This document shows positions 1-64,000 of a stretch of 64,000 bases of DNA, piece by piece. The DNA is taken from the NCBI RefSeq assembly GCF_002591895.1, contig NZ_NISX01000012.1, positions 62,001 through 126,000 of the forward strand, read 5' to 3'. The stretch's first letter is position 1. Each line of letters starts with the position of its first letter. Source of the DNA: Lacimicrobium alkaliphilum. Its GTDB lineage: Bacteria; Pseudomonadota; Gammaproteobacteria; Enterobacterales; Alteromonadaceae. The position numbers and the translations under genes are program-made. The notes below the pieces were generated by a model that did no database searches, was not told the origin of the DNA, and saw only the letters and a list, made by a program, of their open reading frames with translations.

Positions 1-2
1 TC

Positions 3-515
3 GGCGCATTGGTGCACCTGTGTTATCAGCATTTTGGCTGGCTGCAACAGCCCAACCAGCTGGCCTGGCAGGCGCCCGAGACTGACGGTTCGCTGTTTGC
101 CTGGGCTAAAGATCAATTACTTACCATTGGGGCGATTTTCTTTATCATATTCGCCCTTGTCAGCCTGCTCTGGCTGCTCAGAAAACTGGGGGTTGAAAAG
201 CTATTGCACTGGGCGTTGTTCCCATTGCTGCGGCTTTTGGGAATAGGCCGCGACGCAGCCAATATCACTATTATCGGCATCACCATGGGGCTGAGCTTTG
301 GCGCTGGCATTCTGCTGAATGAAGTGGGTAAGGGCAAGCTGAATAAACGGGATGTGTTGTTAACGGTGAGTTTTCTTGGCCTCTGCCATAGCCTGATTGA
401 AGACACGTTACTGGTGATGCTGCTCGGCGCCCATTTGTCGGCAATACTCTGGGCAAGGCTGGCGTTCTCTGTTATCACCATTGCAATAATGGCAAGATTG
501 CTACCCAAGGCCTGA
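3..515 (+). CDS. Nucleoside-recognition (Gate) domain membrane protein, C-terminal part
   Basis: The reading frame is open to the left edge, so this is the 3' part of a gene that starts outside the window; the in-frame TTG at 9 is not a convincing start. The visible 170 or so residues contain a hydrophobic segment (near residues 38-58 after that TTG), then a small-residue-rich stretch with FGAGILLNEVGKG and a following hydrophobic hairpin with CHSLIEDTLL. That pattern is typical of the Gate domain of nucleoside-recognition / spore-maturation-like membrane proteins. These are inner-membrane proteins whose transported substrate is usually unknown. The gene converges on the GH3 gene. Family assignment is by recalled motif only. 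Confidence 0.6.
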   Translation, partial: GALVHLCYQHFGWLQQPNQLAWQAPETDGSLFAWAKDQLLTIGAIFFIIFALVSLLWLLRKLGVEKLLHWALFPLLRLLGIGRDAANITIIGITMGLSFGAGILLNEVGKGKLNKRDVLLTVSFLGLCHSLIEDTLLVMLLGAHLSAILWARLAFSVITIAIMARLLPKA

Positions 516-532
516 GTCTCTTAGCTGAATTT

Positions 533-566
533 GCTGACCTTCCGGCTTGTGCGCCAGGAGGTCAGC
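533..566. terminator. Possible bidirectional terminator hairpin between convergent genes
   Basis: An 8-bp perfect inverted repeat, GCTGACCT at 533-540 and AGGTCAGC at 559-566, lies between the stop of the Gate-domain gene and the end of the GH3 gene. There is no clear T-tract on either side, so intrinsic termination is only a possibility. Confidence 0.35.
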
Positions 567-576
567 TGGTAGGTAT

Positions 577-3126
577 TCAGGGTCCCGGGTTGCCACACTT
601 AATTGAGGGACTTTCGACATCAGGTCGGATAGAGATCTTCGATAAGCTCAGGCTTGCCGTACCCTTGCTGGTCAGAATAAATGGACTGAATACTCCGGCC
701 AGTTCTTGCGCATCACGAAAGCAGGCCAGTCCGATACTGAGTGTCTGCCATTTGTCTGCAGGCATGGATTGTAACTGCTCAGTTATATCCACTCCGGCAC
801 CACAATCCGGGCCGCAATCCATCCCGAGTATTACGGCTTTAGTTGGTTTATTCTGCACCAGTATATCCATACTCAGTGCGCCACTGCGCTCAAGATAGCT
901 GCGCAGGTCCTGTGGGAAGGGCGCACCAATTCTCACCTGCCCTGACGCTGAGCCATCAAAAATTATACTTCGGGCATCTTCCTGTACAAATCTGTCCATG
1001 GTGCGCATTTTTACCGGGCCAGCGGTCATTACGGCACTGGTGACCGCGGTCTGATTTTGTGCGGTGCCAATACTCATAGACCATGGCGCACGGATCGCAT
1101 TCTCAAGCAGCGCTAAAGGTTCTAATTCGGAGCTATCGGCATCGACACTTTCATCCAGTGTGTCACTGAGTATATTTTTTTCACCATAACGCAGTCCAAA
1201 GCCATAGGGCAGTAAGGGCTGGTAGTCATCATCGCCGATATTAACGGTGGCTTGCTCCGGCGTTGCCGGCCAGGAGAAAGACAGTTTGCCGTTAAAATCA
1301 TATCGGATATTTCCCTCATTATCGGCGAGTAATACATCCGCCACGCCCTGACCTTCTGAGCCGGGCAGCCAGGCTGCTACAAATGCGTCAGAGGCATTCA
1401 GCTCAGGGTTAACCCACATCGGCCGACCACTTAAAAATACGGATACGACCGGGATATTTTGTTGTTTCAGTTTGCGCAGTAGCGCTAAATCCCGTTTATT
1501 GCCGCGTTGGTATTCGAGATTAGCCAAATCGCCATTTCCTTCGGCGTACGGCTCTTCACCAAATACGACGATGGCAACATCCGGTGTCTGACTGAAACTG
1601 CCATCTACTGACAGTTCTGCTTTACCGCCGGCGGCGTTTACAGCCTCAGAGATCCCGCCATAGATGGAGGTACCTCCGGGAAAGTCAGTATTTTTATTGC
1701 CCGTACCCTGCCAGGTAATCGTCCAGCCACCAGACTGCTTACCAATATTGTCGGCGCCATCACCTGCAACAAGAATGTGCTGATTGGGATCAAGGGGTAA
1801 TAACTGGCCTTTATTTTTCAGTAACACCAGTGATGCCCGCACAGCCTGGCGGGCAATCTGGCGATGTTCAGGGTGTCCGATCAGTGTGCTGTCACCAGCC
1901 AGTGGACGGTTGGCCGGTGAGGGTTTGTTGAAAAGTCCGGCTCTGAGTTTTACACGTAAGACCCGGCTGACGGCATCATTCAGGCGTGATAAGGGAATAA
2001 CCCCTTCTCTGACCTGATTAACCGTATTTTCAAGCAGAGGTTTCCACGCATTGGTTGGCACCATAAATACATCCAGGCCGGCATTAATCGCCGCCGGGCA
2101 GTTGTCATTGCTACAACCTGAGATTTGGCCATGGCCATTCCAGTCGCCAACCACAAACCCATCAAAGCCCATACGTTCTTTCAGCACTTTCGTAAGCAGG
2201 TACTCACTACCATGTAATTTCTTGCCATGCCAGCTGTTAAAGGAAGCCATCACCGACTGAGCTCCGGCTCTCAGGCCGCCCACATAGCCCTGAGCGTGGA
2301 TCTCATAGAGTTCCTGTTCACTGGCCAGGTTGTTGCCCTGATCATCACCACCTTGTGTACCGCCATCCCCGACGAAGTGTTTTACTGTGCTGAGCACCTT
2401 ATGTTGAGAAAGGAAATTATCGTCACGGCCTTGCAGACCTTTAACGATGGCATAGGCGTAATCGCGCACAATTTCAGGGTCTTCGGAGTAGGCTTCGTAG
2501 GTGCGCCCCCATCGATCATCGCGGGTTACCGCCACAGTGGGTGCAAATATCCAGTCAATACCTGTGGCAGCGACTTCTTTAGCGGTAGCATCGGCAATTT
2601 TTTCTATCAGCTGAGGGTTATTGGCAGCGCCCAGACCAATATTGTGCGGAAATAACGTAGCGCCAATCACATTGTTATGCCCGTGCACCGCATCGGTTCC
2701 CCACATGGTGGGGATCGTGCTGCCATCTAGTGAATCATCCACGGAGGCCTGATAGAGCGCTTCGGCCAGGTCGATCCAATCCTGTACAGAGGCATGTTTG
2801 TTGTTGTCAGGAAAAGCGCCGCCCCCGTTCAGATACGAGCCAAATCCATAGCGACGCATGTCGGCAACGCTGATATCACGAATTTCCGGCTGTATCAGCT
2901 GTGCGACTTTCTGTTCCAGCGTCATACCTGCAAGAAGTTTCTTGACCTGAGTTTCGGTGTCCTTACTCTGTTTGACCTCTGACTCAATATGAGGCCAGTA
3001 ATCCGGTACAACTTTTTGGTTTGCCAGTGGCGTCTGGTCAATGTCTGCAGGCCCGCTGCAGGCTGCAATACCGCCCAGACTCAATGCGCCCAAAAGGACT
3101 GATGTAGTATATTTAAGTCGCATCAT
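577..3126 (-). CDS. GH3 exo-beta-glucan glucohydrolase / beta-glucosidase, lipoprotein (ExoP-like)
   Basis: This is an 849-residue glycoside hydrolase family 3 enzyme predicted to remove glucose from beta-1,3/1,4-glucans or cello-oligosaccharides. The start at 3126 is chosen because AGGAGGGG sits just upstream and the ATG overlaps the porter stop (ATGA); an adjacent second ATG at 3123 is equally possible. The N-terminus is a lipoprotein signal with lipobox IAAC. The two GH3 catalytic domains follow, with KHFVGDGGT and the nucleophile Asp in GFVVGDWNG near residue 328. An extra C-terminal domain of roughly 200 residues makes the protein longer than plain BglX enzymes and resembles the marine ExoP type (about 840 residues). 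It is cotranscribed with the upstream porter. Linkage specificity cannot be read from the sequence. Confidence 0.9.
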
Positions 3127-4391
3127 ATCCCCTCCTGAATGGTTTCGTTTGCCTTCCTGGCGCGGATTGCCGCCCCCGCCAGACCATAGAAGCCGATATA
3201 CAGATAACACAGCATTGGCAGTAAGAAGGACAGTTGCAGACCAATACTATCAGCCAGTATGCCCTGTAACAGCGGCACAATGGCACCACCTACTATGGCC
3301 AGACAAAGCAGGCCGGAACCGCGGCTGGTGTCTTTGCCCAGACCTTTTAAGGCGAGGCTGAATATGGTGGGAAACATGATGGAGTTACACAATCCCACCA
3401 ACAACACACTCCACATTGCCAGTTGCCCTGAGCTGAAAATACTCACCAGCAGCAAGGCTATCGAGGCCGCGCTGTTGAAGCCCAACAATTTCCCCGGCGT
3501 GATTTTTTGCATCAGTATTGCGCCAATAAAACGGCCTACCATGGCACCACCCCAGTAATAGGCAATATATTTGGATGCCTGGCCTTCACTCATGCCCATC
3601 ACACTGTCTTCGCCGAGGTAGTTAACCAGAAAACTACCAATAGATACTTCGGCCCCGACATAAAGGAAGATTCCCAGAGCTCCGAGGATCAGGTGTGGGT
3701 AGTTTTTAAGGGGGGCTTTAGCTTTAGAGTCGAGCAGGTCGGCGGCACTGGGTACATGGTTACCGGTTTCAGGCAGACGCATTCTGACCAGAAAAGCGGC
3801 CAGTCCGATAAGAACAAGGGCCAGACCGATATAGGGTACGATCACCGAATCGGCAGACTGAACGCTGCCTTCTGCATGGGAAAATATCAGTATGCCACCG
3901 ATCACCGGCGCCACCGTGGTACCTAAAGAGTTAAAAGCCTGAGTCATGGTCAGTCTGGACTCGGCGGTATCCGGATCGCCCAGCAGGGTCACCAGTGGAT
4001 TAGCGGCTACCTGCAAAATAGTTACGCCGGCAGCCAGAATAAACAGCGCCCCCAGAAACATCCAGTAAGTGGTGTACAACGCCGAGGGGATAAACAGCAG
4101 ACAACCGGCCGCCGCAGTAAGCAGGCCCAGACCAATGCCTTTCTGGAAGCCTATCTTATCGACGATACGCCCCGCTGGTACAGAGACCAGGAAATAGGCC
4201 ATAAAAAAGCAAAACTGCACCAGCATCGCCTGGGTATAACTGAGACTGAATACACTCTTCAGATGCGGGATCAGAATATCGTTCAGTGCGGTGATAAATC
4301 CCCACATAAAAAACAATGCTGTGAGTGAAATCATTGCCATCGGCAGACTATTACTGCGCAATGGCTGTTGAGGTGGTATTGAAGTTGTCAT
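3123..4391 (-). CDS. FucP/GluP-type MFS sugar transporter
   Basis: The product is a 422-residue major facilitator of the FucP / glucose-galactose porter group, with about 12 membrane segments. The N-terminal block [18 protein letters not shown] is the signature of this group. It would import a hexose (probably glucose, from context) across the inner membrane by H+ or Na+ symport. It is the first gene of a two-gene unit with the GH3 lipoprotein and shares an ATGA overlap with it. A second, clearly related paralogue lies at 52790-54043 in the mannan locus, so the pair probably divided substrates. A LacI-type operator and a sigma70-like promoter lie directly upstream. Confidence 0.88.
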
Positions 4392-4471
4392 ACAGGTGCC
4401 TTTTTTGAAGCCAGTCTTTGCAGCCGGTCATCTTCACATTGACCATTGACTAACATTAGGTTTACACTTTG

Positions 4472-4485
4472 TGAAAGCGCTTACA
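4472..4485. promoter_or_regulatory. LacI-family operator in the GH3/GH1 divergon
   Basis: TGAAAGCGCTTACA (minus strand TGTAAGCGCTTTCA) is a near-perfect palindrome with a central CG, the form bound by many LacI/CcpA-type repressors. It sits between the divergent porter-GH3 and GH1-symporter-lacI units and abuts the minus-strand -10. The same word occurs upstream of the TonB receptor at 17048-17061. The LacI protein encoded at 7345-8346 is the obvious candidate ligand. Confidence 0.75.
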
Positions 4486-4514
4486 TTTGTAGCATCATGA
4501 AATCCGTTGTGCAA
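4486..4514 (-). promoter_or_regulatory. Predicted sigma70 promoter for the porter-GH3 operon
   Basis: On the minus strand, TTGCAC (4514-4509) and TACAAA (4491-4486) are separated by 17 bp. The operator follows immediately, so a bound repressor would cover the region from -10 to +1. Both hexamers are imperfect. No equally good promoter was found for the plus-strand GH1 gene. Confidence 0.45.
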
Positions 4515-4583
4515 CAAATTATCAACATTTGCCTTTTGAATTTGAGGCGCTGAACAGCAACAGCTAACGACCATCGAAAACAG

Positions 4584-5978
4584 GTGAAACAGGACAGAAC
4601 ATTGATTAACAAGGCAATTACATTACCGGCAACGTCCCCTTTGCTTAAAAATGACTTCATTTTTGGTGTGGCGACCGCTTCTTTTCAGATTGAAGGAGCG
4701 GCAGATTCCAGGCTGGATACGATCTGGGATACATTTTGTGCTACGCCGGGCAAGATCCGGGATGGTTCCGATGGTAAAACCGCCTGTGAACATGTATCTC
4801 ACTGGGAGGAGGACCTCAGATTGATCCGCTCCATGGGGGTGGATGCCTATCGCTTTTCTGTATCCTGGGCCAGGGTTATACATGCCGATGGAAGTGTGAA
4901 CCAGCAGGGACTGGATTTTTACATCGCCTTGCTGGACCGCCTCAACGAATATGCAATCAAGCCCTTTGTTACGCTGTATCACTGGGATTTACCCCAGTAT
5001 CTGGAAGATCAGGGGGGATGGCTGAATCGTGAGACGGCCTACAAATTCCGCGATTATGCGGATCGGGTATCACGGGCTTTCGGTGACAGAGTGCACTCCT
5101 ATGCCACGCTGAATGAGCCGTTCTGTAGCGCTTATCTGGGTTATGAGGCTGGTATTCATGCGCCAGGCCATAAGAGTCGCGCCTACGGTAAACAGGCTGC
5201 ACACCATTTGCTGCTTGCCCATGGTCTGGCCATGGAAGTACTGGAGCGAAATGCTCCCGAAGCGCTGAATGGCATCGTATTGAATTTCAGCCCCTGTTAT
5301 CCGGAGTCTGATTCAGCAGAAGATATTGAGGCGGCAAACATGGCCGATGAGTATTTCAATCATTGGTATCTGCAGCCGCTGTTAGAGCAACGTTATCCGG
5401 ATGTACTGGAAAAGCTGCCCCGGAGTGAACACCCACCAGTGATGCCCGGAGATATGGCCATAATTGGCCATAAGCTGGACTATATTGGCATTAATTATTA
5501 TACCCGTGAACGCTATCAGGCATCGGCCTCGGAGCTGTTTGAAAAACTTGAGCATGAGCAGCAGCCATTAACCGATATGGGGTGGGAAGTGTTTCCTCAG
5601 GGGTTGACAGATCTGCTGCTGGATTACCATCAACGCTATCTTCTGCCACCTGTATATATCACCGAAAACGGTGCGGCCATGGTGGACAAGCTGGTGGATG
5701 GCAAAGTGGATGATCCTGAACGTCTGGCCTATCTGCAAAGTCATTTACAGGCCGTTGATGATGCGGCCATGCAGGGCGTTGACGTGCGAGGTTACTTTGC
5801 CTGGAGCCTGATGGACAATTTTGAATGGGCTGAAGGGTACCTGAAACGCTTTGGTATCGTCTATGTAGACTATGAGAGCCAGCAGCGTATTATCAAATCC
5901 AGTGGCTACGCCTACAGGGACTTTCTGCTGCAAAAGGCAGAGCAAGGTGCAGGTAAACAACAAGCGGGAGCACGCTGA
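4584..5978 (+). CDS. GH1 beta-glucosidase
   Basis: This is a 464-residue glycoside hydrolase family 1 enzyme, of normal family length. The retaining catalytic pair is visible: acid/base Glu178 in TLNEP and nucleophile Glu361 in YITENG, with the N-terminal FGVATASFQIEG block. No signal peptide is seen, so it should act in the cytoplasm on cellobiose or other beta-glucosides brought in by the adjacent GPH symporter. The GTG at 4584 gives the longest frame; a TTG at 4602 has a better-spaced AGGA and may be the true start. It is the first gene of GH1-symporter-lacI, with its stop abutting the symporter ATG. Confidence 0.92.
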   Translation: MKQDRTLINKAITLPATSPLLKNDFIFGVATASFQIEGAADSRLDTIWDTFCATPGKIRDGSDGKTACEHVSHWEEDLRLIRSMGVDAYRFSVSWARVIHADGSVNQQGLDFYIALLDRLNEYAIKPFVTLYHWDLPQYLEDQGGWLNRETAYKFRDYADRVSRAFGDRVHSYATLNEPFCSAYLGYEAGIHAPGHKSRAYGKQAAHHLLLAHGLAMEVLERNAPEALNGIVLNFSPCYPESDSAEDIEAANMADEYFNHWYLQPLLEQRYPDVLEKLPRSEHPPVMPGDMAIIGHKLDYIGINYYTRERYQASASELFEKLEHEQQPLTDMGWEVFPQGLTDLLLDYHQRYLLPPVYITENGAAMVDKLVDGKVDDPERLAYLQSHLQAVDDAAMQGVDVRGYFAWSLMDNFEWAEGYLKRFGIVYVDYESQQRIIKSSGYAYRDFLLQKAEQGAGKQQAGAR

Positions 5979-7310
5979 ATGGCTTTGTCGGTAAAAGAAA
6001 AAGTCGCCTATGGGCTTGGGGATACGGCCAGCAATATTGTCTTTCAGTCGGTAATGCTGTTTCTGTCATTCTTCTATACGGATGTGTTCGGCATTTCCCC
6101 GGCCATTGTCGGTACCTTATTTTTAGTGGTGCGTATATTTGATGCCGTGACCGACCCACTAATGGGCGCTATTAATGATCGTACCAACAGCCGGCATGGT
6201 AAATTCCGACCCTATTTGCTGTGGCTGGCGGTGCCTTTTGGGTTGATAAGTGTACTCGCCTTTACCACACCGGATCTATCCGCCGACGGCAAAGTGATTT
6301 ATGCCTTTGTCACGTATGGCCTGCTGATGCTGGCCTATACCGCCATTAACATTCCGTACTCAGCTCTGGGGGGCGTGCTGACCGCCGACCCTGGCGAACG
6401 GGTTTCGGTGCAGTCTTATCGATTTGTGTTCGGTATGCTCGGGGGCTTATTGGTGACCGCCTTTACCCTGCCGCTGGTGGACTGGTTTGGCAAAGGAGAC
6501 AAGGCCCTCGGTTATCAGCTTACCATCGCTGCAATGAGTGCCATTGGCGTAATATTTTTCTGGTTGTGCTTTGCAGGTACCAAGGAGCGCATTTTTCCAC
6601 CTGCTCAGCAGAAGTCGTCTTTCAGACAGGATATGGCGGCTCTGTGGCAGAATGATCAGTGGCGGGTATTGTGTGTTGCCGCGATCCTGGTGCTCTTTGG
6701 TATGGTGATTCGTAATACCCTGGCGATTTATTATGTGAAGTATTTTCTTGGCCGGGAAGACCTGATCACCCTTTTTGTCACACTGGGCATGATAGGTAAT
6801 ATTCTCGGTTGTGCTATGGCCCAGGGCATCGCAAAACGGCTATGTAAAGTGAAGGCGTATATCTACATTCAACTGATCGCTGCGGTACTTTGCGTGGCCG
6901 CATTCTTTGTGGATTCAGAGCAGTTGATACTGGCATTTGTCATCTATATTGCCTGGTGTTTTGTGTTGCAGATGGGCACGCCGTTGCTTTGGGCCAAAAT
7001 GGCAGACATTGTCGATTATGGTCAGTGGCGCACCGGGCTGCGGATTACCGGCATGACATACTCGTCCATCGTGTTTTTTATCAAACTTGGATTAGCGTTA
7101 GGTGGGGCTGTGGCTGGATGGTTGCTGGCCTATTATGGTTACGAGCCAAATCAGGTACAATCTGAGCAGACCCGACAGGGGATTCTCCATTCATTCACAT
7201 TGTTACCGGCGATTACTTTTGTATTGGTGGCTGTAGTGATGAAATTTTATAAACTTAACGACGCTAAAGTGGTGCGGGTCAGAAACGAACTGGAAAAGAC
7301 CGCCACGTAA
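5979..7310 (+). CDS. GPH-family (MelB-like) glycoside:cation symporter
   Basis: The 443-residue product has about 12 membrane segments. Its N-terminus, with YGLGDTASNIVFQ and later DAVTDPLMGAINDRT, is characteristic of the glycoside-pentoside-hexuronide:cation symporter family (MelB, YicJ). These import di- and oligosaccharides with Na+ or H+. Its ATG follows the GH1 stop with no gap, so translation is probably coupled. The expected substrate is a beta-glucoside that GH1 then cleaves. This gives the locus two inner-membrane routes: this oligosaccharide symporter, and the FucP-type monosaccharide porter paired with the exo-acting GH3. Confidence 0.88.
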   Translation: MALSVKEKVAYGLGDTASNIVFQSVMLFLSFFYTDVFGISPAIVGTLFLVVRIFDAVTDPLMGAINDRTNSRHGKFRPYLLWLAVPFGLISVLAFTTPDLSADGKVIYAFVTYGLLMLAYTAINIPYSALGGVLTADPGERVSVQSYRFVFGMLGGLLVTAFTLPLVDWFGKGDKALGYQLTIAAMSAIGVIFFWLCFAGTKERIFPPAQQKSSFRQDMAALWQNDQWRVLCVAAILVLFGMVIRNTLAIYYVKYFLGREDLITLFVTLGMIGNILGCAMAQGIAKRLCKVKAYIYIQLIAAVLCVAAFFVDSEQLILAFVIYIAWCFVLQMGTPLLWAKMADIVDYGQWRTGLRITGMTYSSIVFFIKLGLALGGAVAGWLLAYYGYEPNQVQSEQTRQGILHSFTLLPAITFVLVAVVMKFYKLNDAKVVRVRNELEKTAT

Positions 7311-7344
7311 ACACGAACAATAATAACAGGGTATTGAAGGATTC

Positions 7345-8346
7345 ATGGCAACCATATATCAGGTCTCGGAATTGGCAGGGGTGTCACTGGCGACGGTATC
7401 CCGGGTAATGAACGGAAACACGCGGGTCAGCGAAGCGAAGCGGACCAAAGTACTGGAGGCAATGAAAGAGCTGAATTACCGGCCTAACTCCATTGCTCAG
7501 TCACTGGCTTCCAATTGCACCAACAGTGTGGGTCTGCTGGTATCCGAATTATATGGGCCTTTTTTCGGTGAAATGATGAGCGGCGTAGAGGGAGAACTGC
7601 GTGCGGCGGGCAAGCACGTTATTGTTGCTGCTGGTCACAGTGATGAAGCCAGTGAAAAGGATGCCATCGAGTTTCTTATCAGCCGCAAATGTGACGCGCT
7701 GATTCTGCATGTGGATGCCGTGTCTGACCAATATCTGCTGGAATTGAATCAAAGTGGTACGCCTGTGGTGGTGATTAACCGCAGTATTCCGGGGCTGATG
7801 GAAAACTGCATTTGTCTGAATAACCAACTGGGGGGCTATCTGGCCACTAAAACCTTGCTGGAAATGGGCCATCGCAAGGTGGCGTATGTTTCCGGACCTA
7901 TGTGGAAGACCGACGTGCGCGATCGGGTTGCGGGACATCGCCGCGCCCTTCAGGAGTTTGATTGCGTGGTACCGGATTCGTTATTTATCGAAGGAGATTT
8001 CCACGAAGAGGGCGGAGTGAAGGCGATGTTGCAATTGTTGCAGCAGCCAGAACCCTTTACTGCGGTGGTATGCGCCAACGATGAAATGGCCTGCGGGGTA
8101 ATGAACTGTGCCCGTGACAATAATCTGGACGTGCCGGGTGATCTGTCAGTGATGGGCTTTGATAATGTAATTATGTCCCGCTACACCTTTCCCCATCTCA
8201 CTACTATTGATTTTCCTTCAGGGGAAATGGGGCGAATGGCTGCTAACTGGGTGCGTCAGCATATTTATCAGGACAGCAAGAAACCCGTACAGAACCTGTT
8301 CGAGCCAACGGTTGTGATGCGTGACTCGGTCAGGGGTTTAGCTTAA
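7345..8346 (+). CDS. LacI-family transcriptional regulator of the beta-glucoside locus
   Basis: This is a 333-residue LacI/GalR-type regulator. Residues about 4-25 form the helix-turn-helix (VSELAGVSLATVSRVMNG), followed by the hinge YRPNSIAQSLAS and a periplasmic-binding-like effector domain ending near FDNVIMSRYTFPHLTT. A GAAGGAT sequence precedes the ATG. It is the third gene of the GH1-symporter-lacI unit. The likely operator is TGTAAGCGCTTWCA, present at 4472-4485 and twice at 16813-17061, so it probably controls both the hydrolase genes and the distant TonB receptor. The effector would be glucose, cellobiose or a related sugar; that is inference. Confidence 0.9.
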   Translation: MATIYQVSELAGVSLATVSRVMNGNTRVSEAKRTKVLEAMKELNYRPNSIAQSLASNCTNSVGLLVSELYGPFFGEMMSGVEGELRAAGKHVIVAAGHSDEASEKDAIEFLISRKCDALILHVDAVSDQYLLELNQSGTPVVVINRSIPGLMENCICLNNQLGGYLATKTLLEMGHRKVAYVSGPMWKTDVRDRVAGHRRALQEFDCVVPDSLFIEGDFHEEGGVKAMLQLLQQPEPFTAVVCANDEMACGVMNCARDNNLDVPGDLSVMGFDNVIMSRYTFPHLTTIDFPSGEMGRMAANWVRQHIYQDSKKPVQNLFEPTVVMRDSVRGLA

Positions 8347-8407
8347 AACCGTCTCGACTCCCAGGGTGCTAGTTAATACCTCATCAAACACTCTGGCAAA
8401 TCAGATA

Positions 8408-8755
8408 GTTTGGCTTTCCCTGCAGGTATGACACACCGCCCCTGGTGTGCCAGTGACCTTTGCATTGGGCATCCCTGCCCAATGCCTTGCAGGCCGCTTT
8501 CCCGCCGTAACCGCGAATACAGCTTCCCGTTGCAGAAGCAGGCTTACCGCACTGGCGAACAGGGACGTTCTCCAGAGGCCGCCAGTTTTACATGGATGTT
8601 ACCTAAGGCCGGTGCGCTCAGTAAGCCTGCTTTGGAAACGGAATCAGAAGCTGTCCTGAGCGAAGGACTTTTAGGTTACCTTTGTGTCCTTACAAAGGTA
8701 ACTGGCTCGAAGGGACGAGAGACATTGAAGACAGGGAAGTCGATGTCTCGTTTAA
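8408..8755. repeat. Structured intergenic block of nested hairpins (REP-like mosaic)
   Basis: This non-coding block lies between convergent genes and consists of palindromes. CACACC/GGTGTG lies at 8432-8449. The arms GCATTGGGCA and TGCCCAATGC lie at 8462-8471 and 8476-8485. A long-range 12-bp pair, AAGCAGGCTTAC at 8536-8547 and GTAAGCCTGCTT at 8621-8632, is supported by CGCAC/GTGCG just inside. GTCCT/AGGAC lies at 8653-8668. GTTACCTTTG/CAAAGGTAAC lies at 8675-8702, CTCG/CGAG at 8706-8719, and GAGACAT/ATGTCTC at 8719-8749. A 124-codon plus-strand frame across it (8410-8784) is low-complexity and has no family features. The block resembles dispersed intergenic repeats of Alteromonadales, but no second copy was recognised in the window. 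Confidence 0.6.
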
Positions 8756-8794
8756 CTCAATTTGCAATAGTCAGATATCTTTAGCTGACGGTCA

Positions 8795-10279
8795 TTAAGG
8801 CATGGTCGCCGGGCAATAATGACGCAAAAAATCCTGATGACTGGGTAATTGCTCCACCATGCGTTTCGACTGAGTGCGGATCTGGTTGAGAAAATGCGCC
8901 AGTTCCTCATCGCTCATCTGATCAACAATGGGATGGTATTGTTGTGGCATGATGCCCTGACCTAACATCACTTGCGTCCAGGAGTTTTCACCAAACAATT
9001 CATTGGGCACTTTAAACACTTTGCCGGTTTCCCTGAACAGCTCAATGCGGTGGGCCAGAGAATCCGGAATATCCATGCCGGCACAATGACGCCAAAAGGC
9101 AGAGTCACGGCGATTGGTGACGTGGTAGTGGAGTATGATGAAGTCGCGGATATTTTCCACTTCGGAAAACATCTGGCTGTTAAATTCATCAATATCGCTC
9201 TGCACAATGCCGGAGTGAGGAAACATCTGCATCAGGCGCACAAGGCCCCGCTGAATAAGATGAATGCTGGTGGACTCCAGCGGCTCTATAAAACCGCTGG
9301 CCAGTCCCAGCGCCACACAGTTTTTATTCCAGTGCAAACGGCGCTGGCCGGTTCTGAAACGAATCTGGCGTGGCTCGGTGATAGGTTCACCTTCGAGATT
9401 CTGTAACAGGGTCTTCTCTGCCTGCTCATCGCTCATATAGCGGCTGCAGTAGACCAGACCGTTGCCGGTACGATGCTGCAGCGGGATGCGCCATTGCCAG
9501 CCTGATTCGCGGGCAATGGAACGGGTATAAGGGATGGGTGGTTGGGTGTTTTCGGTCTGCACCGCCAGCGCTGAATCGCAGGGCAGCCAATGGGTCCAGT
9601 CCAGATAGCCCGTGTGCAGGGTTTGCTCGATCAGCAGCCCACGGAACCCGGTGCAATCAATAAAGAGATCGCCTTCGAGCTGTTCACCGCTTTCAAGTAT
9701 CAGCCGGTCGATCATGCCGGTCTGATTGCAGCACTGCACTTCACTGATCTTACCTTCAACCCGGCGGGTACCGTGCTTTTCTGCCATTTTGCGCAGAAAC
9801 TGCGCATAGAGTCCGGCATCAAAATGGTAGGCATAGTTCAGTCCCAATTTGGGCTGCACGGCAAATTTCCCAGCCAGTGAGGCCAACAGCTCAGGACAGT
9901 AGTCGCCGTAATCTGATGCAATGCCCTGTTGTTTTCCTTTCAGCCAGAAATGCTGGAAGCCTGCGGCCCAGCAATCCTGGCCTGTGGTGCCAAAAGAGTG
10001 AATATAGTCTTCATTGACGTCGCGCCAGTTTTCGAAGCTGATTCCCAGTTTAAAGGTGGCCTGGGTAGCCACCATAAAATCCTGCTCTTTGATTTCCAGC
10101 AATTTATGCAGGGTCAACAGGGGAGGGATGGTCGCTTCACCAACGCCGACGGTGGCGATCTGATCAGATTCCACCAGGCATATTTCCAGGTTCTTACCCA
10201 ATAGTTTTGAGATGGCCGCAGCAGCCATCCAACCGGCTGTGCCACCCCCTGCGATTATGACTTTTTTTACCCTGTTCAA
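8795..10279 (-). CDS. Flavin-dependent halogenase, tryptophan-halogenase family (copy 1)
   Basis: The 494-residue product belongs to the flavin-dependent halogenase family, which uses FADH2, O2 and halide to make HOX and halogenate an electron-rich substrate such as indole. Visible features are the FAD-binding GGGTAGW (residues 11-17), the catalytic Lys77 in TFKLGISFENW, the W-x-W-x-I-P signature at 261-266 and the Glu335-Ser336 pair in EPLEST. It therefore appears catalytically complete. The start is TTG with GAGAG upstream. There is no signal peptide. It is the last gene of the hal-sapC-cupin-hal operon, 31 bp after the cupin gene. The physiological substrate is unknown; members of this TonB-linked clade have been reported to act on free indole. 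Confidence 0.85.
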   Translation of the reverse strand: MNRVKKVIIAGGGTAGWMAAAAISKLLGKNLEICLVESDQIATVGVGEATIPPLLTLHKLLEIKEQDFMVATQATFKLGISFENWRDVNEDYIHSFGTTGQDCWAAGFQHFWLKGKQQGIASDYGDYCPELLASLAGKFAVQPKLGLNYAYHFDAGLYAQFLRKMAEKHGTRRVEGKISEVQCCNQTGMIDRLILESGEQLEGDLFIDCTGFRGLLIEQTLHTGYLDWTHWLPCDSALAVQTENTQPPIPYTRSIARESGWQWRIPLQHRTGNGLVYCSRYMSDEQAEKTLLQNLEGEPITEPRQIRFRTGQRRLHWNKNCVALGLASGFIEPLESTSIHLIQRGLVRLMQMFPHSGIVQSDIDEFNSQMFSEVENIRDFIILHYHVTNRRDSAFWRHCAGMDIPDSLAHRIELFRETGKVFKVPNELFGENSWTQVMLGQGIMPQQYHPIVDQMSDEELAHFLNQIRTQSKRMVEQLPSHQDFLRHYCPATMP

Positions 10280-10310
10280 CGTTAATCTCTCTTATAGCAG
10301 TATCAATAAA

Positions 10311-11321
10311 TTAGCGGCCGAATTTGTTCAGCAGCATGGTTCTGAGTCGCTGTGCCGCACCGGCATCAATCGGAGTGTGCGGGCCCAACCGCTGTTTTGG
10401 GAGGTGCTCGCTGTCCTGTTGCTCATGGTTAAACACATAGTGATCCAGCAGGTGTTTCCAGCCTTCACGCTGGCGCTTCGGTAGCTCCTTCAGGCTCATC
10501 ATGGCATGTAACAGCACATCTATGGGGGCACCAAGGTATGCTGGCGTGTTGCGCCACCAATAGTTGACCAGTGTGTTGACCCGTTCCCGGCCATCGATGG
10601 CATGCCACCACATACTGGGAATAAATAACCCATCACCAGGCTCAAGTTCGGCTGTCAGCGCCTGTTCGAGTGCCAGCCTGAATTTCGGAAAACGAGCATA
10701 ATCAGGCGCTTTCAGATCAACCATACTGATAGGCTGGCCGCCCGGATTAAAATCCAGTGGGCCAATGTAAAGGTTGTCGATTTGCTCAGGAGGAAAAAGC
10801 GTCACATGACGGCGCCCGCTAATACAACAGGCCAGATTATCAGGAAAATCAAAGTGTGCAGCAACGCGACTGGGGTTACCCATCCACAGGCTTACAAGCG
10901 GCGTCATATGCTGATAAGGGGTCGACACATCCAGGCAATTAGCATCAGTAAAACCGCTAAACCACTTATCCAATAAGGTTGACCCCAGATATAACCCACC
11001 ACTTGCATCGTCTTTATAGCCAAGCAACTGCTCGGCAAACGCCGAAAAAGGCAGTTGTTGCGCTTCGAAGTTAAAGCCAGTCAGGGCTTCGTTATAAAAG
11101 ATCCGTCCTGTCGACCCTGCCGGATAGCGATAGGTTGTCACTGGCAGGCCCTGATCAAACTGTGCTAAATAGCTGACAAGAGCCTGATCCGAGGTTTTGC
11201 CAGCGGTAACCGCCGGCCAGTGCTGACACAGCCCTTTGATATGCACAGGCTGCTCTGATGAGCTTAGCAACTCATCGAGTTCTGTCATTGATTTGATGGT
11301 AAGGCTGTTCAGCGGGCGCAT
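10311..11321 (-). CDS. JmjC-like cupin-8 Fe(II)/2-oxoglutarate-dependent oxygenase
   Basis: This is a 336-residue cupin-like (Cupin_8, JmjC-related) protein. The metal triad is visible as His156 and Asp158 in AAHFDFPDNLA plus the distal His240 in FIPSMWWHAI, the FIH-type arrangement that hydroxylates proteins or small molecules. AGGACC precedes the ATG. It sits between sapC (11 bp upstream) and halogenase 1 in one operon, suggesting that hydroxylation and halogenation act on the same or sequential substrates. There is no signal peptide, so it is cytoplasmic. The substrate cannot be deduced from sequence; a protein target is possible because the nearest known relatives hydroxylate side chains. 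Confidence 0.82.
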   Translation of the reverse strand: MRPLNSLTIKSMTELDELLSSSEQPVHIKGLCQHWPAVTAGKTSDQALVSYLAQFDQGLPVTTYRYPAGSTGRIFYNEALTGFNFEAQQLPFSAFAEQLLGYKDDASGGLYLGSTLLDKWFSGFTDANCLDVSTPYQHMTPLVSLWMGNPSRVAAHFDFPDNLACCISGRRHVTLFPPEQIDNLYIGPLDFNPGGQPISMVDLKAPDYARFPKFRLALEQALTAELEPGDGLFIPSMWWHAIDGRERVNTLVNYWWRNTPAYLGAPIDVLLHAMMSLKELPKRQREGWKHLLDHYVFNHEQQDSEHLPKQRLGPHTPIDAGAAQRLRTMLLNKFGR

Positions 11322-11332
11322 TGCTGGTCCTG

Positions 11333-12052
11333 TCAGCCTTGTTCAAGCCGTTGATTTTTACGGGCGATCAGGCTTTTGAGGTGAGAATGGGAAGCCAGAA
11401 TCATATACAGTGCCTGCAAATAGCCTTTTTCGTGCAACATCTGTAACTGAGCCCCCGACAGTTGTGCCAGCTTATCCTCGTTGATGGTGTAAAAACCCAG
11501 CAACTGATGCTGACTGCCATTGTTCAGCTCTACATCCAGGCTGAATGACTCAATCAGGGTCAGCTCGTTGAGCATGCCAAGAAAAGATTTGTTTTCCTGC
11601 AAACCCAGGTGAGTGGCTTCCAGCAGGGCCGAAATACGCTGAAGGTATTCGGTGGGACTGCCGAACTGATTAAACAGGGCCTCACCTTCTTCTTCATTGA
11701 CTCTGGGATTGTCCATATCAATATGCACCATCCGTTCCTGTTCGCCCCCCTTGTTCTGCAGACCGATTAAGAAAGGCAGACGCTCAATGAGTACGGGGAT
11801 ATGGGGGGCATCCCAGCCCTGGTCAGTCAGAAACAGGTTCTCACCCTGCTCAAAGCCTAACAGGGCAACGCACTGAAATTCACCACTTTGTGGGTCTTTC
11901 TGGAAAAACACAGGGTAGTGCGCCTGGATGGTGCGCAGTTCTTCGACAAAGGTGACGGCAAACATCAGATTATCACCCAGTTCGGCGCTGCGCTGGGTAC
12001 GAACACGGATGTTCCGATGTTGTTCACTATTGAGTAATACGTGTTGGCTCAT
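11333..12052 (-). CDS. SapC family protein
   Basis: The 239-residue product matches the SapC family as recalled, a group first named from a Campylobacter S-layer-related locus. In Alteromonadales, Caulobacter and Xanthomonas, members are found next to TonB receptors and halogenases. Typical features here are the N-terminal HVLLNSEQHRNIRV, the central GENLFLTDQGWDAPHIPVLIERLPF and the late YTINEDKL. It has no signal peptide or membrane segment. CGGAG precedes the ATG. It lies between halogenase 2 (16 bp upstream) and the cupin gene (11 bp downstream), so all four are translated from one message. No enzymatic activity is known for the family. Confidence 0.82.
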   Translation of the reverse strand: MSQHVLLNSEQHRNIRVRTQRSAELGDNLMFAVTFVEELRTIQAHYPVFFQKDPQSGEFQCVALLGFEQGENLFLTDQGWDAPHIPVLIERLPFLIGLQNKGGEQERMVHIDMDNPRVNEEEGEALFNQFGSPTEYLQRISALLEATHLGLQENKSFLGMLNELTLIESFSLDVELNNGSQHQLLGFYTINEDKLAQLSGAQLQMLHEKGYLQALYMILASHSHLKSLIARKNQRLEQG

Positions 12053-12068
12053 GGATGCTCCGAAACAA

Positions 12069-13637
12069 TTACAGGTGGCGAAGCCCCTGTTGTTTTATGT
12101 CATTAATCAGGGCTCTGTTGCTAGGCAGAGCCTGAGTCATTCTCTGGATCTTGTGCTGATTCTCCTGCAGCAGTTGTTCGGCCTGGTCAGCCTGTTGTGC
12201 CTGCCTGCGCAGTGGTGCGAAGTCTGTTGCGCCCTGCATACCATAGTAGACGTACTGAAAGCTCGCTGCAGGGAACAATTCTTCAGCCAGGGGCTTGTCA
12301 TAGACAGAGGGCGACTGGTGCTGCCATAGCATCAGTTTCTGCTTCAGGGAGTCGCTAAGGTTTTCGCGGTTATCACGCCAGTATGCGCTATCTTGCCGCT
12401 GCGACAGACAATAATGCAGCTTAAGAAATTCAACGATGCCCTGCCAGTGGTATAAAAAACGCTGATTAAAGCGCTCACTGACAACGGGCATCTGTTGCTC
12501 AAGGGCGTTCAAATTATCACTGATAAAGCGTGCTGACATCTCGATTAACGCCAGCGCCGACGCCTCCAGAGGTTCTATAAAACCGGCACTGAGGCCAACT
12601 GCTACGGCGTTCTGTTTCCAGAATTGCTGGCGATACCCGGAATTGAACCTCAATTCACGGAGTTCCGCCTCGCTGGCGGCCTGTTCGCCTATATCTTTGG
12701 CAACATAGTCGCGTAAGCGTTTTTCAGCCTCAGCCTGTGACTCATAGGCACTGGCATACACGTGGCCAACACCCCGGCGTGAAGACAGGCCGATATCCCA
12801 GATCCAGCCATTTCGCTGCGCGGTTGAAAGCGTGCAGGACTGGATGGGTGACTGTTCGCTCTGATAAGGCAGTTGCAGCACCAGCGCCCGGTCATTAAAC
12901 AGCACATCCTGCACACTGTGCATGGGTATCTGATAATGCTTACCTACCAGCAGAGCGCTAAAGCCACTGCAATCAATAAAGAGGTCCGCTTCCAGCAGAC
13001 CATGCTTTTCTGTACTAACCGCTTTGATGGGACTCTGTTGTTTGTCGCAATGTTCAGGCCAGAGAATGTCTGTCACCTTATCCCGGATATGGCAAATGCC
13101 GAGCTTTTCTTTGCCATGACGCGTCAAAAGCTCAACAAATTTCGCGGCATTCAGGTGGTAGCCATAGTTAAGTATGAAGGCATATTCCGGCGTAGACACC
13201 TGTTTTGGCGCCAGTCCCCGGCGACAGATACTGGCCTGCGGCGTTGCAGCGCTGGCAAAATCAATGTCTTTACGGTGTTGCTGCCAGAAGCGGCTGAATT
13301 CCAGTTGCTGATAACCCGCTGGCAGGCTGAAGGGATGATAGTAGTGTTCGCTACCATCGGCGCTACACCAGTTATGAAACAAGGAGCCCTGTTTAAAGCT
13401 GGCGTCACATTCCCGGATCAGATCGGTTTCCGACAGGCCAATACGCTCTAACGTTGTGCGCATGGAGGGCCAGGTACCCTCACCCACACCGACGGTTTTA
13501 ATATCGGGGGATTCGATCAGGGTGATATCCAGGTTGCCCTGCTCGCGGGTGTCATGATCCGCAGCCAGCAGGTTAGCAGTTAACCAGCCTGCTGTACCTC
13601 CACCGATCACTACAACGCGAATTTTACTATTATGCAT
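12069..13637 (-). CDS. Flavin-dependent halogenase, tryptophan-halogenase family (copy 2)
   Basis: This is a 522-residue flavin-dependent halogenase paralogue, only moderately similar to copy 1. It has GGGTAGW (residues 12-18), the putative catalytic Lys82 in ASFKQGSLFHNW and a W-x-W-x-I-G signature at 278-283. Two positions differ from the textbook enzyme: the Pro of WxWxIP is Gly, and the Glu-Ser pair near the halide site reads Glu-Ala in EPLEAS. It may still halogenate, or may have another flavin-dependent role. It is the first gene of the four-gene operon, 170 bp downstream of the receptor gene and beyond that gene's terminator. No copy of the TGTAAGCGCTTWCA operator is visible directly upstream. 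Confidence 0.8.
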   Translation of the reverse strand: MHNSKIRVVVIGGGTAGWLTANLLAADHDTREQGNLDITLIESPDIKTVGVGEGTWPSMRTTLERIGLSETDLIRECDASFKQGSLFHNWCSADGSEHYYHPFSLPAGYQQLEFSRFWQQHRKDIDFASAATPQASICRRGLAPKQVSTPEYAFILNYGYHLNAAKFVELLTRHGKEKLGICHIRDKVTDILWPEHCDKQQSPIKAVSTEKHGLLEADLFIDCSGFSALLVGKHYQIPMHSVQDVLFNDRALVLQLPYQSEQSPIQSCTLSTAQRNGWIWDIGLSSRRGVGHVYASAYESQAEAEKRLRDYVAKDIGEQAASEAELRELRFNSGYRQQFWKQNAVAVGLSAGFIEPLEASALALIEMSARFISDNLNALEQQMPVVSERFNQRFLYHWQGIVEFLKLHYCLSQRQDSAYWRDNRENLSDSLKQKLMLWQHQSPSVYDKPLAEELFPAASFQYVYYGMQGATDFAPLRRQAQQADQAEQLLQENQHKIQRMTQALPSNRALINDIKQQGLRHL

Positions 13638-13760
13638 AGTGACAACTTACCCGCTTTTGCGCCGGGGTCAATACGACCTGAAGCCTTTACTGTTAAAAAT
13701 CCAAATCAGATTAAATTACTCAGACCGGAATAGGTTAATCTGATGGATTTTGCTGTAAGA

Positions 13761-13787
13761 GAATAAAAGAGCCGCAAAAGCGGCTCT
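13761..13787 (-). terminator. Rho-independent terminator of the TonB receptor gene
   Basis: The arms AGAGCCGC (13768-13775) and GCGGCTCT (13780-13787) enclose a 4-base loop. On the minus strand the stem is followed by TTTTATTC. It lies about 20 bp after the receptor stop and before the halogenase operon, so halogenase transcription needs read-through or its own promoter in 13638-13760. Confidence 0.85.
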
Positions 13788-13807
13788 AGCTTAACGGACG
13801 CTGGCTA

Positions 13808-16771
13808 TCAGAACTTGTAGCGCGCGCCGATGTTATAACGCGGGCCTGTCTGGGTTACATTCAGCACCTGCTCTTCAGCACGGCCGTGTGAACGACCATA
13901 CTCGTCGGTGATGTTAATCGCCTCGACAAAGACCGTCAGGTTTTCATTCACCTCATAGCTGGCATTCATATCCCACTGGCCATATTCCTCAACATAAGCA
14001 GGATGTGCGCCTGTGGCCTGACCGGTAGCAGACAGGAACTTGTCACGCCAGTTATAGGCCAGACGAATCTGGAAGCCATCTTTGTCGTAGAAACCAATCA
14101 GGTTAGCCGAATCACTCAAGCCTATCAGGGCAAACTGCTGCTCAAGGCTGAAGTCATCGTAGCTGATATCACCGTCAACAATAGTCGCGTTGGCAATGAT
14201 GCCGTAGCCGCTGTCACCAAACAGGTGCTGAACGGCCACTTCCCAACCATCCAGTTCCGCTTCTTTGTCATTGACCGGAATGGTGATATCAAAGTTTGCC
14301 GGCGCGTCATCACCTTCGATACCCAGAATCATGTCACCGTCCACGGAATCCGGATAGTTCTCGATGATGTAATCACGAATCAGATTAGCATCCATACTGC
14401 CTGTTGCCTCTACGGCTTCAGCGTAGCGCGAGCCCTGAGCCGGGTGTGGCAGGTTATACACTGGTTCTTCAACAATAGAGGTACCGATAAAGTTCTTCAC
14501 GTCTTTACGGTAATAACCAATTGACGCATAGCTGCCCTCATCGTAGTACCACTCCAGTGACAGGTCGTAGTTATTTGACTCAAGGGGTAACAGTTCAGGG
14601 TTACCGCGGGAGCCCGTACCACCATCGATACGAAGCAACTGGTTAACGGTCAGGCCACCCTGGATATCACCATAGCTGGGACGGCCAATGGTTTTGCTGT
14701 AAGAGAACCTGGCTTTTATATCCATGCTAAGCTCAACATCAAAGTTCAGGTTGGGCAGGTAATAATCATAATCACCTTTGAGATCCGTGAACTCCTGTTC
14801 GCCATTACCAATCAGTGTAAACTCATTGGCAGCTACCCAGCCAATGTTGGTGTAGGTCGGTACCAGCGCCTGAGAAGCCACATCGGTTTTCTCATAGCGA
14901 ATACCGGCAGAGAGGTTGGCGGGCATGTCGCCGATATCAAACATCATATTAGCCTGGAAATAGGCGTAGGTATTCTCTTCCTGAGTCCGTCTGTCGGTAG
15001 TGTAATCAGAAGACGGGCAGAAGCCGTTGCCACAGTCGCCGGCACCGGCAACAGGATAAAGTTCGGCTGCACGGGCTCTGACGCTCTCAAAGTCAAACAC
15101 GGCAAATTCATTCTGCAGATTCGGGCTACCACTGCCGGGAAGATCAAACCTGTCGGCAACGGACGAAATTGGCCAGAATGAACTGTCGAAATCACCGGCT
15201 TCGCCAACACCACCCCAGGTATCACGCTGAACGTTAGAAAAGGCAGAGCGGTTGTCGACGTCTGTGCTGCCCACTCCGAAATCAATGCTGCTGAGGACGC
15301 CTTCGTCAAAGGTATAACGGCCCTTGATCTGGTACTGATCGATTTCACTGCGCATATAGCTGTTTCTGAACGAGCTGCCGGCAATGCGAATGTCCTGTGG
15401 ATCCAAAGCGGAATAACCCTCAGGATAGACGATTTCCAGTACCGGGAAGTCCTGATCAAAGTGACCAATGCTCTCGGCACGGACAAAGGCCGCTACACCA
15501 AATGCATTGTTGCTGCCCCAGGGGCTGTCGGGACCGGATTCGGCAGAAGAGCTATGGGCATCAAGTTCCAATTCCAGATTGTCAGTGGCCTGCCACTCAA
15601 GATTAAAGCCAAGAGACTTGTTTTCATTGGCAGAGGCAAATTTGCCCGCGCCCATGGCAAGATCGGAAAGCCCCGGCGTTTGCTCGGCGTAAACCAGCGG
15701 CGAGGCTATGGGGCCATCGGTCCACTCACCTGTGGAAGGACCGAAGTTAAACCAGCCAGACAGATCCCGGAATTGGGTCGCCACCTCATTTTTTGAATAG
15801 GTATAATCCAGGGTAGCGGTCACATCGTCGACAGGGCGGTATTGCAGCACCAGCTGACCGTTAGTACGGGTGCGCTCAACCTCATTAAAGGCATAACCCA
15901 AACTCTGAGGTACAGAGTAAATAGAGTCTTCACTGGGGCGGTTTATATGACCTGAATCCGGTCCGTCAGGGATACCACCCCACTCGGCAGTACCTGCACC
16001 CCAGTCCTGGTCAGCGACACCGGAAAATGAATGCCAGCCACCTGTGTTGGCTTGCTGATTGCCGCTTTCGCGCTTCTGGTAGCTACCGCTGACAGACACA
16101 CCGAAAGTATCGTCAGCAAAGGTATTGCTGTACAGACCGGAAAGCTCCGGTGTCAGTGCGCTGCCGTCTTCGCTGGAGGTGTCATGTACACCTTTGACGC
16201 CGAAGGTGGCCTGCATACCCGGCGCATTCAGCGGACGGGTGGTTAATATGTTGATGGTTGAACCAATACCGCCAGTGGAGATATCCGCACGTCCGGTTTT
16301 ATAGACTTCAACTGCTGAAACACCCTCGGAGGCGAGGTTACCGAAATCAAAAGAGCGTGACGATGATGCCGTTGTGGCCTCGATAGAGGAGGTGGGCATC
16401 TGGCGTCCGTTCAGGGTCACCAGATTATAATCCGGACCAAAGCCGCGAACGGTTACCCGGGCACCTTCACCATTCTGACGATCAATAGATACGCCGGTGA
16501 TACGCTGAAGTGATTCCGCAAGGTTAGTATCCGGGAACTTGCCGATGTCTTCGGCTGAGATGGCGTCAACAACACCGGTACCCTCACGTTTGACATCCAT
16601 TGCCCGGATCAGGCTGCTACGGATACCCGATACCTCGATGACCTCAACAGGCCCGTTATCGGCCGTTGTGTCGTTGTTGCTGTCTTGTGCATAAGCCGCG
16701 CTCATGCCAGTACCCAGTATTACCGACAGGCAACTGGCCAGTTGTGTTCTTTTAAATCTGTTTTGCTTCAT
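13808..16771 (-). CDS. TonB-dependent outer-membrane receptor, probable beta-glucan oligosaccharide uptake
   Basis: This is a 987-residue TonB-dependent receptor of the large carbohydrate type common in Caulobacter and Alteromonadales. It has a signal peptide ending near AYAQ, a TonB box-like EVIEVSG, and a plug domain with EDIGKFPDTNLAESLQRITGVSIDR and VTVRGFGPDYNLVTLNGRQ. The C-terminal 22-strand barrel ends in the aromatic YKF signature. GGAGGGACAC precedes the ATG. Two LacI-type operators lie upstream (16813-16826 and 17048-17061), identical in type to the one between the GH3 and GH1 genes, so the receptor belongs to the same regulon. The halogenase/SapC/cupin operon follows on the same strand. 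The exact ligand is inferred from regulation only. Confidence 0.92.
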   Translation of the reverse strand: MKQNRFKRTQLASCLSVILGTGMSAAYAQDSNNDTTADNGPVEVIEVSGIRSSLIRAMDVKREGTGVVDAISAEDIGKFPDTNLAESLQRITGVSIDRQNGEGARVTVRGFGPDYNLVTLNGRQMPTSSIEATTASSSRSFDFGNLASEGVSAVEVYKTGRADISTGGIGSTINILTTRPLNAPGMQATFGVKGVHDTSSEDGSALTPELSGLYSNTFADDTFGVSVSGSYQKRESGNQQANTGGWHSFSGVADQDWGAGTAEWGGIPDGPDSGHINRPSEDSIYSVPQSLGYAFNEVERTRTNGQLVLQYRPVDDVTATLDYTYSKNEVATQFRDLSGWFNFGPSTGEWTDGPIASPLVYAEQTPGLSDLAMGAGKFASANENKSLGFNLEWQATDNLELELDAHSSSAESGPDSPWGSNNAFGVAAFVRAESIGHFDQDFPVLEIVYPEGYSALDPQDIRIAGSSFRNSYMRSEIDQYQIKGRYTFDEGVLSSIDFGVGSTDVDNRSAFSNVQRDTWGGVGEAGDFDSSFWPISSVADRFDLPGSGSPNLQNEFAVFDFESVRARAAELYPVAGAGDCGNGFCPSSDYTTDRRTQEENTYAYFQANMMFDIGDMPANLSAGIRYEKTDVASQALVPTYTNIGWVAANEFTLIGNGEQEFTDLKGDYDYYLPNLNFDVELSMDIKARFSYSKTIGRPSYGDIQGGLTVNQLLRIDGGTGSRGNPELLPLESNNYDLSLEWYYDEGSYASIGYYRKDVKNFIGTSIVEEPVYNLPHPAQGSRYAEAVEATGSMDANLIRDYIIENYPDSVDGDMILGIEGDDAPANFDITIPVNDKEAELDGWEVAVQHLFGDSGYGIIANATIVDGDISYDDFSLEQQFALIGLSDSANLIGFYDKDGFQIRLAYNWRDKFLSATGQATGAHPAYVEEYGQWDMNASYEVNENLTVFVEAINITDEYGRSHGRAEEQVLNVTQTGPRYNIGARYKF

Positions 16772-16812
16772 GTGTCCCTCCGACGTATAACATCGTGCTC
16801 TTTGGTGTTTTT

Positions 16813-16826
16813 TGTAAGCGCTTACA
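16813..16826. promoter_or_regulatory. LacI-family operator O1 of the TonB receptor gene
   Basis: TGTAAGCGCTTACA is a perfect 14-bp palindrome 41 bp upstream of the receptor start codon. It matches the site at 4472-4485. The regulator is probably the LacI protein at 7345-8346. Confidence 0.8.
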
Positions 16827-17047
16827 ATTGTATATCAAAAAAACATCTATACCTTGTTAGCCTGATTATCCGTTATGTAGCTGGTGTAAAAATTTAGCTA
16901 CAAGAATTTGTTCTGAGTTAACAAATTTTCAGCCCATGTAGATAAGGGCTTATTCCCTGACACTTTATCTGCAACTAATTGTTCTAATTGCATTTACTCA
17001 GTACTAAGCGCAATTTCTGAACAACTCTAAATCCATTAGAATTAAAA

Positions 17048-17061
17048 TGTAAGCGCTTTCA
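17048..17061. promoter_or_regulatory. LacI-family operator O2 of the TonB receptor gene
   Basis: TGTAAGCGCTTTCA is identical to the minus-strand word at 4472-4485. It lies 235 bp upstream of O1 and 48 bp from the helicase stop codon. The distance suits an auxiliary operator used in looping, or it is the remnant of another promoter. Confidence 0.75.
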
Positions 17062-17108
17062 TGCAAAATTAGCGTCTTTTGTTTTGTAATGCAAGTGTTT
17101 TTAATATG

Positions 17109-20100
17109 TTAATGAGATGGGCTTTTGGGTGGGGGGCTTACGAAGTGGCTCAGAGGTTGTAACAGAGCCTTAAGGTTAGTTTGATCCAGCGTGGTACCGG
17201 TATCGGATAGCCGGTCGGACAATATGGCTTTTGCCAGGTGACTTTTGTGCTGCTGTAAGTGCTGTATCTTTTCCTCGATAGAGCCTTCGATAATAAGCTT
17301 GTAAACAAATACCGGCTTGTTCTGGCCAATGCGGTGAATACGATCTGTTGCCTGATTTTCCACTGCCGGATTCCACCAGGGATCATAATGAATCACCGTA
17401 TCGGCTTCAGTAAGATTGAGTCCGGTGCCACCCGCTTTCAGGCTGATCAGAAAAAGGGGTACTTCGCCGTCTTTAAAGCTGTTGATGATGGCTTCACGGT
17501 TGCGAGTGGCACCGGTTAGTGTGACGTACGGAATTTCTGCCTGCTTCAGGGCGGGTTCTATCAGCGCAAGCATGGAAGTAAATTGCGAAAAGACCAGTAT
17601 CCGTCGCCCGTCTTCAATCAGCTCAGGAAGCATCTGCATGAGCACATCCAGTTTGGCCGACTGAGTGATATTTTTGCACATATTCCCGGGTAGCAACTGC
17701 GGATGGCAGCAAACCTGGCGCAGTTTGAGCATGGCATCGAGGATCTCAATCTGACTTTTGGCCAGTCCCTTGGCGGCAATCACTTGTCGTAATTTGTCAT
17801 CTACCGCCAGACGCACATTTTCATAGAGTTGTGCCTGCTTTCCTTGAATCTTTATTGGTCGCAGAATCTCGGTCTTGGCGGGCAATTCTCTTGCAATTCT
17901 GTCTTTTGTGCGGCGCAGAATAAACGGAGCAATGCGCTCATTCAGCAACTGCAGGCGCTGCCTGTCGTGCTTTTTTTCAATCGGGTTTCTGAACAGGTGG
18001 TTGAACTGCTGCTGATTGCCCAGCAAGCCCGGTAGCAGGAAGTTGAATTGTGACCACAGCTCACCGAGATGGTTTTCAATCGGTGTGCCCGTCAGGCACA
18101 GCTTGTGAGTGGCTCTGAGGTTAAGTAATTCAGCGTAGAGTTTGGTCTTGGGATTTTTTATATACTGGGCTTCGTCCAGGATCAGGTAGTGAAAGGTTGT
18201 CTCCTGATAATGAGCTATATCTTTGGGTAGCAGGGCATAACTGGTGATTAGCAAATCCAGCCCTGTGACATCCTGTAAAAGTGATTGGCGCTGATTCCCG
18301 TAAATTACCCGGGTTTTCAGGTTTGGTGCAAAGCGTTTTGCCTCTGCCTGCCAGTTAAAAATGACACTGGTGGGCGCCAGTACCAACGCCGGGGTGGTTA
18401 ATCTGCGCTGTTGTTTCTCGATACAGAGGTTGGCCAGCGCCTGAAGTGTTTTTCCCAGACCCATATCATCGGCAAGAATACCGGCGAGTTCATACTCGCG
18501 TAAAAACTGTATCCAGTTCAGGCCATTTTGCTGATATTCACGTAACTCCGTGTGCAGCGTATCCGGGCAGGGTACTGGCTGTATGCCATCAAAATGGCGT
18601 AAGCGTTCAGCCATATTACGTAACTTCCCTTCACCGCCACTGGTAATCCCCTGATTGTTTAATATGCCGAGGGCGTGATGACTGACATGTTTTGAGAGTT
18701 TAAGGCTGCCGTCTTTGTTGAGTCTTCCCGGCATAAAAAGCTCTATAAACTGGTCTATGAGTGGCTTAACGGTTTTCAGGGCCAGCGGCAGGCACTGTCC
18801 GGGCTGCAGTTCTACATAGACAATTTTTTCTTCATATTCCCTGTTCTGGCTTTCATTCTGTTGCCAGTGGTCAGCCGGAAGTTGCTCAATAGCGCTGTGC
18901 AATATGGGAAATAAGGGCATCTTATGGCCATCGACATCGATATTCATTGCCAGTGACAGATAGTCATTATCCTGCTGTTCAAACTCGGCTTCGATATGCC
19001 CGTCAGATTCAAGTAATTGAAAATGAAAATCAGGGGAAAACTCAATTTTCCAGCCCTCAGATTCAAGTTCCGGCACCAGTTGATGGAGTATCGGATACCA
19101 TTGTTGTTTTTTTAATCTGAGTTCGAAATCCGGCGCTCTCCAATGTTGCTGATACGCTGCCACTGGCTTAAACCCTGCCTCGGTAAGCCGTTCTATGGCC
19201 TGTTGTTCAAAGGCCTGGTGTCGATACAGAATCTCGCCGTTATCACCTGTGAGCTGGTTGTCCTGGCTATGGGGGCTGATACCTTTACCCTGATAATCAA
19301 AGCTGAGAAGGGCTCTGGATGAATCCGGATTATTCGGTGGTGAGACAAAACTGAGCCTGGGCACAGGCGCTTCCGGCCGGGTCGCCCTGATGCCTTGTGG
19401 CAGCGGGAGCTGTGTTTCAGTATTCAGCAGTTGTTCAACCTGAGGCCAGATATGAGAGAGCTGTTCGCCGGACATGGGCGGTGCCGCTAACAGTGTTTTT
19501 ACCTTGCCTGGCGGCAGGGTAAATTCCAGTTGTCCGAGTTGCATCTGCTCTGTATCCACATAGGCCAGAGGCAGACATTGCAATACCTGAGCAGACGGAG
19601 TGCCGTCGATTGTTACTTTGAGGGCGTAGCAATGATCTTTATGTTGCCATCCCAGACGGGCTTGTTTGTTTTTATGTAGCGTCAGGGGCGGGTTGTTGAT
19701 GTTTTGCCAGTAGCAACGACCCGTGGCAATCAGTTTCTCCAGCAAAGCATAAGATTCCACCATATCGAAGGGGGTCTTGTTGGCCAGCAGATCGGCACAC
19801 AGGTGCCGGTCCTGCTCGCTCAGTGATGAGGCGCGCAGGAAATGCTCTGAGATGTATTGTCCGCGCAGACTCTTACTGAGCTGGCCTGATTTGAGTCGGC
19901 GGCTGCTCTTTACACTGACCTGCACCCCTTTGAGCTCTCCGGCTTGCTTATTGTCGAGGAAAAACAGCAATATTTCCTCATTTTCAGTCGGCTTTTTCTG
20001 CGGTGTTTCAAACTGTTGCAACCAACGGCTGATATCCCGCTCCGATGCACCCTTGCTTTGCTGCCGTTGGGCCAGCAGTGCATGCACCATGGCCGCAGTA

Positions 20101-20333
20101 TGCTTGCAAAAACCACCTACCGGGCAGCTGCAGTCTGACAGGATATCCTTCATGCCCCAGTCCAGAAAACTGTCATAACTGCCGGCACCGCGCTCACTCT
20201 CGATTTCACCGCTAAGCATATGTAATTCTTCATCGTACGTGATGTCCAGCACGAAACCGGCCTGATACATACGGTGGCCTTTCTCCCAGTCACGCTGGTG
20301 GAACACACTCTGAAGCTGCTTAATGGAATGCAT
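17109..20333 (-). CDS. SWIM zinc-finger and SNF2-family helicase-like ATPase
   Basis: This 1074-residue protein is predicted to be a DNA translocase that remodels nucleoprotein or transcription complexes, related to bacterial SNF2/RapA-like proteins. An N-terminal SWIM finger is visible (Cys68, Cys70, Cys76, His78 in DCSCPVGGFCKH). The ATPase carries Walker A near residue 625 (DDMGLGKT), a DEAQ box near 718, LTGTPIENHLGELW and the C-terminal TDRIHRIGQNKPV. The long middle segment (about 100-590) is poorly conserved and resembles the bacterial SNF2-associated region. It is transcribed alone toward the receptor control region. Its cellular role is not established; DNA repair or transcription recycling are guesses. 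Confidence 0.9.
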   Translation of the reverse strand: MHSIKQLQSVFHQRDWEKGHRMYQAGFVLDITYDEELHMLSGEIESERGAGSYDSFLDWGMKDILSDCSCPVGGFCKHTAAMVHALLAQRQQSKGASERDISRWLQQFETPQKKPTENEEILLFFLDNKQAGELKGVQVSVKSSRRLKSGQLSKSLRGQYISEHFLRASSLSEQDRHLCADLLANKTPFDMVESYALLEKLIATGRCYWQNINNPPLTLHKNKQARLGWQHKDHCYALKVTIDGTPSAQVLQCLPLAYVDTEQMQLGQLEFTLPPGKVKTLLAAPPMSGEQLSHIWPQVEQLLNTETQLPLPQGIRATRPEAPVPRLSFVSPPNNPDSSRALLSFDYQGKGISPHSQDNQLTGDNGEILYRHQAFEQQAIERLTEAGFKPVAAYQQHWRAPDFELRLKKQQWYPILHQLVPELESEGWKIEFSPDFHFQLLESDGHIEAEFEQQDNDYLSLAMNIDVDGHKMPLFPILHSAIEQLPADHWQQNESQNREYEEKIVYVELQPGQCLPLALKTVKPLIDQFIELFMPGRLNKDGSLKLSKHVSHHALGILNNQGITSGGEGKLRNMAERLRHFDGIQPVPCPDTLHTELREYQQNGLNWIQFLREYELAGILADDMGLGKTLQALANLCIEKQQRRLTTPALVLAPTSVIFNWQAEAKRFAPNLKTRVIYGNQRQSLLQDVTGLDLLITSYALLPKDIAHYQETTFHYLILDEAQYIKNPKTKLYAELLNLRATHKLCLTGTPIENHLGELWSQFNFLLPGLLGNQQQFNHLFRNPIEKKHDRQRLQLLNERIAPFILRRTKDRIARELPAKTEILRPIKIQGKQAQLYENVRLAVDDKLRQVIAAKGLAKSQIEILDAMLKLRQVCCHPQLLPGNMCKNITQSAKLDVLMQMLPELIEDGRRILVFSQFTSMLALIEPALKQAEIPYVTLTGATRNREAIINSFKDGEVPLFLISLKAGGTGLNLTEADTVIHYDPWWNPAVENQATDRIHRIGQNKPVFVYKLIIEGSIEEKIQHLQQHKSHLAKAILSDRLSDTGTTLDQTNLKALLQPLSHFVSPPPKSPSH

Positions 20334-20440
20334 GAAAATTATTTGGTGGTATGGCTGCTAAAATTTAAGGGGCTAATGATGGCATAGGGGCAGGGATGCT
20401 AAAACCTGAATTTTATTAGTATTGCCCGGGTGACCTGGTA

Positions 20441-21214
20441 TTACTCTTCCTTTTCACGTAAATGGTGTTTGTACCACAGACGCTCGAGCTCTCCTTTATC
20501 CTGCAATTGACTAAACAGCCTGTTCAGCCAACCGGCGCTGAGGGGAGCATCTTTTCTGAGCAGCGCGCCATGTTCATAGGTCTGATCAAACTCTTCCGAA
20601 ATCAGCAGTTTTTCGCGCATTCCCGGATGTTGGTGCAGGTAGTTGTTCAGAAAAGACAGCGCCACTATGCCCATATCGGCTCTCTGTTCGGCAATCAGGT
20701 TAATGATTTTTTCCTGATTATCCAGCAGGTGGATAGAAAAGTTGTTGGTTAAATAGTCCGGATCTGAATTCAGTGCCGCAAAACCATAATGATAACCCAG
20801 TACGCCAAGCAGACTTTTCTTACCGATGGTTTTGAAATAGCTCTGATCTCTATCCGGCATCGCATAGGCTATCCACACTTCACCGCCAGAGAAAAAAGGC
20901 TCAGTGGCAACCACATCGTGGTTCTGCCAGCCCCATTCGGCGCTTTCGAACAGCATCAGATCGAACAGGCCGGCTTCGAAGTCCTGGTAGCGACGCCTTG
21001 ATGTCGTATTAACCAGCTCAAACTCGAATTCCTGCTGAGCCTGGTTGAGCAGCCTGATGATATCAGGTGTGACGCCGCTATGGCCTTCGGCTGATGCAAT
21101 GTAAAACGGAGGGTAGTCGTACACACCCACGCTGATTTTTTGCGCAGCCAGCACAGAAAATGGCAGCCATAGCCAAAGGGCCAGGGTCGTTAACTTACTC
21201 GCCGATATCTTCAA
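20441..21214 (-). CDS. Orphan periplasmic substrate-binding protein (SBP_bac_3 type)
   Basis: The 257-residue product resembles amino-acid-type periplasmic binding proteins. It has a signal peptide (cleavage near VLAAQ), then KISVGVYDYPPFYI, SGVTPDIIRLLNQA and a ligand-cleft domain. It starts at a TTG inside the 3' end of the deaminase gene (20-bp overlap), so it is probably translated from the same message. No ABC permease or ATPase gene is nearby, a common situation in Alteromonadales where such proteins may serve as sensors or remain uncharacterised. The ligand is unknown. The overlap with a nucleobase deaminase and a peptidase suggests a nitrogen-containing small molecule, but this is weak. 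Confidence 0.72.
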   Translation of the reverse strand: MKISASKLTTLALWLWLPFSVLAAQKISVGVYDYPPFYIASAEGHSGVTPDIIRLLNQAQQEFEFELVNTTSRRRYQDFEAGLFDLMLFESAEWGWQNHDVVATEPFFSGGEVWIAYAMPDRDQSYFKTIGKKSLLGVLGYHYGFAALNSDPDYLTNNFSIHLLDNQEKIINLIAEQRADMGIVALSFLNNYLHQHPGMREKLLISEEFDQTYEHGALLRKDAPLSAGWLNRLFSQLQDKGELERLWYKHHLREKEE

Positions 21215-21632
21215 ACCATAAATCCGGGTTACGTTGAATAAACTCTTCCATCAATGCGATACAGGTTTTGTCCTGCACGACCTGCAATTTGACGCCTCTG
21301 GACTGCAAAAGTTCTTCCTCACCCATAAAGGTCTGATTCTCGCCTATTACTATTTTTGGAATGCCATACAACAAGATGGCACCACTGCACATGCTGCAGG
21401 GTGACAAGGTCGTATAAAGAATCGATTCCCGGTAGACACTGGCCGGATGACGACCGGCCTGCTCCAGAGCATCCATCTCGCCATGGAGTATGGCGCTGCC
21501 CTGTTGCACCCGGCGATTATGGCCGGCTCCGAGTATTTTGCCATCGTGAACCAGTACCGAACCAATAGGAATGCCTCCTTCGGCTAACCCCAGCCTGGCC
21601 TGTTCTATTGCGGCTTCAAGAAATACATCCAT
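21195..21632 (-). CDS. Cytosine deaminase of the yeast Fcy1 type
   Basis: This is a 145-residue zinc deaminase of the CDA fold. The active-site signature is HGEMDAL (zinc His and catalytic Glu) followed by SPCSMCSGAI (two zinc Cys). Beyond the motif, the run LYTTLSPC, then ILLYGIPKIVIGEN, and especially the C-terminal WFEDIGE correspond closely to the yeast cytosine deaminase Fcy1 as I recall it, and not to E. coli CodA (amidohydrolase fold) or TadA. The predicted reaction is cytosine to uracil plus ammonia, in the cytoplasm. GAGG lies 7 bp before the ATG. The gene lies 51 bp after the M24 peptidase gene and overlaps the binding-protein gene. Related bacterial proteins may prefer other aminated heterocycles. 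Confidence 0.85.
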   Translation of the reverse strand: MDVFLEAAIEQARLGLAEGGIPIGSVLVHDGKILGAGHNRRVQQGSAILHGEMDALEQAGRHPASVYRESILYTTLSPCSMCSGAILLYGIPKIVIGENQTFMGEEELLQSRGVKLQVVQDKTCIALMEEFIQRNPDLWFEDIGE

Positions 21633-21683
21633 ACTCCAACCTCTGCACCCTATGCCCGGATTTCAGCATAAACCAGTTTCTGT

Positions 21684-22916
21684 TTAGTTGGAATAGTCAG
21701 CCTGATAACCAAAGGGATCATCGATAGCGTGACTCGGCCGGGTAAACCATCTGGCACCCTGTTCGGTGATATAAAAATGATCCTCAAGACGAATTCCAAA
21801 CTCGCCGGGTACTACCAGCATAGGCTCGTTGCTGAAACACATGCCAGGGGCCAGCATCTGCGGATTGTCTTTGACCAGATAGGGCCATTCATGAATATCC
21901 ATACCGATGCCATGGCCCGTGCGGTGGGGCAGGCCAGGTAACTGATAGTCGGGTCCCAGCCCCTGAGCTACAAGATAGTCACGGGCTGCCTTATCCACAT
22001 CGCCACAGGTGGCGCCGGGGCGGGCTGCAGTAAAGGCTTCAGCCTGAGCCTGCTTCTCATACTGCCAGAATTGTCGCTGACGGGCACTGGGTTCGCCATA
22101 CACATAGGTACGGGTAATATCGGACAAATAGTCATGCACCTTGCAACCGGTATCGATGAGTACCATGTCGCCACTTTTAAGAAACTGGGGATCTTTGACA
22201 CCATGAGGGAATGACGTGGCCTGACCAAATAAAACAATGCAGAACCAGGAGCCGGGCGCGCCGACTTTGCGGTGGGCCTGATGGATAAAGGCTTCAACGT
22301 CTTTGGTGCTGATGCCTTCATGCAAAATACTGGCGGCAGCCTGATGCACGGCAAGGGTCATGTCCATGGCGCGCTGGATCAGGGCAAGCTCGGCGGCGGA
22401 TTTGTGCATGCGACAATGGGCGGTGATAAGACTGCCATTGACTAAGTTTAAAGCGGGCGCCGCCTGGCGGATACCATCAAAGATAAAAAATGCCGTGCTT
22501 TCATCGATAGCCAGGGTGCCCGCGCTGGCTATGCCCATTTTTTGCAGAGCAGAAACAAGTAGCTGGTAAGGATTTTCATGTTCCAGCCAGGCCAGGATCT
22601 CGCCATCAAGCAGCATATGATCTTTAAGACTGCCGATTTCAAATTCCGGCGCGATATATTTCAGTGGCCCCTGTGCAGGCAGAATGGCTCCTACCATACG
22701 CTCACTGGCATACCAGTGCAGCCCGGTAAAATAGCTCAGGTTCGTTCCGGCGTTCAGATATAACGCCTCTACCCCTTGCTGTTGCATCCATGCTTGCGCT
22801 TTGGCAATACGTTGCCGGTACTCCGTAATGCCGACAGGTGACAGATCGCCGGTCATATCTTCAAGTCTGGCGAGCGCCTGTTCTGCGGTACTGCCACCAA
22901 TGCCGTTGTGTTGCAT
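21684..22916 (-). CDS. M24B Xaa-Pro-type metallopeptidase
   Basis: This is a 410-residue pita-bread-fold peptidase. The start at 22916 is preferred because AGGAG lies 6 bp upstream; a longer frame reaches 22946. After an N-terminal creatinase-like domain, the five metal ligands are recognisable: Asp in LIDTGCK, Asp in SDITRTY, His in HRTGHGIG, Glu in SNEPM and Glu in RLEDHF. It would cleave X-Pro dipeptides or related amide bonds in the cytoplasm. The complete dimetal site argues against a metal-free creatinase. It leads an operon with the cytosine deaminase and binding protein and is divergent from the FadR-type regulator at 23030, which probably controls it. Confidence 0.85.
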   Translation of the reverse strand: MQHNGIGGSTAEQALARLEDMTGDLSPVGITEYRQRIAKAQAWMQQQGVEALYLNAGTNLSYFTGLHWYASERMVGAILPAQGPLKYIAPEFEIGSLKDHMLLDGEILAWLEHENPYQLLVSALQKMGIASAGTLAIDESTAFFIFDGIRQAAPALNLVNGSLITAHCRMHKSAAELALIQRAMDMTLAVHQAAASILHEGISTKDVEAFIHQAHRKVGAPGSWFCIVLFGQATSFPHGVKDPQFLKSGDMVLIDTGCKVHDYLSDITRTYVYGEPSARQRQFWQYEKQAQAEAFTAARPGATCGDVDKAARDYLVAQGLGPDYQLPGLPHRTGHGIGMDIHEWPYLVKDNPQMLAPGMCFSNEPMLVVPGEFGIRLEDHFYITEQGARWFTRPSHAIDDPFGYQADYSN

Positions 22917-23029
22917 AACATTCTCCTGTTGTTTTATGACATCCATAATATCACCTGTTGCCGGATTCTATGGCGCCTGTTTTGCAGATCCGTATAATGT
23001 ATTTGGTATGCAATTATAAAGAGAGAGAT

Positions 23030-23686
23030 ATGGCCATTGAACATAAAACACGTACGCAACTGGTGACTGAGGCCATAAGAGAAAAGATAGTCAGCGGGCA
23101 GATCAAGGCCGGAGAGCCGCTGCGACAGGCCGCTCTGGCCGAAGAAATGCGGGTCAGCCGCATTCCTGTCAGAGAAGCCCTGATGCAACTTGAGGCTGAG
23201 GGGCTGGTTAACCTTGAAGCCCATAAAGGGGCAACGGCGGCGGAGATTTCAATTGCGCAGATCGATGAATTGTTCGAGTTGCGCGCGATGCTTGAAGCTG
23301 AGTTGCTAAAGTATTCTGTCAGTGGGCTGACGGAGCAGGACTTTGACGAGGCGGAAAATATTCTGGCACAGCTTGAGGCGGCTACTGAAGATGGTGACAG
23401 CAACAATATTACCGGACGCCTGAACAGTCAGTTTCATCAGAAACTCTATAGTCGTGCCGATCGCCCACAAACAGAAGAGTTTGTGCGTATGTTGAGCCAG
23501 AATTCAGAGCGCTATACCCGTATGTATATCATCCGTGAAGGTGAAATTGTTACCTCCTCTGAGCAACACCGCCAGTTACTTGAATTGTGTAAGGCCGGTG
23601 ACAGCAAGCTGGCCTGTGATTATTTACGCCAGCATATTCTGCAGGCGATGCAGGATATTAAGTCAATGCTGAAAAAGTCAGCATAA
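23030..23686 (+). CDS. GntR-family regulator, FadR/FCD subfamily
   Basis: The 218-residue product has an N-terminal winged helix (REKIVSGQIKAGEPLRQAALAEEMRVSRIPVREALMQLEAEGLV, shown here in pieces: GQIKAGEPL, SRIPVREAL) and an all-helical FCD effector domain from about residue 75. The start at 23030 follows GAGAGAG; a frame extended to 22958 has no start signal. It is divergent from the M24-deaminase-binding protein operon across 113 bp. That gap contains TTGGTATGCAA near 23003-23013, a small imperfect palindrome of a style used by FadR-type proteins. It probably represses the divergent operon in response to a carboxylated metabolite; the ligand is unknown. Confidence 0.85.
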   Translation: MAIEHKTRTQLVTEAIREKIVSGQIKAGEPLRQAALAEEMRVSRIPVREALMQLEAEGLVNLEAHKGATAAEISIAQIDELFELRAMLEAELLKYSVSGLTEQDFDEAENILAQLEAATEDGDSNNITGRLNSQFHQKLYSRADRPQTEEFVRMLSQNSERYTRMYIIREGEIVTSSEQHRQLLELCKAGDSKLACDYLRQHILQAMQDIKSMLKKSA

Positions 23687-23797
23687 ACGGTGTCTGCAAC
23701 AACTCCCCAATGCTTTTTTTGAAAAAACGCAGATCCTTTGCCTAAGTATGGCATTATTGCCATTGTACTATTGCGAGTTGGGGAGCGAAAAGTACTG

Positions 23798-24691
23798 ATG
23801 CAGTTTTTTAAACAGCGTTACTATTCCATAGCCGAGTTTCTGATGAGGTTTGCCGCATCGGGATTATTTCCGGCCCGTTGGCTCTATAAGGTGCCCAGGC
23901 ACACCCACTTACGCCCATTAGCAAAGCAGGAACTGCATCTGGAGCTGATAAGTCACTGTTGGAACTACGCGCATTTGTTTGTTTACCAGTTGGAGTCTCT
24001 GGTTCAAAACCCGCCCGCAAAATTGCAAATAACCTTCACCGGTTTTTATTGCCGGGAAGATAAGGATACGACAGCACTGGTCGACGAATACCGGAACAAA
24101 AATGTGCCCGGTATTCGCTGGAACTTTATTGCCCTGCCAAAAGAAAAATTATTGCGCCGCGCCATTGGCCGCAATATAGCAGCTAAGGCCAGCAGTGCAG
24201 ATTGGGTCTGGTTTACTGATTGTGACCTGGCTTTTGCTCCGGGCAGTCTGGACAATCTGGCCAACAAGCTGCAGCAGCAAACAGAGATTCTGGTGTTTCC
24301 TGAGAAGATATGTCAGACGGCATTGTTGAAAAAAGACAATCCGATGCTCCAGGGTGCCGTTGAAGAGGTGTTCAATCATCTTGAACAGGCCGAATTCGTT
24401 GAGCGTTCATACTGCAAGGCGGCCGGAGCCTTTCAGATTGTAAGGGGCGAGATCGCCAGAGACTATGGCTACTGTGGTCAGGTAAACTGTTATCAGCAAG
24501 CACGCGAGCACTGGGCAAAGTGTTATGAAGATCGTGCCTACCGCTGGCTGCTGGGCACCCATGGAAAAGGCCTGGAACTGGATGGCATGATGCTGATCCG
24601 CCACGCTGAAAAGGGGCGTTACCGTAAGGACTCGCACATATCCGGAATTCGCAAAGCCAATCGTCAGTTACGCGACAAACTCAACACCTGA
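23798..24691 (+). CDS. Putative family 2-like glycosyltransferase
   Basis: This 297-residue protein has a GT-A-like pattern: RRAIGRNIAAKASSADWVWFTDCDLAFAPGS, cited here as its key parts GRNIAA and WFTDCDLAF (the DxD-like element), followed by GAFQIVRGE. The ATG at 23798 is preferred; the frame can be extended to a TTG at 23738. No signal peptide is evident. It stands alone between the GntR gene and selD. It probably transfers a sugar to a surface polymer or lipid, but neither donor nor acceptor can be predicted. Family placement rests on a short motif only. Confidence 0.6.
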   Translation: MQFFKQRYYSIAEFLMRFAASGLFPARWLYKVPRHTHLRPLAKQELHLELISHCWNYAHLFVYQLESLVQNPPAKLQITFTGFYCREDKDTTALVDEYRNKNVPGIRWNFIALPKEKLLRRAIGRNIAAKASSADWVWFTDCDLAFAPGSLDNLANKLQQQTEILVFPEKICQTALLKKDNPMLQGAVEEVFNHLEQAEFVERSYCKAAGAFQIVRGEIARDYGYCGQVNCYQQAREHWAKCYEDRAYRWLLGTHGKGLELDGMMLIRHAEKGRYRKDSHISGIRKANRQLRDKLNT

Positions 24692-24764
24692 AGTAATGCT
24701 GAAAAGGCCTGCATGTATTTTAACCACCTTCAATGTCTGACGTTGCGATGGCAAGAGGTAACAG

Positions 24765-25817
24765 ATGACTAAAGCTGATCAAATCAGGCTCACCCAATAC
24801 AGTCATGGCGCCGGTTGTGGCTGTAAGATTTCACCCAAAATCCTCGACAGTATGCTGGTCTCGCAACTGGATATAAAACCGGACCCGAAACTGTTAGTGG
24901 GCAACAGTAGTAAAGATGATGCCGCCGCTTATGATTTGGGCAATGGTATGGCCGTGCTCAGCACCACCGACTTTTTTATGCCCATTTGCGACGACCCCTT
25001 CGATTTTGGCCGTATTGCCGCCACCAATGCCATCAGTGATATCTATGCCATGGGCGGCAAACCCCTGATGGCTATCGCTATTCTTGGCTGGCCGGTGAAT
25101 AAGCTGGCTCCAGAGATAGCCCGGCAAGTGATTGATGGCGGTCGCCAGGCCTGTAAGGAGGCCGGTATCATGCTCGCCGGCGGCCATAGTATTGACTCTC
25201 CAGAGCCCATCTTCGGGCTGGCGGTAACCGGTCAGGTGCAGGTTGCACAATTAAAGCAGAATACTTCAGCCAGAACAGGCGATCATTTGTTTCTCACCAA
25301 ACCTCTGGGGGTTGGCGTACTCACAACCGCGCAGAAGCAGGGTAAGCTAAAAGACGAGCATACATTTCTGGCCCGGGACAGTATGTGCCAGCTTAATAAT
25401 ATTGGTGCTGAGCTGGCTAAACTGGAGCAGGTTTCGGCGATGACTGATGTTACCGGATTTGGTCTGCTGGGGCATTTACTGGAAATCTGTGAAGGCAGTG
25501 GGGTGGCGGCCCGGATAACCTCTTCAGCCGTGCCGGCACTGCCGGCGGTAGCTGAGTATATTGCCATGGGCTGTGTGCCAGGCGGTACAGAGCGCAATTT
25601 TGCCAGTTATGGACATAAGGTGTCGTCCCTCAATTCTGAACAAAAAGCCCTGCTGTGCGATCCACAAACCAGCGGCGGCCTGTTAGTGGCGATCCGTGAC
25701 GAGCAAAAATCGCTGGAGAAAGTGCATAGATTGTTTCAACAGCATCAGCTGGATTTGTCGCCCATTGGCAGTTTAGTCAGTGCCGGTCAGGAGCATCAGG
25801 TAATTGTCGGTGTCTGA
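24765..25817 (+). CDS. selD: Selenide, water dikinase (selenophosphate synthetase)
   Basis: This 350-residue enzyme makes selenophosphate from selenide and ATP, the Se donor for selenouridine tRNA and for selenoproteins. The N-terminal SHGAGCGCK carries the essential Cys (Cys18, with Lys21), so it is a Cys-type rather than a selenocysteine-containing form. [31 protein letters not shown] (key elements FFMPICDDP and [11 protein letters not shown]) is highly conserved. Its stop overlaps the start region of mnmH by 8 bp, coupling donor synthesis to tRNA selenation. No selA, selB or selC is present in this window, so here the pathway is seen only as tRNA modification. Confidence 0.95.
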
Positions 25818-26919
25818 CATTTCCCATCAGCTGATTACGGATTATCGGCAGCTGTTTATTGAGGACCGGCCACTGGTGGATTTGCGCGCTCCGGCAGAAT
25901 TCGCGAGAGGATCATTTACACAGGCAGTCAGTTTACCGCTGATGAGTGACGAAGAGCGGGCGAAAGTGGGCACCTGCTATAAATACTATGGCCAGCAGGC
26001 GGCGATTAATCTGGGGCATAAACTGGTGAGTGGGCAGCTTAAAGCCGACAGACTTGCAGCCTGGGCAGAGTTTGCCCGTGCTCATCCAAACGGAGCGCTG
26101 TTTTGCTGGCGCGGCGGTTTGCGCTCACAGATCACCCAGCAATGGCTCGCTGAAGCCGGTATTGATTATCCCCGCATAGCCGGCGGTTATAAGGCGCTGC
26201 GCCGTTTTCTTATTGATGAGCTTGAGCGGTTGATTGCCGATACACCGTTGGTGTTGCTGGCGGGTCGAACCGGTTGCGGTAAAACAGAATTATTAGTGGA
26301 ATTGAAAGGCACAGTAGACCTTGAAGGTCTGGCAAACCATCGTGGTTCAAGTTTTGGGGGGCAGATTGAGCCCCAGCCGACTCAGATAGCGTTCGAGAAT
26401 GACTTGTCGGTTAACCTGCTAAAGCAGAGTCAACATGCTCCTGCAGCGATTTTACTGGAAGACGAGTCGGGTCATATTGGCTCACTGATGCTGCCTCAGT
26501 CTCTGCGAGAGAAAATGGCCGCCGCCCCGGTAGTGATTCTGGAAACGCCTTTTGAGCAGCGGGTAGAGAATATTTTTGATGAATATATCCGGCAGCGGCT
26601 GGCGGAATCCATCAGGTATTTCGGTGAAAAGGGGTTTGAGCACTTCAGTCTGTATCTGAGGCAAAGTCTTTATCGGATCCGTCGCCGACTGGGAATGGAA
26701 GGTTATCAGCAATTGCAACAAATGATGGAGCAGGCGCTAGCCAGCCACCAGAAAGGTGATCCTGATGCTCACCGTGAGTGGATAACCACGTTACTCCGCC
26801 GATACTATGATCCTATGTATGACTATCAGTTGGGCAAAAAAGCCCGCCACTGTTTATATGCAGGTCAGGCATCAGAGGTTGCGGCATTCTGGCATCAGCA
26901 ACTTCACATTACCCGATAG
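25810..26919 (+). CDS. mnmH: tRNA 2-selenouridine synthase
   Basis: This 369-residue enzyme (also called SelU or YbbB) replaces sulfur by selenium at the wobble 2-thiouridine of tRNAs for Lys, Glu and Gln, via a geranylated intermediate. An N-terminal rhodanese domain carries the catalytic Cys99 in [11 protein letters not shown]-loop follows near residue 153 (AGRTGCGKT). The length is normal for the family. Two starts are possible: GTG at 25810 (AGG 9 bp upstream, chosen) or TTG at 25804. Either overlaps the selD stop. It is cotranscribed with selD. Confidence 0.95.
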
Positions 26920-27068
26920 GACTGCAATCTGTAACAAATGGATCAGACTTTAGCGTCTATACTCAGCGGTTGCGGGATAAAAATAAGCCTGAATTGATCC
27001 GTCAGCCTTTAAAAATGCTATCAGAAATTGTGCTGAAAATTTGTCGAATCAAAGGAATACAGAGAACG

Positions 27069-27806
27069 ATGTTGCGTGTTTTATTACTCAGTTTTTTACT
27101 ATTCAGCACTTTTTCCCAGTCAGAGCGCCTGACGGTTGCTTTTGGTATCGATAAACCCCCCTATGTGATGGGCCAGACACGTACCGGGCTGGAGATTGAT
27201 ATTTTTCGTGAGGCCCTGGCCGTTAAAGGCCATGATCTGCTGGTAGTGCACCTTAGCAACAACAAGTTGCAGCGGGCGCTGGAGGCCATACCACAACTGG
27301 ATGCAGTAACCACACAAAAGCCGGTGTCAGGGTCTCCCTGGCACTTCGTTGATGAGTTTACTTACTACCATAATTTTGCCCTTTCCAGACAAGCCGCCAA
27401 CTTGCAGATAGAACAGGTCAGTGATCTGGTCAACTATCAGGTGATTGCATTCGAAGGGGCCAGCCAGTATCTCGGTGCGGAATTCAGGCAGTTGTTTGCC
27501 AGAGATGGCAGCCATAACCGCGACTACCGTGAAACGGCCAGTCAGCGCCGGCAAATGGCCATGTTCTGGACCGATAAAGCCGAGGTGGTGATAGCCGATA
27601 AAACCGTATTTGACTGGTATCGCCAAAGTATGGATATGCAGTTAGATACCCACGAACCCGTCTCCTACCATGACGTTTTCCCCGGAAAAACCTGGTACGG
27701 GGTGCACTTCCGGGATGCCCGGCTGGCCCGTGACTTCGAAGAAGGGCTGGCCAAAATTAAAGCCAGCGGCTTATACGATCTGCTTTATCAGAATTACACT
27801 GAATAG
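27069..27806 (+). CDS. Orphan periplasmic substrate-binding protein (SBP_bac_3 type)
   Basis: This is a 245-residue secreted protein of the amino-acid-binding type, with a signal peptide (LLLSFLLFSTFSQS) and the start of the mature domain RLTVAFGIDKPPYVMG. The ATG at 27069 places the signal peptide at the N-terminus; an extended frame from 26970 adds 33 unlikely residues. No transporter genes adjoin it, as for the other binding protein at 20441-21214, from which it is clearly diverged. The ligand is unknown. It converges on the ABC permease gene with only 35 bp between the stops. Confidence 0.7.
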   Translation: MLRVLLLSFLLFSTFSQSERLTVAFGIDKPPYVMGQTRTGLEIDIFREALAVKGHDLLVVHLSNNKLQRALEAIPQLDAVTTQKPVSGSPWHFVDEFTYYHNFALSRQAANLQIEQVSDLVNYQVIAFEGASQYLGAEFRQLFARDGSHNRDYRETASQRRQMAMFWTDKAEVVIADKTVFDWYRQSMDMQLDTHEPVSYHDVFPGKTWYGVHFRDARLARDFEEGLAKIKASGLYDLLYQNYTE

Positions 27807-27841
27807 TGTTAGCTCAAAGGGCCTTTATTGATTGATATATT

Positions 27842-29263
27842 TTAGTCGGTCACCTCTAGCGCAGTGTTACACCACCGGTCGTATTGCAGAGCAGCCATGG
27901 CAAACCCGATACTGCCCAGAATTGCCGGAGCCGCGATTAAGCCGCCAGCCGGAACAATCACTTTAGTCAGCAATAATGCGCCCACATAAATGCTAACAGT
28001 GATGAGTAACAGGGTGTTTATCAGTAAAGGACGGTATTTAAATCGAGGGGCACAGTAAAGTGCCATGGCAATCTGAAATGGTAAAATCATGGCGCTGAAA
28101 CCTATGATCATAAAATAGACTCGTATTCCGTCAAAAGAGCCTGCCACTGCAATGCCCACAAATATAAAAACCAGAGCGAAGAAGACGTAAAAGCGTAGCA
28201 TTCTGAAGCAGAAGCTTCTGCCAATGCGGGCCATATACGTTTTGCGATCAGGGCTTTTATCCAGCAGCCAGAGTTTCGCCACTGTGGGCTGCAAAGAGAT
28301 AAATTCCAGTATCAGATTAAAACTGAGAATAAAGGCCGTCAGGGTAAAAAACATGCCTACAATGATCAGCCAGCCTTCAGGATTTAGTTCACCCTGGGCT
28401 CGTGCCGGTATACTTAGCAATGTCATCACCAGCAAAACCAAAGAACTACATATCAGTATTACGGTCATGGCATTGGTGCTTCGGTGACCGTTGTACAAAC
28501 CTTGCTCCAGGGGATTGCCGGGACTAATCAGATAACAGCGGCGTTGCCAGTTCTGTACCAATGCACTGAGCCAGTGAGGTGAGGCAAATCCGATACTTTG
28601 CCAAAGATTGACTTTTTCATTGGTACGACTAAGCCAGCTATGTGGCAGGCGTGACTCATTCAGCTCTCTGGAGGCTAAGTATGTCCGTCGGAATAGTTGA
28701 AACATCAGTACTGACCATATTGTTGCCATACAGGCAATGCTGATTCTTGCCAGCTCAGGGAGCGCCATCAGCGACCTAAGTTCACTGATATCAGCCAGAT
28801 AGACGAGCCCCATCAGATCACTACTCAGCCATATCAGGACTAAAAGCTGAAACAGCCTGGCCCAGCCGGAACATTCAGGTACTGCAGTACAGACGCTGAT
28901 CAGCATTACCACAGATGAGAGACTCAGTATTAACCATACATTTAAGGCGTTGTCTGGCGCGCCGCCAATGAGCAGATGAGTCACCAGTAACAGCGTGATA
29001 CTGATCAAGATGGAATAGTTTAGCTGCGCGTTTCGTCCGTTGGGTGAGAGTAACGAGATTGAATCAGCCGTCATGGCTTTAAGGCTGATTGCTTGCAGCC
29101 AGCCAAGTACCGCGGGCAGCAATACTATAGTGGTCATGTTTGCATATAGGCTGCCTGATTGCCTTTCTGTGGAGAGCACAATCATTATGAAAAACGGCAG
29201 CAGCAGATAGGCGAAGCCGTTAAGACGCATGTCTCTTTTTAAAATCGCGATATAGGCACTCAT
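27842..29263 (-). CDS. ABC-2-like membrane protein of a YtrA-type ABC system
   Basis: This is a 473-residue polytopic membrane protein with roughly a dozen hydrophobic segments and no enzymatic motif. Its ATG overlaps the stop of the ATPase gene (ATGA), marking it as the permease partner. Such ytrA-linked systems are often induced by envelope stress or cell-wall-active peptides, and export or sensing roles have been proposed in other bacteria; the cargo here is unknown. It ends next to the convergent binding-protein gene. Confidence 0.72.
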   Translation of the reverse strand: MSAYIAILKRDMRLNGFAYLLLPFFIMIVLSTERQSGSLYANMTTIVLLPAVLGWLQAISLKAMTADSISLLSPNGRNAQLNYSILISITLLLVTHLLIGGAPDNALNVWLILSLSSVVMLISVCTAVPECSGWARLFQLLVLIWLSSDLMGLVYLADISELRSLMALPELARISIACMATIWSVLMFQLFRRTYLASRELNESRLPHSWLSRTNEKVNLWQSIGFASPHWLSALVQNWQRRCYLISPGNPLEQGLYNGHRSTNAMTVILICSSLVLLVMTLLSIPARAQGELNPEGWLIIVGMFFTLTAFILSFNLILEFISLQPTVAKLWLLDKSPDRKTYMARIGRSFCFRMLRFYVFFALVFIFVGIAVAGSFDGIRVYFMIIGFSAMILPFQIAMALYCAPRFKYRPLLINTLLLITVSIYVGALLLTKVIVPAGGLIAAPAILGSIGFAMAALQYDRWCNTALEVTD

Positions 29264-30132
29264 TTGTGCAACTCCAGAAAAATATCGTCCAGGCCAAGGG
29301 GTTCGATATGGGCGGTAGCATTCAGTTGCTTTTCCAGCGCTGAAATGACTTCCATATCCGGGTTTTCTGCCAGAGCACGAAGGTGGTGCGCAGAATACTC
29401 CACATGCAGCAGGCCCTGAACCGGCAGTTCCCTGGGGAGGGGACTATTGCTGCGAAGATGCAGGCGCACATAGCGCTCTTTGATGTCATCCAGACTGCCC
29501 TGACAGCAGATGTGCCCCTGCCGCAGTATAGCGATATCACTGGCGACCCGTTCGAGATCGGAGAGGATATGGGTTGAGAACAGCACTGAAGTGTTATTTT
29601 CAATATTGATATCAATGAGTTCGCGAATAAATTCACGACGCAGTACCGGATCCAGACTGGCCACCGGTTCATCCAGAATAAGTAGTTTGGGGTTATGGCC
29701 TATGGCCTGAATAATCGCCAGACGCTGCTTCTGCCCTTCAGACAGATCCGATACCTTAGACTTTGGATCCAATTGCCAGCGATGCATCAGTGCAGTGACT
29801 TTAGTGTTATCCCATTTCCGATAGAAAGCACCGGTATAATCGAGTAATTGTCTTACCCCCATCCAGTGCAGGGTATCGGACTTTTGAGCAACATAACCCA
29901 ACTGTTCTTTTATCGCCGGAGTCAACTCCCAGGCCGGCGCATCCATAACCTGAATATTGCCACTATCGGCTTTCAGCAATCCCAGACAGAGCTTCAGCAA
30001 GGTGGTTTTTCCTGCACCGTTCTGACCTAACAGACCCATTACATGGCCTTGTGGCAGATTTAAGCTGATGTTATCCAGTACGTTTTGTTTGCCGTAGCTT
30101 TTGCTGACGTTTTCCATTTCAATCAGATTCAT
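29260..30132 (-). CDS. ABC transporter ATP-binding protein (YtrB-like)
   Basis: The 290-residue ATPase has Walker A GQNGAGKTTLLK (about residues 36-47), a signature DLSEGQKQRLAI and Walker B LLILDEPVASLDP, followed by the H-loop in FSTHILSD. It energises the membrane protein encoded next. It overlaps the regulator stop by ATGA and the permease start by ATGA, giving a tight three-gene unit. The gene order regulator-ATPase-permease is that of YtrA-type operons. The length is typical of drug or antibiotic-resistance type ABC-2 ATPases. Confidence 0.92.
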   Translation of the reverse strand: MNLIEMENVSKSYGKQNVLDNISLNLPQGHVMGLLGQNGAGKTTLLKLCLGLLKADSGNIQVMDAPAWELTPAIKEQLGYVAQKSDTLHWMGVRQLLDYTGAFYRKWDNTKVTALMHRWQLDPKSKVSDLSEGQKQRLAIIQAIGHNPKLLILDEPVASLDPVLRREFIRELIDINIENNTSVLFSTHILSDLERVASDIAILRQGHICCQGSLDDIKERYVRLHLRSNSPLPRELPVQGLLHVEYSAHHLRALAENPDMEVISALEKQLNATAHIEPLGLDDIFLELHK

Positions 30133-30524
30133 CCTGCGTCCTTTTTCAGTTGTTCAGCCAGCCATTGAATGGCCTGGTCCTGTTCTATATCCAGTTGCCC
30201 ACACAGAGCTCTGAGTTGATCTGCCAATGGGGTTAGCAGTTTCAGGCGTTGTTGTACCGCCATTTGCGAGGTGCTGCTTTTAACCCGCATACCAACGCCC
30301 CGCACCCTCTCAACCAGTTCCTGTGCTTCCAGCAGACTGTAGGCCTTGGAGATAGTCATAGGATTAATCTCCAGTTCGCCGGCCAGTTGCCTCACCGAAG
30401 GCAGGGAATCGCCCTGATGCAACTGACCACTGACAATCAGCCGTTTTATCTGGCCCATAATCTGTCTGTATATGGGCTCTCCCGAAGACGGATTAACTGA
30501 GAAGAGCCATGAGTTTTCTGACAA
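30129..30524 (-). CDS. GntR-family regulator, YtrA subfamily
   Basis: This small GntR protein has only a winged helix (SGEPIYRQIMGQIKRLIVSG, SLPSVRQLAGELEINPMTISKAY in part) and a short C-terminal helical tail of about 50 residues, as in the YtrA subfamily. The frame can be extended to a GTG at 30569, but that codon lies inside the palindromic operator. A TTG at 30524 with AAGGG upstream is therefore preferred, giving 131 residues. It should repress its own operon, which continues into the ABC ATPase and permease genes. The inducer is unknown. Confidence 0.85.
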   Translation of the reverse strand: MSENSWLFSVNPSSGEPIYRQIMGQIKRLIVSGQLHQGDSLPSVRQLAGELEINPMTISKAYSLLEAQELVERVRGVGMRVKSSTSQMAVQQRLKLLTPLADQLRALCGQLDIEQDQAIQWLAEQLKKDAG

Positions 30525-30546
30525 GGGGGTACCCTTTAACTGTATT

Positions 30547-30570
30547 GGTGTATTATTTATATAATACACC
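30547..30570. promoter_or_regulatory. Autoregulatory operator of the YtrA-type operon
   Basis: The arms GGTGTATTA (30547-30555) and TAATACACC (30562-30570) form a perfect 9-bp inverted repeat with a 6-bp spacer. The outer bases read GGTG-N16-CACC, a pattern I recall being reported for YtrA-type regulators. It lies just upstream of the preferred start of the regulator gene. Confidence 0.8.
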
Positions 30571-30738
30571 TGTGGTTAAATGCAAACTTTTTTCAATGAG
30601 CAATCTTCTTCTATTTTAAAAAAGAGAATAAATTCCTTGTCGAAGCCGATCTGCTGAGTCGTCATTGCCAGATAGAGACTAAATAGAGGAAAAATGGATA
30701 CAGCATAGGTTGCCAGCGAGGCGGTTCTTCTTAGAGTG

Positions 30739-30761
30739 GGCCCTCACGTTTTGCTGAGGCC
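30739..30761 (+). promoter_or_regulatory. Hairpin covering the M16 protease ribosome binding site
   Basis: GGCCCTCA (30739-30746) pairs with TGAGGCC (30755-30761) with one bulged base. The 3' arm contains GAGG, which is 7 bp before the protease ATG and is the only Shine-Dalgarno candidate. The hairpin may therefore limit translation. Confidence 0.4.
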
Positions 30762-30766
30762 AGTCT

Positions 30767-33502
30767 ATGCACTTATTTCACCCTATTGTTGCCGTTGTTA
30801 TTCTCGTTTGCCTTGCAGGTTGCCAGGTTAATCATATACAAATGGCCAGCCCGATTAAGGGGGACAGTGATCCGGCTCACTATGGCTCGTTAGAATTAGA
30901 AAATGGTATGCAGGTCTTGCTGGTCAGCGATTCAGCGCTAACCAAGGCCTATGGCTCTGTGTCTGTCAGGGCAGGGTATTTCCAGGATCCTGACAGCCTT
31001 CCCGGCCTGGCTCATCTGTATGAGCATATGCTGTCAAAAGGTACACAAAAATACCCTCAGCCAGCCGCGTATAAACAGTTTCTGGCAGATCACGGCGGGC
31101 GCTCTAATGCCAGTACATCTGCGCTGCGTACCAACTATTATTTTCAGGTGGCCGGCGCCAGTTTTGAAGGGGCCCTGGAGCGTTTTGCCTGGCAGTTTAT
31201 TCAGCCACTGATTCCGCAATCTCTGGTGTATAAAGAGCGTCATGCGGTAGAAGCGGAATTTCGTATGAAGTTTAAAGACGCCTATCGGCGTAAACGTGAA
31301 GTGTGGCGAACGGCTTTTGCCCCTGAACATCCTTACCGGAAGTTTTCTACTGGTAACCTGTCTACCCTGATTGACCAGCCAGAGATATCTTTGTCGCAAG
31401 CCCTGCTGGACTTTGGCGAGGATTATTATTGTGCACCGAGAATGGCGCTGGTTATGGCGGCACCGTTGCCTCTGGAGCAACTGCGAGTGATGGCGGGTAA
31501 GTATTTCTCGGCGGTGTCTTCCAGCTGCGGTGAAACACTGTCGCAAGCGGTATCTCCTTATGCTGAGCCGCCGGATGGAAAAGTCATCAATGTTCAGGCG
31601 TTGAGGAAACGTTCCCGTCTCACCCTGAGTTTTGTGGTTCCGGATAATCTGAACACGCGTCGCGCAATGATTAGCGACTATATATCCTGGTTACTGGAAG
31701 CGCACAATCCACAAGGGCTGGAGCAGCATCTGAAGGACAAGGGCTGGATCAAAGGATTGTATGTTTCTCAGCCGGTATTGGATGATCGGCACCGCCTGTT
31801 TAACCTGACCTTACGCTTTACGGCACAGGGCTGGAAGCATCAGAGTGAGGCCATGCAGATAACCTGGCAGTATCTGGATACTATTAAACAACAGGTTTCT
31901 GAGACGCATTTTAACGATACATTTGCCCGGCTGCATCACGCTCAGTTCAATCAGGATGCCTCGCATAAGTCCTCCACGGAGATTCGCGAACTCGCCGATC
32001 AGTTGCTGTTCTATCCGGCCAGTGAAGCGCTGGTGCTGAATCAGATCCCTGGCAACTACAATTCGCATGCTACGCGGGCCTGGCTTGATGGAATCACGGC
32101 AAAAAACACGCTGCTGATCCGCGAGCACCGCAACCTGGCCTTTGACCAGTCAGAGCCATATTACAACACAGGGTTCGGCTATCAGCAGCAGCTTGAAGCA
32201 CCCCAGTCAAGCTTGCAGGAACTCATGTTTGAGTTACCTGCCTTACCTCGCTATTTTGCTATGCAGGAAGGGGAGTTGCAAACACCTGAGATCGGTTGCA
32301 GACAGCCTGCCACGGGGTTTGAAAGTTGTGTGTTACCCGGCCAGAAACGCCATAGCGACTATGCATCAATTAATCTGTATCTGGATGCTGACCGCCAGAG
32401 GCCCGCGTTTTTTGTGCTCAACCCATTATACATACGCCGCCTGAGGCACCAATTGGAGCCGCTGATTACCCAGGCTGACAGTGCGGGGATGGATGTTAGC
32501 CTGGTGGAGACACAAAGTGGATGGCGGCTTAGTGTGTCGGGCTATTCCGGTGATCGTGTCGCCCTGCTCAGAGACCTGTCGGCCATCCTGCTATCTCCCC
32601 AACTGGATAGCACATCGATGTCGCTGACATTGAACAGCCATCGTTCAGCATTGTCACAACAGGCTTATCAGAGGCTCAGAGACCGGACATTGCAGATCCT
32701 CAATACCAAGCTGGGGCTGGATATATCGACCCGGGATGCGCAGAGATATTTTGAGAATTTCTCAGAGCACCAATATCAGGACTATATTGATCGTTCTTTT
32801 GAGCGCGCCAGACTGACGGCCACTTACTTTGGTAAACTATCGGTGGATGAGCGTGACGTGCTGGACAGCTTATTTACCACAATGAGCCGTCGTATCCGCT
32901 TTCCTGTCCGCCCGGGATCTCATGCCTGGAACGGCAAAACGGAGATGGGCCTGCATCAGGTAGCCCTGGATGCAGAAGACAATGCAGTGCGCCTTATGGT
33001 TCTTCCGGGCAGCAATAAAATAACGCAACACGCTGCAACGGAATTATTGGGAGCGATGATGACTGCACCCTTTTTTCATCAGCTGCGTACGCAGGAGCAG
33101 TTAGGCTATTCCGTGTCGGTAAAGGCCTATTCCAAATACGGGTACCCTTATCTGGGCTATTATGTGCAATCTTCACGCAAAACACCCTCACTGCTGTTGG
33201 CCAGAATCGAACACTTTAATCAGTGGTTTATGACCCATCTTGATTCAGTAACGGTGGTGCAATTCGACACGGTAAAACACAGTCTGATTGACGCCCTGCA
33301 ACAGCCTTACATCAACGCAGAAAGTGAAGCGCAAGCAAGGCGTTATCATTTTCGTTATGACTGGGCAGATAACCACCCTCAGCAACTGCAACAACAGATA
33401 AAGTTGATGTCACTGGATGAATTCCGGGAACATGCTTCTTTATTGCTTTCCGGACCATTAACAGGCGTACTGGCTAAAGGCACTACAGGGAAGGATCAAT
33501 AA
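30767..33502 (+). CDS. M16-family zinc metallopeptidase, lipoprotein (pitrilysin-like)
   Basis: This is a 911-residue insulinase-type peptidase. A lipoprotein signal (LAGC lipobox) places it on the periplasmic face of a membrane. The inverted zinc motif HLYEH is at residues 83-87, and Glu164 falls exactly 76 residues later, matching the HxxEH-x76-E pattern of the family. The C-terminal half is the inactive partner domain, with LRTQEQLGYSV. It should degrade peptides of moderate size in the periplasm. It ends tail-to-tail with the membrane regulator gene at 33483 with a 20-bp overlap. The TonB receptor further on could supply peptide substrates; that is conjecture. Confidence 0.9.
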   Translation: MHLFHPIVAVVILVCLAGCQVNHIQMASPIKGDSDPAHYGSLELENGMQVLLVSDSALTKAYGSVSVRAGYFQDPDSLPGLAHLYEHMLSKGTQKYPQPAAYKQFLADHGGRSNASTSALRTNYYFQVAGASFEGALERFAWQFIQPLIPQSLVYKERHAVEAEFRMKFKDAYRRKREVWRTAFAPEHPYRKFSTGNLSTLIDQPEISLSQALLDFGEDYYCAPRMALVMAAPLPLEQLRVMAGKYFSAVSSSCGETLSQAVSPYAEPPDGKVINVQALRKRSRLTLSFVVPDNLNTRRAMISDYISWLLEAHNPQGLEQHLKDKGWIKGLYVSQPVLDDRHRLFNLTLRFTAQGWKHQSEAMQITWQYLDTIKQQVSETHFNDTFARLHHAQFNQDASHKSSTEIRELADQLLFYPASEALVLNQIPGNYNSHATRAWLDGITAKNTLLIREHRNLAFDQSEPYYNTGFGYQQQLEAPQSSLQELMFELPALPRYFAMQEGELQTPEIGCRQPATGFESCVLPGQKRHSDYASINLYLDADRQRPAFFVLNPLYIRRLRHQLEPLITQADSAGMDVSLVETQSGWRLSVSGYSGDRVALLRDLSAILLSPQLDSTSMSLTLNSHRSALSQQAYQRLRDRTLQILNTKLGLDISTRDAQRYFENFSEHQYQDYIDRSFERARLTATYFGKLSVDERDVLDSLFTTMSRRIRFPVRPGSHAWNGKTEMGLHQVALDAEDNAVRLMVLPGSNKITQHAATELLGAMMTAPFFHQLRTQEQLGYSVSVKAYSKYGYPYLGYYVQSSRKTPSLLLARIEHFNQWFMTHLDSVTVVQFDTVKHSLIDALQQPYINAESEAQARRYHFRYDWADNHPQQLQQQIKLMSLDEFREHASLLLSGPLTGVLAKGTTGKDQ

Positions 33503-35576
33503 GCAGCTTGATGTCGGACTGCGGGAATTCAGTTTTGGTAAACAGAATACGTTGCTGATCACGGTCAAGACGCAGAGCACTGTCGGTTTCGAAAGTAGAT
33601 CTCGGTGTTTTCAGCAAGGTTTCATGGGCTTTGGCGTTCAGGTCGTAGCGCAGCAAACGTTGGTGGTCGCTTTCTTCCTCAATGTAATACACCGCGTCAT
33701 TTTCCAGGGTCCACGTATAACGAACACGGAACTGCTGTTCATCCAGCAGTTGCTGTAGCTCGCCGGTGCTGAGGTTTAACTGCCACAGACCGTTACGGTA
33801 GGTACTGTAAATCAGGGTGTTCTGGTCTGTCATCACGCCGTAGCGACCATTATTAAAGGTCAGCCGTTGTACCCCTTCAGCTTCCAGACTAAAGGCATAG
33901 ATGTCAGCATGATCCTGGGTAAACACCGTGGTCAGAATGCGCGCGTCATCGGCCGACCACATAGGCCGGTTATGCCCCTTAAAAGGGCTGGGGACAGTCT
34001 GAATACGTTTAGTGGCAACGTCTACGATGTAAATATTATCGCCTGCTTCATCATCATCAGGTGCCAGAAAGGCAATGCGTTTACCGTCATGTGACCACTT
34101 TGGATAACGCACAGAGCGGCCAAGGTGGGTAAGCTGGTTACGATTATTGCCATCTGCATCGGCTATCCATACTTCATAATGACCCGACTCATTCGACAGG
34201 TAGGCGATTTTTTTGTTGCGGTGGGAATAATCCGGGTAATTGTGATTATAACCGGAGTTCAGTACCGGAAACGGACTGTTGTTGACCGGGGTGTTCAGTG
34301 GAATGGCAGCTATCTGGTACTCTTCACTGCGGTGCTGAAAGAAAATCCACGGCTTGTTACGGGCAAAATGCGGGTAGCTCATCCCTTCAATATCCAGCGA
34401 CTGAGTGCGGTTACTGTTGATGTCCAGTATATAACCAGAGCGTGTATCCGCTCGTTGTACACCATATGTCAGCTTACTTCCTTCAGGGTGCCAGCTCAGG
34501 CCAACGATGTCTTCTTCGCCAGAGGTCAACTGGCGGACCTGTTTACTTCTCAGATCGTACAGGTAGATATTTTCGTTAAACTGATTGACCCTGCGCGTCG
34601 TTGCCAGAAAGTGTCCATCCGGTGAAAACGCCATGTCCCGCTCTTTGTATCCGCAATCAGTGGCGCATGAGAAACGTTGTGGTGTGGCGTTCTCTTTGCT
34701 GATATCCAGCAGGTAAATACCGGATAATTCGGCCTCTTCGTCATCACTGTAATAGGCCAGCGTGGTATTGTCGGGGGAAATGTCAATATAGTGATAGCCT
34801 CCCACCAGAGGACAGTGTGTTATGTTGGTTTCCTCAAAACTGTGCATATCCATCCTGACAATATCGCAGCGTTCCACGTCACGATCCTTGCGGCTGAAAT
34901 AGAGAAAGCGGCCATCGACACTCCACACCGAGTGCCCTTCAGACGCACTGTCATAGGTGAGTCTGGTGGCTTTGAGTTGTGGTTGTTCAAGGTCGCGGCG
35001 GAACAGATCTACCTGCCCGTCAGGGGCGACCCATTTGTACACCAGAAAGCGCCCATCCGGCGACGGAGCCGGAAACAGCTCCAGTCCGGGGTCCGTGGTG
35101 ACGGGGCTTATTTGTCGGGGGTTGGGCTGAGATGCTGACAGACTAAACCATAGTATCGCCATGGCAATCACCAGGGTGACCAGTGCCAGCCACCTGAACT
35201 TTGTGCTGTTAAAAGACTGGAGGCGGCTGGAAGAAGCAGGCACAGCGTCTTCCCGAAAGAGCGGCTCCGGCACCACAACCAACCTGTATCCGGTTTTACG
35301 GATGGTCTCTATCACCTCAGAACTATCAGTATGGCTGAGTGACTGTCGCAAATGCCAGATGGCATTGGTCAGTGCTTTCTCTCCCACATACTCATTGCCT
35401 TGCCAGACTTTGTCTATCAGCTCCTGGCGTGAAACAATGCGTGGATATTCAGCCACCAGATACAGCAACACATCAACGAATTTGGGTTGTAGATTCTGCT
35501 TTTCACCGTCGTCCAGATAGACCGCCCGTTCAACCGGTTCTATCTGATACTGACCTAACCTGAAAGATTTCCCCAT
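33483..35576 (-). CDS. Membrane-anchored winged-helix regulator with PD40/TolB-like beta-propeller
   Basis: The 697-residue product combines an OmpR/ToxR-type winged helix (residues about 5-100; LQPKFVDVLLYLVAEYPRIV in part, then GYRLVVVPEP), one transmembrane segment (about 128-148) and a periplasmic domain of repeated PD40-like blades such as FPAPSPDGRFLVYKW, WSVDGRFLYFSRKD, AFSPDGHFLATTRR and WSHDGKRIAFLAPD. This CadC/ToxR-like layout suggests direct periplasmic sensing coupled to transcription. It is divergent from the TonB receptor at 35903 across a 326-bp gap, which makes that receptor its likeliest target. Confidence 0.85.
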   Translation of the reverse strand: MGKSFRLGQYQIEPVERAVYLDDGEKQNLQPKFVDVLLYLVAEYPRIVSRQELIDKVWQGNEYVGEKALTNAIWHLRQSLSHTDSSEVIETIRKTGYRLVVVPEPLFREDAVPASSSRLQSFNSTKFRWLALVTLVIAMAILWFSLSASQPNPRQISPVTTDPGLELFPAPSPDGRFLVYKWVAPDGQVDLFRRDLEQPQLKATRLTYDSASEGHSVWSVDGRFLYFSRKDRDVERCDIVRMDMHSFEETNITHCPLVGGYHYIDISPDNTTLAYYSDDEEAELSGIYLLDISKENATPQRFSCATDCGYKERDMAFSPDGHFLATTRRVNQFNENIYLYDLRSKQVRQLTSGEEDIVGLSWHPEGSKLTYGVQRADTRSGYILDINSNRTQSLDIEGMSYPHFARNKPWIFFQHRSEEYQIAAIPLNTPVNNSPFPVLNSGYNHNYPDYSHRNKKIAYLSNESGHYEVWIADADGNNRNQLTHLGRSVRYPKWSHDGKRIAFLAPDDDEAGDNIYIVDVATKRIQTVPSPFKGHNRPMWSADDARILTTVFTQDHADIYAFSLEAEGVQRLTFNNGRYGVMTDQNTLIYSTYRNGLWQLNLSTGELQQLLDEQQFRVRYTWTLENDAVYYIEEESDHQRLLRYDLNAKAHETLLKTPRSTFETDSALRLDRDQQRILFTKTEFPQSDIKLLIDPSL

Positions 35577-35902
35577 CCTGCTGCTCTGGTTATACCTGTC
35601 GTGTACTGTTTATCGTTGATTATATGCAACCTAGCTTAACATCAATAGTGCTATTTCTGGTGACATTCAGCACGCCACAGAATATTTATTAACCAATTGA
35701 AAATAAAGAGTAAAATTTGAATAGAGAGTAAATAGATATAGAAGTGAGGTAAACAAGACCCTGTCTCTGTTGTGGTCTGTCAACGAACCGCCTAATAGTA
35801 GGTTGCGGCGGTTTGAAAATCGAGGTGGCTTCAGCCCACCGCAGCATATTAACAAGAAAAACAGCATCAACAGGAACACCGACAATAACAGGAACACAGA
35901 TA
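35577..35902. other. Divergent control region between the propeller regulator and a TonB receptor (326 bp)
   Basis: This region is AT-rich near 35690-35740 with repeated GAGTAAA words. One hairpin, GAACCGCC/GGCGGTTT with flanking C-G (35784-35815), and a smaller GGTGG/CCACC pair at 35824-35840 lie in the presumed receptor leader. The receptor frame is open back to 35813, but no start signal supports that extension. No operator was recognised. Confidence 0.5.
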
Positions 35903-38900
35903 ATGAAAGCAAATAAATTGACCAGAGCAGTGCAACTGGCCCTGACAGGGGTCTTAGTGGCCAGTGGAGCCAGCCAGGCACAACAGGAAATTGAACGCAC
36001 CACCACGGCACAGACCAGTGCGGAAGCGCAAACTGCCAATGATGAAGAGCGTATTTCTATTACTGGAACCAGAATAAAGAGAGACAGTTTTTCGGTATCG
36101 ACTCCTTTAGTTGTCATGGACAAGGAGGCTATTCAGGATGCCGGCCTGGAAAATCTGGCTGAAGTACTGGTTGAGAATATGCCCAGTCTCAGCGCAGGGG
36201 TCAGTAACAGCAACAGTCAATCCAGCGTACAGAATACCGGATTGTCAACGATCGATTTACGCGATCTGGGTACTGACAGAACGCTGACATTAATTGATGG
36301 ACGCCGCGTGGTATCGAATAGTTACAGTGGTAATTATATTAGCTTGAGTACGATCCCGGCGAAAATGGTCGAGAGAGTGGAGATCATCAGTGGTGGTGCC
36401 TCCGCCGTCTATGGTTCAGATGCTATTGCCGGCGTGGTAAACATTATTACTACTCAGGGCTCTGAAGGCTTTAATATCAATGCCAAAGGTGGCGGTACGA
36501 CCAACGGTGGTGGCGAAGAGTTTAGCCTGGATGCAGGTTATGGTTCCAGTTTCGACAATGGCAAGGGCTATGTTTATATGGCCAGTTCCTGGGACAGAGA
36601 GTTTGGTATCAAGGCCACTGACCGTGGGCGCTCTGCCGTAGAGGCAGATTTTGATTACAACACCAGCTTACTGTGTAACGAGATGGATACCATCGATGGC
36701 GACCAGTGCATGCGCGATATTACTCAGGCTGACTGGGCCAACAAAAGCGATGATGCTCCCGGAGGCGTGTTCGAAGAGGAAGGCGCCGATGAAGGCAAAG
36801 GCTGGTACTATACTGAAGCGGGCCTGCAGTCAGGTTTTAACCAGAATGAGCACGGCTACGCCTCGTCTCAGTTGGGTAATCTGAAGATACCCGAAGATCG
36901 ATTTGCCACCGCTGTAAAAGTGGATTACGCGATTAGTGCTGATACGGAATTCTACGGACAACTGCACTACTCCCTGAACGAGTCCTATAACGTCAAGACC
37001 CCGGAAGGGCAGGACGAGAATGACGACGAATTGTTGCTGGACCCAGACACCAACCTGCCGGTTGCCGAGCTACCAGAACCGGGAGAAATCCAGCCGGACA
37101 ATCCGTTTATCCCGGATGAGATTGCCGCTAATCACAGCAGCCAGATTGACTGGGATCGCCGTTTTACTGAAGTCGGCAATGTGACCACCGACAACAAACG
37201 CGAAACCTTACGCACGTTTGCCGGTTTGCGCGGTTTTGTTTTTAATGACTGGAACTGGGATGTCTCTGCAGGCTACGGCAAATTTAAGCAAGAACAGACG
37301 CGTCTGAATGAGATCAATATTATTAACCTCAGCCAGGGGCTGAATGCTGAGCGTCTCAATGATGGCACCATTCAGTGTAAGGATGCCGCCGCCAGGCAAG
37401 CGGGATGTGTGCCTGTTAATTTATTCGGGCTTGGCAGTATTACCCCGGAGATGGCAGATTGGATCCGCGCCAACCCCACTATTACAACGGATATTGAACA
37501 GATAAATGTAGTTGGTTATATGTCCGGAGAGTTGTTTGAATTGCCGGCGGGACCTGTCTCCTCAGCCTTTGGTATAGAGTATCGCCGCGACACTCAAAAG
37601 CTAAGCACCAGTGAAGAGCAGCGCTATGGTGGCATCACCTTCAATGTGGTTCCTACATTTAAAGGGGACATGGATGTTATTGAAGCCTTCGGTGAACTCT
37701 CGCTGCCTTTGGTACGGGACGCTGCACTGGCGCAAAGCCTGGATATGGATTTGTCACTGCGTCTGGCAGATTATAGTCCTGAAAACATCGATATCGTATC
37801 CAGTTTCAAAACCGGTCTGACCTGGGTGCCGGTGAACGGTTATTTAATCAGGGCAAATTTCGCCCGTGCACAGCGTGCCCCCAATATTACTGAGTTACTG
37901 TCTCCACCTCGGGGCGACTATGATAGTTTCAATGACATCTGTGACGGCGTCACTGCCGACTCTACAGACGAGGGGCACGAGGCCTGTCGACAGGATCCTG
38001 GAATTCAGGCTGCCATAGCACAAAATGGTGTGTTCGAGGATGAAACCAGCGGCTACTCGCCTAATACGGGAAATCCCAATCTCAAAGAAGAGACTGCTGA
38101 TACCTACACGCTGGGGATATCGGCCCAACCAGAGCAGATAGAAGGGCTACGAATCGCTCTGGATTACTATGACATATCCATTAAAGATGCCATTGGCCAG
38201 GTGGAAAATGAGGATATTCTTACAGAGTGCTACAACTCTTCCGCACCCTACGGGGAGAGCAATCCTTTTTGTAACGATATTCGCCGGGATGAAGACGGGC
38301 AGCTGCAGGAAATTCTTCAGCGGGTATTTAATCTGGATGAGATCATCACCCGCGGCTATGATGTGGCTGCCGAATATCGCTTTGAAACACAGAACTGGGG
38401 GGAATTTACATTCCGTACTGACTGGACCCACGTGATCGAATATACCGTTACCCGGGAAACGATCAGCGATGGTCTTCAGAGCAATCGCTATGACGGTGAG
38501 CTGGACTCCGGCATCTTTACGGATTCCGCGGTCGCATCGATCACCTGGCGCCAGGATGGCTGGCGTTTGCGTTGGAAAGCCCGTTACAAAAGTGATTCTG
38601 TAGATGACTTCGGACGGGAAGAAGACTATCTCGAACTCTTTGCTGAGAACGATACTGCTTGTGCGCAGAACTCTGATGACTGCATAACAAACCCCGAAGT
38701 GCCGGCGTATCTCTATTTCCCGTCCTATATCACCCATGACCTTTCGGTGTCCTACGATTTACCCGAGGAGGTTTCCGGGGCTGATATGCGACTGTATGCC
38801 GGGGTTAAAAACCTGTTCGATAATCTGGGTCCGTTTGTCCCCCGGGTAGGAGATGTCCAGTCAGGCAGTCGCGGCAATTTCGAAAGTCAGTTCGGTGGTG

Positions 38901-38944
38901 GTGTAGGGCGGTATGTTTATGCTGGCCTTTCCATGAACTTCTGA
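35903..38944 (+). CDS. TonB-dependent outer-membrane receptor
   Basis: This is a 1013-residue TonB-dependent receptor. The start at 35903 is chosen because AGGAA lies 8 bp upstream and the signal peptide (cleavage near SQAQQ) follows. A TonB box-like ERISITG precedes the plug, which has TIDLRDLGTDRTLTLIDGRR (in part), IISGGASAVYGSDAIAGVVN and later barrel strands. It ends in SMNF, the aromatic C-terminal signature. The plug subtype is that of receptors often linked to peptides or other non-glycan substrates. No hydrolase adjoins it apart from the M16 protease 2.4 kb away. A strong terminator follows immediately. Confidence 0.9.
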   Translation: MKANKLTRAVQLALTGVLVASGASQAQQEIERTTTAQTSAEAQTANDEERISITGTRIKRDSFSVSTPLVVMDKEAIQDAGLENLAEVLVENMPSLSAGVSNSNSQSSVQNTGLSTIDLRDLGTDRTLTLIDGRRVVSNSYSGNYISLSTIPAKMVERVEIISGGASAVYGSDAIAGVVNIITTQGSEGFNINAKGGGTTNGGGEEFSLDAGYGSSFDNGKGYVYMASSWDREFGIKATDRGRSAVEADFDYNTSLLCNEMDTIDGDQCMRDITQADWANKSDDAPGGVFEEEGADEGKGWYYTEAGLQSGFNQNEHGYASSQLGNLKIPEDRFATAVKVDYAISADTEFYGQLHYSLNESYNVKTPEGQDENDDELLLDPDTNLPVAELPEPGEIQPDNPFIPDEIAANHSSQIDWDRRFTEVGNVTTDNKRETLRTFAGLRGFVFNDWNWDVSAGYGKFKQEQTRLNEINIINLSQGLNAERLNDGTIQCKDAAARQAGCVPVNLFGLGSITPEMADWIRANPTITTDIEQINVVGYMSGELFELPAGPVSSAFGIEYRRDTQKLSTSEEQRYGGITFNVVPTFKGDMDVIEAFGELSLPLVRDAALAQSLDMDLSLRLADYSPENIDIVSSFKTGLTWVPVNGYLIRANFARAQRAPNITELLSPPRGDYDSFNDICDGVTADSTDEGHEACRQDPGIQAAIAQNGVFEDETSGYSPNTGNPNLKEETADTYTLGISAQPEQIEGLRIALDYYDISIKDAIGQVENEDILTECYNSSAPYGESNPFCNDIRRDEDGQLQEILQRVFNLDEIITRGYDVAAEYRFETQNWGEFTFRTDWTHVIEYTVTRETISDGLQSNRYDGELDSGIFTDSAVASITWRQDGWRLRWKARYKSDSVDDFGREEDYLELFAENDTACAQNSDDCITNPEVPAYLYFPSYITHDLSVSYDLPEEVSGADMRLYAGVKNLFDNLGPFVPRVGDVQSGSRGNFESQFGGGVGRYVYAGLSMNF

Positions 38945-38951
38945 AGCTGGT

Positions 38952-38978
38952 GGCCAGGCGCAGAGCCTGGCCTTTTTT
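38952..38978 (+). terminator. Rho-independent terminator of the TonB receptor gene
   Basis: The arms GGCCAGGC (38952-38959) and GCCTGGCC (38965-38972) with a 5-base loop are followed by six T (38973-38978). It sits directly after the receptor stop and before the phosphatase gene. Confidence 0.92.
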
Positions 38979-38993
38979 AAATCAGGAGTGCCC

Positions 38994-40040
38994 ATGAGAG
39001 TGCTACTAGCTGTATTGCTATTGTTATTGTATGGCTGTGGTGAGCAGATTGAATCAGAGGTCAGTGATGGCCCATATGTTTTTAAGCTGCCACAGCAATG
39101 GCAGGCATTCTGGGTGTGTGAGGGGGTGAAAAAAGAGTATCGGTTTTCGCCCCCGCAGACGCCGATGTCTATTGAAAAATGTGGATACGTTGCAAACATT
39201 TCAGTCGGGTCTGTTGAGAGACCGGAACTAATTTACGACGATGTAGCGAAGATTGCTGCGATCAGTGATATCCATGGACAGGCAGGAATACTCAGGTCGC
39301 TGCTTGCGGCCCAGGGGATAACGGATTATCAAGGTAACTGGAACTTCTCTGATGGTCACCTGGTGGTGGTAGGAGATGTGTTTGATCGTGGCCCGCAACA
39401 GACGGAAAGCCTGTGGTTACTCTATGAACTGGATTTTCAGGCCAGAGCAGCCGGTGGTCGCGTGCACTATCTGTTAGGTAACCATGAAGTTATGGTGCTA
39501 AATAATGATCTGCGCTACCTGCATGATAAATACCAAACAGTGCAAAGCGTATTGGGTAGATCTCTGCCTGAACTATATGGGAAGAACACTGTTCTGGGGC
39601 AATGGCTACAAAGCCGCAACGTGTTAGTGAAGATCAATGATATGTTGTTTACCCACGGTGGGCTTCATCCTGATCTGGTCACACAGTCAAAGACACTTAG
39701 CGACATTAATCAGGAATTCACAGGTAATCTGATTGAAGGGCAGCAGGAACGTCATGGGTTTGCCCGCTACCTGCACAAATCAGATGGGCCGGTTTGGTAC
39801 AGAGGCTATTTCCGTGAACCGCAGGCCACAAAAGCCCAGCTCGACGGATTATTAGAGCATTTCAATGTGCATCATATTGTAGTCGGGCATACCACTCAGA
39901 ATGAAGTGACGGGCTATTTTGACAACAAAGTCATTGCTGTGGATGCAGGGATAAAACGGGGTAAAACCGGTGAAATGTTGCTGGTTGAAAAGCAACTGTT
40001 TTTTCGGGGGTTGCTTGATGGCAGCAGGCTGGTGTTGTGA
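38994..40040 (+). CDS. Calcineurin-like metallophosphoesterase, lipoprotein
   Basis: This 348-residue protein has the PPP-type phosphoesterase motifs in order: ISDIHG, GDVFDRG, LGNHE, a His in MLFTHGG and a final VGHT. A short N-terminal signal with LYGC lipobox suggests envelope anchoring. The ATG at 38994 has AGGAG 5 bp upstream; a GTG six bases earlier would overlap that site and is rejected. It should hydrolyse phosphoprotein or small phosphoester substrates in the periplasm. The neighbours give no functional hint, and the preceding terminator suggests independent transcription. A related Shewanella protein is described as a protein phosphatase. Confidence 0.82.
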   Translation: MRVLLAVLLLLLYGCGEQIESEVSDGPYVFKLPQQWQAFWVCEGVKKEYRFSPPQTPMSIEKCGYVANISVGSVERPELIYDDVAKIAAISDIHGQAGILRSLLAAQGITDYQGNWNFSDGHLVVVGDVFDRGPQQTESLWLLYELDFQARAAGGRVHYLLGNHEVMVLNNDLRYLHDKYQTVQSVLGRSLPELYGKNTVLGQWLQSRNVLVKINDMLFTHGGLHPDLVTQSKTLSDINQEFTGNLIEGQQERHGFARYLHKSDGPVWYRGYFREPQATKAQLDGLLEHFNVHHIVVGHTTQNEVTGYFDNKVIAVDAGIKRGKTGEMLLVEKQLFFRGLLDGSRLVL

Positions 40041-40069
40041 GCATAAGGCGTCAATAAGACGCCTTATGC
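40041..40069. terminator. Bidirectional terminator-like hairpin
   Basis: A perfect 12-bp inverted repeat, GCATAAGGCGTC (40041-40052) and GACGCCTTATGC (40058-40069), with a 5-base loop, begins right after the phosphatase stop and precedes the end of the convergent stress-protein gene. T-tracts are weak on both strands. Confidence 0.7.
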
Positions 40070-40084
40070 AATTGGTATTACTGC

Positions 40085-40513
40085 TTAATCTTTAACCCTG
40101 ACCGCCAGTACATCACAAGGCGCGTGATGGAGTACGCTGTTGGCGGTGGAACCCAGCAGCAGACGGATGCCATGGCGGCCGTGACTGCCGACGACAATCA
40201 AATCGGCATCCATCTCTTTGGCCATATCTACAATAAGATCCGCAGCCATACCCGTCTGAATCTGGATGTCACTGTCTTTGATAGCCGTGCCCTTTGTCAG
40301 TTCGCCGATTTTCTCCCGTGCCGCAGTATGGATGCGTTCGAAATCAAAATTAAAATCATAGCCCGTATAAGCACTCATGCCGGGCCCGGGCAGTTCAGTG
40401 GCATGCAGCAAGCGGAACCGGGCGCCTTTGGCAGCTTCGTTGTCGAGCGCCGCATCCAGTACTTGCCTGGCTTCCGGTGAGGTATCGATAGCAATCAAAA
40501 CGTTCTTATACAT
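40085..40513 (-). CDS. Universal stress protein, UspA family
   Basis: This 142-residue, single-domain universal stress protein has the ATP-binding signature GSHGRHGIRLLLGSTAN near the C-terminus and the N-terminal ILIAID-like strand (NVLIAIDTSPEA). It is cytoplasmic, with a role in stress survival through nucleotide binding. AGGAG precedes the ATG. It is a single gene. Its upstream 116 bp contains ATACCA (40591-40596) and TGGTAT (40625-40630), which resemble the TGGTATTA words near the TonB receptor at 42063; the significance is uncertain. Confidence 0.9.
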   Translation of the reverse strand: MYKNVLIAIDTSPEARQVLDAALDNEAAKGARFRLLHATELPGPGMSAYTGYDFNFDFERIHTAAREKIGELTKGTAIKDSDIQIQTGMAADLIVDMAKEMDADLIVVGSHGRHGIRLLLGSTANSVLHHAPCDVLAVRVKD

Positions 40514-40629
40514 GCTTAGCTCCTATTTGCTTGGGTACACACATACTGTAGTCAAAATTGAGCAGGCTGGCTTGAGGCAGGTCAAACTTTATACCATTTG
40601 ATTACGATAATGATCCCGATGGATTGGTA

Positions 40630-41829
40630 TCAATCGTAAAAACTGACTTTCCCCATAGTGATATCGGGTATTCCCTCATTAATATTGCTGAATTTGTCCT
40701 TACCACCGGCCACACATTCATTAGCTAATACTGCAAAGAGCACTGCTTCTTTAGCATCGGGATCAATCTCCAGTTCGGCGGTAGAATGGATTGGCACTGC
40801 ACTGACTTGTTTGGCGATATTCTCCATCAGCAGGGGATTGTGGTAGCCCCCACCGCTGGCATACAGATGGTAGTCGCCGAGCTTATCTGCGCAGCGCTTC
40901 AGTGCCAGAGCAATCATATTGGCCGAGAACTGATTCAGGGTCGCCATCACATCCTGATGATCGAGGTTCTCAGTCTGGCTGGCAGCCTGGGCACGGGCAA
41001 GATAATCCAGATTAAACAGCTCAGGTCCGGTGGTTTTGGGGAACGGCAGGGCAAAAAAACTGTTTTGCTGCAGTGCCTTCAGCAGCGGCCCGGATACTTC
41101 ACCAGATCCCGCAACAGCGGCATTGGCGTCGTAATTCTGATTGAAATGCTGTTGCATATAGGCATCCATCAGCGTATTACCCGGCCCTACATCAGTGCTG
41201 AATACGGCACTGGCGTCCATGCTGGATGGGAGATACGTCAGGTTTGCGATACCGCCCATATTCAGCATCACCCGGTTCTGTTTTGGGCTGGCGAAAATCA
41301 GGTAGTCTCCATATACCGCCAGCGGTGCGCCTTCTCCGCCCGCAGCGAGATGTTTCTGGCGAAAGTCACTGAGGGTGATGATTCCGGCTGCACAAGCCAG
41401 GTGGTCGCCATCGCCAATCTGCAGGGTGGCGTTAGGGTAATTCTCCAGCTGATGTTCTGATTTCGGGGCGTGATAGACGGTCTGACCGTGGCTGGCAATC
41501 AGATCAACCTGTTCAGGTCTGACTCCCCATTGTTCAAGGCATCGCAGCACCATATTGCCATGCAGGGTGCCAATCCAGGGGTTAAGCAGGCAGAGTTGCT
41601 GCAGATCAACCTGGCGTTTGGAAAACACCGACTTAATCCGTTGGCGGTAGGTATGATCATAATCAACGGTAGTAAATTCGAGCAGCTCTATTTTGCTGCT
41701 CAGGCCCGCATTACTAATCCGGCATAACGCCACATCCAGTCCGTCCAGTGATGTGCCGCTCATCAATCCGACAATCAACCGATCGGGTTTGCTGGCAAGC
41801 TGGTGGAGTCGTTGAATATGGTTGTGCAT
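40630..41829 (-). CDS. anmK: Anhydro-N-acetylmuramic acid kinase
   Basis: This 399-residue enzyme phosphorylates and opens 1,6-anhydro-MurNAc to MurNAc-6-phosphate in cell-wall recycling. The N-terminal GLMSGTSLDGLDVAL and the later MLNMGGIANLTYLP and DVGPGNTLMDAYM (ATP and sugar sites) are diagnostic. AGGAT precedes the ATG. It is slightly longer than the usual 370 or so residues because of an N-terminal extension. It is divergent from a TonB receptor and 3 kb from a HutC-type GntR regulator. No murQ or nagA was seen in the window. The divergent arrangement hints at uptake of exogenous muropeptides, which is a hypothesis. Confidence 0.93.
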   Translation of the reverse strand: MHNHIQRLHQLASKPDRLIVGLMSGTSLDGLDVALCRISNAGLSSKIELLEFTTVDYDHTYRQRIKSVFSKRQVDLQQLCLLNPWIGTLHGNMVLRCLEQWGVRPEQVDLIASHGQTVYHAPKSEHQLENYPNATLQIGDGDHLACAAGIITLSDFRQKHLAAGGEGAPLAVYGDYLIFASPKQNRVMLNMGGIANLTYLPSSMDASAVFSTDVGPGNTLMDAYMQQHFNQNYDANAAVAGSGEVSGPLLKALQQNSFFALPFPKTTGPELFNLDYLARAQAASQTENLDHQDVMATLNQFSANMIALALKRCADKLGDYHLYASGGGYHNPLLMENIAKQVSAVPIHSTAELEIDPDAKEAVLFAVLANECVAGGKDKFSNINEGIPDITMGKVSFYD

Positions 41830-41993
41830 GGTGTTTTATCCTGATGTCTCTGACAACTGATTTGGTTAAGTGGTATTACTGTATCATAGTTCAACTCAGC
41901 CAATCTTTACACGTCAAAAAATTCAATTATCCCTTTATTTATTGGTAGTTCCGAGACGGAGCTTATGACTAAAACTGGATCATTTTGTTCATG

Positions 41994-42038
41994 TGGTATT
42001 AAATGTAATGATTAGTATAATACCAATAAGATACCAAT
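41994..42038. promoter_or_regulatory. TGGTATTA-type repeat boxes upstream of a TonB receptor gene
   Basis: TGGTATTA (41994-42001) and TAATACCA (42018-42025) form an inverted repeat. ATACCAAT is then repeated directly at 42020-42027 and 42031-42038, an 11-bp step or one helical turn. A further TGGTATTAC lies at 41871-41879, nearer anmK. A TGGTAT half-site is typical of NagR/DasR-like HutC regulators, so the GntR protein at 44909-45664 is the natural candidate. Confidence 0.5.
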
Positions 42039-42062
42039 GTATTATCTCAACAGGAGAGCAAT

Positions 42063-44795
42063 ATGAAGAAAAACAGAATTACCAGGATCCTCACAGGAGC
42101 TGCAGTCACATCTGTGCTTACTCAATCATTAGTTGTCGGTCAACTAATGGCACAGCAAAGTGACCCGGCAGCATCGGAGACCGAAGTCATTAAGGTGACA
42201 GGATCCCGCATAGCCCGCACTGAGCTAACGGCAACCAGCCCGGTGACGTCGGTGGATAAAGCTCAGATTCAACTCGACAGAGCCGTAACCGTTGAAGACA
42301 TCGCCATGAAATTGCCGCAGGCTGCTGGCGGCGCTAACAGTACCGGCGCGACTGTGGGGGATTCTCTGGGTTCATCCACAATTGATTTACGTGGTTTAGG
42401 TCAGAATCGCACATTGGTGCTGATAAATGGCACTCGGGCTGTACCCTTCAGTTTCCGCAATTCTGTAGATGTAAATTCGATTCCTGCAGGGTTAATTAAA
42501 CGGGTCGATATCCTGACCGGAGGCGCTGCGGCTATTTATGGTGCCGATGCGGTGTCTGGAGTGGTGAATTTCATTCTTGATGATCAGTTTGATGGTTTTG
42601 AATTATCAAGTAGTTATGAGATGCCACAAGGTGGCGCTGAACAATTTAACTTTGATGCCACCTTTGGTGGCAATATTAACGATGGGCGTGGCCATGTCAG
42701 TGGCTATGTAGGTTATGCTGAGCGCCAGGATCTGTTGGCCGGCGAACGTGATTTTACGGCTGATACGGCAACCATAGTACCGAGTACTGGTGGCAATTTT
42801 ACTGATATTGCCAGTGGTAATTTCTTTGCCTTTGATAATAACGGTAATTTCAGCACACAAAGACAAACCACCAACGTGACCTCTGAGCGTTATCTTGTTC
42901 AGCCGATGAAGCGCCTCACCGGCGGTGTGTTTTTCAATTACGATCTGATCGAAGGCAAAGCCGAGGCCTATGGGCGAGCCCTGTTTACTCAGGTGAGGGT
43001 AACCGGTGCGGGGTCAACCGGGCAAACACCGGTTTCCGTTAATGAGCCGGTCAGTATCAGTGCCGACAACCCTTTTTTGACCGACCGTATTCGCGATTTA
43101 CTCACCTTCGGTGATGACGGCCTGGCCCGGGTTAATGTTGAGCGTAATCTCGGTTTGGGCTTACAGGAAACCAAAATGACTCGCAATACGCTGCAGGTTC
43201 AGTTTGGTTTGCGGGGGGATATTAACGATAATATTGCCTGGGACCTTTACGGGCAATATGGTCGAACCGACGGTAAAGCAACCGTTTATAACAATGGCAT
43301 CCGTAACGACGCCGCTGGCAACAGCCAGTTCGCTAACATCGCCAATTCGGTGGATATATTCAATCCTGAAACGGATCTCAGCAGCCTGAGCTCACCTATC
43401 TTGCACTCTGATCGTCAGCGAGAGCAAAGTGTCATGGCGCTGACTTTCTCCGGGGATACCTTCGATATTCTGGAGTTGCCAGCCGGACCAGTGAGCTACG
43501 CAGTGGGTTATGAGTATCGCAAAGAGCATGGTATCCAGACAGCTGGCAGTGCTTTAAGAAATGGCACAGCTTATGGATTGGGTGGTATTTTCGATATGGA
43601 TGCCAGTTTTGACTCTAAAGAGTTTTATGCTGAGCTGTTAGTGCCCCTGCTGGCCGATATGTCTTTTGTGAAAGAACTGAATATCGAAGGCGCGTACCGC
43701 ACGTCCAATTATTCCAATACGGATTCGGCGAATACTAATAAACTGGGTCTTAGCTGGGCAGTAAATGATGACTTACGTTTCCGGGCTACCCGCCAGACAG
43801 CGATCAGGGCGCCAAACTTAGGTGAGTTTGCCGGTCCCGAAACGTTGCTGTCCCTGTCTTTGTTCGATGAGACCAGCGCTGACTTTGTGCCTCGCCTCGG
43901 CGGTCGTTTTGATGGCGACCCTTGCCTTGATGGTCGCGGTAATGCAGAACAATGCGCCCGTTATGGTGCAGCAGAACCGGGTACAACATTTGATTCAAGC
44001 CAGGCGACCTACTCTTTTGGTGGCAATCCGGATATCAAACCAGAGCAGGCTCTGACGTATACCCTTGGTATGGTTTATACGCCAGCTTATCTGGACGGTT
44101 TTGATGTCACACTGGATTACTATGATATTGAAATTACCGATGCGGTTAGTCAGATTCAGCCTATTTCGGCACTCACCAGTTGTTATATTGATGATCCGGT
44201 CGAGGGCAATCCATTGTGTGATGCAGTGCAGCGAGATCCTGATACCGGCCTGATAAGTCAGGCATTGGTGAATGATTTCAATCTGGCTACCCTGGAACAG
44301 GCGGGTTTTGACCTGGGAATGCGCTATCGCGTTGACGGTCTGCTGGATATGGGTAAAACACTACAATTCAGCTACCAGGGTAATGTGGTCACCTCCCAGA
44401 GTCGTCAGAATAACGCCACCGTGCCGGCGCTGGATTGTAAAGGAACTTTCGGAACGTCCTGTACAGGTGATTTTGCCAGTATTTTGCAGGCTGATTACCG
44501 TCATCGTGCAGCGGTGGATCTGTTGATTGATGATATTAATGTACAGCTGAGTTGGCGGCGTATCGGGAGTGTCGCGAATGCTCTGGATCAATCGGATACC
44601 CTGTCGGCCCAGAATTACATTGATCTGGCGGCCTCCTGGCAGGTAACCGATGCGTTGCAGGTGACAGCGGGTGTCGATAACCTGTTTGATAAAGCGCCAC
44701 CAAAACCATTGGCCGGTGGCAACCTGTATGGCAGTGTCAGCGACTATGATGCTGTTGGCCGGACAATAGGGTTATCATTGCGCTATCGTCCTTAA
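42063..44795 (+). CDS. TonB-dependent outer-membrane receptor, possibly muropeptide or amino-sugar related
   Basis: This is a 910-residue TonB-dependent receptor with signal peptide, TonB box-like EVIKVTG, plug motifs (TIDLRGLGQNRTLVLINGTR in part, ILTGGAAAIYGADAVSGVVN) and a 22-strand-type barrel. The C-terminus is LRYRP; the usual terminal Phe is replaced by Pro, which is unusual for a protein handled by the BAM complex. AGGAGAG precedes the ATG. It lies between anmK (divergent) and a HutC-type GntR gene, with TGGTATTA boxes upstream. A terminator follows. The ligand proposal comes from context only. Confidence 0.88.
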   Translation: MKKNRITRILTGAAVTSVLTQSLVVGQLMAQQSDPAASETEVIKVTGSRIARTELTATSPVTSVDKAQIQLDRAVTVEDIAMKLPQAAGGANSTGATVGDSLGSSTIDLRGLGQNRTLVLINGTRAVPFSFRNSVDVNSIPAGLIKRVDILTGGAAAIYGADAVSGVVNFILDDQFDGFELSSSYEMPQGGAEQFNFDATFGGNINDGRGHVSGYVGYAERQDLLAGERDFTADTATIVPSTGGNFTDIASGNFFAFDNNGNFSTQRQTTNVTSERYLVQPMKRLTGGVFFNYDLIEGKAEAYGRALFTQVRVTGAGSTGQTPVSVNEPVSISADNPFLTDRIRDLLTFGDDGLARVNVERNLGLGLQETKMTRNTLQVQFGLRGDINDNIAWDLYGQYGRTDGKATVYNNGIRNDAAGNSQFANIANSVDIFNPETDLSSLSSPILHSDRQREQSVMALTFSGDTFDILELPAGPVSYAVGYEYRKEHGIQTAGSALRNGTAYGLGGIFDMDASFDSKEFYAELLVPLLADMSFVKELNIEGAYRTSNYSNTDSANTNKLGLSWAVNDDLRFRATRQTAIRAPNLGEFAGPETLLSLSLFDETSADFVPRLGGRFDGDPCLDGRGNAEQCARYGAAEPGTTFDSSQATYSFGGNPDIKPEQALTYTLGMVYTPAYLDGFDVTLDYYDIEITDAVSQIQPISALTSCYIDDPVEGNPLCDAVQRDPDTGLISQALVNDFNLATLEQAGFDLGMRYRVDGLLDMGKTLQFSYQGNVVTSQSRQNNATVPALDCKGTFGTSCTGDFASILQADYRHRAAVDLLIDDINVQLSWRRIGSVANALDQSDTLSAQNYIDLAASWQVTDALQVTAGVDNLFDKAPPKPLAGGNLYGSVSDYDAVGRTIGLSLRYRP

Positions 44796-44811
44796 TTCTG
44801 GCGGTTGAGAA

Positions 44812-44857
44812 ACACCCCGGTGAAAAGTCGCAGGCTTGTTGCCGGGGTGTGTTTTGT
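44812..44857 (+). terminator. Rho-independent terminator of the TonB receptor gene
   Basis: ACACCCCGG (44812-44820) pairs with CCGGGGTGT (44842-44850) across a 21-base loop, followed by GTTTTGTT. It lies shortly after the receptor stop. Confidence 0.7.
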
Positions 44858-44908
44858 TGCGCTTGAATCTGTTTAAATAGCCAGTACTCAGAGGTCTACT
44901 TAGTTGCC

Positions 44909-45664
44909 ATGGCATCATTCCCTAAAACCATCGTTACAGATCAACACAATGCGACCCCCCTTTATCAGCAACTTGCAGAACAGATTCGTGGTCTGATTAA
45001 AGAGCAGGCAGTCAGTGCGGGCCAGGCGCTTCCCTCTGAACGGGAGTTGATGGAGATTACCGGCACTTCACGCGTGACAATCAGAAAAGCATTAGGGTTA
45101 TTATTGGAGGAAGGCCTGTTGCTGCGCCGGCAGGGCTCTGGTACCTATATTGCTCCGCCCAGAGAACAGTCAGGTGACCATTTAAGCAGTTTCACGGTTG
45201 ATGCAAAAAACCGAGGTGAGTCACCGAGCTCGGTATGGCTGGTGCGCAGTCTGGCTCCTGCCACAGAAGATGAGTCGCGTCTGCTTAATGTGCCGGATGG
45301 GGCCATGGTAGCTCGTTTTGGACGACTGCGCCTGGCCAACGGTGAACCGCTTGCAATTGAGCACGCTGTGGTTCCCGCTGAGTTTGTTGGTGATCCTGAA
45401 GCTGTGAAGGACTCTCTCTATCAGACATTGAAGCAAAATAATAAGCATCCACAACAAGGAACGCAGAAGATCAGAGCGTCTAAGGCTTCCCCCATAGAAG
45501 CCGGATTGCTGAATATCCAGGAGCACACCGAAGTCTTAAGAATAGAGCGCCGAACTTTTCTTGCCGATGGAACACCCGTGGAGTATACCCATTCGGTTTA
45601 TCGGGGGGATAAGTATGTATTTGTTTCACATCTGCGTATGGACAATGATCCTCAGCAGGACTGA
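44909..45664 (+). CDS. GntR-family regulator, HutC subfamily with UTRA domain
   Basis: This 251-residue regulator has a winged helix at residues about 15-85 (PLYQQLAEQIRGLI, SERELMEITGTSRVTIRKAL in part, LLLRRQGSGTYIA) and a C-terminal UTRA ligand domain ending VYRGDKYVF. HutC/UTRA proteins such as NagR sense phosphorylated amino sugars. That fits the anmK neighbour, whose product is MurNAc-6-phosphate. Candidate sites are the TGGTATTA boxes at 41994-42038. It is transcribed after the receptor terminator and so probably has its own promoter in 44858-44908. Confidence 0.88.
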   Translation: MASFPKTIVTDQHNATPLYQQLAEQIRGLIKEQAVSAGQALPSERELMEITGTSRVTIRKALGLLLEEGLLLRRQGSGTYIAPPREQSGDHLSSFTVDAKNRGESPSSVWLVRSLAPATEDESRLLNVPDGAMVARFGRLRLANGEPLAIEHAVVPAEFVGDPEAVKDSLYQTLKQNNKHPQQGTQKIRASKASPIEAGLLNIQEHTEVLRIERRTFLADGTPVEYTHSVYRGDKYVFVSHLRMDNDPQQD

Positions 45665-45755
45665 AACCGGCTCTCAGCCCTCCAACGCTATACTTAAGCC
45701 TTTGCTGTAGCATTGTGCTTTTTTTCGGGCTGCGTTCCGACGGGAAGTCACCTGA

Positions 45756-46023
45756 TCAGCTACCCGGTTGGACAATGCCTGGTAATACAAGCGCCTGATA
45801 CTCAGAGCATCCCGAAAATTGGTGAGCAAGCGCTTCCTGTAATGCCAGGATGTCGGGCTTCACACTCTGGATATGGCTAATAACCACTTCGCACCGTTTG
45901 AGCCCGGCATTGATAACGTTATCCTGATTATCGTAGCGCAGGTTAAAACTCTCTACTTTAAGCGTGTCAGTGCCAGCGACCACTGGTAGTAACAAGAAGT
46001 AAGGTAAATACGGCTCTGTTCAT
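45756..46023 (-). pseudogene. Remnant of a secreted endonuclease/exonuclease/phosphatase-family gene
   Basis: An ATG at 46023 opens a signal-peptide-like frame (MNRAVFTLLLV) that runs into a stop after about 18 codons. Shifting by one base continues naturally as LLPVVAGTDTLKVESFNLRYDN, then VKPDILALQEALAHQ. This is the N-terminal block of EEP-fold (DNase I-like) enzymes, with the Asn in ESFNLR and the metal-binding Glu in LALQEAL. The second frame stops at 45756 after 79 codons, whereas intact members have roughly 280. The gene therefore carries a frameshift in the signal region and has lost most of its 3' part. It lies between the HutC regulator and the GH92 cluster. Confidence 0.75.
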
Positions 46024-46127
46024 ACCATTTTTTCCTGTCGGTTTGGTCATGCGTTCGCTTAAGATGCGGTTTTAAGTTGCATTTAAGCTAACAATCTCAC
46101 CATGTTGTATGGGCTAGCGATGAACCT

Positions 46128-48356
46128 TCACTTAAAAGTGATTTCACCTCCCTGAACCAGAGTCTTATGATCTAAAAACGGTTTCTTGAGTTTTCGTTGG
46201 TTAAAGTTGATATCACCACCTTGTTCAGTGTTATCGGTAGTTGCGTTATTAATTACCAGTCCGGAGCCGGGGTAATACCGGGTATCCAGGTGCAATGTGA
46301 CGCTATCAAGCAAAGGCGTAAACAAAGCGTAATCTGTATTGCCAGGTGTAACGGGATACAACCCCATCATGCTGAATGCCAGCCAGGCCGACATGGTGCC
46401 GGTGTCGTCATTGCCCGGTAAACCATCGGGCCCGGTACCGAAATACTGTTCAATTAACTGATGCACTCTCAACGAGGTTCGCCAGGCCTGCCCGTCAACA
46501 TAGTTATATAAAAACGGGTAGGTAATATCCGGCTCATTGGTCATATCAAAATTACCGCTGTCAAAGGTGGCATCCAGCTGGGCCACAAATGCCTCATTGC
46601 CGCCCAGCAACTGAATCAGCCCCGGCGTGTCATGGGGCACGTAAAAGCGATAGTTCCAGGCATTGCCTTCAATATAGCCGGGAGCGGGCTCAAAGTTGCG
46701 ACCCAGTTCCGGGTCGAACGGTGTCAGCCACTGCCCACTGCGTTTTTTCGGCCTGAGCATGCCGGTGGTGGCATCAAACAGCTTGCGGTAATTGTCGGCT
46801 CTGCGACTAAAGGTCTGAAAATCCTCTTCTTTGCCCAGCGCTTTTGCCAGCTGAGCGATGTTATAGTCGGCCAGATAATATTCCAGGCTGGTGGCCACAC
46901 TGCCGTCATAAGGGCCTTCATCATCTACCGGCACATAACCCAGTTTCAGATAGTCACTGATCTCCGGGCGTAACAGGTTGTCTTTTGGCTGATTGGCGGC
47001 GCGGATCATGGCTTTATAGGCTGTATCCACATCAAAATCTCTGATTCCCCGCAGGTAGGAGTCGGCGATCATGGCCGTACCGGGGTCGCCTACCATCACC
47101 CGGGTTTCCATGCCGTATAATTCCCATTTCGGTAACCAGCCACTCTCTTTGGCCATAGCCACTGCCGAGCGCACCATCTGTGTTTGTATTTCCGGGTACA
47201 GCAGGCTTAAAAGGGGGTGAACGTTACGGTGGGTATCCCACAGTGAATAGACACTGTAGCGGTTTTCATTGGTATTGCCGGTGCCGGATTGCCCCATCAG
47301 CGGATAGTCACCGTTCACATCCTGAATAATATTGGGGTGAAGCAGGCTGTGATACAGGGCGGTATAGAACATGGTCTTGTGCTGCGCTGTTCCTTCTATT
47401 TCGGCACGACCCAGTAATCTGTCCCAGGCTTCTACGGCATTCTGTCTGACAGACGCAAAGTCAAAGCCCTGCTGCTCAGCATCAAGATTGGCACGGGCGT
47501 TTTCTATGCTGGTAAAAGAGATACCTATCTGCACCTGTATCTGCTCATCTTTTTGGGTATCAAAGCTGAACCAGGCACCAATATCGTCGCCGCTAAGGGG
47601 ATGGCGGTAGTTGGCGTAGGGTTTAATGCTGTTGTTGTGGGCAACCCAATCGGCTTCTACATTTTTATAAGCGGGCATTTTCTTCCAGGCGCCGAAATCC
47701 TCAGCCGCCCGGCTGAAGCGGGCAACAAAGTAAACCGGCCGCACATTCTCAGGGTGGTAGCAGAAGGTGCCAATATTACGCACGCCCTGAATTTCTGTGT
47801 TGGAGACAATCTCAACACTACCGCCGGTTTCATTGGTCAGCCCCAGCCCGAGATTCAGCAGAATATGTGACTGACCTGCAGGAAAGGTAAAGCGACTAAG
47901 GCCACTGCGCGCCGTGCTGGTGACTTCGGCTTTTACATCATATTTATCTAATCTGGCGGTATAGTATCCGGGGCTGGCCTGCTCACTGGAATAGGTGCTG
48001 CCGTATTCTTTCGCATCAAGATTAAGCTTGCCGGTAGTGGGCATTAACAGCATTATTCCGGCTTCGGGACAGCCTACTCCGCTGAGGTTGAGATGGCTGA
48101 ATCCGGTGAGAAACCGGTTTTCGTGGATATAGACCCTGGAATTCCAGGCGTCGTCTTTCTCAAAAGGGTTCAGATCCGGCTGGCCGAAGGCTACATTAAA
48201 GGGGGAGACCGAAGCCAGCCCATGAGGATACTGAGCACCGGGGTGGGTGGCACCAAAGTTGGAAGTACCTATAAACGGGTCCACATACTCGGCGGGCCCG
48301 GCGGTTACGATCTGGCTGCACAGGGCCGCGGCCAAAAAGAAAAGACGTCTGTTCAT
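46128..48356 (-). CDS. GH92 alpha-mannosidase (copy 1), secreted
   Basis: This 742-residue glycoside hydrolase family 92 exo-alpha-mannosidase is a Ca2+-dependent inverting enzyme. The N-terminus is a Sec signal peptide without an obvious lipobox, then YVDPFIGTSNFGATHPGAQYP in part. Catalytic-site segments are the Glu of YIEGNAWNYRFYVPHD and the acidic cluster GNDDTGTMSAW. It is the last gene of the porter-kinase-isomerase-GH92-GH92 operon and overlaps the previous stop by ATGA. Linkage preference (alpha-1,2, 1,3, 1,4 or 1,6) cannot be assigned from sequence by eye. It is predicted to act in the periplasm. Confidence 0.93.
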   Translation of the reverse strand: MNRRLFFLAAALCSQIVTAGPAEYVDPFIGTSNFGATHPGAQYPHGLASVSPFNVAFGQPDLNPFEKDDAWNSRVYIHENRFLTGFSHLNLSGVGCPEAGIMLLMPTTGKLNLDAKEYGSTYSSEQASPGYYTARLDKYDVKAEVTSTARSGLSRFTFPAGQSHILLNLGLGLTNETGGSVEIVSNTEIQGVRNIGTFCYHPENVRPVYFVARFSRAAEDFGAWKKMPAYKNVEADWVAHNNSIKPYANYRHPLSGDDIGAWFSFDTQKDEQIQVQIGISFTSIENARANLDAEQQGFDFASVRQNAVEAWDRLLGRAEIEGTAQHKTMFYTALYHSLLHPNIIQDVNGDYPLMGQSGTGNTNENRYSVYSLWDTHRNVHPLLSLLYPEIQTQMVRSAVAMAKESGWLPKWELYGMETRVMVGDPGTAMIADSYLRGIRDFDVDTAYKAMIRAANQPKDNLLRPEISDYLKLGYVPVDDEGPYDGSVATSLEYYLADYNIAQLAKALGKEEDFQTFSRRADNYRKLFDATTGMLRPKKRSGQWLTPFDPELGRNFEPAPGYIEGNAWNYRFYVPHDTPGLIQLLGGNEAFVAQLDATFDSGNFDMTNEPDITYPFLYNYVDGQAWRTSLRVHQLIEQYFGTGPDGLPGNDDTGTMSAWLAFSMMGLYPVTPGNTDYALFTPLLDSVTLHLDTRYYPGSGLVINNATTDNTEQGGDINFNQRKLKKPFLDHKTLVQGGEITFK

Positions 48357-50569
48357 GGCGTATTACTCATTGTAAAAATCAGTTCACCCCCAGCCATAAT
48401 CTGCTGGTGGGTCAGTTTAAATCCATTCAGTGGCTGGCCGTTCAGGGTCACCTGACTGACATACACGTTATCCGGCCCCTGATCCCTTGCCACTACAGTA
48501 AAAGTCCGGCCATTTTCAAGATTGATTGTCGCCCGTCTAATCGCCGGGCTGCCAAGTACATATTCGCCGGAGACCGGATCCACCGGATAAAAGCCCAATG
48601 CACTGAACAGATACCAGGCTGACATCTGGCCGGCATCTTCATTGCCGGCCAGGCCGTCGGGTTTGGTGGTATAGAGTGTGTCCATGATCCGGCGCACCAG
48701 CTGCTGGGTTTTGCCCGCTTCATCCAGATACTGATACAGGTAGGGTACATGGTGGCTGGGCTCATTCCCATGCACATACTGGCCGATGTAGCCCGAGATC
48801 CACTCCGGAAAATCCTCCACTGCCTGTTCGGTGTTGAACATGGCATCCAGTCGCTTAGTGACCTGTTGTTTACCGCCCATCATCCCGATCATACCCGGTA
48901 CATCATGGGGCACAAAGAAACTGTACTGCCAGGCGTTGGCTTCGCAATAGTCTTCCGGATAATAAGCATTGGGGTCAAATGGCTGGCGGAACGAGCCGGC
49001 TGCGTTTCTGGCGCGCATAAAGCCACTTTTCTGGTCATAGTGATGGCGGTAGTTTTGTGCGCGGAGGGCAAATTCATCGGCAATATCCTTTTTGCCCAGC
49101 GCGTCGGCCAGCCGGGCGATAGCCCAGTCATCAAAGGCATATTCCAGGGTCAGCGACACATTCCATTTGCGCTCATCGAAGGGCACATAACCCAGTTCCT
49201 GATAGCTTTTGATGCCGAATTCGTCCTGAGTGGCACTCTGGATCGCTGCTTTGAGAAGTCGCTCACCATCAATATCTGTCAGGCCTTTGAGGTAGGCATC
49301 TACCAGTACCGGCACAGAATGATAGCCCATCATCATATCGGTTTCGTTGCCCTCGAAGATCCATACCGGCAAACGGCCACTGACCTCATAGTGATCCATC
49401 AGACTACCCATCATCTCACCGGTACGCCGTGTATCGATAAGCGTTTTCCAGGGGTGCAGGGCACGAAAGGTATCCCACAACGAGAAAAACTCATATCTGG
49501 GATGATTTTTACTCTGATGAATTTCACCATCGGGACCTTTGTACTGCCCATCGCTGTCTGAAAACAACCGTGGGGCGAGGGAGGCATGGTACATGGCGGT
49601 ATAAAACTGAGTAAGGGTGTCCTTATCGGCCTGAACCTCGACCTTACTGAGCTCTTCACGCCAGGCGTTTCGCGCGTGTCGGTGCACTGCGCTAAAATCC
49701 AGTTGATTGCCTTCTGCCTGCAGATTGGCCCTGGCGCTGGCTTTGCTTACCGAACTGATGGCCGTATGCACCAGAATCTCACCAGACTGAGGCAGGGTAA
49801 AATCAAATTCTGCCGCCAGTGTTCTGCCTGAGGCTGTTCGGGCGGCAAGCGTCTGACCATCCAGTTCGAGCTGGTGCTGGTTAAAAGGCGTAGAGAAACG
49901 GGTATAAAAATAGACCCGCTGATCCTCTGCCCAGCCGCTGGATTTGCGGTATCCGGCGATAGTCTGATTGTCGATAATTTCAATATGCGTCGCGGTGGTA
50001 CTGTCCCAGTTGCGGCTATAACCCAGATCCAGCCGGACAACGCCATTGCCATTATGTGAATCAAAACGATAGCGTTGCAGTCCGCTGCGCGGGCCAGCCG
50101 TAAGCTCTACATTAACCTTGTAGTCGTCAAGGTACACCTGATAATAGCCGGGTGAGGCGCCCTCTTTGTCGTGGCTGAAAGACGATACAATGGTTCCCTG
50201 TTCAGCCCCTCCTTCGAGTTGCTGGCGCATGAAAGGGCGGGTCAGGGGCATAAAAGAAATATCGTAAAGATCACCGGCGCCTGTGCCGGACAGATGTTTA
50301 TGGCTGAACCCGGCGATAACGTTATCAGGGTAAAAATACCCGGCAATCCAGTCCCAGCCGGTCCGGCCATTATCCGGGCTCAGTTGCACCATGCCATGGG
50401 GCACAGTGGCCCCGGGAAAGGTTTTTCCTTTTCCGTCTGTGCCGATAAAAGGATCCACATAATCCAGCGGATCGGTCTGGACTGAGGTGTCTGCGGTATT
50501 AGCGGGTTGCTGGCTGCAGGCGCCTAACAGCGCCGCCAGTAGTAAAGCTGTCAGAGATTTTTTAAGCAT
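48353..50569 (-). CDS. GH92 alpha-mannosidase (copy 2), lipoprotein
   Basis: The second GH92 enzyme is a 738-residue lipoprotein (lipobox LGAC). The ATG at 50569 is chosen; the frame can be extended three codons to a TTG that overlaps the isomerase stop. The catalytic segments read YCEANAWQYSFFVPHD and GNEDAGQMSAW, slightly different from copy 1 (Glu-Asp instead of Asp-Asp). Both keep the essential acid Glu and the second acidic residue expected of the base. It is sandwiched between the isomerase and GH92 copy 1 with overlapping or abutting junctions, so stoichiometric expression is likely. Confidence 0.93.
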   Translation of the reverse strand: MLKKSLTALLLAALLGACSQQPANTADTSVQTDPLDYVDPFIGTDGKGKTFPGATVPHGMVQLSPDNGRTGWDWIAGYFYPDNVIAGFSHKHLSGTGAGDLYDISFMPLTRPFMRQQLEGGAEQGTIVSSFSHDKEGASPGYYQVYLDDYKVNVELTAGPRSGLQRYRFDSHNGNGVVRLDLGYSRNWDSTTATHIEIIDNQTIAGYRKSSGWAEDQRVYFYTRFSTPFNQHQLELDGQTLAARTASGRTLAAEFDFTLPQSGEILVHTAISSVSKASARANLQAEGNQLDFSAVHRHARNAWREELSKVEVQADKDTLTQFYTAMYHASLAPRLFSDSDGQYKGPDGEIHQSKNHPRYEFFSLWDTFRALHPWKTLIDTRRTGEMMGSLMDHYEVSGRLPVWIFEGNETDMMMGYHSVPVLVDAYLKGLTDIDGERLLKAAIQSATQDEFGIKSYQELGYVPFDERKWNVSLTLEYAFDDWAIARLADALGKKDIADEFALRAQNYRHHYDQKSGFMRARNAAGSFRQPFDPNAYYPEDYCEANAWQYSFFVPHDVPGMIGMMGGKQQVTKRLDAMFNTEQAVEDFPEWISGYIGQYVHGNEPSHHVPYLYQYLDEAGKTQQLVRRIMDTLYTTKPDGLAGNEDAGQMSAWYLFSALGFYPVDPVSGEYVLGSPAIRRATINLENGRTFTVVARDQGPDNVYVSQVTLNGQPLNGFKLTHQQIMAGGELIFTMSNTP

Positions 50570-50574
50570 AATAG

Positions 50575-51771
50575 TCAACTGCTGAACTCAGCATCATATC
50601 CGTTTAGGCTGCGCAGCACTTCGATGCAGGCTCCCAGCGTATGGTAATCACACTTTGCGCCGGCGGCGCTTTTCTGGTCACTGGTTTTGCTGTTATCCCG
50701 ATTGAGCAATCTGAACCAGGCACCATGCTGATGGTCGACCATATGCTCCCAGCTGTACTGCCACAGTGATTCATATCGGTGTAAGTATTTACTCTCTCCT
50801 GTGGCTTTGTATAACATGGCTGCGGCTGCAAAGCTTTCCGCCTGAACCCAGAAGTACTTGTCGTCGTCACACCAATTGCCCTGAGGGTCAAAACCATATA
50901 CCAGCCCCCCATATTCTGTATCCAGTGCCTTTTCCCAGGCACGGTCAAACAGGCTGCTGGCGCGTTCCAGTTGCCAGGGGGCAGGGGCGTGGCGGTGCAG
51001 CGTCAGCAACAATTTACTCCATTCAGTCTGGTGGCCGGGCTGAAAGCCCCAGGGGCGGTACAGGTTCTTCGGATCGGTCTTGTTATACTCCCAGTCTGGC
51101 TTGAATTGTTCAGTGAAATGCTCCCACACCAGGCCATCGGTAAGATCGGCCTGGTGCAGGGCAATATTCTCTGCCAGTTGCTGCGCCCGTTGCAAAAACT
51201 GAGGTTTTTCTGTGGCTTCCCAGGCCGCCAACATGGCTTCACATAAGTGCATGTTGGCGTTCTGACCGCGATACGGGCTGAGTACGCCATCGGCGCTTAT
51301 TTCATCGGCATACAGACCATATTCAGCTTGCCAGAATCTCGATTCGAGCAGGGCATAGGTGTCAAGCAGAGGTTGATCATTGTCGATCAGCCCGGCCTTT
51401 CGCAGTGCGGCATAGGCGAGCAAAACAAAGGCATAGCCATAGGCCTGTTGCGTCATATCCAGAGGTTGATGGTTATTCAGTGTCCAGGCGTAGCGCTGGC
51501 TATCCGCTTGCCAGTGCACGGTTTCCAGATAATTCAGGCCATGCAGGGCAATGTCTTTATACTGGAGTTGTTTGAATAGCGTCCAGGCATTGGCGTAGTT
51601 GACAATAATCCGGGTACTGCTCACCAGTTGTTTGAAGTGGGTATCGAATAAACTGCCGTCATCCAGATAGTTCTGATGATAGCCGCCGCTGGCATCCACT
51701 ACCCTTGGGGTATAAAAATCCACAATGCTCTGGCAATGTTGAATAAGAAAATCCTGATCGTAAAAATTCAT
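50575..51771 (-). CDS. AGE-family isomerase, probable D-mannose isomerase
   Basis: This 398-residue protein is an (alpha/alpha)6-barrel enzyme of the N-acylglucosamine 2-epimerase family. The conserved GFQPGHQTEWSKLLL and the late CDYHTLGACIEVL carry the two catalytic His residues. Context favours mannose-to-fructose isomerisation (YihS-like) over 2-epimerisation of GlcNAc: the adjacent gene is a fructokinase-type PfkB protein, and the flanking enzymes are alpha-mannosidases. It overlaps the kinase stop by ATGA. It is cytoplasmic. Cellobiose 2-epimerase is a less likely alternative. Confidence 0.85.
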   Translation of the reverse strand: MNFYDQDFLIQHCQSIVDFYTPRVVDASGGYHQNYLDDGSLFDTHFKQLVSSTRIIVNYANAWTLFKQLQYKDIALHGLNYLETVHWQADSQRYAWTLNNHQPLDMTQQAYGYAFVLLAYAALRKAGLIDNDQPLLDTYALLESRFWQAEYGLYADEISADGVLSPYRGQNANMHLCEAMLAAWEATEKPQFLQRAQQLAENIALHQADLTDGLVWEHFTEQFKPDWEYNKTDPKNLYRPWGFQPGHQTEWSKLLLTLHRHAPAPWQLERASSLFDRAWEKALDTEYGGLVYGFDPQGNWCDDDKYFWVQAESFAAAAMLYKATGESKYLHRYESLWQYSWEHMVDHQHGAWFRLLNRDNSKTSDQKSAAGAKCDYHTLGACIEVLRSLNGYDAEFSS

Positions 51772-52793
51772 TCCGGGCTCCCGAATATTGTTCTGAATTG
51801 TTCCGGCTGGTAACCTTTTTCAGCCAGTGCCTCAAACACAGTGGTCAGTGTTGGCAGTGCCGGGAAGGCTCCCGGCAGGGTCACCGCGTGGGCGCCACAG
51901 TGGCTGGCAAAGATCAGCAAAGGCTCCAGTGTCTCTGGCCTGGCAATCTGTGCCCCGGGGTTTTCAATGACACTCAGTGCAAACAAAAAACCACCGATAA
52001 AGGCATCGCCCCCTGCGGTGGTGTCTGTGGCTTTAACCTGAGGTGGCTGTACCGCCCCACGATGGTTGGCAGTGTAGTAATGGATCAGGTTGGCGCCGTC
52101 AGTCACCAACAACAAGCGGCAACCCTGTTGAAGGCATTGATGGATATAGGTGTCAGTTTCACCATCGGCCAGATAGTCCAGCTCATCTTTAGAGAATTTC
52201 ACCACATCGGCCTGATATACCAGCTGGTTTACGCGCTCCCGATCCGCCTCGCCTGCCGACCAAAGGTTGTGACGCAGGTTGACATCGAAACTGACCAGCG
52301 CACCTTGCTGTTTTGCCAGGCTGACCAGATGTAACGAGCATCCGGCGATGGCTTCTGTGGTCAGGGTGTTGCTGCAAAGGTGCAAAATACTGTTGCTATC
52401 AAACCAGTCAGGATCACATTGTTGCTGATTAAACAGTACGTCGGCAGTCTGATGGCGGTAGAAGGAGAAACTGCGTTCTCCCTGCTCGTCCAGCATAACA
52501 AACGCCAGTGCGGTCTTGGCTTCGGGATGCTGAAAAACCAGCGAAGTGTCAACACCGTAGGTGGTCATGGCCTGGATCAGAAAATCACCAAATGCATCCT
52601 GGCCCACCTGGCCAACAAAACGGGCATTGCCCCCCAGTTTGGCCACTGCCACTGCGGCATTCGCCGGTGCACCGCCGGGGTACTGGCGGAATTCCGGTAG
52701 CCTAAGTGGTCCTTGTTGTGACTGACTAAAATTCAGAAAATCGATCAGTGCTTCACCAAAGCAGACGATTTGCTTCATAGCGTTAGGGTTCAT
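51768..52793 (-). CDS. PfkB-family sugar kinase, probable fructokinase
   Basis: This 341-residue ribokinase-fold kinase has the N-terminal signature YPGGAPANAAVAVAKLGG and the C-terminal TTAGGDAFIGGFLF holding the catalytic Asp and anion hole. With mannose isomerised to fructose by the neighbouring enzyme, it would make fructose-6-phosphate and feed glycolysis without a mannose-6-phosphate step. It overlaps both neighbours by ATGA (porter stop upstream, isomerase start downstream). A mannokinase role cannot be excluded from sequence alone. Confidence 0.88.
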   Translation of the reverse strand: MNPNAMKQIVCFGEALIDFLNFSQSQQGPLRLPEFRQYPGGAPANAAVAVAKLGGNARFVGQVGQDAFGDFLIQAMTTYGVDTSLVFQHPEAKTALAFVMLDEQGERSFSFYRHQTADVLFNQQQCDPDWFDSNSILHLCSNTLTTEAIAGCSLHLVSLAKQQGALVSFDVNLRHNLWSAGEADRERVNQLVYQADVVKFSKDELDYLADGETDTYIHQCLQQGCRLLLVTDGANLIHYYTANHRGAVQPPQVKATDTTAGGDAFIGGFLFALSVIENPGAQIARPETLEPLLIFASHCGAHAVTLPGAFPALPTLTTVFEALAEKGYQPEQFRTIFGSPE

Positions 52794-54043
52794 AAGCTTA
52801 CCGGGACCTCTTGTTGTGCGGCGGGGCGTTTCGATCCTACCAGTGCATACCAGCCGATATACAGATAGGCAAGCATGGGCACGACAAAGCTGAACTGTAC
52901 CGAGGTGCTATCGGCTACCAGTCCCTGGATCAGCGGCAGAATTGCACCACCGACGATGGCCTGGCACAACAGCCCCGAGCCACGGCTGGTCAGAGGGCCG
53001 AGCCCGCGAATCGCCAGAGTAAAAATAGTCGGAAACATGATGGAGTTAAAAAAGCCGACGGCGATCACCGACCACATGGCCAGTGCGCCGCTGCTGTTGA
53101 TGGATACCAGTAATAACACAATGGCCATAATACTGTTAAACGCCAGTACATAGATGGGTGCGACAAAGCGGGTCAGCGCGGCCCCCACAAAGCGCCCGAT
53201 CATGGCTCCGCCCCAGTAGTAGGACACCATCTGGCTGGCCTGATGTTCACTTAAACCACCGATATGAGGCTGACCAAAATAGTTGACCAGAAAGCTGCCG
53301 ATGGTGACCTCGGCGCCCACATATAAAAAGATTGCCAGCGTACCGAACACCAGCGCCTTTTGCTGCCAGATACTGTCACCAGCCTGAGCGGTATGCTCAT
53401 CAGTTGATTCAATAACAGGCAATTTAAGAAACTTAAAACTCAGTGCTGTGAGTAGCATTACACCGGCCAGCAACAAGTAGGGGAGCTGCACCGATTTAGC
53501 ACTGATTTGCTCTGACTCCACTGCACCAAAAATCAGCGCCGCGCCAAACAGCGGTGCCAGAGTGTGGCCCAGAGAATTAATCGCCTGAGCCAGGTTCAGG
53601 CGGCTGGCGGCAGTGCGCTCAGGGCCCAGAATGGACACATAGGGATTGGCTGAAACCTGCAAAATAGTCACACCGGCAGCCAGCACAAAGAGCCCGAGCA
53701 GAAACAGCGCGTATACGGCCACTTCTGCCGCCGGATAAAATAAACCACAACCCAGGGCAATAGTGCACAGGCCAGTGATAATGCCGCGAATGTAACCAAT
53801 GCGCTCAATCAGCTTTCCGGCCACCGGGGAGACGATAAAATAGGCACCGAAGAAACAGAACTGCACCAGCATGGCCTGGGTATAGCTGAGTGAGAAGGTG
53901 GCTTTTAGGTGTGGTATCAGTATGTCATTGAGGGCGGTAATAAACCCCCAGATAAAAAATAAGGTGGTCATCGCCGCAAACGCGAAATGTGTGTGATTTC
54001 GTGGTCCCTGATTATCAGGAATGTGTGGAGGAATCGTTGCCAT
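52790..54043 (-). CDS. FucP-type MFS transporter, probable mannose porter
   Basis: The 417-residue product is a 12-helix FucP/GluP-group porter with the same [18 protein letters not shown] block as the porter at 3123-4391, to which it is clearly paralogous. It is the first gene after GH92 copy 3, separated by 93 bp, and leads the kinase-isomerase-GH92-GH92 series, overlapping the kinase start by ATGA. It should import mannose released in the periplasm. It probably shares the LacI-regulated promoter upstream of GH92 copy 3, since no operator lies in the 93-bp gap. Confidence 0.88.
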   Translation of the reverse strand: MATIPPHIPDNQGPRNHTHFAFAAMTTLFFIWGFITALNDILIPHLKATFSLSYTQAMLVQFCFFGAYFIVSPVAGKLIERIGYIRGIITGLCTIALGCGLFYPAAEVAVYALFLLGLFVLAAGVTILQVSANPYVSILGPERTAASRLNLAQAINSLGHTLAPLFGAALIFGAVESEQISAKSVQLPYLLLAGVMLLTALSFKFLKLPVIESTDEHTAQAGDSIWQQKALVFGTLAIFLYVGAEVTIGSFLVNYFGQPHIGGLSEHQASQMVSYYWGGAMIGRFVGAALTRFVAPIYVLAFNSIMAIVLLLVSINSSGALAMWSVIAVGFFNSIMFPTIFTLAIRGLGPLTSRGSGLLCQAIVGGAILPLIQGLVADSTSVQFSFVVPMLAYLYIGWYALVGSKRPAAQQEVPVSL

Positions 54044-54085
54044 GATGGATATCCTGGTTGTTGAAACTGGTGATTAATGAAGCCT

Positions 54086-54115
54086 GCGGACCCGCTGATA
54101 ATTTTGCGGGCCCGC
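54086..54115. terminator. Intercistronic GC-rich hairpin between GH92 copy 3 and the porter gene
   Basis: GCGGACCCGC (54086-54095) and GCGGGCCCGC (54106-54115) form a 10-bp stem with one mismatch and a 10-base loop. On the minus strand it follows the GH92 stop without a T-tract. It may act as an attenuator or mRNA-stabilising element instead of a full terminator. Confidence 0.45.
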
Positions 54116-54136
54116 TGCTACGCTTATTTCTTGCCG

Positions 54137-56461
54137 CTACTCTGGTGTCAAAGACAGTGAATAGGGCGCCGCATCAGCTGATGTGCCCCAGTCTTTGTTT
54201 GGTTGCTGCCCCATCTCGAAACGCAGCGTGCCGCCTGCCTGAATGGCATGGTGGTCAAGCCAGGTTTTATGATGCGCCTCACCTTTTAGCCAGGCCTGCT
54301 GAATAAACGGGGCTTGTGGGCCGTTGTTGGCCGCTTCAATCACAAATTCATTGCCGTCTTCCAGAGTCAATGTGACCTTGTCAAACAGAGGGCTGCCAAT
54401 GACATACTCGGTGGTACCGGGGGTGACGGGATAGAAACCCAGAGCACTGAACACATACCAGGCCGAGGTCTGGCCGTTGTCCTCATCTCCTGCATAGCCA
54501 TCCGGTGTTGGGAAGTAGAGTTTGTCCATTACATTGCGGACTTTTTGTTGCGCTTTCCAGGGCTGCCCGGCATGGTTGTAGAGGTAGATCATATGCTGAA
54601 TAGGCTGATTGCCATGGGCATAATTCCCCATATTCACAATCTGCATTTCACGAATCTCATGGATGGTAAAACCGTAATAGGAATCGTCAAACAGCGGTGG
54701 CATCTCAAACACTTCATCAAGCTTGTCGATAAAGGCCTGATTGCCCCCCATAAGCTGTTTAAGCCCTTCAACATCATGAAATACCGACCAGGTATAATGC
54801 AGTGCATTGCCCTCGGTAAAGGCGTCTCCCCATTTCAAAGGGTTAAAGGGTGACTGAAAGCTGCCATCGGCATTTTTACCGCGCATCCAGCCGGTTTGCG
54901 GGTCAAACAGATGGCGATAGTTGAGTGAACGCTGACGGAATTTTTCGGCATCCTGGTCTTTGCCCAGCAAATCAGCCAGCTGATACAGATTAAAATCGGC
55001 AAAAGCATATTCCAGGGTACGGGCCGCGCTTTCATGAATCCCCACGTCATAAGGCACGTAGCCCAGCTTATTGTAATAATCCACGCCCTCACGGCCCACA
55101 GATGTCATCGGGCGGCCTTCATTGACTTCGGCGTTTTTCAATACGGCTTCATACAGGGTGTCGATATCAAAGCCGCGAATGCCCTTGATATAGGCATCGG
55201 CGATGTTAATCGCTGAATTAGAGCCGATCATCACATTGCGATGGCCGGGACTGGCCCATTCCGGCAGCCAGCCTGATTCCTTATAGGTATTGGCCAGACC
55301 CTGCATAAATTTGGCATCCAGCTCCGGATACATCAGGGTAAAGAAAGGAAACACGGCGCGAAAGGTATCCCAGAAGCCGTTATCTGTGAACATGTAGCCG
55401 GGCAGCACTTTGCCGTTGTAGGGGCTGTAATGCACCATCTCATTTTCGGCGTTATATTCGTAGAATTTACGCGGGAAGAGCAGTACCCGATACAGGGTGG
55501 AGTAGAAGGTACGCACTTTTTCCAGATCGCTGCTTTGTACTCTGATGCGTGCCAGTTCCTGCTGCCAGTCCTGACGGGCTTTATTGCGGGTATCTTCGAA
55601 ACTGTCATTACCGACTTCACGTTCGAGATTCAGCTGCGCCTGTTCGGGGCTGATAAAAGACGAGGCTACTTTGACATTAACCTGCTCGCCGCGCTCCGTT
55701 TTAAAGCCGATTATGGCACCCACATGTTCGCCTTTGCTAATAAGACTGTTGGCCTGCAACTGCCAGTCGTCCTGCCAGGTGTGAGTGATTTCAAAATCCT
55801 TGTCGAACTCGGCAACAAAGTAATTATGGAAATTGTCAGGCACGCCGCCATGGTTATTGCGGGCATAGCCGATAATCTTACGTTGTTCGGGAAGGATCTT
55901 AACCATCGAGCCTTTGTCGAACGCATCCAACACGATGTAAGAGGTTTCCCGCTCAGGGAAGGTGAATCTGAATTGTGCTGCTCTTGTGGTAGGCGTGATT
56001 TCGGCCGTCACATCATGATCGGCCAGATACACACTGTAGTAGTCAGGGCTTACCTGTTCTGCCTTGTGGGAAAACCAGGATGCCCGGTTTTCCTGATTAA
56101 ACTTCAATTCTCCGGTGACCGCCATAAAGGAAAAGGCGCCGTAATCGTTCAGCCAGGGGCTGGGCTGATGGGTTTGCTTGATGCCGCGGATTTTGTCGTC
56201 ACGGTATTTGTAGGTCCAGCCATCCCCCATGGGCGCGGTCATCGGAGTCCAGAAATTCATTCCCCAGGGTCTGGCAATGGCGGGGTAGGTATTGCCGTTG
56301 GACAGGCTGAACTTGGAGTCAGTCCCCATTAACGGGTTCACATATTGCACCAGATCCTGCTGTACCAGATTGACCGGTTGTGATGTGCCGCTACGCGGTT
56401 GATTATTCTGACAAGCCATTAATGACAGGCTTAAGAGGGCGGCGATCCACAGTCTGTACAT
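54137..56461 (-). CDS. GH92 alpha-mannosidase (copy 3), lipoprotein, divergent subgroup
   Basis: This third GH92 enzyme, 774 residues, is a lipoprotein (lipobox LMAC) and is the most divergent of the three. Its catalytic segments read FTEGNALHYTWSVFHD and GDEDNGQTSAW. The acid Glu is kept, but Asp replaces the Asn and Thr replaces the Met found in the other copies, so a different linkage or substrate is plausible. AGGGGAATAAT precedes the ATG. It is the promoter-proximal gene of the minus-strand unit and faces the lacI gene. A perfect TGTAATCGATTACA operator lies 97 bp upstream of its start codon. Confidence 0.92.
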   Translation of the reverse strand: MYRLWIAALLSLSLMACQNNQPRSGTSQPVNLVQQDLVQYVNPLMGTDSKFSLSNGNTYPAIARPWGMNFWTPMTAPMGDGWTYKYRDDKIRGIKQTHQPSPWLNDYGAFSFMAVTGELKFNQENRASWFSHKAEQVSPDYYSVYLADHDVTAEITPTTRAAQFRFTFPERETSYIVLDAFDKGSMVKILPEQRKIIGYARNNHGGVPDNFHNYFVAEFDKDFEITHTWQDDWQLQANSLISKGEHVGAIIGFKTERGEQVNVKVASSFISPEQAQLNLEREVGNDSFEDTRNKARQDWQQELARIRVQSSDLEKVRTFYSTLYRVLLFPRKFYEYNAENEMVHYSPYNGKVLPGYMFTDNGFWDTFRAVFPFFTLMYPELDAKFMQGLANTYKESGWLPEWASPGHRNVMIGSNSAINIADAYIKGIRGFDIDTLYEAVLKNAEVNEGRPMTSVGREGVDYYNKLGYVPYDVGIHESAARTLEYAFADFNLYQLADLLGKDQDAEKFRQRSLNYRHLFDPQTGWMRGKNADGSFQSPFNPLKWGDAFTEGNALHYTWSVFHDVEGLKQLMGGNQAFIDKLDEVFEMPPLFDDSYYGFTIHEIREMQIVNMGNYAHGNQPIQHMIYLYNHAGQPWKAQQKVRNVMDKLYFPTPDGYAGDEDNGQTSAWYVFSALGFYPVTPGTTEYVIGSPLFDKVTLTLEDGNEFVIEAANNGPQAPFIQQAWLKGEAHHKTWLDHHAIQAGGTLRFEMGQQPNKDWGTSADAAPYSLSLTPE

Positions 56462-56557
56462 ATTATTCCCCTGAATTAAACGACATCTCTGCCTCGTTAG
56501 CGCCAGATTGTAAAAAGTCTGTAACTCTGGCCGAAGCGCAATTTAACAAAAGTTAAC

Positions 56558-56571
56558 TGTAATCGATTACA
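56558..56571. promoter_or_regulatory. LacI-family operator A (mannan locus)
   Basis: TGTAATCGATTACA is a perfect 14-bp palindrome with central CG, on the GH92 side of the divergent region. It is identical to the site at 57997-58010. The LacI protein at 56800-57810 is the likely ligand. Confidence 0.85.
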
Positions 56572-56662
56572 TTTAACGCGTCCAGCCTTCCGCTACAAGA
56601 ATTTACTGGTCTGCTGTAGGAACTTTTTGTCAAAATGCTGAACTGATAGCTGTAGCTCAGAA

Positions 56663-56676
56663 TGATATCGATTACA
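56663..56676. promoter_or_regulatory. LacI-family operator B (mannan locus, degenerate)
   Basis: TGATATCGATTACA keeps the right half and the central CG of operator A and differs at two positions in the left half. It lies on the lacI side, exactly 105 bp from operator A, and may mediate autoregulation or looping. Confidence 0.65.
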
Positions 56677-56799
56677 TCAACACTTGCTATTCCAAACGGG
56701 CAATGGAATCATAAGCAACGGGTCTTAACATCCGTTATCTGATGTAACAGCGATGTGTTTGACCTGGTGGCGTTAACTTATTAAAAAGCATCTATCACC

Positions 56800-57810
56800 A
56801 TGACCAATATCAAAAAAGTAAGCCAGCTGGCAGGGGTATCAACGGCGACCGTTTCCAGGACGCTGAAGAACCCTGATTTGGTAACGCCTCAGACCCGCGA
56901 GAAAGTAATGAAAGCGGTTAAGCAAGCTGGTTACAGACCAAACTGGCTGGCAACCAGCGTGAAGACGGGGAAATCCAACTCAATTGTGGTGTTGGTTCCC
57001 AATCTGGTTAACCCCTTCTTTATGCGTATTATCGAAGGTATTGAGCAGGCCGCGCAGGAGCAGGGTTTTTCCGTTTTACTCGGTGATACTCAGGGGAAGG
57101 CTGAACGAGAGCACGAGTATGCCAGCATGGTATTAACAAATCGGGCCGATGGCCTGATTCAGCTAGACCACTCTTTTCCTTTTTCAGAAAATGATGCCGA
57201 TCTTGCTTCCTCAATCCCTATGGTAAGTGTGTGTGAGCGCATCAGCGGGCATCCGGACTATCCGTTTATCGAACTGGATAATTACGCTGCCGGGCGGGCC
57301 CTGACACACCACCTCATTGGATATGGACACCAGCGATTCGGGGTGATTGCGGGCCAGCTAACCAGCCAGATACATCATGACAGGCTGGCGGGAATCAAAA
57401 GTGTACTTACCGAAGAGGGGATCAGTTTTGATGAAGATATGTTGGTGGGAGGCAGTTACCGGATAGAGACCGGTATTGAAGGTGTTCAGCAGTTACTGGC
57501 ACAAAAGCAACCGCCAACGGCGGTGTTTTGCTTTAATGATGATATTGCTTTGGGGGCAATACACGAGATAAAGCGCCATGGTCTGCGTGTACCGCAGGAT
57601 ATCTCGGTGACTGGCTTTGATAACGTGCGCACTTCGGCTTATATGGATCCGCCATTAACCACAGTGGATCAGCCTGCTTACGATATGGGACGGCGTGCCG
57701 TTGAGGTGTTGTCGAAAATGATCAGCCGCGAGCCTCTGACCCGAACCCGTGAAATACTTCCGTTCAGCCTGATTGAGCGTCACAGTACTGGTCCGTTGGG
57801 TAAAGACTAG
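56800..57810 (+). CDS. LacI-family regulator of the mannan locus
   Basis: This 336-residue LacI/GalR-type regulator has its helix-turn-helix at residues about 4-25 (VSQLAGVSTATVSRTLKNP), the hinge YRPNWLATSVKTGKSN and a sugar-binding domain ending near FDNVRTSAYMDPPLTTVDQ. It is only distantly related to the regulator at 7345-8346; the recognition helix differs (STATVSR against SLATVSR), consistent with the different operator word TGTAATCGATTACA. It lies between the GH92 and TonB receptor promoters and probably controls both. The inducer is expected to be mannose or a mannobiose-like sugar. Confidence 0.92.
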   Translation: MTNIKKVSQLAGVSTATVSRTLKNPDLVTPQTREKVMKAVKQAGYRPNWLATSVKTGKSNSIVVLVPNLVNPFFMRIIEGIEQAAQEQGFSVLLGDTQGKAEREHEYASMVLTNRADGLIQLDHSFPFSENDADLASSIPMVSVCERISGHPDYPFIELDNYAAGRALTHHLIGYGHQRFGVIAGQLTSQIHHDRLAGIKSVLTEEGISFDEDMLVGGSYRIETGIEGVQQLLAQKQPPTAVFCFNDDIALGAIHEIKRHGLRVPQDISVTGFDNVRTSAYMDPPLTTVDQPAYDMGRRAVEVLSKMISREPLTRTREILPFSLIERHSTGPLGKD

Positions 57811-57956
57811 GGCCTGGCTGCTTAAGTTGTTGCTATAAGGTTACACGCGAGCTTACCTGTTATTGTTGTTAAACAAAAAACCAATTTAATATCATGGGTT
57901 TATTGTTCTTTTCTGTAAGTCTGGTTAATAAATTGTAATAAATTCCGGCCACTGTG

Positions 57957-57985
57957 TTGACAGGCTATTTCTGTGGGGCTAGTAT
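57957..57985 (+). promoter_or_regulatory. Sigma70 promoter of the mannan TonB receptor gene
   Basis: TTGACA (57957-57962) and TAGTAT (57980-57985) are separated by 17 bp, a full-consensus -35 with a good -10. Transcription would start near 57992, so the operator at 57997-58010 lies at about +6 to +19, a classic repressor position. Confidence 0.8.
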
Positions 57986-57996
57986 TTTATCTCGAC

Positions 57997-58010
57997 TGTA
58001 ATCGATTACA
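57997..58010. promoter_or_regulatory. LacI-family operator C (mannan TonB receptor)
   Basis: TGTAATCGATTACA is identical to operator A at 56558-56571 and lies immediately downstream of the predicted transcription start. Confidence 0.88.
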
Positions 58011-58058
58011 TTTATAATGTACGGTGATTATCAACGAGAGCTTTAATAAGAATATATA

Positions 58059-58106
58059 AAACACTGATTATAAAGTATTTAGTAAATTGCTTTGTAATCA
58101 GTGTTT
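58059..58106 (+). promoter_or_regulatory. Long 5'-leader stem-loop of the mannan TonB receptor mRNA
   Basis: AAACACTGATTATAAAG (58059-58075) pairs with CTTTGTAATCAGTGTTT (58090-58106): 17 pairs with a single U-G wobble and a 14-base loop. It lies inside the predicted leader, 32 bp before the start codon. The 3' arm overlaps operator D. It could influence mRNA stability or translation. Confidence 0.6.
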
Positions 58107-58115
58107 ACGATTACA
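58102..58115. promoter_or_regulatory. LacI-family operator D (degenerate)
   Basis: TGTTTACGATTACA keeps the right half-site CGATTACA of operators A and C and begins exactly 105 bp after operator C. A further TGTAATC at 58093-58099 provides another possible left half. Its left half is weak, so binding alone would be poor. Confidence 0.5.
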
Positions 58116-58138
58116 TTAATGCACAAGCGGAGAAGCCA

Positions 58139-61042
58139 ATGGCTATCAGGAACATGAACAATCAGACCTCTGCAAAAAGAGGCTTTACCAAAACACTGCT
58201 TTGTCTTTCTATTCTCAGCGCTATGGGTACGGGCGTGGCAGCAGCTCAGGATAACGGGCAGTCTTCTGATGCAGAGGACACCGAAGTGATCGAAGTTAGG
58301 GGTATTCGTGCCTCAGCAGCGGAGAACCTGGCGATTAAGCGTCTGTCCAATGCTGTCGTTGATGCGATTACCGCAGAAGACATAGGCAAGTTTCCGGATA
58401 AGAACGTTGCGGACTCCCTGCAACGTGTTCCCGGTGTGGTGATCCAGCGCAGCGGTGGTGAAGGGGCCACTGTCAGTATCCGTGGCTTATCTTCAGATCT
58501 GACATTCACTCAGCTCAATGGCAATTTTATTGCCTCTTCTCCGGGCGAGCCAAGCCGCTCCTTCTCATACGCGCTGTTGCCTTCGACCATGATTCAGAAA
58601 GTTGAGGTGTTTAAATCTTCTGAAGCTCGCCTGGATGAAGGTGGCATTGGCGGTACCATCTTACTGCACTCCCGCAAGCCGCTGCAGATGGAAAAAAATT
58701 CCGGTATTTTCAACATTGAGGCAACCAACTCGGATATCACCGACAAAAACGAACCTCAGTTCAGCGGCGTGTACTCGTGGAAAAACGATGACGAAGACTT
58801 TGGTATGTTACTGGGCTACACCCGGCAGGATCGTACCAACCGCTCGCAAACCTCGCGTATCAATATAATGAACCAGAACTACCTGTACACCGAGAGGGTT
58901 GATAATCAGGAAGTTGAAGGTGGGGCCACCGGCTATGCTGCCCAGAGCATGGTTCAGGAAGTATTGGAAGAGGAACGGGAGCGTACCGGCACGCAACTGA
59001 CGCTGCAGTGGCGGCCCACTGACAATCTTGAAGTGGGGATGAATTATTTCCGCTTCACCTTGGGTCAGGACTCCATCCTAAATCAACTGGAGTACCCGGA
59101 GTGGAACAATAATGATCGCTTCTGGACTGACGTCAGAGTCAATGAAGCAGCTAATTTTGTTACCGGTATCGATTATCACGTTGGCGTATCCGGTGAGCAG
59201 CAGGTCTCTCCGATTCCCAGGATGAACGGTGAATATAAAATTGAAGAGTCGACGTCCGATACGTTTGATTTCTTTATGGAGTACGAGGGACTTAACTTCA
59301 ATGCACGGGTTGTAGCTGGTCATACTGAAGCTGAAGGTGGTCCTTCTGAGAAGTATCGGGCGGCTTACTATGCCGGGGAGTCATCATTGTTTTACGGGTA
59401 TGATTTTTCTGACCGTAAGATGACTACCTATATGGACCCTGAGATGATTAATAATCTGGCCGCAGGTATAGGTGGTGAGGCAGATGCCGGGGCCACAGAT
59501 TCCAGCTTTGTAACCGGTACTCAGGAAGAGACCTATGCTCAGTTGGATGTGGACTACTTCCTGGATTATGGCATCGTCGACACGCTGCGTTTTGGTGCCA
59601 AGTACCGAAAAGGTGAAATTCATCGGGACACCCGTAACAGTTTCTACCTCGACCCGGCTCTGGATATCGAAGCAGAAGAAGCCAGCGGCGGTATCAACCT
59701 GGATGATGATTACTCTAAAAATGGCGGCATCCCTGAACTGACCGGACTGATTCGCCCTCAATCACTGGACAACCTGTCTGATGTGATCAATACCAACTTG
59801 TTCCCGGCCGTAGACTGGCATAAATATCAGGACTATTTGCTGGACAATTTTGTTCACTACACCCGCATTGAACCTAATTATGTGTACGGGGTAGAGGAAG
59901 AAATAGCCGCGGCTTATCTTCAGGCCGACTATTCCTATGAGAATTTTCGCGGTAACTTTGGTGTGCGGGTGGTAAAAACCACAACCACCAGCGGTTCATC
60001 AGATAAAGTCAGGTACCGGCTTGACTGGAAAGACAGTGAAGGAAACGAGCTGCCTGAAGATGAGCGCCTCTACGAAGACTTTATCTATATTGAAAAGGAA
60101 AACAGCGATACCAAGGTATTGCCCAGCCTGAACCTGGTTTGGGATATCGATAAAAACTGGGTGCTGCGTGCGGCGGCTGCAAAAGTGATGGCCAGACCCG
60201 GATATGATGATCTGGGCCAGTTCCAGACACTGACTTACACCTCCAGTGAATACGCTGCCGATCGCTCCAGCGCAGATAACTTCGATCCTGTTGATGATGT
60301 TGAAGGCTGGACAGGTTCAGGTGGTAACACTGAATTGCTGCCGTTTGAGTCTACCCAGTTTGATCTGTCACTGGAGTACTACTACGGAAATGGTTCAGGT
60401 GCCGGTATTGCATTGTTTAGTAAGGATGTGGACAACTTTGTTGTGCCGCTGATTATTGATGTTACCCGGGATGTACCTGACATGAGTTTCACTCTGCCCA
60501 ATGCCGGCGATGAAACGATAAATGTCAGCGGTGACAATATTCAGGTGAGGGATTTCTACACCACGGCCAACGGTACCAACGCCACTTCTAAAGGTATGGA
60601 AGTTTTTGTTCAGCACTTCTTCGATAATGGTTACGGCATCTACGCCAACTACACCCGCAATAATACCAATCAGGCTGATATTGAACTGAGTGGTGAAAAA
60701 GTCGGTGAATCGCCATTGGCCGGCAGCTCTAAATATCAGATGAACTTTTCCGTTTTTTATGAGGATGAGCTGTTTAGTGTTCGGGCTTCCTATAACAAAC
60801 GGGGTCCTACCGTCGGTGGATATAACGCCTCATGGGAAATGAACTACTACACGGATACCTATGATCAGGTAGATGTGAATGCCAGTTATAACTACAGCGA
60901 AAACCTGGTGTTTAATGCCTCGGTAATCAACCTGACCCAGTCAGATACCTATGTTCACCTCGGTGATGACACTAAGGACCGTTTCATCAGGAATTCCTAT
61001 GGCGGCCGTCGCTTCTATGCAGGCGCAACTTACCGCTTCTAA
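58139..61042 (+). CDS. TonB-dependent outer-membrane receptor of the mannan locus
   Basis: This 967-residue TonB-dependent receptor would import manno-oligosaccharides or N-glycan fragments. GGAG lies 7 bp before the ATG. It has a signal peptide ending near AAAQDN, a TonB box-like EVIEVRG, and a plug with EDIGKFPDKNVADSLQRVPGVVIQR in part and VSIRGLSSDLTFTQLNG. The long barrel ends TYRF. It is of the same subtype as the receptor at 13808-16771. The discoidin-repeat lipoprotein gene follows 50 bp downstream with no terminator between, so the two are probably cotranscribed. Two LacI-type sites and a strong promoter lie upstream. Confidence 0.93.
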   Translation: MAIRNMNNQTSAKRGFTKTLLCLSILSAMGTGVAAAQDNGQSSDAEDTEVIEVRGIRASAAENLAIKRLSNAVVDAITAEDIGKFPDKNVADSLQRVPGVVIQRSGGEGATVSIRGLSSDLTFTQLNGNFIASSPGEPSRSFSYALLPSTMIQKVEVFKSSEARLDEGGIGGTILLHSRKPLQMEKNSGIFNIEATNSDITDKNEPQFSGVYSWKNDDEDFGMLLGYTRQDRTNRSQTSRINIMNQNYLYTERVDNQEVEGGATGYAAQSMVQEVLEEERERTGTQLTLQWRPTDNLEVGMNYFRFTLGQDSILNQLEYPEWNNNDRFWTDVRVNEAANFVTGIDYHVGVSGEQQVSPIPRMNGEYKIEESTSDTFDFFMEYEGLNFNARVVAGHTEAEGGPSEKYRAAYYAGESSLFYGYDFSDRKMTTYMDPEMINNLAAGIGGEADAGATDSSFVTGTQEETYAQLDVDYFLDYGIVDTLRFGAKYRKGEIHRDTRNSFYLDPALDIEAEEASGGINLDDDYSKNGGIPELTGLIRPQSLDNLSDVINTNLFPAVDWHKYQDYLLDNFVHYTRIEPNYVYGVEEEIAAAYLQADYSYENFRGNFGVRVVKTTTTSGSSDKVRYRLDWKDSEGNELPEDERLYEDFIYIEKENSDTKVLPSLNLVWDIDKNWVLRAAAAKVMARPGYDDLGQFQTLTYTSSEYAADRSSADNFDPVDDVEGWTGSGGNTELLPFESTQFDLSLEYYYGNGSGAGIALFSKDVDNFVVPLIIDVTRDVPDMSFTLPNAGDETINVSGDNIQVRDFYTTANGTNATSKGMEVFVQHFFDNGYGIYANYTRNNTNQADIELSGEKVGESPLAGSSKYQMNFSVFYEDELFSVRASYNKRGPTVGGYNASWEMNYYTDTYDQVDVNASYNYSENLVFNASVINLTQSDTYVHLGDDTKDRFIRNSYGGRRFYAGATYRF

Positions 61043-61092
61043 GTGCACAAACCCAAAGCACTAACAGAAAACGAATTGATAGAGGAATAATA

Positions 61093-63900
61093 ATGAGCAA
61101 GCTCAAACTAACAAAACTCTCGGCCGTTGTTGGACTAGCCCTGACGGGTCTTTATGGATGCGGTGGTGCGGACAGCGCGGATCCGGCAGATATTCCGGTG
61201 ACCCCTAAAACCACTTCTGCGGATCTGGTAGGGCAGGTTACAAAAGGGACCGTCAGTAACGCAGCGGTGAGCGTCACCCAGCTGAATGGTTCAGCCATTT
61301 CAATTACCTCTGGTGATCGCACTGATGCCGAAGGGCAAATCAACATGAGTGTTGAAGGCGCAGATGGCTTTGGTATTAACAGTATGGTTAAGCTAGTGGT
61401 CACTGCTGATGCTGATTCGAGTATGGTATGTGATGCACCAAGCTGTGGTGACATGGCCATGGGCGATATGATCACCGGTGGCTTACTTTCCGGAACTGAA
61501 CTGACCTCAATGACCTATCTGAGTGTGCCTTTTGCGACTTCCGCAGATGGCACCGCAGATGCGACTTTCCAGGCCAATGCGCTGACGACAATCGCCACTG
61601 CATTGGTTGAAAAAGATGTTGCGGGCGGGCGCAATGTGTCTGTTCGCCAGCTTTATGAACTCGCACTCGAGGACAATTCACTGACAACACTCAAAGCTTT
61701 GGGTGTGGATGCGAAACAGAATGTTTTCAGCGGCGATCTGGTCAGCGCGGAAGCCTATGAAAACTTCGTTTCAGGTGAAGACTGTGTGGATCTTGTGGGC
61801 GAAGACGGTGAACCCACAGGAGAACAGGAATGCACTGACACGCTGGTTAGTACCGACATTATCAAGCTGTCTCTTGCCAACGCCGCTTTTGCTGACATTG
61901 GGCCAGACAGTACGATTAACGCGCGTATCAGCAACACCATCGAAACCATTGGCATAGCACAGGACGGAGATATTACCGTACTGAAACCACTACGCGAGCA
62001 AATGCTGGCGACGGTTTCCGCGGTGCCGTTTCTGGATCAGCTTGGAATGGCGGCCGAAGATGTCATTGATCTGGCTTTACCCTTTCTGGAAGAAGAACTG
62101 AACACAGGGCCATTGGTAGCGGTATCAACCGATGATGCCACCATTACTGCCAGAAACCAGATTAGCGAGGCTGAAGCCGGACCGAAGGCGTTTGATGGTG
62201 ATGTAAATACCAAATGGTTAGATCACAATGACTGGAGTGGCGCACCTACCGAGGAAGACCCGTCCTGGGTTCAGGTGGAGTTTGCTGAACCTCAGGCTAT
62301 AAGTAGCCTGGCTTTAACCAGTGCCAATGATGCGCCAAGCCGCGATCCGGAAAATTTTAACCTGCAGGCCTCTGACGACGGTGAAAACTGGGTAACAGTG
62401 GCAGAATTTCTGGGTGAAACCTTTGATGAGCGCTTCGAGCGCAAAGAGTTTAGCTTTGCCAACGGTCTGAAATACAGCCACTACCGTTTAAATATTACCA
62501 AGAACAAAGGTGATGACGGATTGATGCAAGTGGCGGAAATTGAATTTTTCGGACCCGTTTACGCAGATGTGGTTCAGCCCGCATCGGAGGCCAGTATTAC
62601 TGCTCGCGGTGCAATCAGCGATAATGAAGCAGCACCAATGCTGTTCGATGGTGATACACAAACCAAATGGCTGGACAATACTGGCGTGCCTACAGCAGAA
62701 GACCCATCGTGGGTTCAGGTGGATTTTGCGACGCCTGTGGCCGTCGGTACCCTGGCGATTACCAGTGCCAATGACGCACCCAGCCGCGATCCGGAGAACT
62801 TTAATCTGCAAGGCTCCAATGATGGTGGCGTAACCTGGGTAACATTGGCAAGCTGGCTGGCTGAATCCTTTGATGAGCGTTTTGAACGTCAGTTGTTTAA
62901 TCTCGATAATGGCCTGGCGTTCAGTAGCTATCGTTTCAATGTCACCAAAAACAAGGGTGACGACAGCATGATGCAGATAGCCGAGCTTGAACTAATCGGT
63001 CCACAACTGGCCGATCTTAACCATGCGCTCGATTACACAAACGTTGAGGCCCGCGGTGCTATCAGCGACGCTGAGGCCGGGATTATGGCTTTTGATGACG
63101 ACAGCCAAACCAAGTGGTTAGACAATACGGCCGTACCAACCGCCGAAGAGCCAGCCTGGGTTGAGGTGTCATTGCCAGAATCGCAGGCGGTGAATCAGGT
63201 GGTACTGATCAGTGCCAACGATGCGCCGGACCGTGATCCTGAAAACTTTACCCTGCAGGCCACCAGTGACGGTGAGTACTGGGTAACCCTGGGTGAATGG
63301 TTAGGTGTATCCTTCGATGAGCGGTTTGAACGCCAGACCTTCCCGGTCGTCAATTCTCTGGGTTACAGCCAGTATCGGTTCAATATCACTAAAAACAAAG
63401 GTGACAGCAACCTGATGCAGATTGCTGAAATTGGTCTGGTGGGTCCACAGTACCAGTCAGTGGTGCTGACTCAAAGTGGTGCAACCTATGTGGAGCGTGC
63501 AGCCATCAGTGACAATGAAGCCGGTTCGATGGCCTTTGATGGCGACGCCCAGACTAAATGGCTCGACAATGCTGGCGTGCCAACAGCCGAAGAGCCGTCA
63601 TGGATTGATATTTCACTGGCTCAGGCCGGAACCGTTAATCAGCTGGCAATGACCAGTGCTAACGATGCACCGAGCCGGGATCCGGAAAACTTCCGTCTGC
63701 TGGGCTCCAACGATGGTGAAACGTGGTCGTTGGTTGGCGAGTGGATTGGAGAGTCTTTCGATGAGCGCTTTGAACGTAAGGTTTTCCCCACCACCAATGG
63801 TCGTAGCTTTATGTTCTACCGGGTTGAAATCACCAAAAACAAAGGTGACGACAGCCTGATGCAAGTGGCCGAGATCGAGTTAATCGGTCCTCAGCTCTAG
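61093..63900 (+). CDS. Surface lipoprotein with four tandem discoidin (F5/8-type, CBM32-like) repeats
   Basis: The 935-residue product has a lipoprotein signal (lipobox LYGC), an N-terminal region of about 320 residues with a small beta-domain-like start (VGQVTKGTVSNAAVSVTQLNG in part) followed by a helical stretch, and then four homologous units starting near residues 349, 500, 648 and 797. Each unit carries AFDGDxxTKWLDN, SANDAPSRDPENF, ESFDERFER and NKGDDSLMQVAEIELIGPQ-like blocks, the pattern of galactose-binding-fold discoidin domains. No catalytic motif is seen. Cotranscription with the TonB receptor suggests a cell-surface glycan-capture protein. AGAGGAATAATA precedes the ATG. Confidence 0.82.
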   Translation: MSKLKLTKLSAVVGLALTGLYGCGGADSADPADIPVTPKTTSADLVGQVTKGTVSNAAVSVTQLNGSAISITSGDRTDAEGQINMSVEGADGFGINSMVKLVVTADADSSMVCDAPSCGDMAMGDMITGGLLSGTELTSMTYLSVPFATSADGTADATFQANALTTIATALVEKDVAGGRNVSVRQLYELALEDNSLTTLKALGVDAKQNVFSGDLVSAEAYENFVSGEDCVDLVGEDGEPTGEQECTDTLVSTDIIKLSLANAAFADIGPDSTINARISNTIETIGIAQDGDITVLKPLREQMLATVSAVPFLDQLGMAAEDVIDLALPFLEEELNTGPLVAVSTDDATITARNQISEAEAGPKAFDGDVNTKWLDHNDWSGAPTEEDPSWVQVEFAEPQAISSLALTSANDAPSRDPENFNLQASDDGENWVTVAEFLGETFDERFERKEFSFANGLKYSHYRLNITKNKGDDGLMQVAEIEFFGPVYADVVQPASEASITARGAISDNEAAPMLFDGDTQTKWLDNTGVPTAEDPSWVQVDFATPVAVGTLAITSANDAPSRDPENFNLQGSNDGGVTWVTLASWLAESFDERFERQLFNLDNGLAFSSYRFNVTKNKGDDSMMQIAELELIGPQLADLNHALDYTNVEARGAISDAEAGIMAFDDDSQTKWLDNTAVPTAEEPAWVEVSLPESQAVNQVVLISANDAPDRDPENFTLQATSDGEYWVTLGEWLGVSFDERFERQTFPVVNSLGYSQYRFNITKNKGDSNLMQIAEIGLVGPQYQSVVLTQSGATYVERAAISDNEAGSMAFDGDAQTKWLDNAGVPTAEEPSWIDISLAQAGTVNQLAMTSANDAPSRDPENFRLLGSNDGETWSLVGEWIGESFDERFERKVFPTTNGRSFMFYRVEITKNKGDDSLMQVAEIELIGPQL
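62137..63897 (+). repeat. Four tandem discoidin-domain coding repeats
   Basis: The units begin at about 62137, 62590, 63034 and 63481, with a period of roughly 148-151 codons. The protein-level blocks KWLDN, DAPSRDPENF and FDERFER recur in all or nearly all units, while synonymous positions have diverged, so the duplications are not recent. Confidence 0.88.
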
Positions 63901-63907
63901 CCTCCTG

Positions 63908-63937
63908 AACGCGGTCAGAAATATATCTGGCCGCGTT
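63908..63937 (+). terminator. Terminator hairpin after the discoidin lipoprotein gene
   Basis: AACGCGGTCAGA (63908-63919) pairs with TCTGGCCGCGTT (63926-63937), 11 pairs plus one U-G wobble, with a 6-base loop, followed only by a short T run. It lies 8 bp after the stop codon. The last 60 bases of the window show nothing further. Confidence 0.7.
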
Positions 63938-64000
63938 TCCCATTCTGAAATAAGGACTGGTGCCCATCCGGACCTGTCTGCACTATGTCAGATTAACTAT

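Follow-up and report, generated by a model that had tools for sequence, protein, structure and literature searches.

A four-module CBM32-type lipoprotein as the likely dedicated partner of a TonB-dependent receptor in Lacimicrobium alkaliphilum

Marine Gammaproteobacteria rival Bacteroidota for algal and animal glycans, and their loci have been described as lacking SusC/SusD pairs; in the excerpted account of Paraglaciecola, TonB receptors occur without SusC/SusD homologues and no binding lipoprotein is named (PMC5943477). Unlike in the Paraglaciecola loci as described there, a putative binding lipoprotein lies beside the receptor in Lacimicrobium alkaliphilum, raising the question of whether it acts as a functional analogue of SusD, as the original prediction proposed. 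The window analysed here is a stretch of 64,000 nt (GCF_002591895.1, NZ_NISX01000012.1, positions 62,001-126,000, forward strand), whose features are collected in Table 1. Among the matches listed in the open-licence PMC literature, no title was on the subject of this gene pair.

Table 1. Position and basis of assignment of features in the window.
Feature	Position	Strand	Basis
GH92 alpha-mannosidase	46128..48356	-	Pfam
GH92 alpha-mannosidase, lipobox-like N-terminus	48353..50578	-	Pfam
AGE-family epimerase/isomerase	50575..51771	-	Pfam PF07221
PfkB-family carbohydrate kinase	51768..52793	-	Pfam
MFS transporter	52790..54043	-	Pfam
GH92 alpha-mannosidase, lipobox-like N-terminus	54137..56461	-	Pfam PF07971, E 3e-175
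Second identical operator, between GH92 (54137-56461) and lacI	56556..56575	.	Sequence identity
LacI-family regulator	56800..57810	+	Pfam LacI and Peripla_BP_3
Palindromic LacI-type operator ACTGTAATCGATTACATTTA, 124 nt before receptor start	57995..58014	.	Direct repeat, palindrome
TonB-dependent receptor, partner gene, 967 aa	58139..61042	+	Plug and barrel (Pfam); TIGR01782
Lipoprotein, N-terminal domain and four F5/8C (CBM32-type) repeats, 935 aa	61093..63900	+	ORF; Pfam; 38 homologous loci
Signal peptide, lipobox-like end, putative lipidation of Cys23	61093..61161	+	Sequence; Cys23 invariance
N-terminal domain, residues about 36-335	61198..62097	+	Model pLDDT 87.7; best solved match 9i0d
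F5/8C repeat 1, residues 345-489; Glu361, Asp413, Arg417	62125..62559	+	Profile match; triad
F5/8C repeat 2, residues 496-638; Glu512, Asp561, Arg565	62578..63006	+	Profile match; triad
F5/8C repeat 3, residues 645-786; Glu661, Asp710, Arg714	63025..63450	+	Profile match; triad
F5/8C repeat 4, residues 793-935; Glu809, Asp858, Arg862	63469..63897	+	Profile match; triad

The lipoprotein gene is uninterrupted from ATG to stop. Pfam recognises F5_F8_type_C (PF00754) over four stretches of its product (155.2 bits against a cut-off of 28.2, E = 1.2e-45) and no catalytic domain above cut-off, in agreement with the four galactose-binding-fold units and missing catalytic motif of the original prediction. 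The signal peptide ends in a lipobox-like ALTGLYG-C23, and Cys23 is invariant across all 32 aligned sequences (the window protein and those of 31 of the 38 homologous loci), which suggests that the protein is anchored by a lipidated Cys23. Homologues in the 38 loci are near whole-length, with best-segment identities of 46-61%, far above chance. Pfam, alignment and predicted models agree on a layout of N-terminal spacer followed by C-terminal putative binding modules, without a catalytic domain; the pTM of the full-length model, 0.60, calls for caution.

As originally predicted, a TonB-dependent receptor gene precedes that of the lipoprotein, its stop codon lying 50 nt upstream of the ATG. This gap contains a plausible ribosome-binding site, judged by eye, and nothing resembling a terminator or a plus-strand promoter was found in it; we infer that the two genes are co-transcribed. 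A search for such pairs in relatives, which had been proposed from the outset, bore the arrangement out: a receptor homologue lies directly upstream of the lipoprotein in all 38 related loci, and the lipoprotein directly downstream of 39 of the 44 receptor homologues found in 295 family genomes, the latter counts being lower limits as scoring took in no more than two candidates from each genome. A neighbouring lipoprotein gene is missing for five receptor genes that match at E = 1e-150 or better, and the more distant receptors (38%) present in loci L022, L024, L040 and L042 lack a downstream lipoprotein of their own. Distances in the receptor and lipoprotein trees correlate (r = 0.82, 39 taxa; L005 and L030, where the receptor ORF is split, are left out). 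The pair of L022, L040 and L042 falls beside that of L017 in both trees, yet sits in another kind of locus, and the position of L088 differs between the two. The gene trees agree broadly, with one clade apparently having moved as a pair. Taken together, these comparisons support the lipoprotein being the dedicated partner of one TonB receptor.

The four repeats share pairwise identities of 59-66%, and their anchor glutamates (Glu361, 512, 661 and 809) are spaced by 148-151 residues. Against solved structures, the repeat profile best matches 7nsn, the N-terminal CBM32 of a Neobacillus novalis GH92 (E = 3e-43), which is also the top structural match of the predicted model (Z 22.0, from 280 residues aligned over two domains, the rmsd of 32 not being meaningful). 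The sialidase CBM32 2bzd gave Z 20.2 and an rmsd of 1.8 Å over 140 residues, and the repeats as modelled have the fold of solved CBM32s. According to the excerpted structural study, Glu105, Asp148, Arg152 and Phe122 of the 7nsn CBM32 contact mannoimidazole (PMC10167667). Its three polar contacts align with Glu, Asp and Arg in all four repeats, and this triad is complete in 32, 31, 32 and 30 of the 32 sequences for repeats 1 to 4, respectively. The losses fall in degenerate repeats: all three residues are gone from L022 repeat 2 and L017 repeat 4, and L022 repeat 4 has lost two and kept Asp. By alignment, all three are also absent from the second CBM32 of the 7nsn enzyme, for which no bound ligand is reported in the excerpted text (PMC10167667). 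The four modules would present four like candidate sites, each Glu/Asp/Arg, for terminal pyranoses.

This site differs from that of 7nsn in its aromatic contact: Phe122, which stacks in 7nsn, aligns with Asn or His in the window repeats, and repeats 2-4 lack a loop Trp/Tyr that is frequent among homologues. The loop after KWLD takes the HNDW form in repeat 1 only, repeats 2-4 reading KWLDN with three residues missing. The setting differs too, one module inserted in a mannosidase there as against four tandem modules in a non-catalytic lipoprotein here. Three conserved blocks had been put forward as possible ligand sites; all of them exist, but the aligned contacts are the Glu of ISxxE, the Asp of SANDA and the Arg of RDPEN, the last two lying within the second block (DAPSRDPENF), and KWLDN and FDERFER were rejected as ligand sites on this alignment. 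Since the triad is also kept in homologues from loci without GH92/GH85, it alone cannot prove mannose binding, and in binding studies the authors of the excerpted paper were unable to show that the CBM32s of the 7nsn enzyme bind alpha-mannooligosaccharides (PMC10167667).

Lineage-specific copying of repeats was considered and rejected. The nearest neighbour of 119 of the 128 repeats is the repeat at the same position in another species (for 7 it lies in the same protein, and 2 fit neither case), and this grouping by position suggests that the four-repeat layout predates these species. At E = 1e-15, the repeat profile matches in 4 of 197 order genomes, all within this protein, a lower limit as only some candidates per genome were scored.

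The N-terminal domain is modelled as a beta sandwich followed by helices (pLDDT 87.7), and Cys 113, 118, 231 and 247 are invariant within it. No Pfam family was matched above cut-off, DUF1735, BACON and SusE N-terminal domains included, by this domain or among 23 such N-terminal domains, no solved relative was found by sequence, and Foldseek returned nothing at E 0.001 or below. One VIA-align match stands out, the non-heme domain of PgcA (9i0d; Z 10.7, rmsd 4.0, 165 residues aligned), with a runner-up at Z 4.4. PgcA is a predicted cell-surface lipoprotein in the excerpted literature (PMC5732950); unlike the window protein, to which its domain is 13% identical, it is a cytochrome. The N-terminal domain would serve as a spacer and perhaps as a receptor-contact domain.

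We then considered what the modules might bind. Just past the window lie genes for a glycosylasparaginase (E = 2.8e-123 against a bacterial enzyme of known structure), a GH85, a GH2 of mannosidase type and a further GH92, the fourth overall; a predicted endo-beta-N-acetylglucosaminidase, GH92 enzymes, a beta-mannosidase and a glycosylasparaginase all stand together. The locus is best read, from its gene content, as one for utilisation of high-mannose N-glycans and not of yeast mannan, and the most likely cargo in this organism is a high-mannose N-glycan or N-glycopeptide. Yeast alpha-mannan, suggested earlier as a ligand, is not favoured as main cargo: the adjoining enzymes are N-glycan enzymes, and N-glycan cargo is likelier because the glycosylasparaginase, GH85 and GH2 mannosidase genes follow the pair. 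Those ORFs of the window and the downstream region that were run against Pfam gave no GH76 or GH99 match above cut-off; the epimerase matches GH76 below it. The conserved pair, with its candidate binding sites, suggests that N-glycoproteins are among the nutrients of marine Gammaproteobacteria.

The core of the palindromic operator occurs at exactly two places in the 4.3 Mb genome, before GH92/lacI and before the receptor-lipoprotein pair, and LacI, with TGTAATCGATTACA as its candidate site, may control both jointly through these two identical operators. Operator-like palindromes are also conserved in related loci (the window and 16 loci compared, with L037 and loci lacking a called lacI/GH92/receptor trio left out), and TGYAATCGATTRCA is present in 18 of the 19 GH85-bearing loci and in none of the other 19. 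In joining receptor, LacI, glycosidases and inner-membrane transporters, and in the operator shared by GH92/lacI and receptor, the locus is like the TonB-dependent carbohydrate utilisation (CUT) loci of Gammaproteobacteria.

We therefore favour, with a probability of about 0.6, the reading that the lipoprotein is the dedicated glycan-binding partner of one receptor, acting in uptake, with N-glycan as its cargo here and under LacI control. Placed on the outer membrane, its modules would hold high-mannose N-glycan or N-glycopeptide at the outer face and feed the receptor. In the periplasm, the GH92 enzymes, GH85 and a TAT-exported glycosylasparaginase would strip the glycan, and SSF/MFS transporters, the GH2 mannosidase, kinases and the epimerase would then complete its breakdown.

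The tie between the pair and glycan genes holds elsewhere in one respect and fails in another. Sugar-metabolism genes lie at every one of the 38 loci, but GH92/GH85 are absent from about half, where other sugar genes are found, and of the 17 tested genomes with the pair, 8 have neither (21 genomes were chosen by hand, four without the pair). Since the pair occurs in such loci and genomes, mannose specificity across the whole lipoprotein family is unlikely. A tentative alternative is that what the pair really binds is a glycoside, containing GlcNAc or of another kind, that the two types of locus share, GlcNAc-Asn or glycopeptides being equally tentative examples, and that the window mannosidases are accessory. 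A NagK-type kinase and CutC are found at 33 and 34 of the 38 loci, against 19 for GH85 and 16 for the 54137-type GH92 (non-overlapping ORFs of at least 100 aa in the flanks, misses being upper limits; L008 has an antisense ORF at the NagK place and L013 ends after GH85). A glycosylasparaginase orthologue (at least 61% identity) occurs in 13 of the 17 pair-bearing genomes and in none of the four without, three of these four judged only beside their receptor; the pair-bearing G149, G990, G909 and G787 nevertheless have no close orthologue, and 16 of the 38 loci have no glycosylasparaginase within their flanks. In a third layout, L088, NagK, CutC and glycosylasparaginase directly follow the pair in a genome (G341) without GH92/GH85. 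A mannose-type ligand is nonetheless suggested by the nearest solved relative of the CBM, which binds a mannose analogue; in L022, the pair is followed by a gene that Pfam assigns to the GH99 family, and in L040 and L042 by an ORF 97% identical to it.

About as tentative is a reading that places the lipoprotein at the inner leaflet of the outer membrane, where it would pass glycan in the periplasm from the receptor to the GH92/GH85 enzymes. Gammaproteobacterial lipoproteins usually face inward, the lipobox-like signal here comes without a known surface-export signal, and GH85 and glycosylasparaginase have export-type N-termini; the match of the N-terminal domain to PgcA, a predicted surface lipoprotein, points weakly outward, and four like sites would suit capture from dilute surroundings better than from a confined space. 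That the protein is a co-regulated adhesin or stability module attaching cells to glycosylated surfaces, outside uptake, is very improbable: F5/8C domains also serve adhesion and relatives of the N-terminal domain lie near polysaccharide-synthesis genes, but the gene adjoins and is inherited with one receptor, and it belongs to an N-glycan gene set that shares its operator.

Returning to SusD, the dedicated-partner reading accords with part of the analogy. The lipoprotein gene directly follows that of the receptor and is inherited with it, as expected of a SusD-like gene; SusD, however, has a helical fold, unlike these CBM beta-sandwiches and mixed N-terminal domain, and no SusD model is among the Pfam matches to E 0.1. 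By sequence the lipoprotein is not a SusD homologue, and its architecture more closely resembles surface glycan-binding proteins of SusE/F or DUF1735 type, like which it may work. In the excerpted account of DUF1735-type surface glycan-binding lipoproteins of Bacteroidota, an Ig-like N-terminal spacer precedes C-terminal F5/8C or LamG modules, and one of them, BT3986, serves a high-mannose N-glycan locus (PMC11216935). The protein studied here shares with these, as described, a predicted lipid anchor, an N-terminal spacer, C-terminal putative binding modules and a gene position close after receptor genes; it differs in phylum, in having no DUF1735 by Pfam and in its four F5/8C modules, and, unlike in DUF1735-type loci, no SusD lies between receptor and lipoprotein.

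With a conserved pair and candidate binding sites, an unrelated capture device in Gammaproteobacteria becomes testable. More speculatively, and in our view unlikely, Gammaproteobacteria may have evolved their own SusCD-like machine, in which a PgcA-like domain docks on outer-membrane beta-barrels with exchangeable payloads. If so, four CBM32 modules on TonB receptors would form a multivalent lid, and the PgcA-like domain would be a partner of barrels in general, used in exporting glycans as well as in importing them. Relatives of the N-terminal domain also occur without a receptor, near polysaccharide-synthesis genes, and YjbF/GfcB lipoproteins may be kin. Across 369 class genomes, the N-terminal profile found its own genome and four weak matches (E 2.9e-10 to 1.9e-7), lower limits with up to five candidates scored per genome. 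Apart from these, four stand-alone relatives were seen: three, which have no CBMs, are encoded directly before the YjbH outer-membrane protein, next to polysaccharide-synthesis genes, and behind the fourth, the weakest, comes a redoxin.

The lipoprotein gene starts 50 nt after the stop codon of the TonB-dependent receptor gene, and no terminator-like site was found in this gap. An N-terminal domain of approximately 300 residues precedes the four F5/8 type C repeats and, by sequence and predicted fold, the product is a CBM32 protein. It is single-copy in its own genome, where the only other F5/8C match is weak (E 2.8e-5, 30% identity), and is present in two of the three genomes of the genus, its own included. 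Across 32 aligned sequences, the conserved Cys is followed by a short Gly/Ser-rich and acidic stretch, which might have a sorting or surface-export role.

Coordinates of the features discussed (window positions unless a fetched locus, L, is named)
Feature	Position	Strand	Remarks
TonB-dependent receptor	58139-61042	+	upstream of lipoprotein
Lipoprotein	61093-63900	+	935 residues; lipobox-like signal with C23, N-terminal domain, four F5/8 type C repeats
Gly/Ser-rich, acidic stretch	61162-61197	+	lipoprotein residues 24-35
Palindrome TGTAATCGATTACA	56558-56571		before GH92/lacI
Palindrome TGTAATCGATTACA	57997-58010		before receptor
Related palindrome TGTAAGCGCTTACA	16813-16826		~40 nt before another TonB receptor
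Other TonB receptor	13808-16771	-	tryptophan-halogenase-family gene comes after
CutC-family gene, window organism	L003:9635-10357		named copper homeostasis
Split receptor, sister species G001	L134:8223-11137		two overlapping frames; adjoining lipoprotein intact
Second-kind loci with 3-keto-disaccharide hydrolase and/or GMC oxidoreductase	L088:1472-5761, L027:2-1752, L028:3-1409
Stand-alone lipoprotein directly before YjbH (PF06082)	L084:1992-5419, L085:516-3726, L086:5792-9143		same strand as YjbH; 3 of 4 stand-alone relatives seen

The gene pair singled out by the original prediction recurs beyond the window. A single scan through the GTDB contigs revealed 38 lipoprotein loci in Bowmanella, Rheinheimera, Alteromonas, Paraglaciecola, Colwellia, Thalassotalea, Agaribacter, Aliiglaciecola, Aestuariibacter, Pseudoalteromonas and other Gammaproteobacteria, and in all 38 a receptor homologue lies directly 5' on the same strand, 23-144 nt from the aligned lipoprotein start in the 31 loci measured. 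A reverse search with the receptor across 295 family genomes (E 1e-150 or better, no more than two candidates scored in each genome) gave at least 45 places in 42 genomes, representing 44 genes since in G001 a single split gene accounts for two of the places. The lipoprotein lies directly 3' of 39 of these 44, genome G341 among them. No lipoprotein adjoins the other five (L121, L122, L124, L126 and L133), which are 42-56% identical, all belong to genus g12, and offer a control for receptor function without the lipoprotein. Additional, more distant receptors (38%) without a lipoprotein of their own occur in L022, L024, L040 and L042. Distances in the receptor tree correlate with those in the lipoprotein tree (r 0.82 over 39 taxa, shared ancestry uncorrected). 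In both trees the pair of L022, L040 and L042 clusters with that of L017 even though the locus around it is of the Pseudoalteromonas type, an indication that the pair was transferred as one unit; the position of L088 differs between the trees. The split receptor of G001 is possibly a frameshift or sequencing error, and the L030 receptor is likewise in two pieces.

Upstream of the pair, the minus strand carries three GH92 genes, an MFS gene, a PfkB kinase and an AGE-family epimerase, and the plus strand a LacI regulator. Downstream, beyond the window (contig 4 of its own genome, G000; locus L003), lie a NagK-like kinase, scoring under NCBI's cut-off for that name, a TAT-signal glycosylasparaginase, GH85, a CutC-family gene, a mannosidase-type GH2, an SSF symporter and GH92 and, beyond one further ORF, a transketolase. 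The glycosylasparaginase has its nearest solved relatives among bacterial enzymes of the same name (E 2.8e-123); the best value for an isoaspartyl peptidase is 5.7e-38. Judged by gene content this is a high-mannose N-glycan set, so the likely cargo is N-glycans or N-glycopeptides rather than mannan.

The palindrome TGTAATCGATTACA stands before both the GH92/lacI genes and the receptor, with no third place in the 4.3-Mb genome at up to one mismatch (reversed control pattern, 0). Its half-site CGATTACA is found in 32 of the 34 homologous intergenic regions compared (the window plus 16 loci), and TGYAATCGATTRCA in 18 of the 19 GH85-bearing loci of the GTDB scan versus none of the 19 others. We infer that the palindromes function as operators. 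The related TGTAAGCGCTTACA possibly marks a second LacI-type regulon.

Across the 38 loci we counted NagK in 33, CutC in 34, glycosylasparaginase in 22, GH85 in 19, LacI in 18, and GH92 in 16 each for the downstream type and for the type of the window gene at 54137-56461 (minus strand). The 19 loci without GH85 (Pseudoalteromonas, L020, L028) contain a Gfo/Idh dehydrogenase (18), an IolE-like isomerase (17) and MFS (17); the regulator inspected in L022 is AraC/PAS. A GH99-family gene (Pfam) follows the pair in L022, and L040 and L042 have 97% identical ORFs at that place. Sugar genes are present in all 38 loci, and the pair standing apart from glycan genes, named originally as the refuting case, was not encountered among them. 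A search of 21 selected genomes (17 with the pair, 4 without) found no GH92 in 12 and no GH85 in 16. Neither was found in 8 of the 17 pair-bearing genomes (G149, G341, G924, G853, G909, G787, and G1000 and G941, which have the GH99 type of locus), making mannose specificity across the whole lipoprotein family unlikely. A close glycosylasparaginase orthologue is present in 13 of the 17 versus none of the other four, three of which were judged only beside the receptor. In both kinds of sugar locus the CutC-family gene is found with the NagK-like kinase; this association suggests that it serves the metabolism of amino sugars or glycosides and not of copper. Second-kind loci also carry a 3-keto-disaccharide hydrolase (L088, L027) and a GMC oxidoreductase (L088, L027, L028), hinting at a 3-keto-glycoside route.

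The best solved match of the repeat profile is 7nsn, the CBM32-bearing GH92 enzyme of Neobacillus novalis (E 3e-43), which also tops the structure comparison of the predicted repeats (Z 22.0 over 280 residues in two domains); next comes a galactose-binding sialidase CBM32 (Z 20.2, rmsd 1.8, 140 aligned). The N-terminal CBM32 of 7nsn is described as holding mannoimidazole via Glu105, Asp148, Arg152 and Phe122, and its authors report that binding studies could not show alpha-mannooligosaccharide binding (PMC10167667). By profile alignment, with residues counted by hand, these correspond to the Glu of ISxxE, the Asp of SANDA, the Arg of RDPEN and the residue after KWLD. All four window repeats have the Glu/Asp/Arg triad; of 32 aligned sequences, 32, 31, 32 and 30 keep it complete in repeats 1, 2, 3 and 4, respectively. 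In the profile alignment to 7nsn all three polar contacts are missing from the second CBM32 of that enzyme, and the structural account, as far as available, reports no ligand bound to this module (PMC10167667). The triad may be a mannose-contact site; against this, the aromatic contact is not kept in the repeats, and loci that have no mannosidases conserve the triad just as well. Its exceptions are degenerate repeats missing either two contacts or all three (L022 repeats 2 and 4, L017 repeat 4), natural two- and three-site variants.

The lipoprotein is not a SusD homologue, and in a study of Paraglaciecola gammaproteobacterial loci are described as without SusC/SusD (PMC5943477). In function it would resemble the lipoproteins with which Bacteroidota bind glycans at their surface, most closely the SusE/F-position kind, described as a spacer plus an F5/8C or LamG module; BT3986, from a high-mannose N-glycan locus, is one of these (PMC11216935). 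C23 would anchor it, with the N-terminal domain keeping the repeats off the membrane, and four weak sites would provide avidity for branched, mannose-terminated N-glycans. These would be held beside the receptor, imported with TonB energy and trimmed inside.

The N-terminal domain scored above the cut-off of no Pfam family, and sequence comparison turned up no relative of solved structure. Its model (pLDDT 87.7) is nearest to 9i0d, the non-heme domain of the cytochrome PgcA (Z 10.7, rmsd 4.0, 165 aligned; next, Z 4.4), and Foldseek alone gave no significant match. The domain profile has matches in at least 15 of 394 order genomes, six of which carry the full pair. In three genomes (L051, L052, L053) it forms stand-alone lipoproteins with YjbH next on the same strand at 103-314 nt; these few cases are the basis for a bold reading of the domain as a general barrel-partner module. 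Polysaccharide-synthesis genes lie near those of L084 (UDP-sugar dehydrogenase, tyrosine phosphatase) and L085 (mannose-1-phosphate guanylyltransferase-type, phosphomannomutase-type). The fourth stand-alone relative is weaker (L058, E 3.6e-7) and is followed by a redoxin gene, while the other matches among the 15 genomes are weak and within longer proteins.
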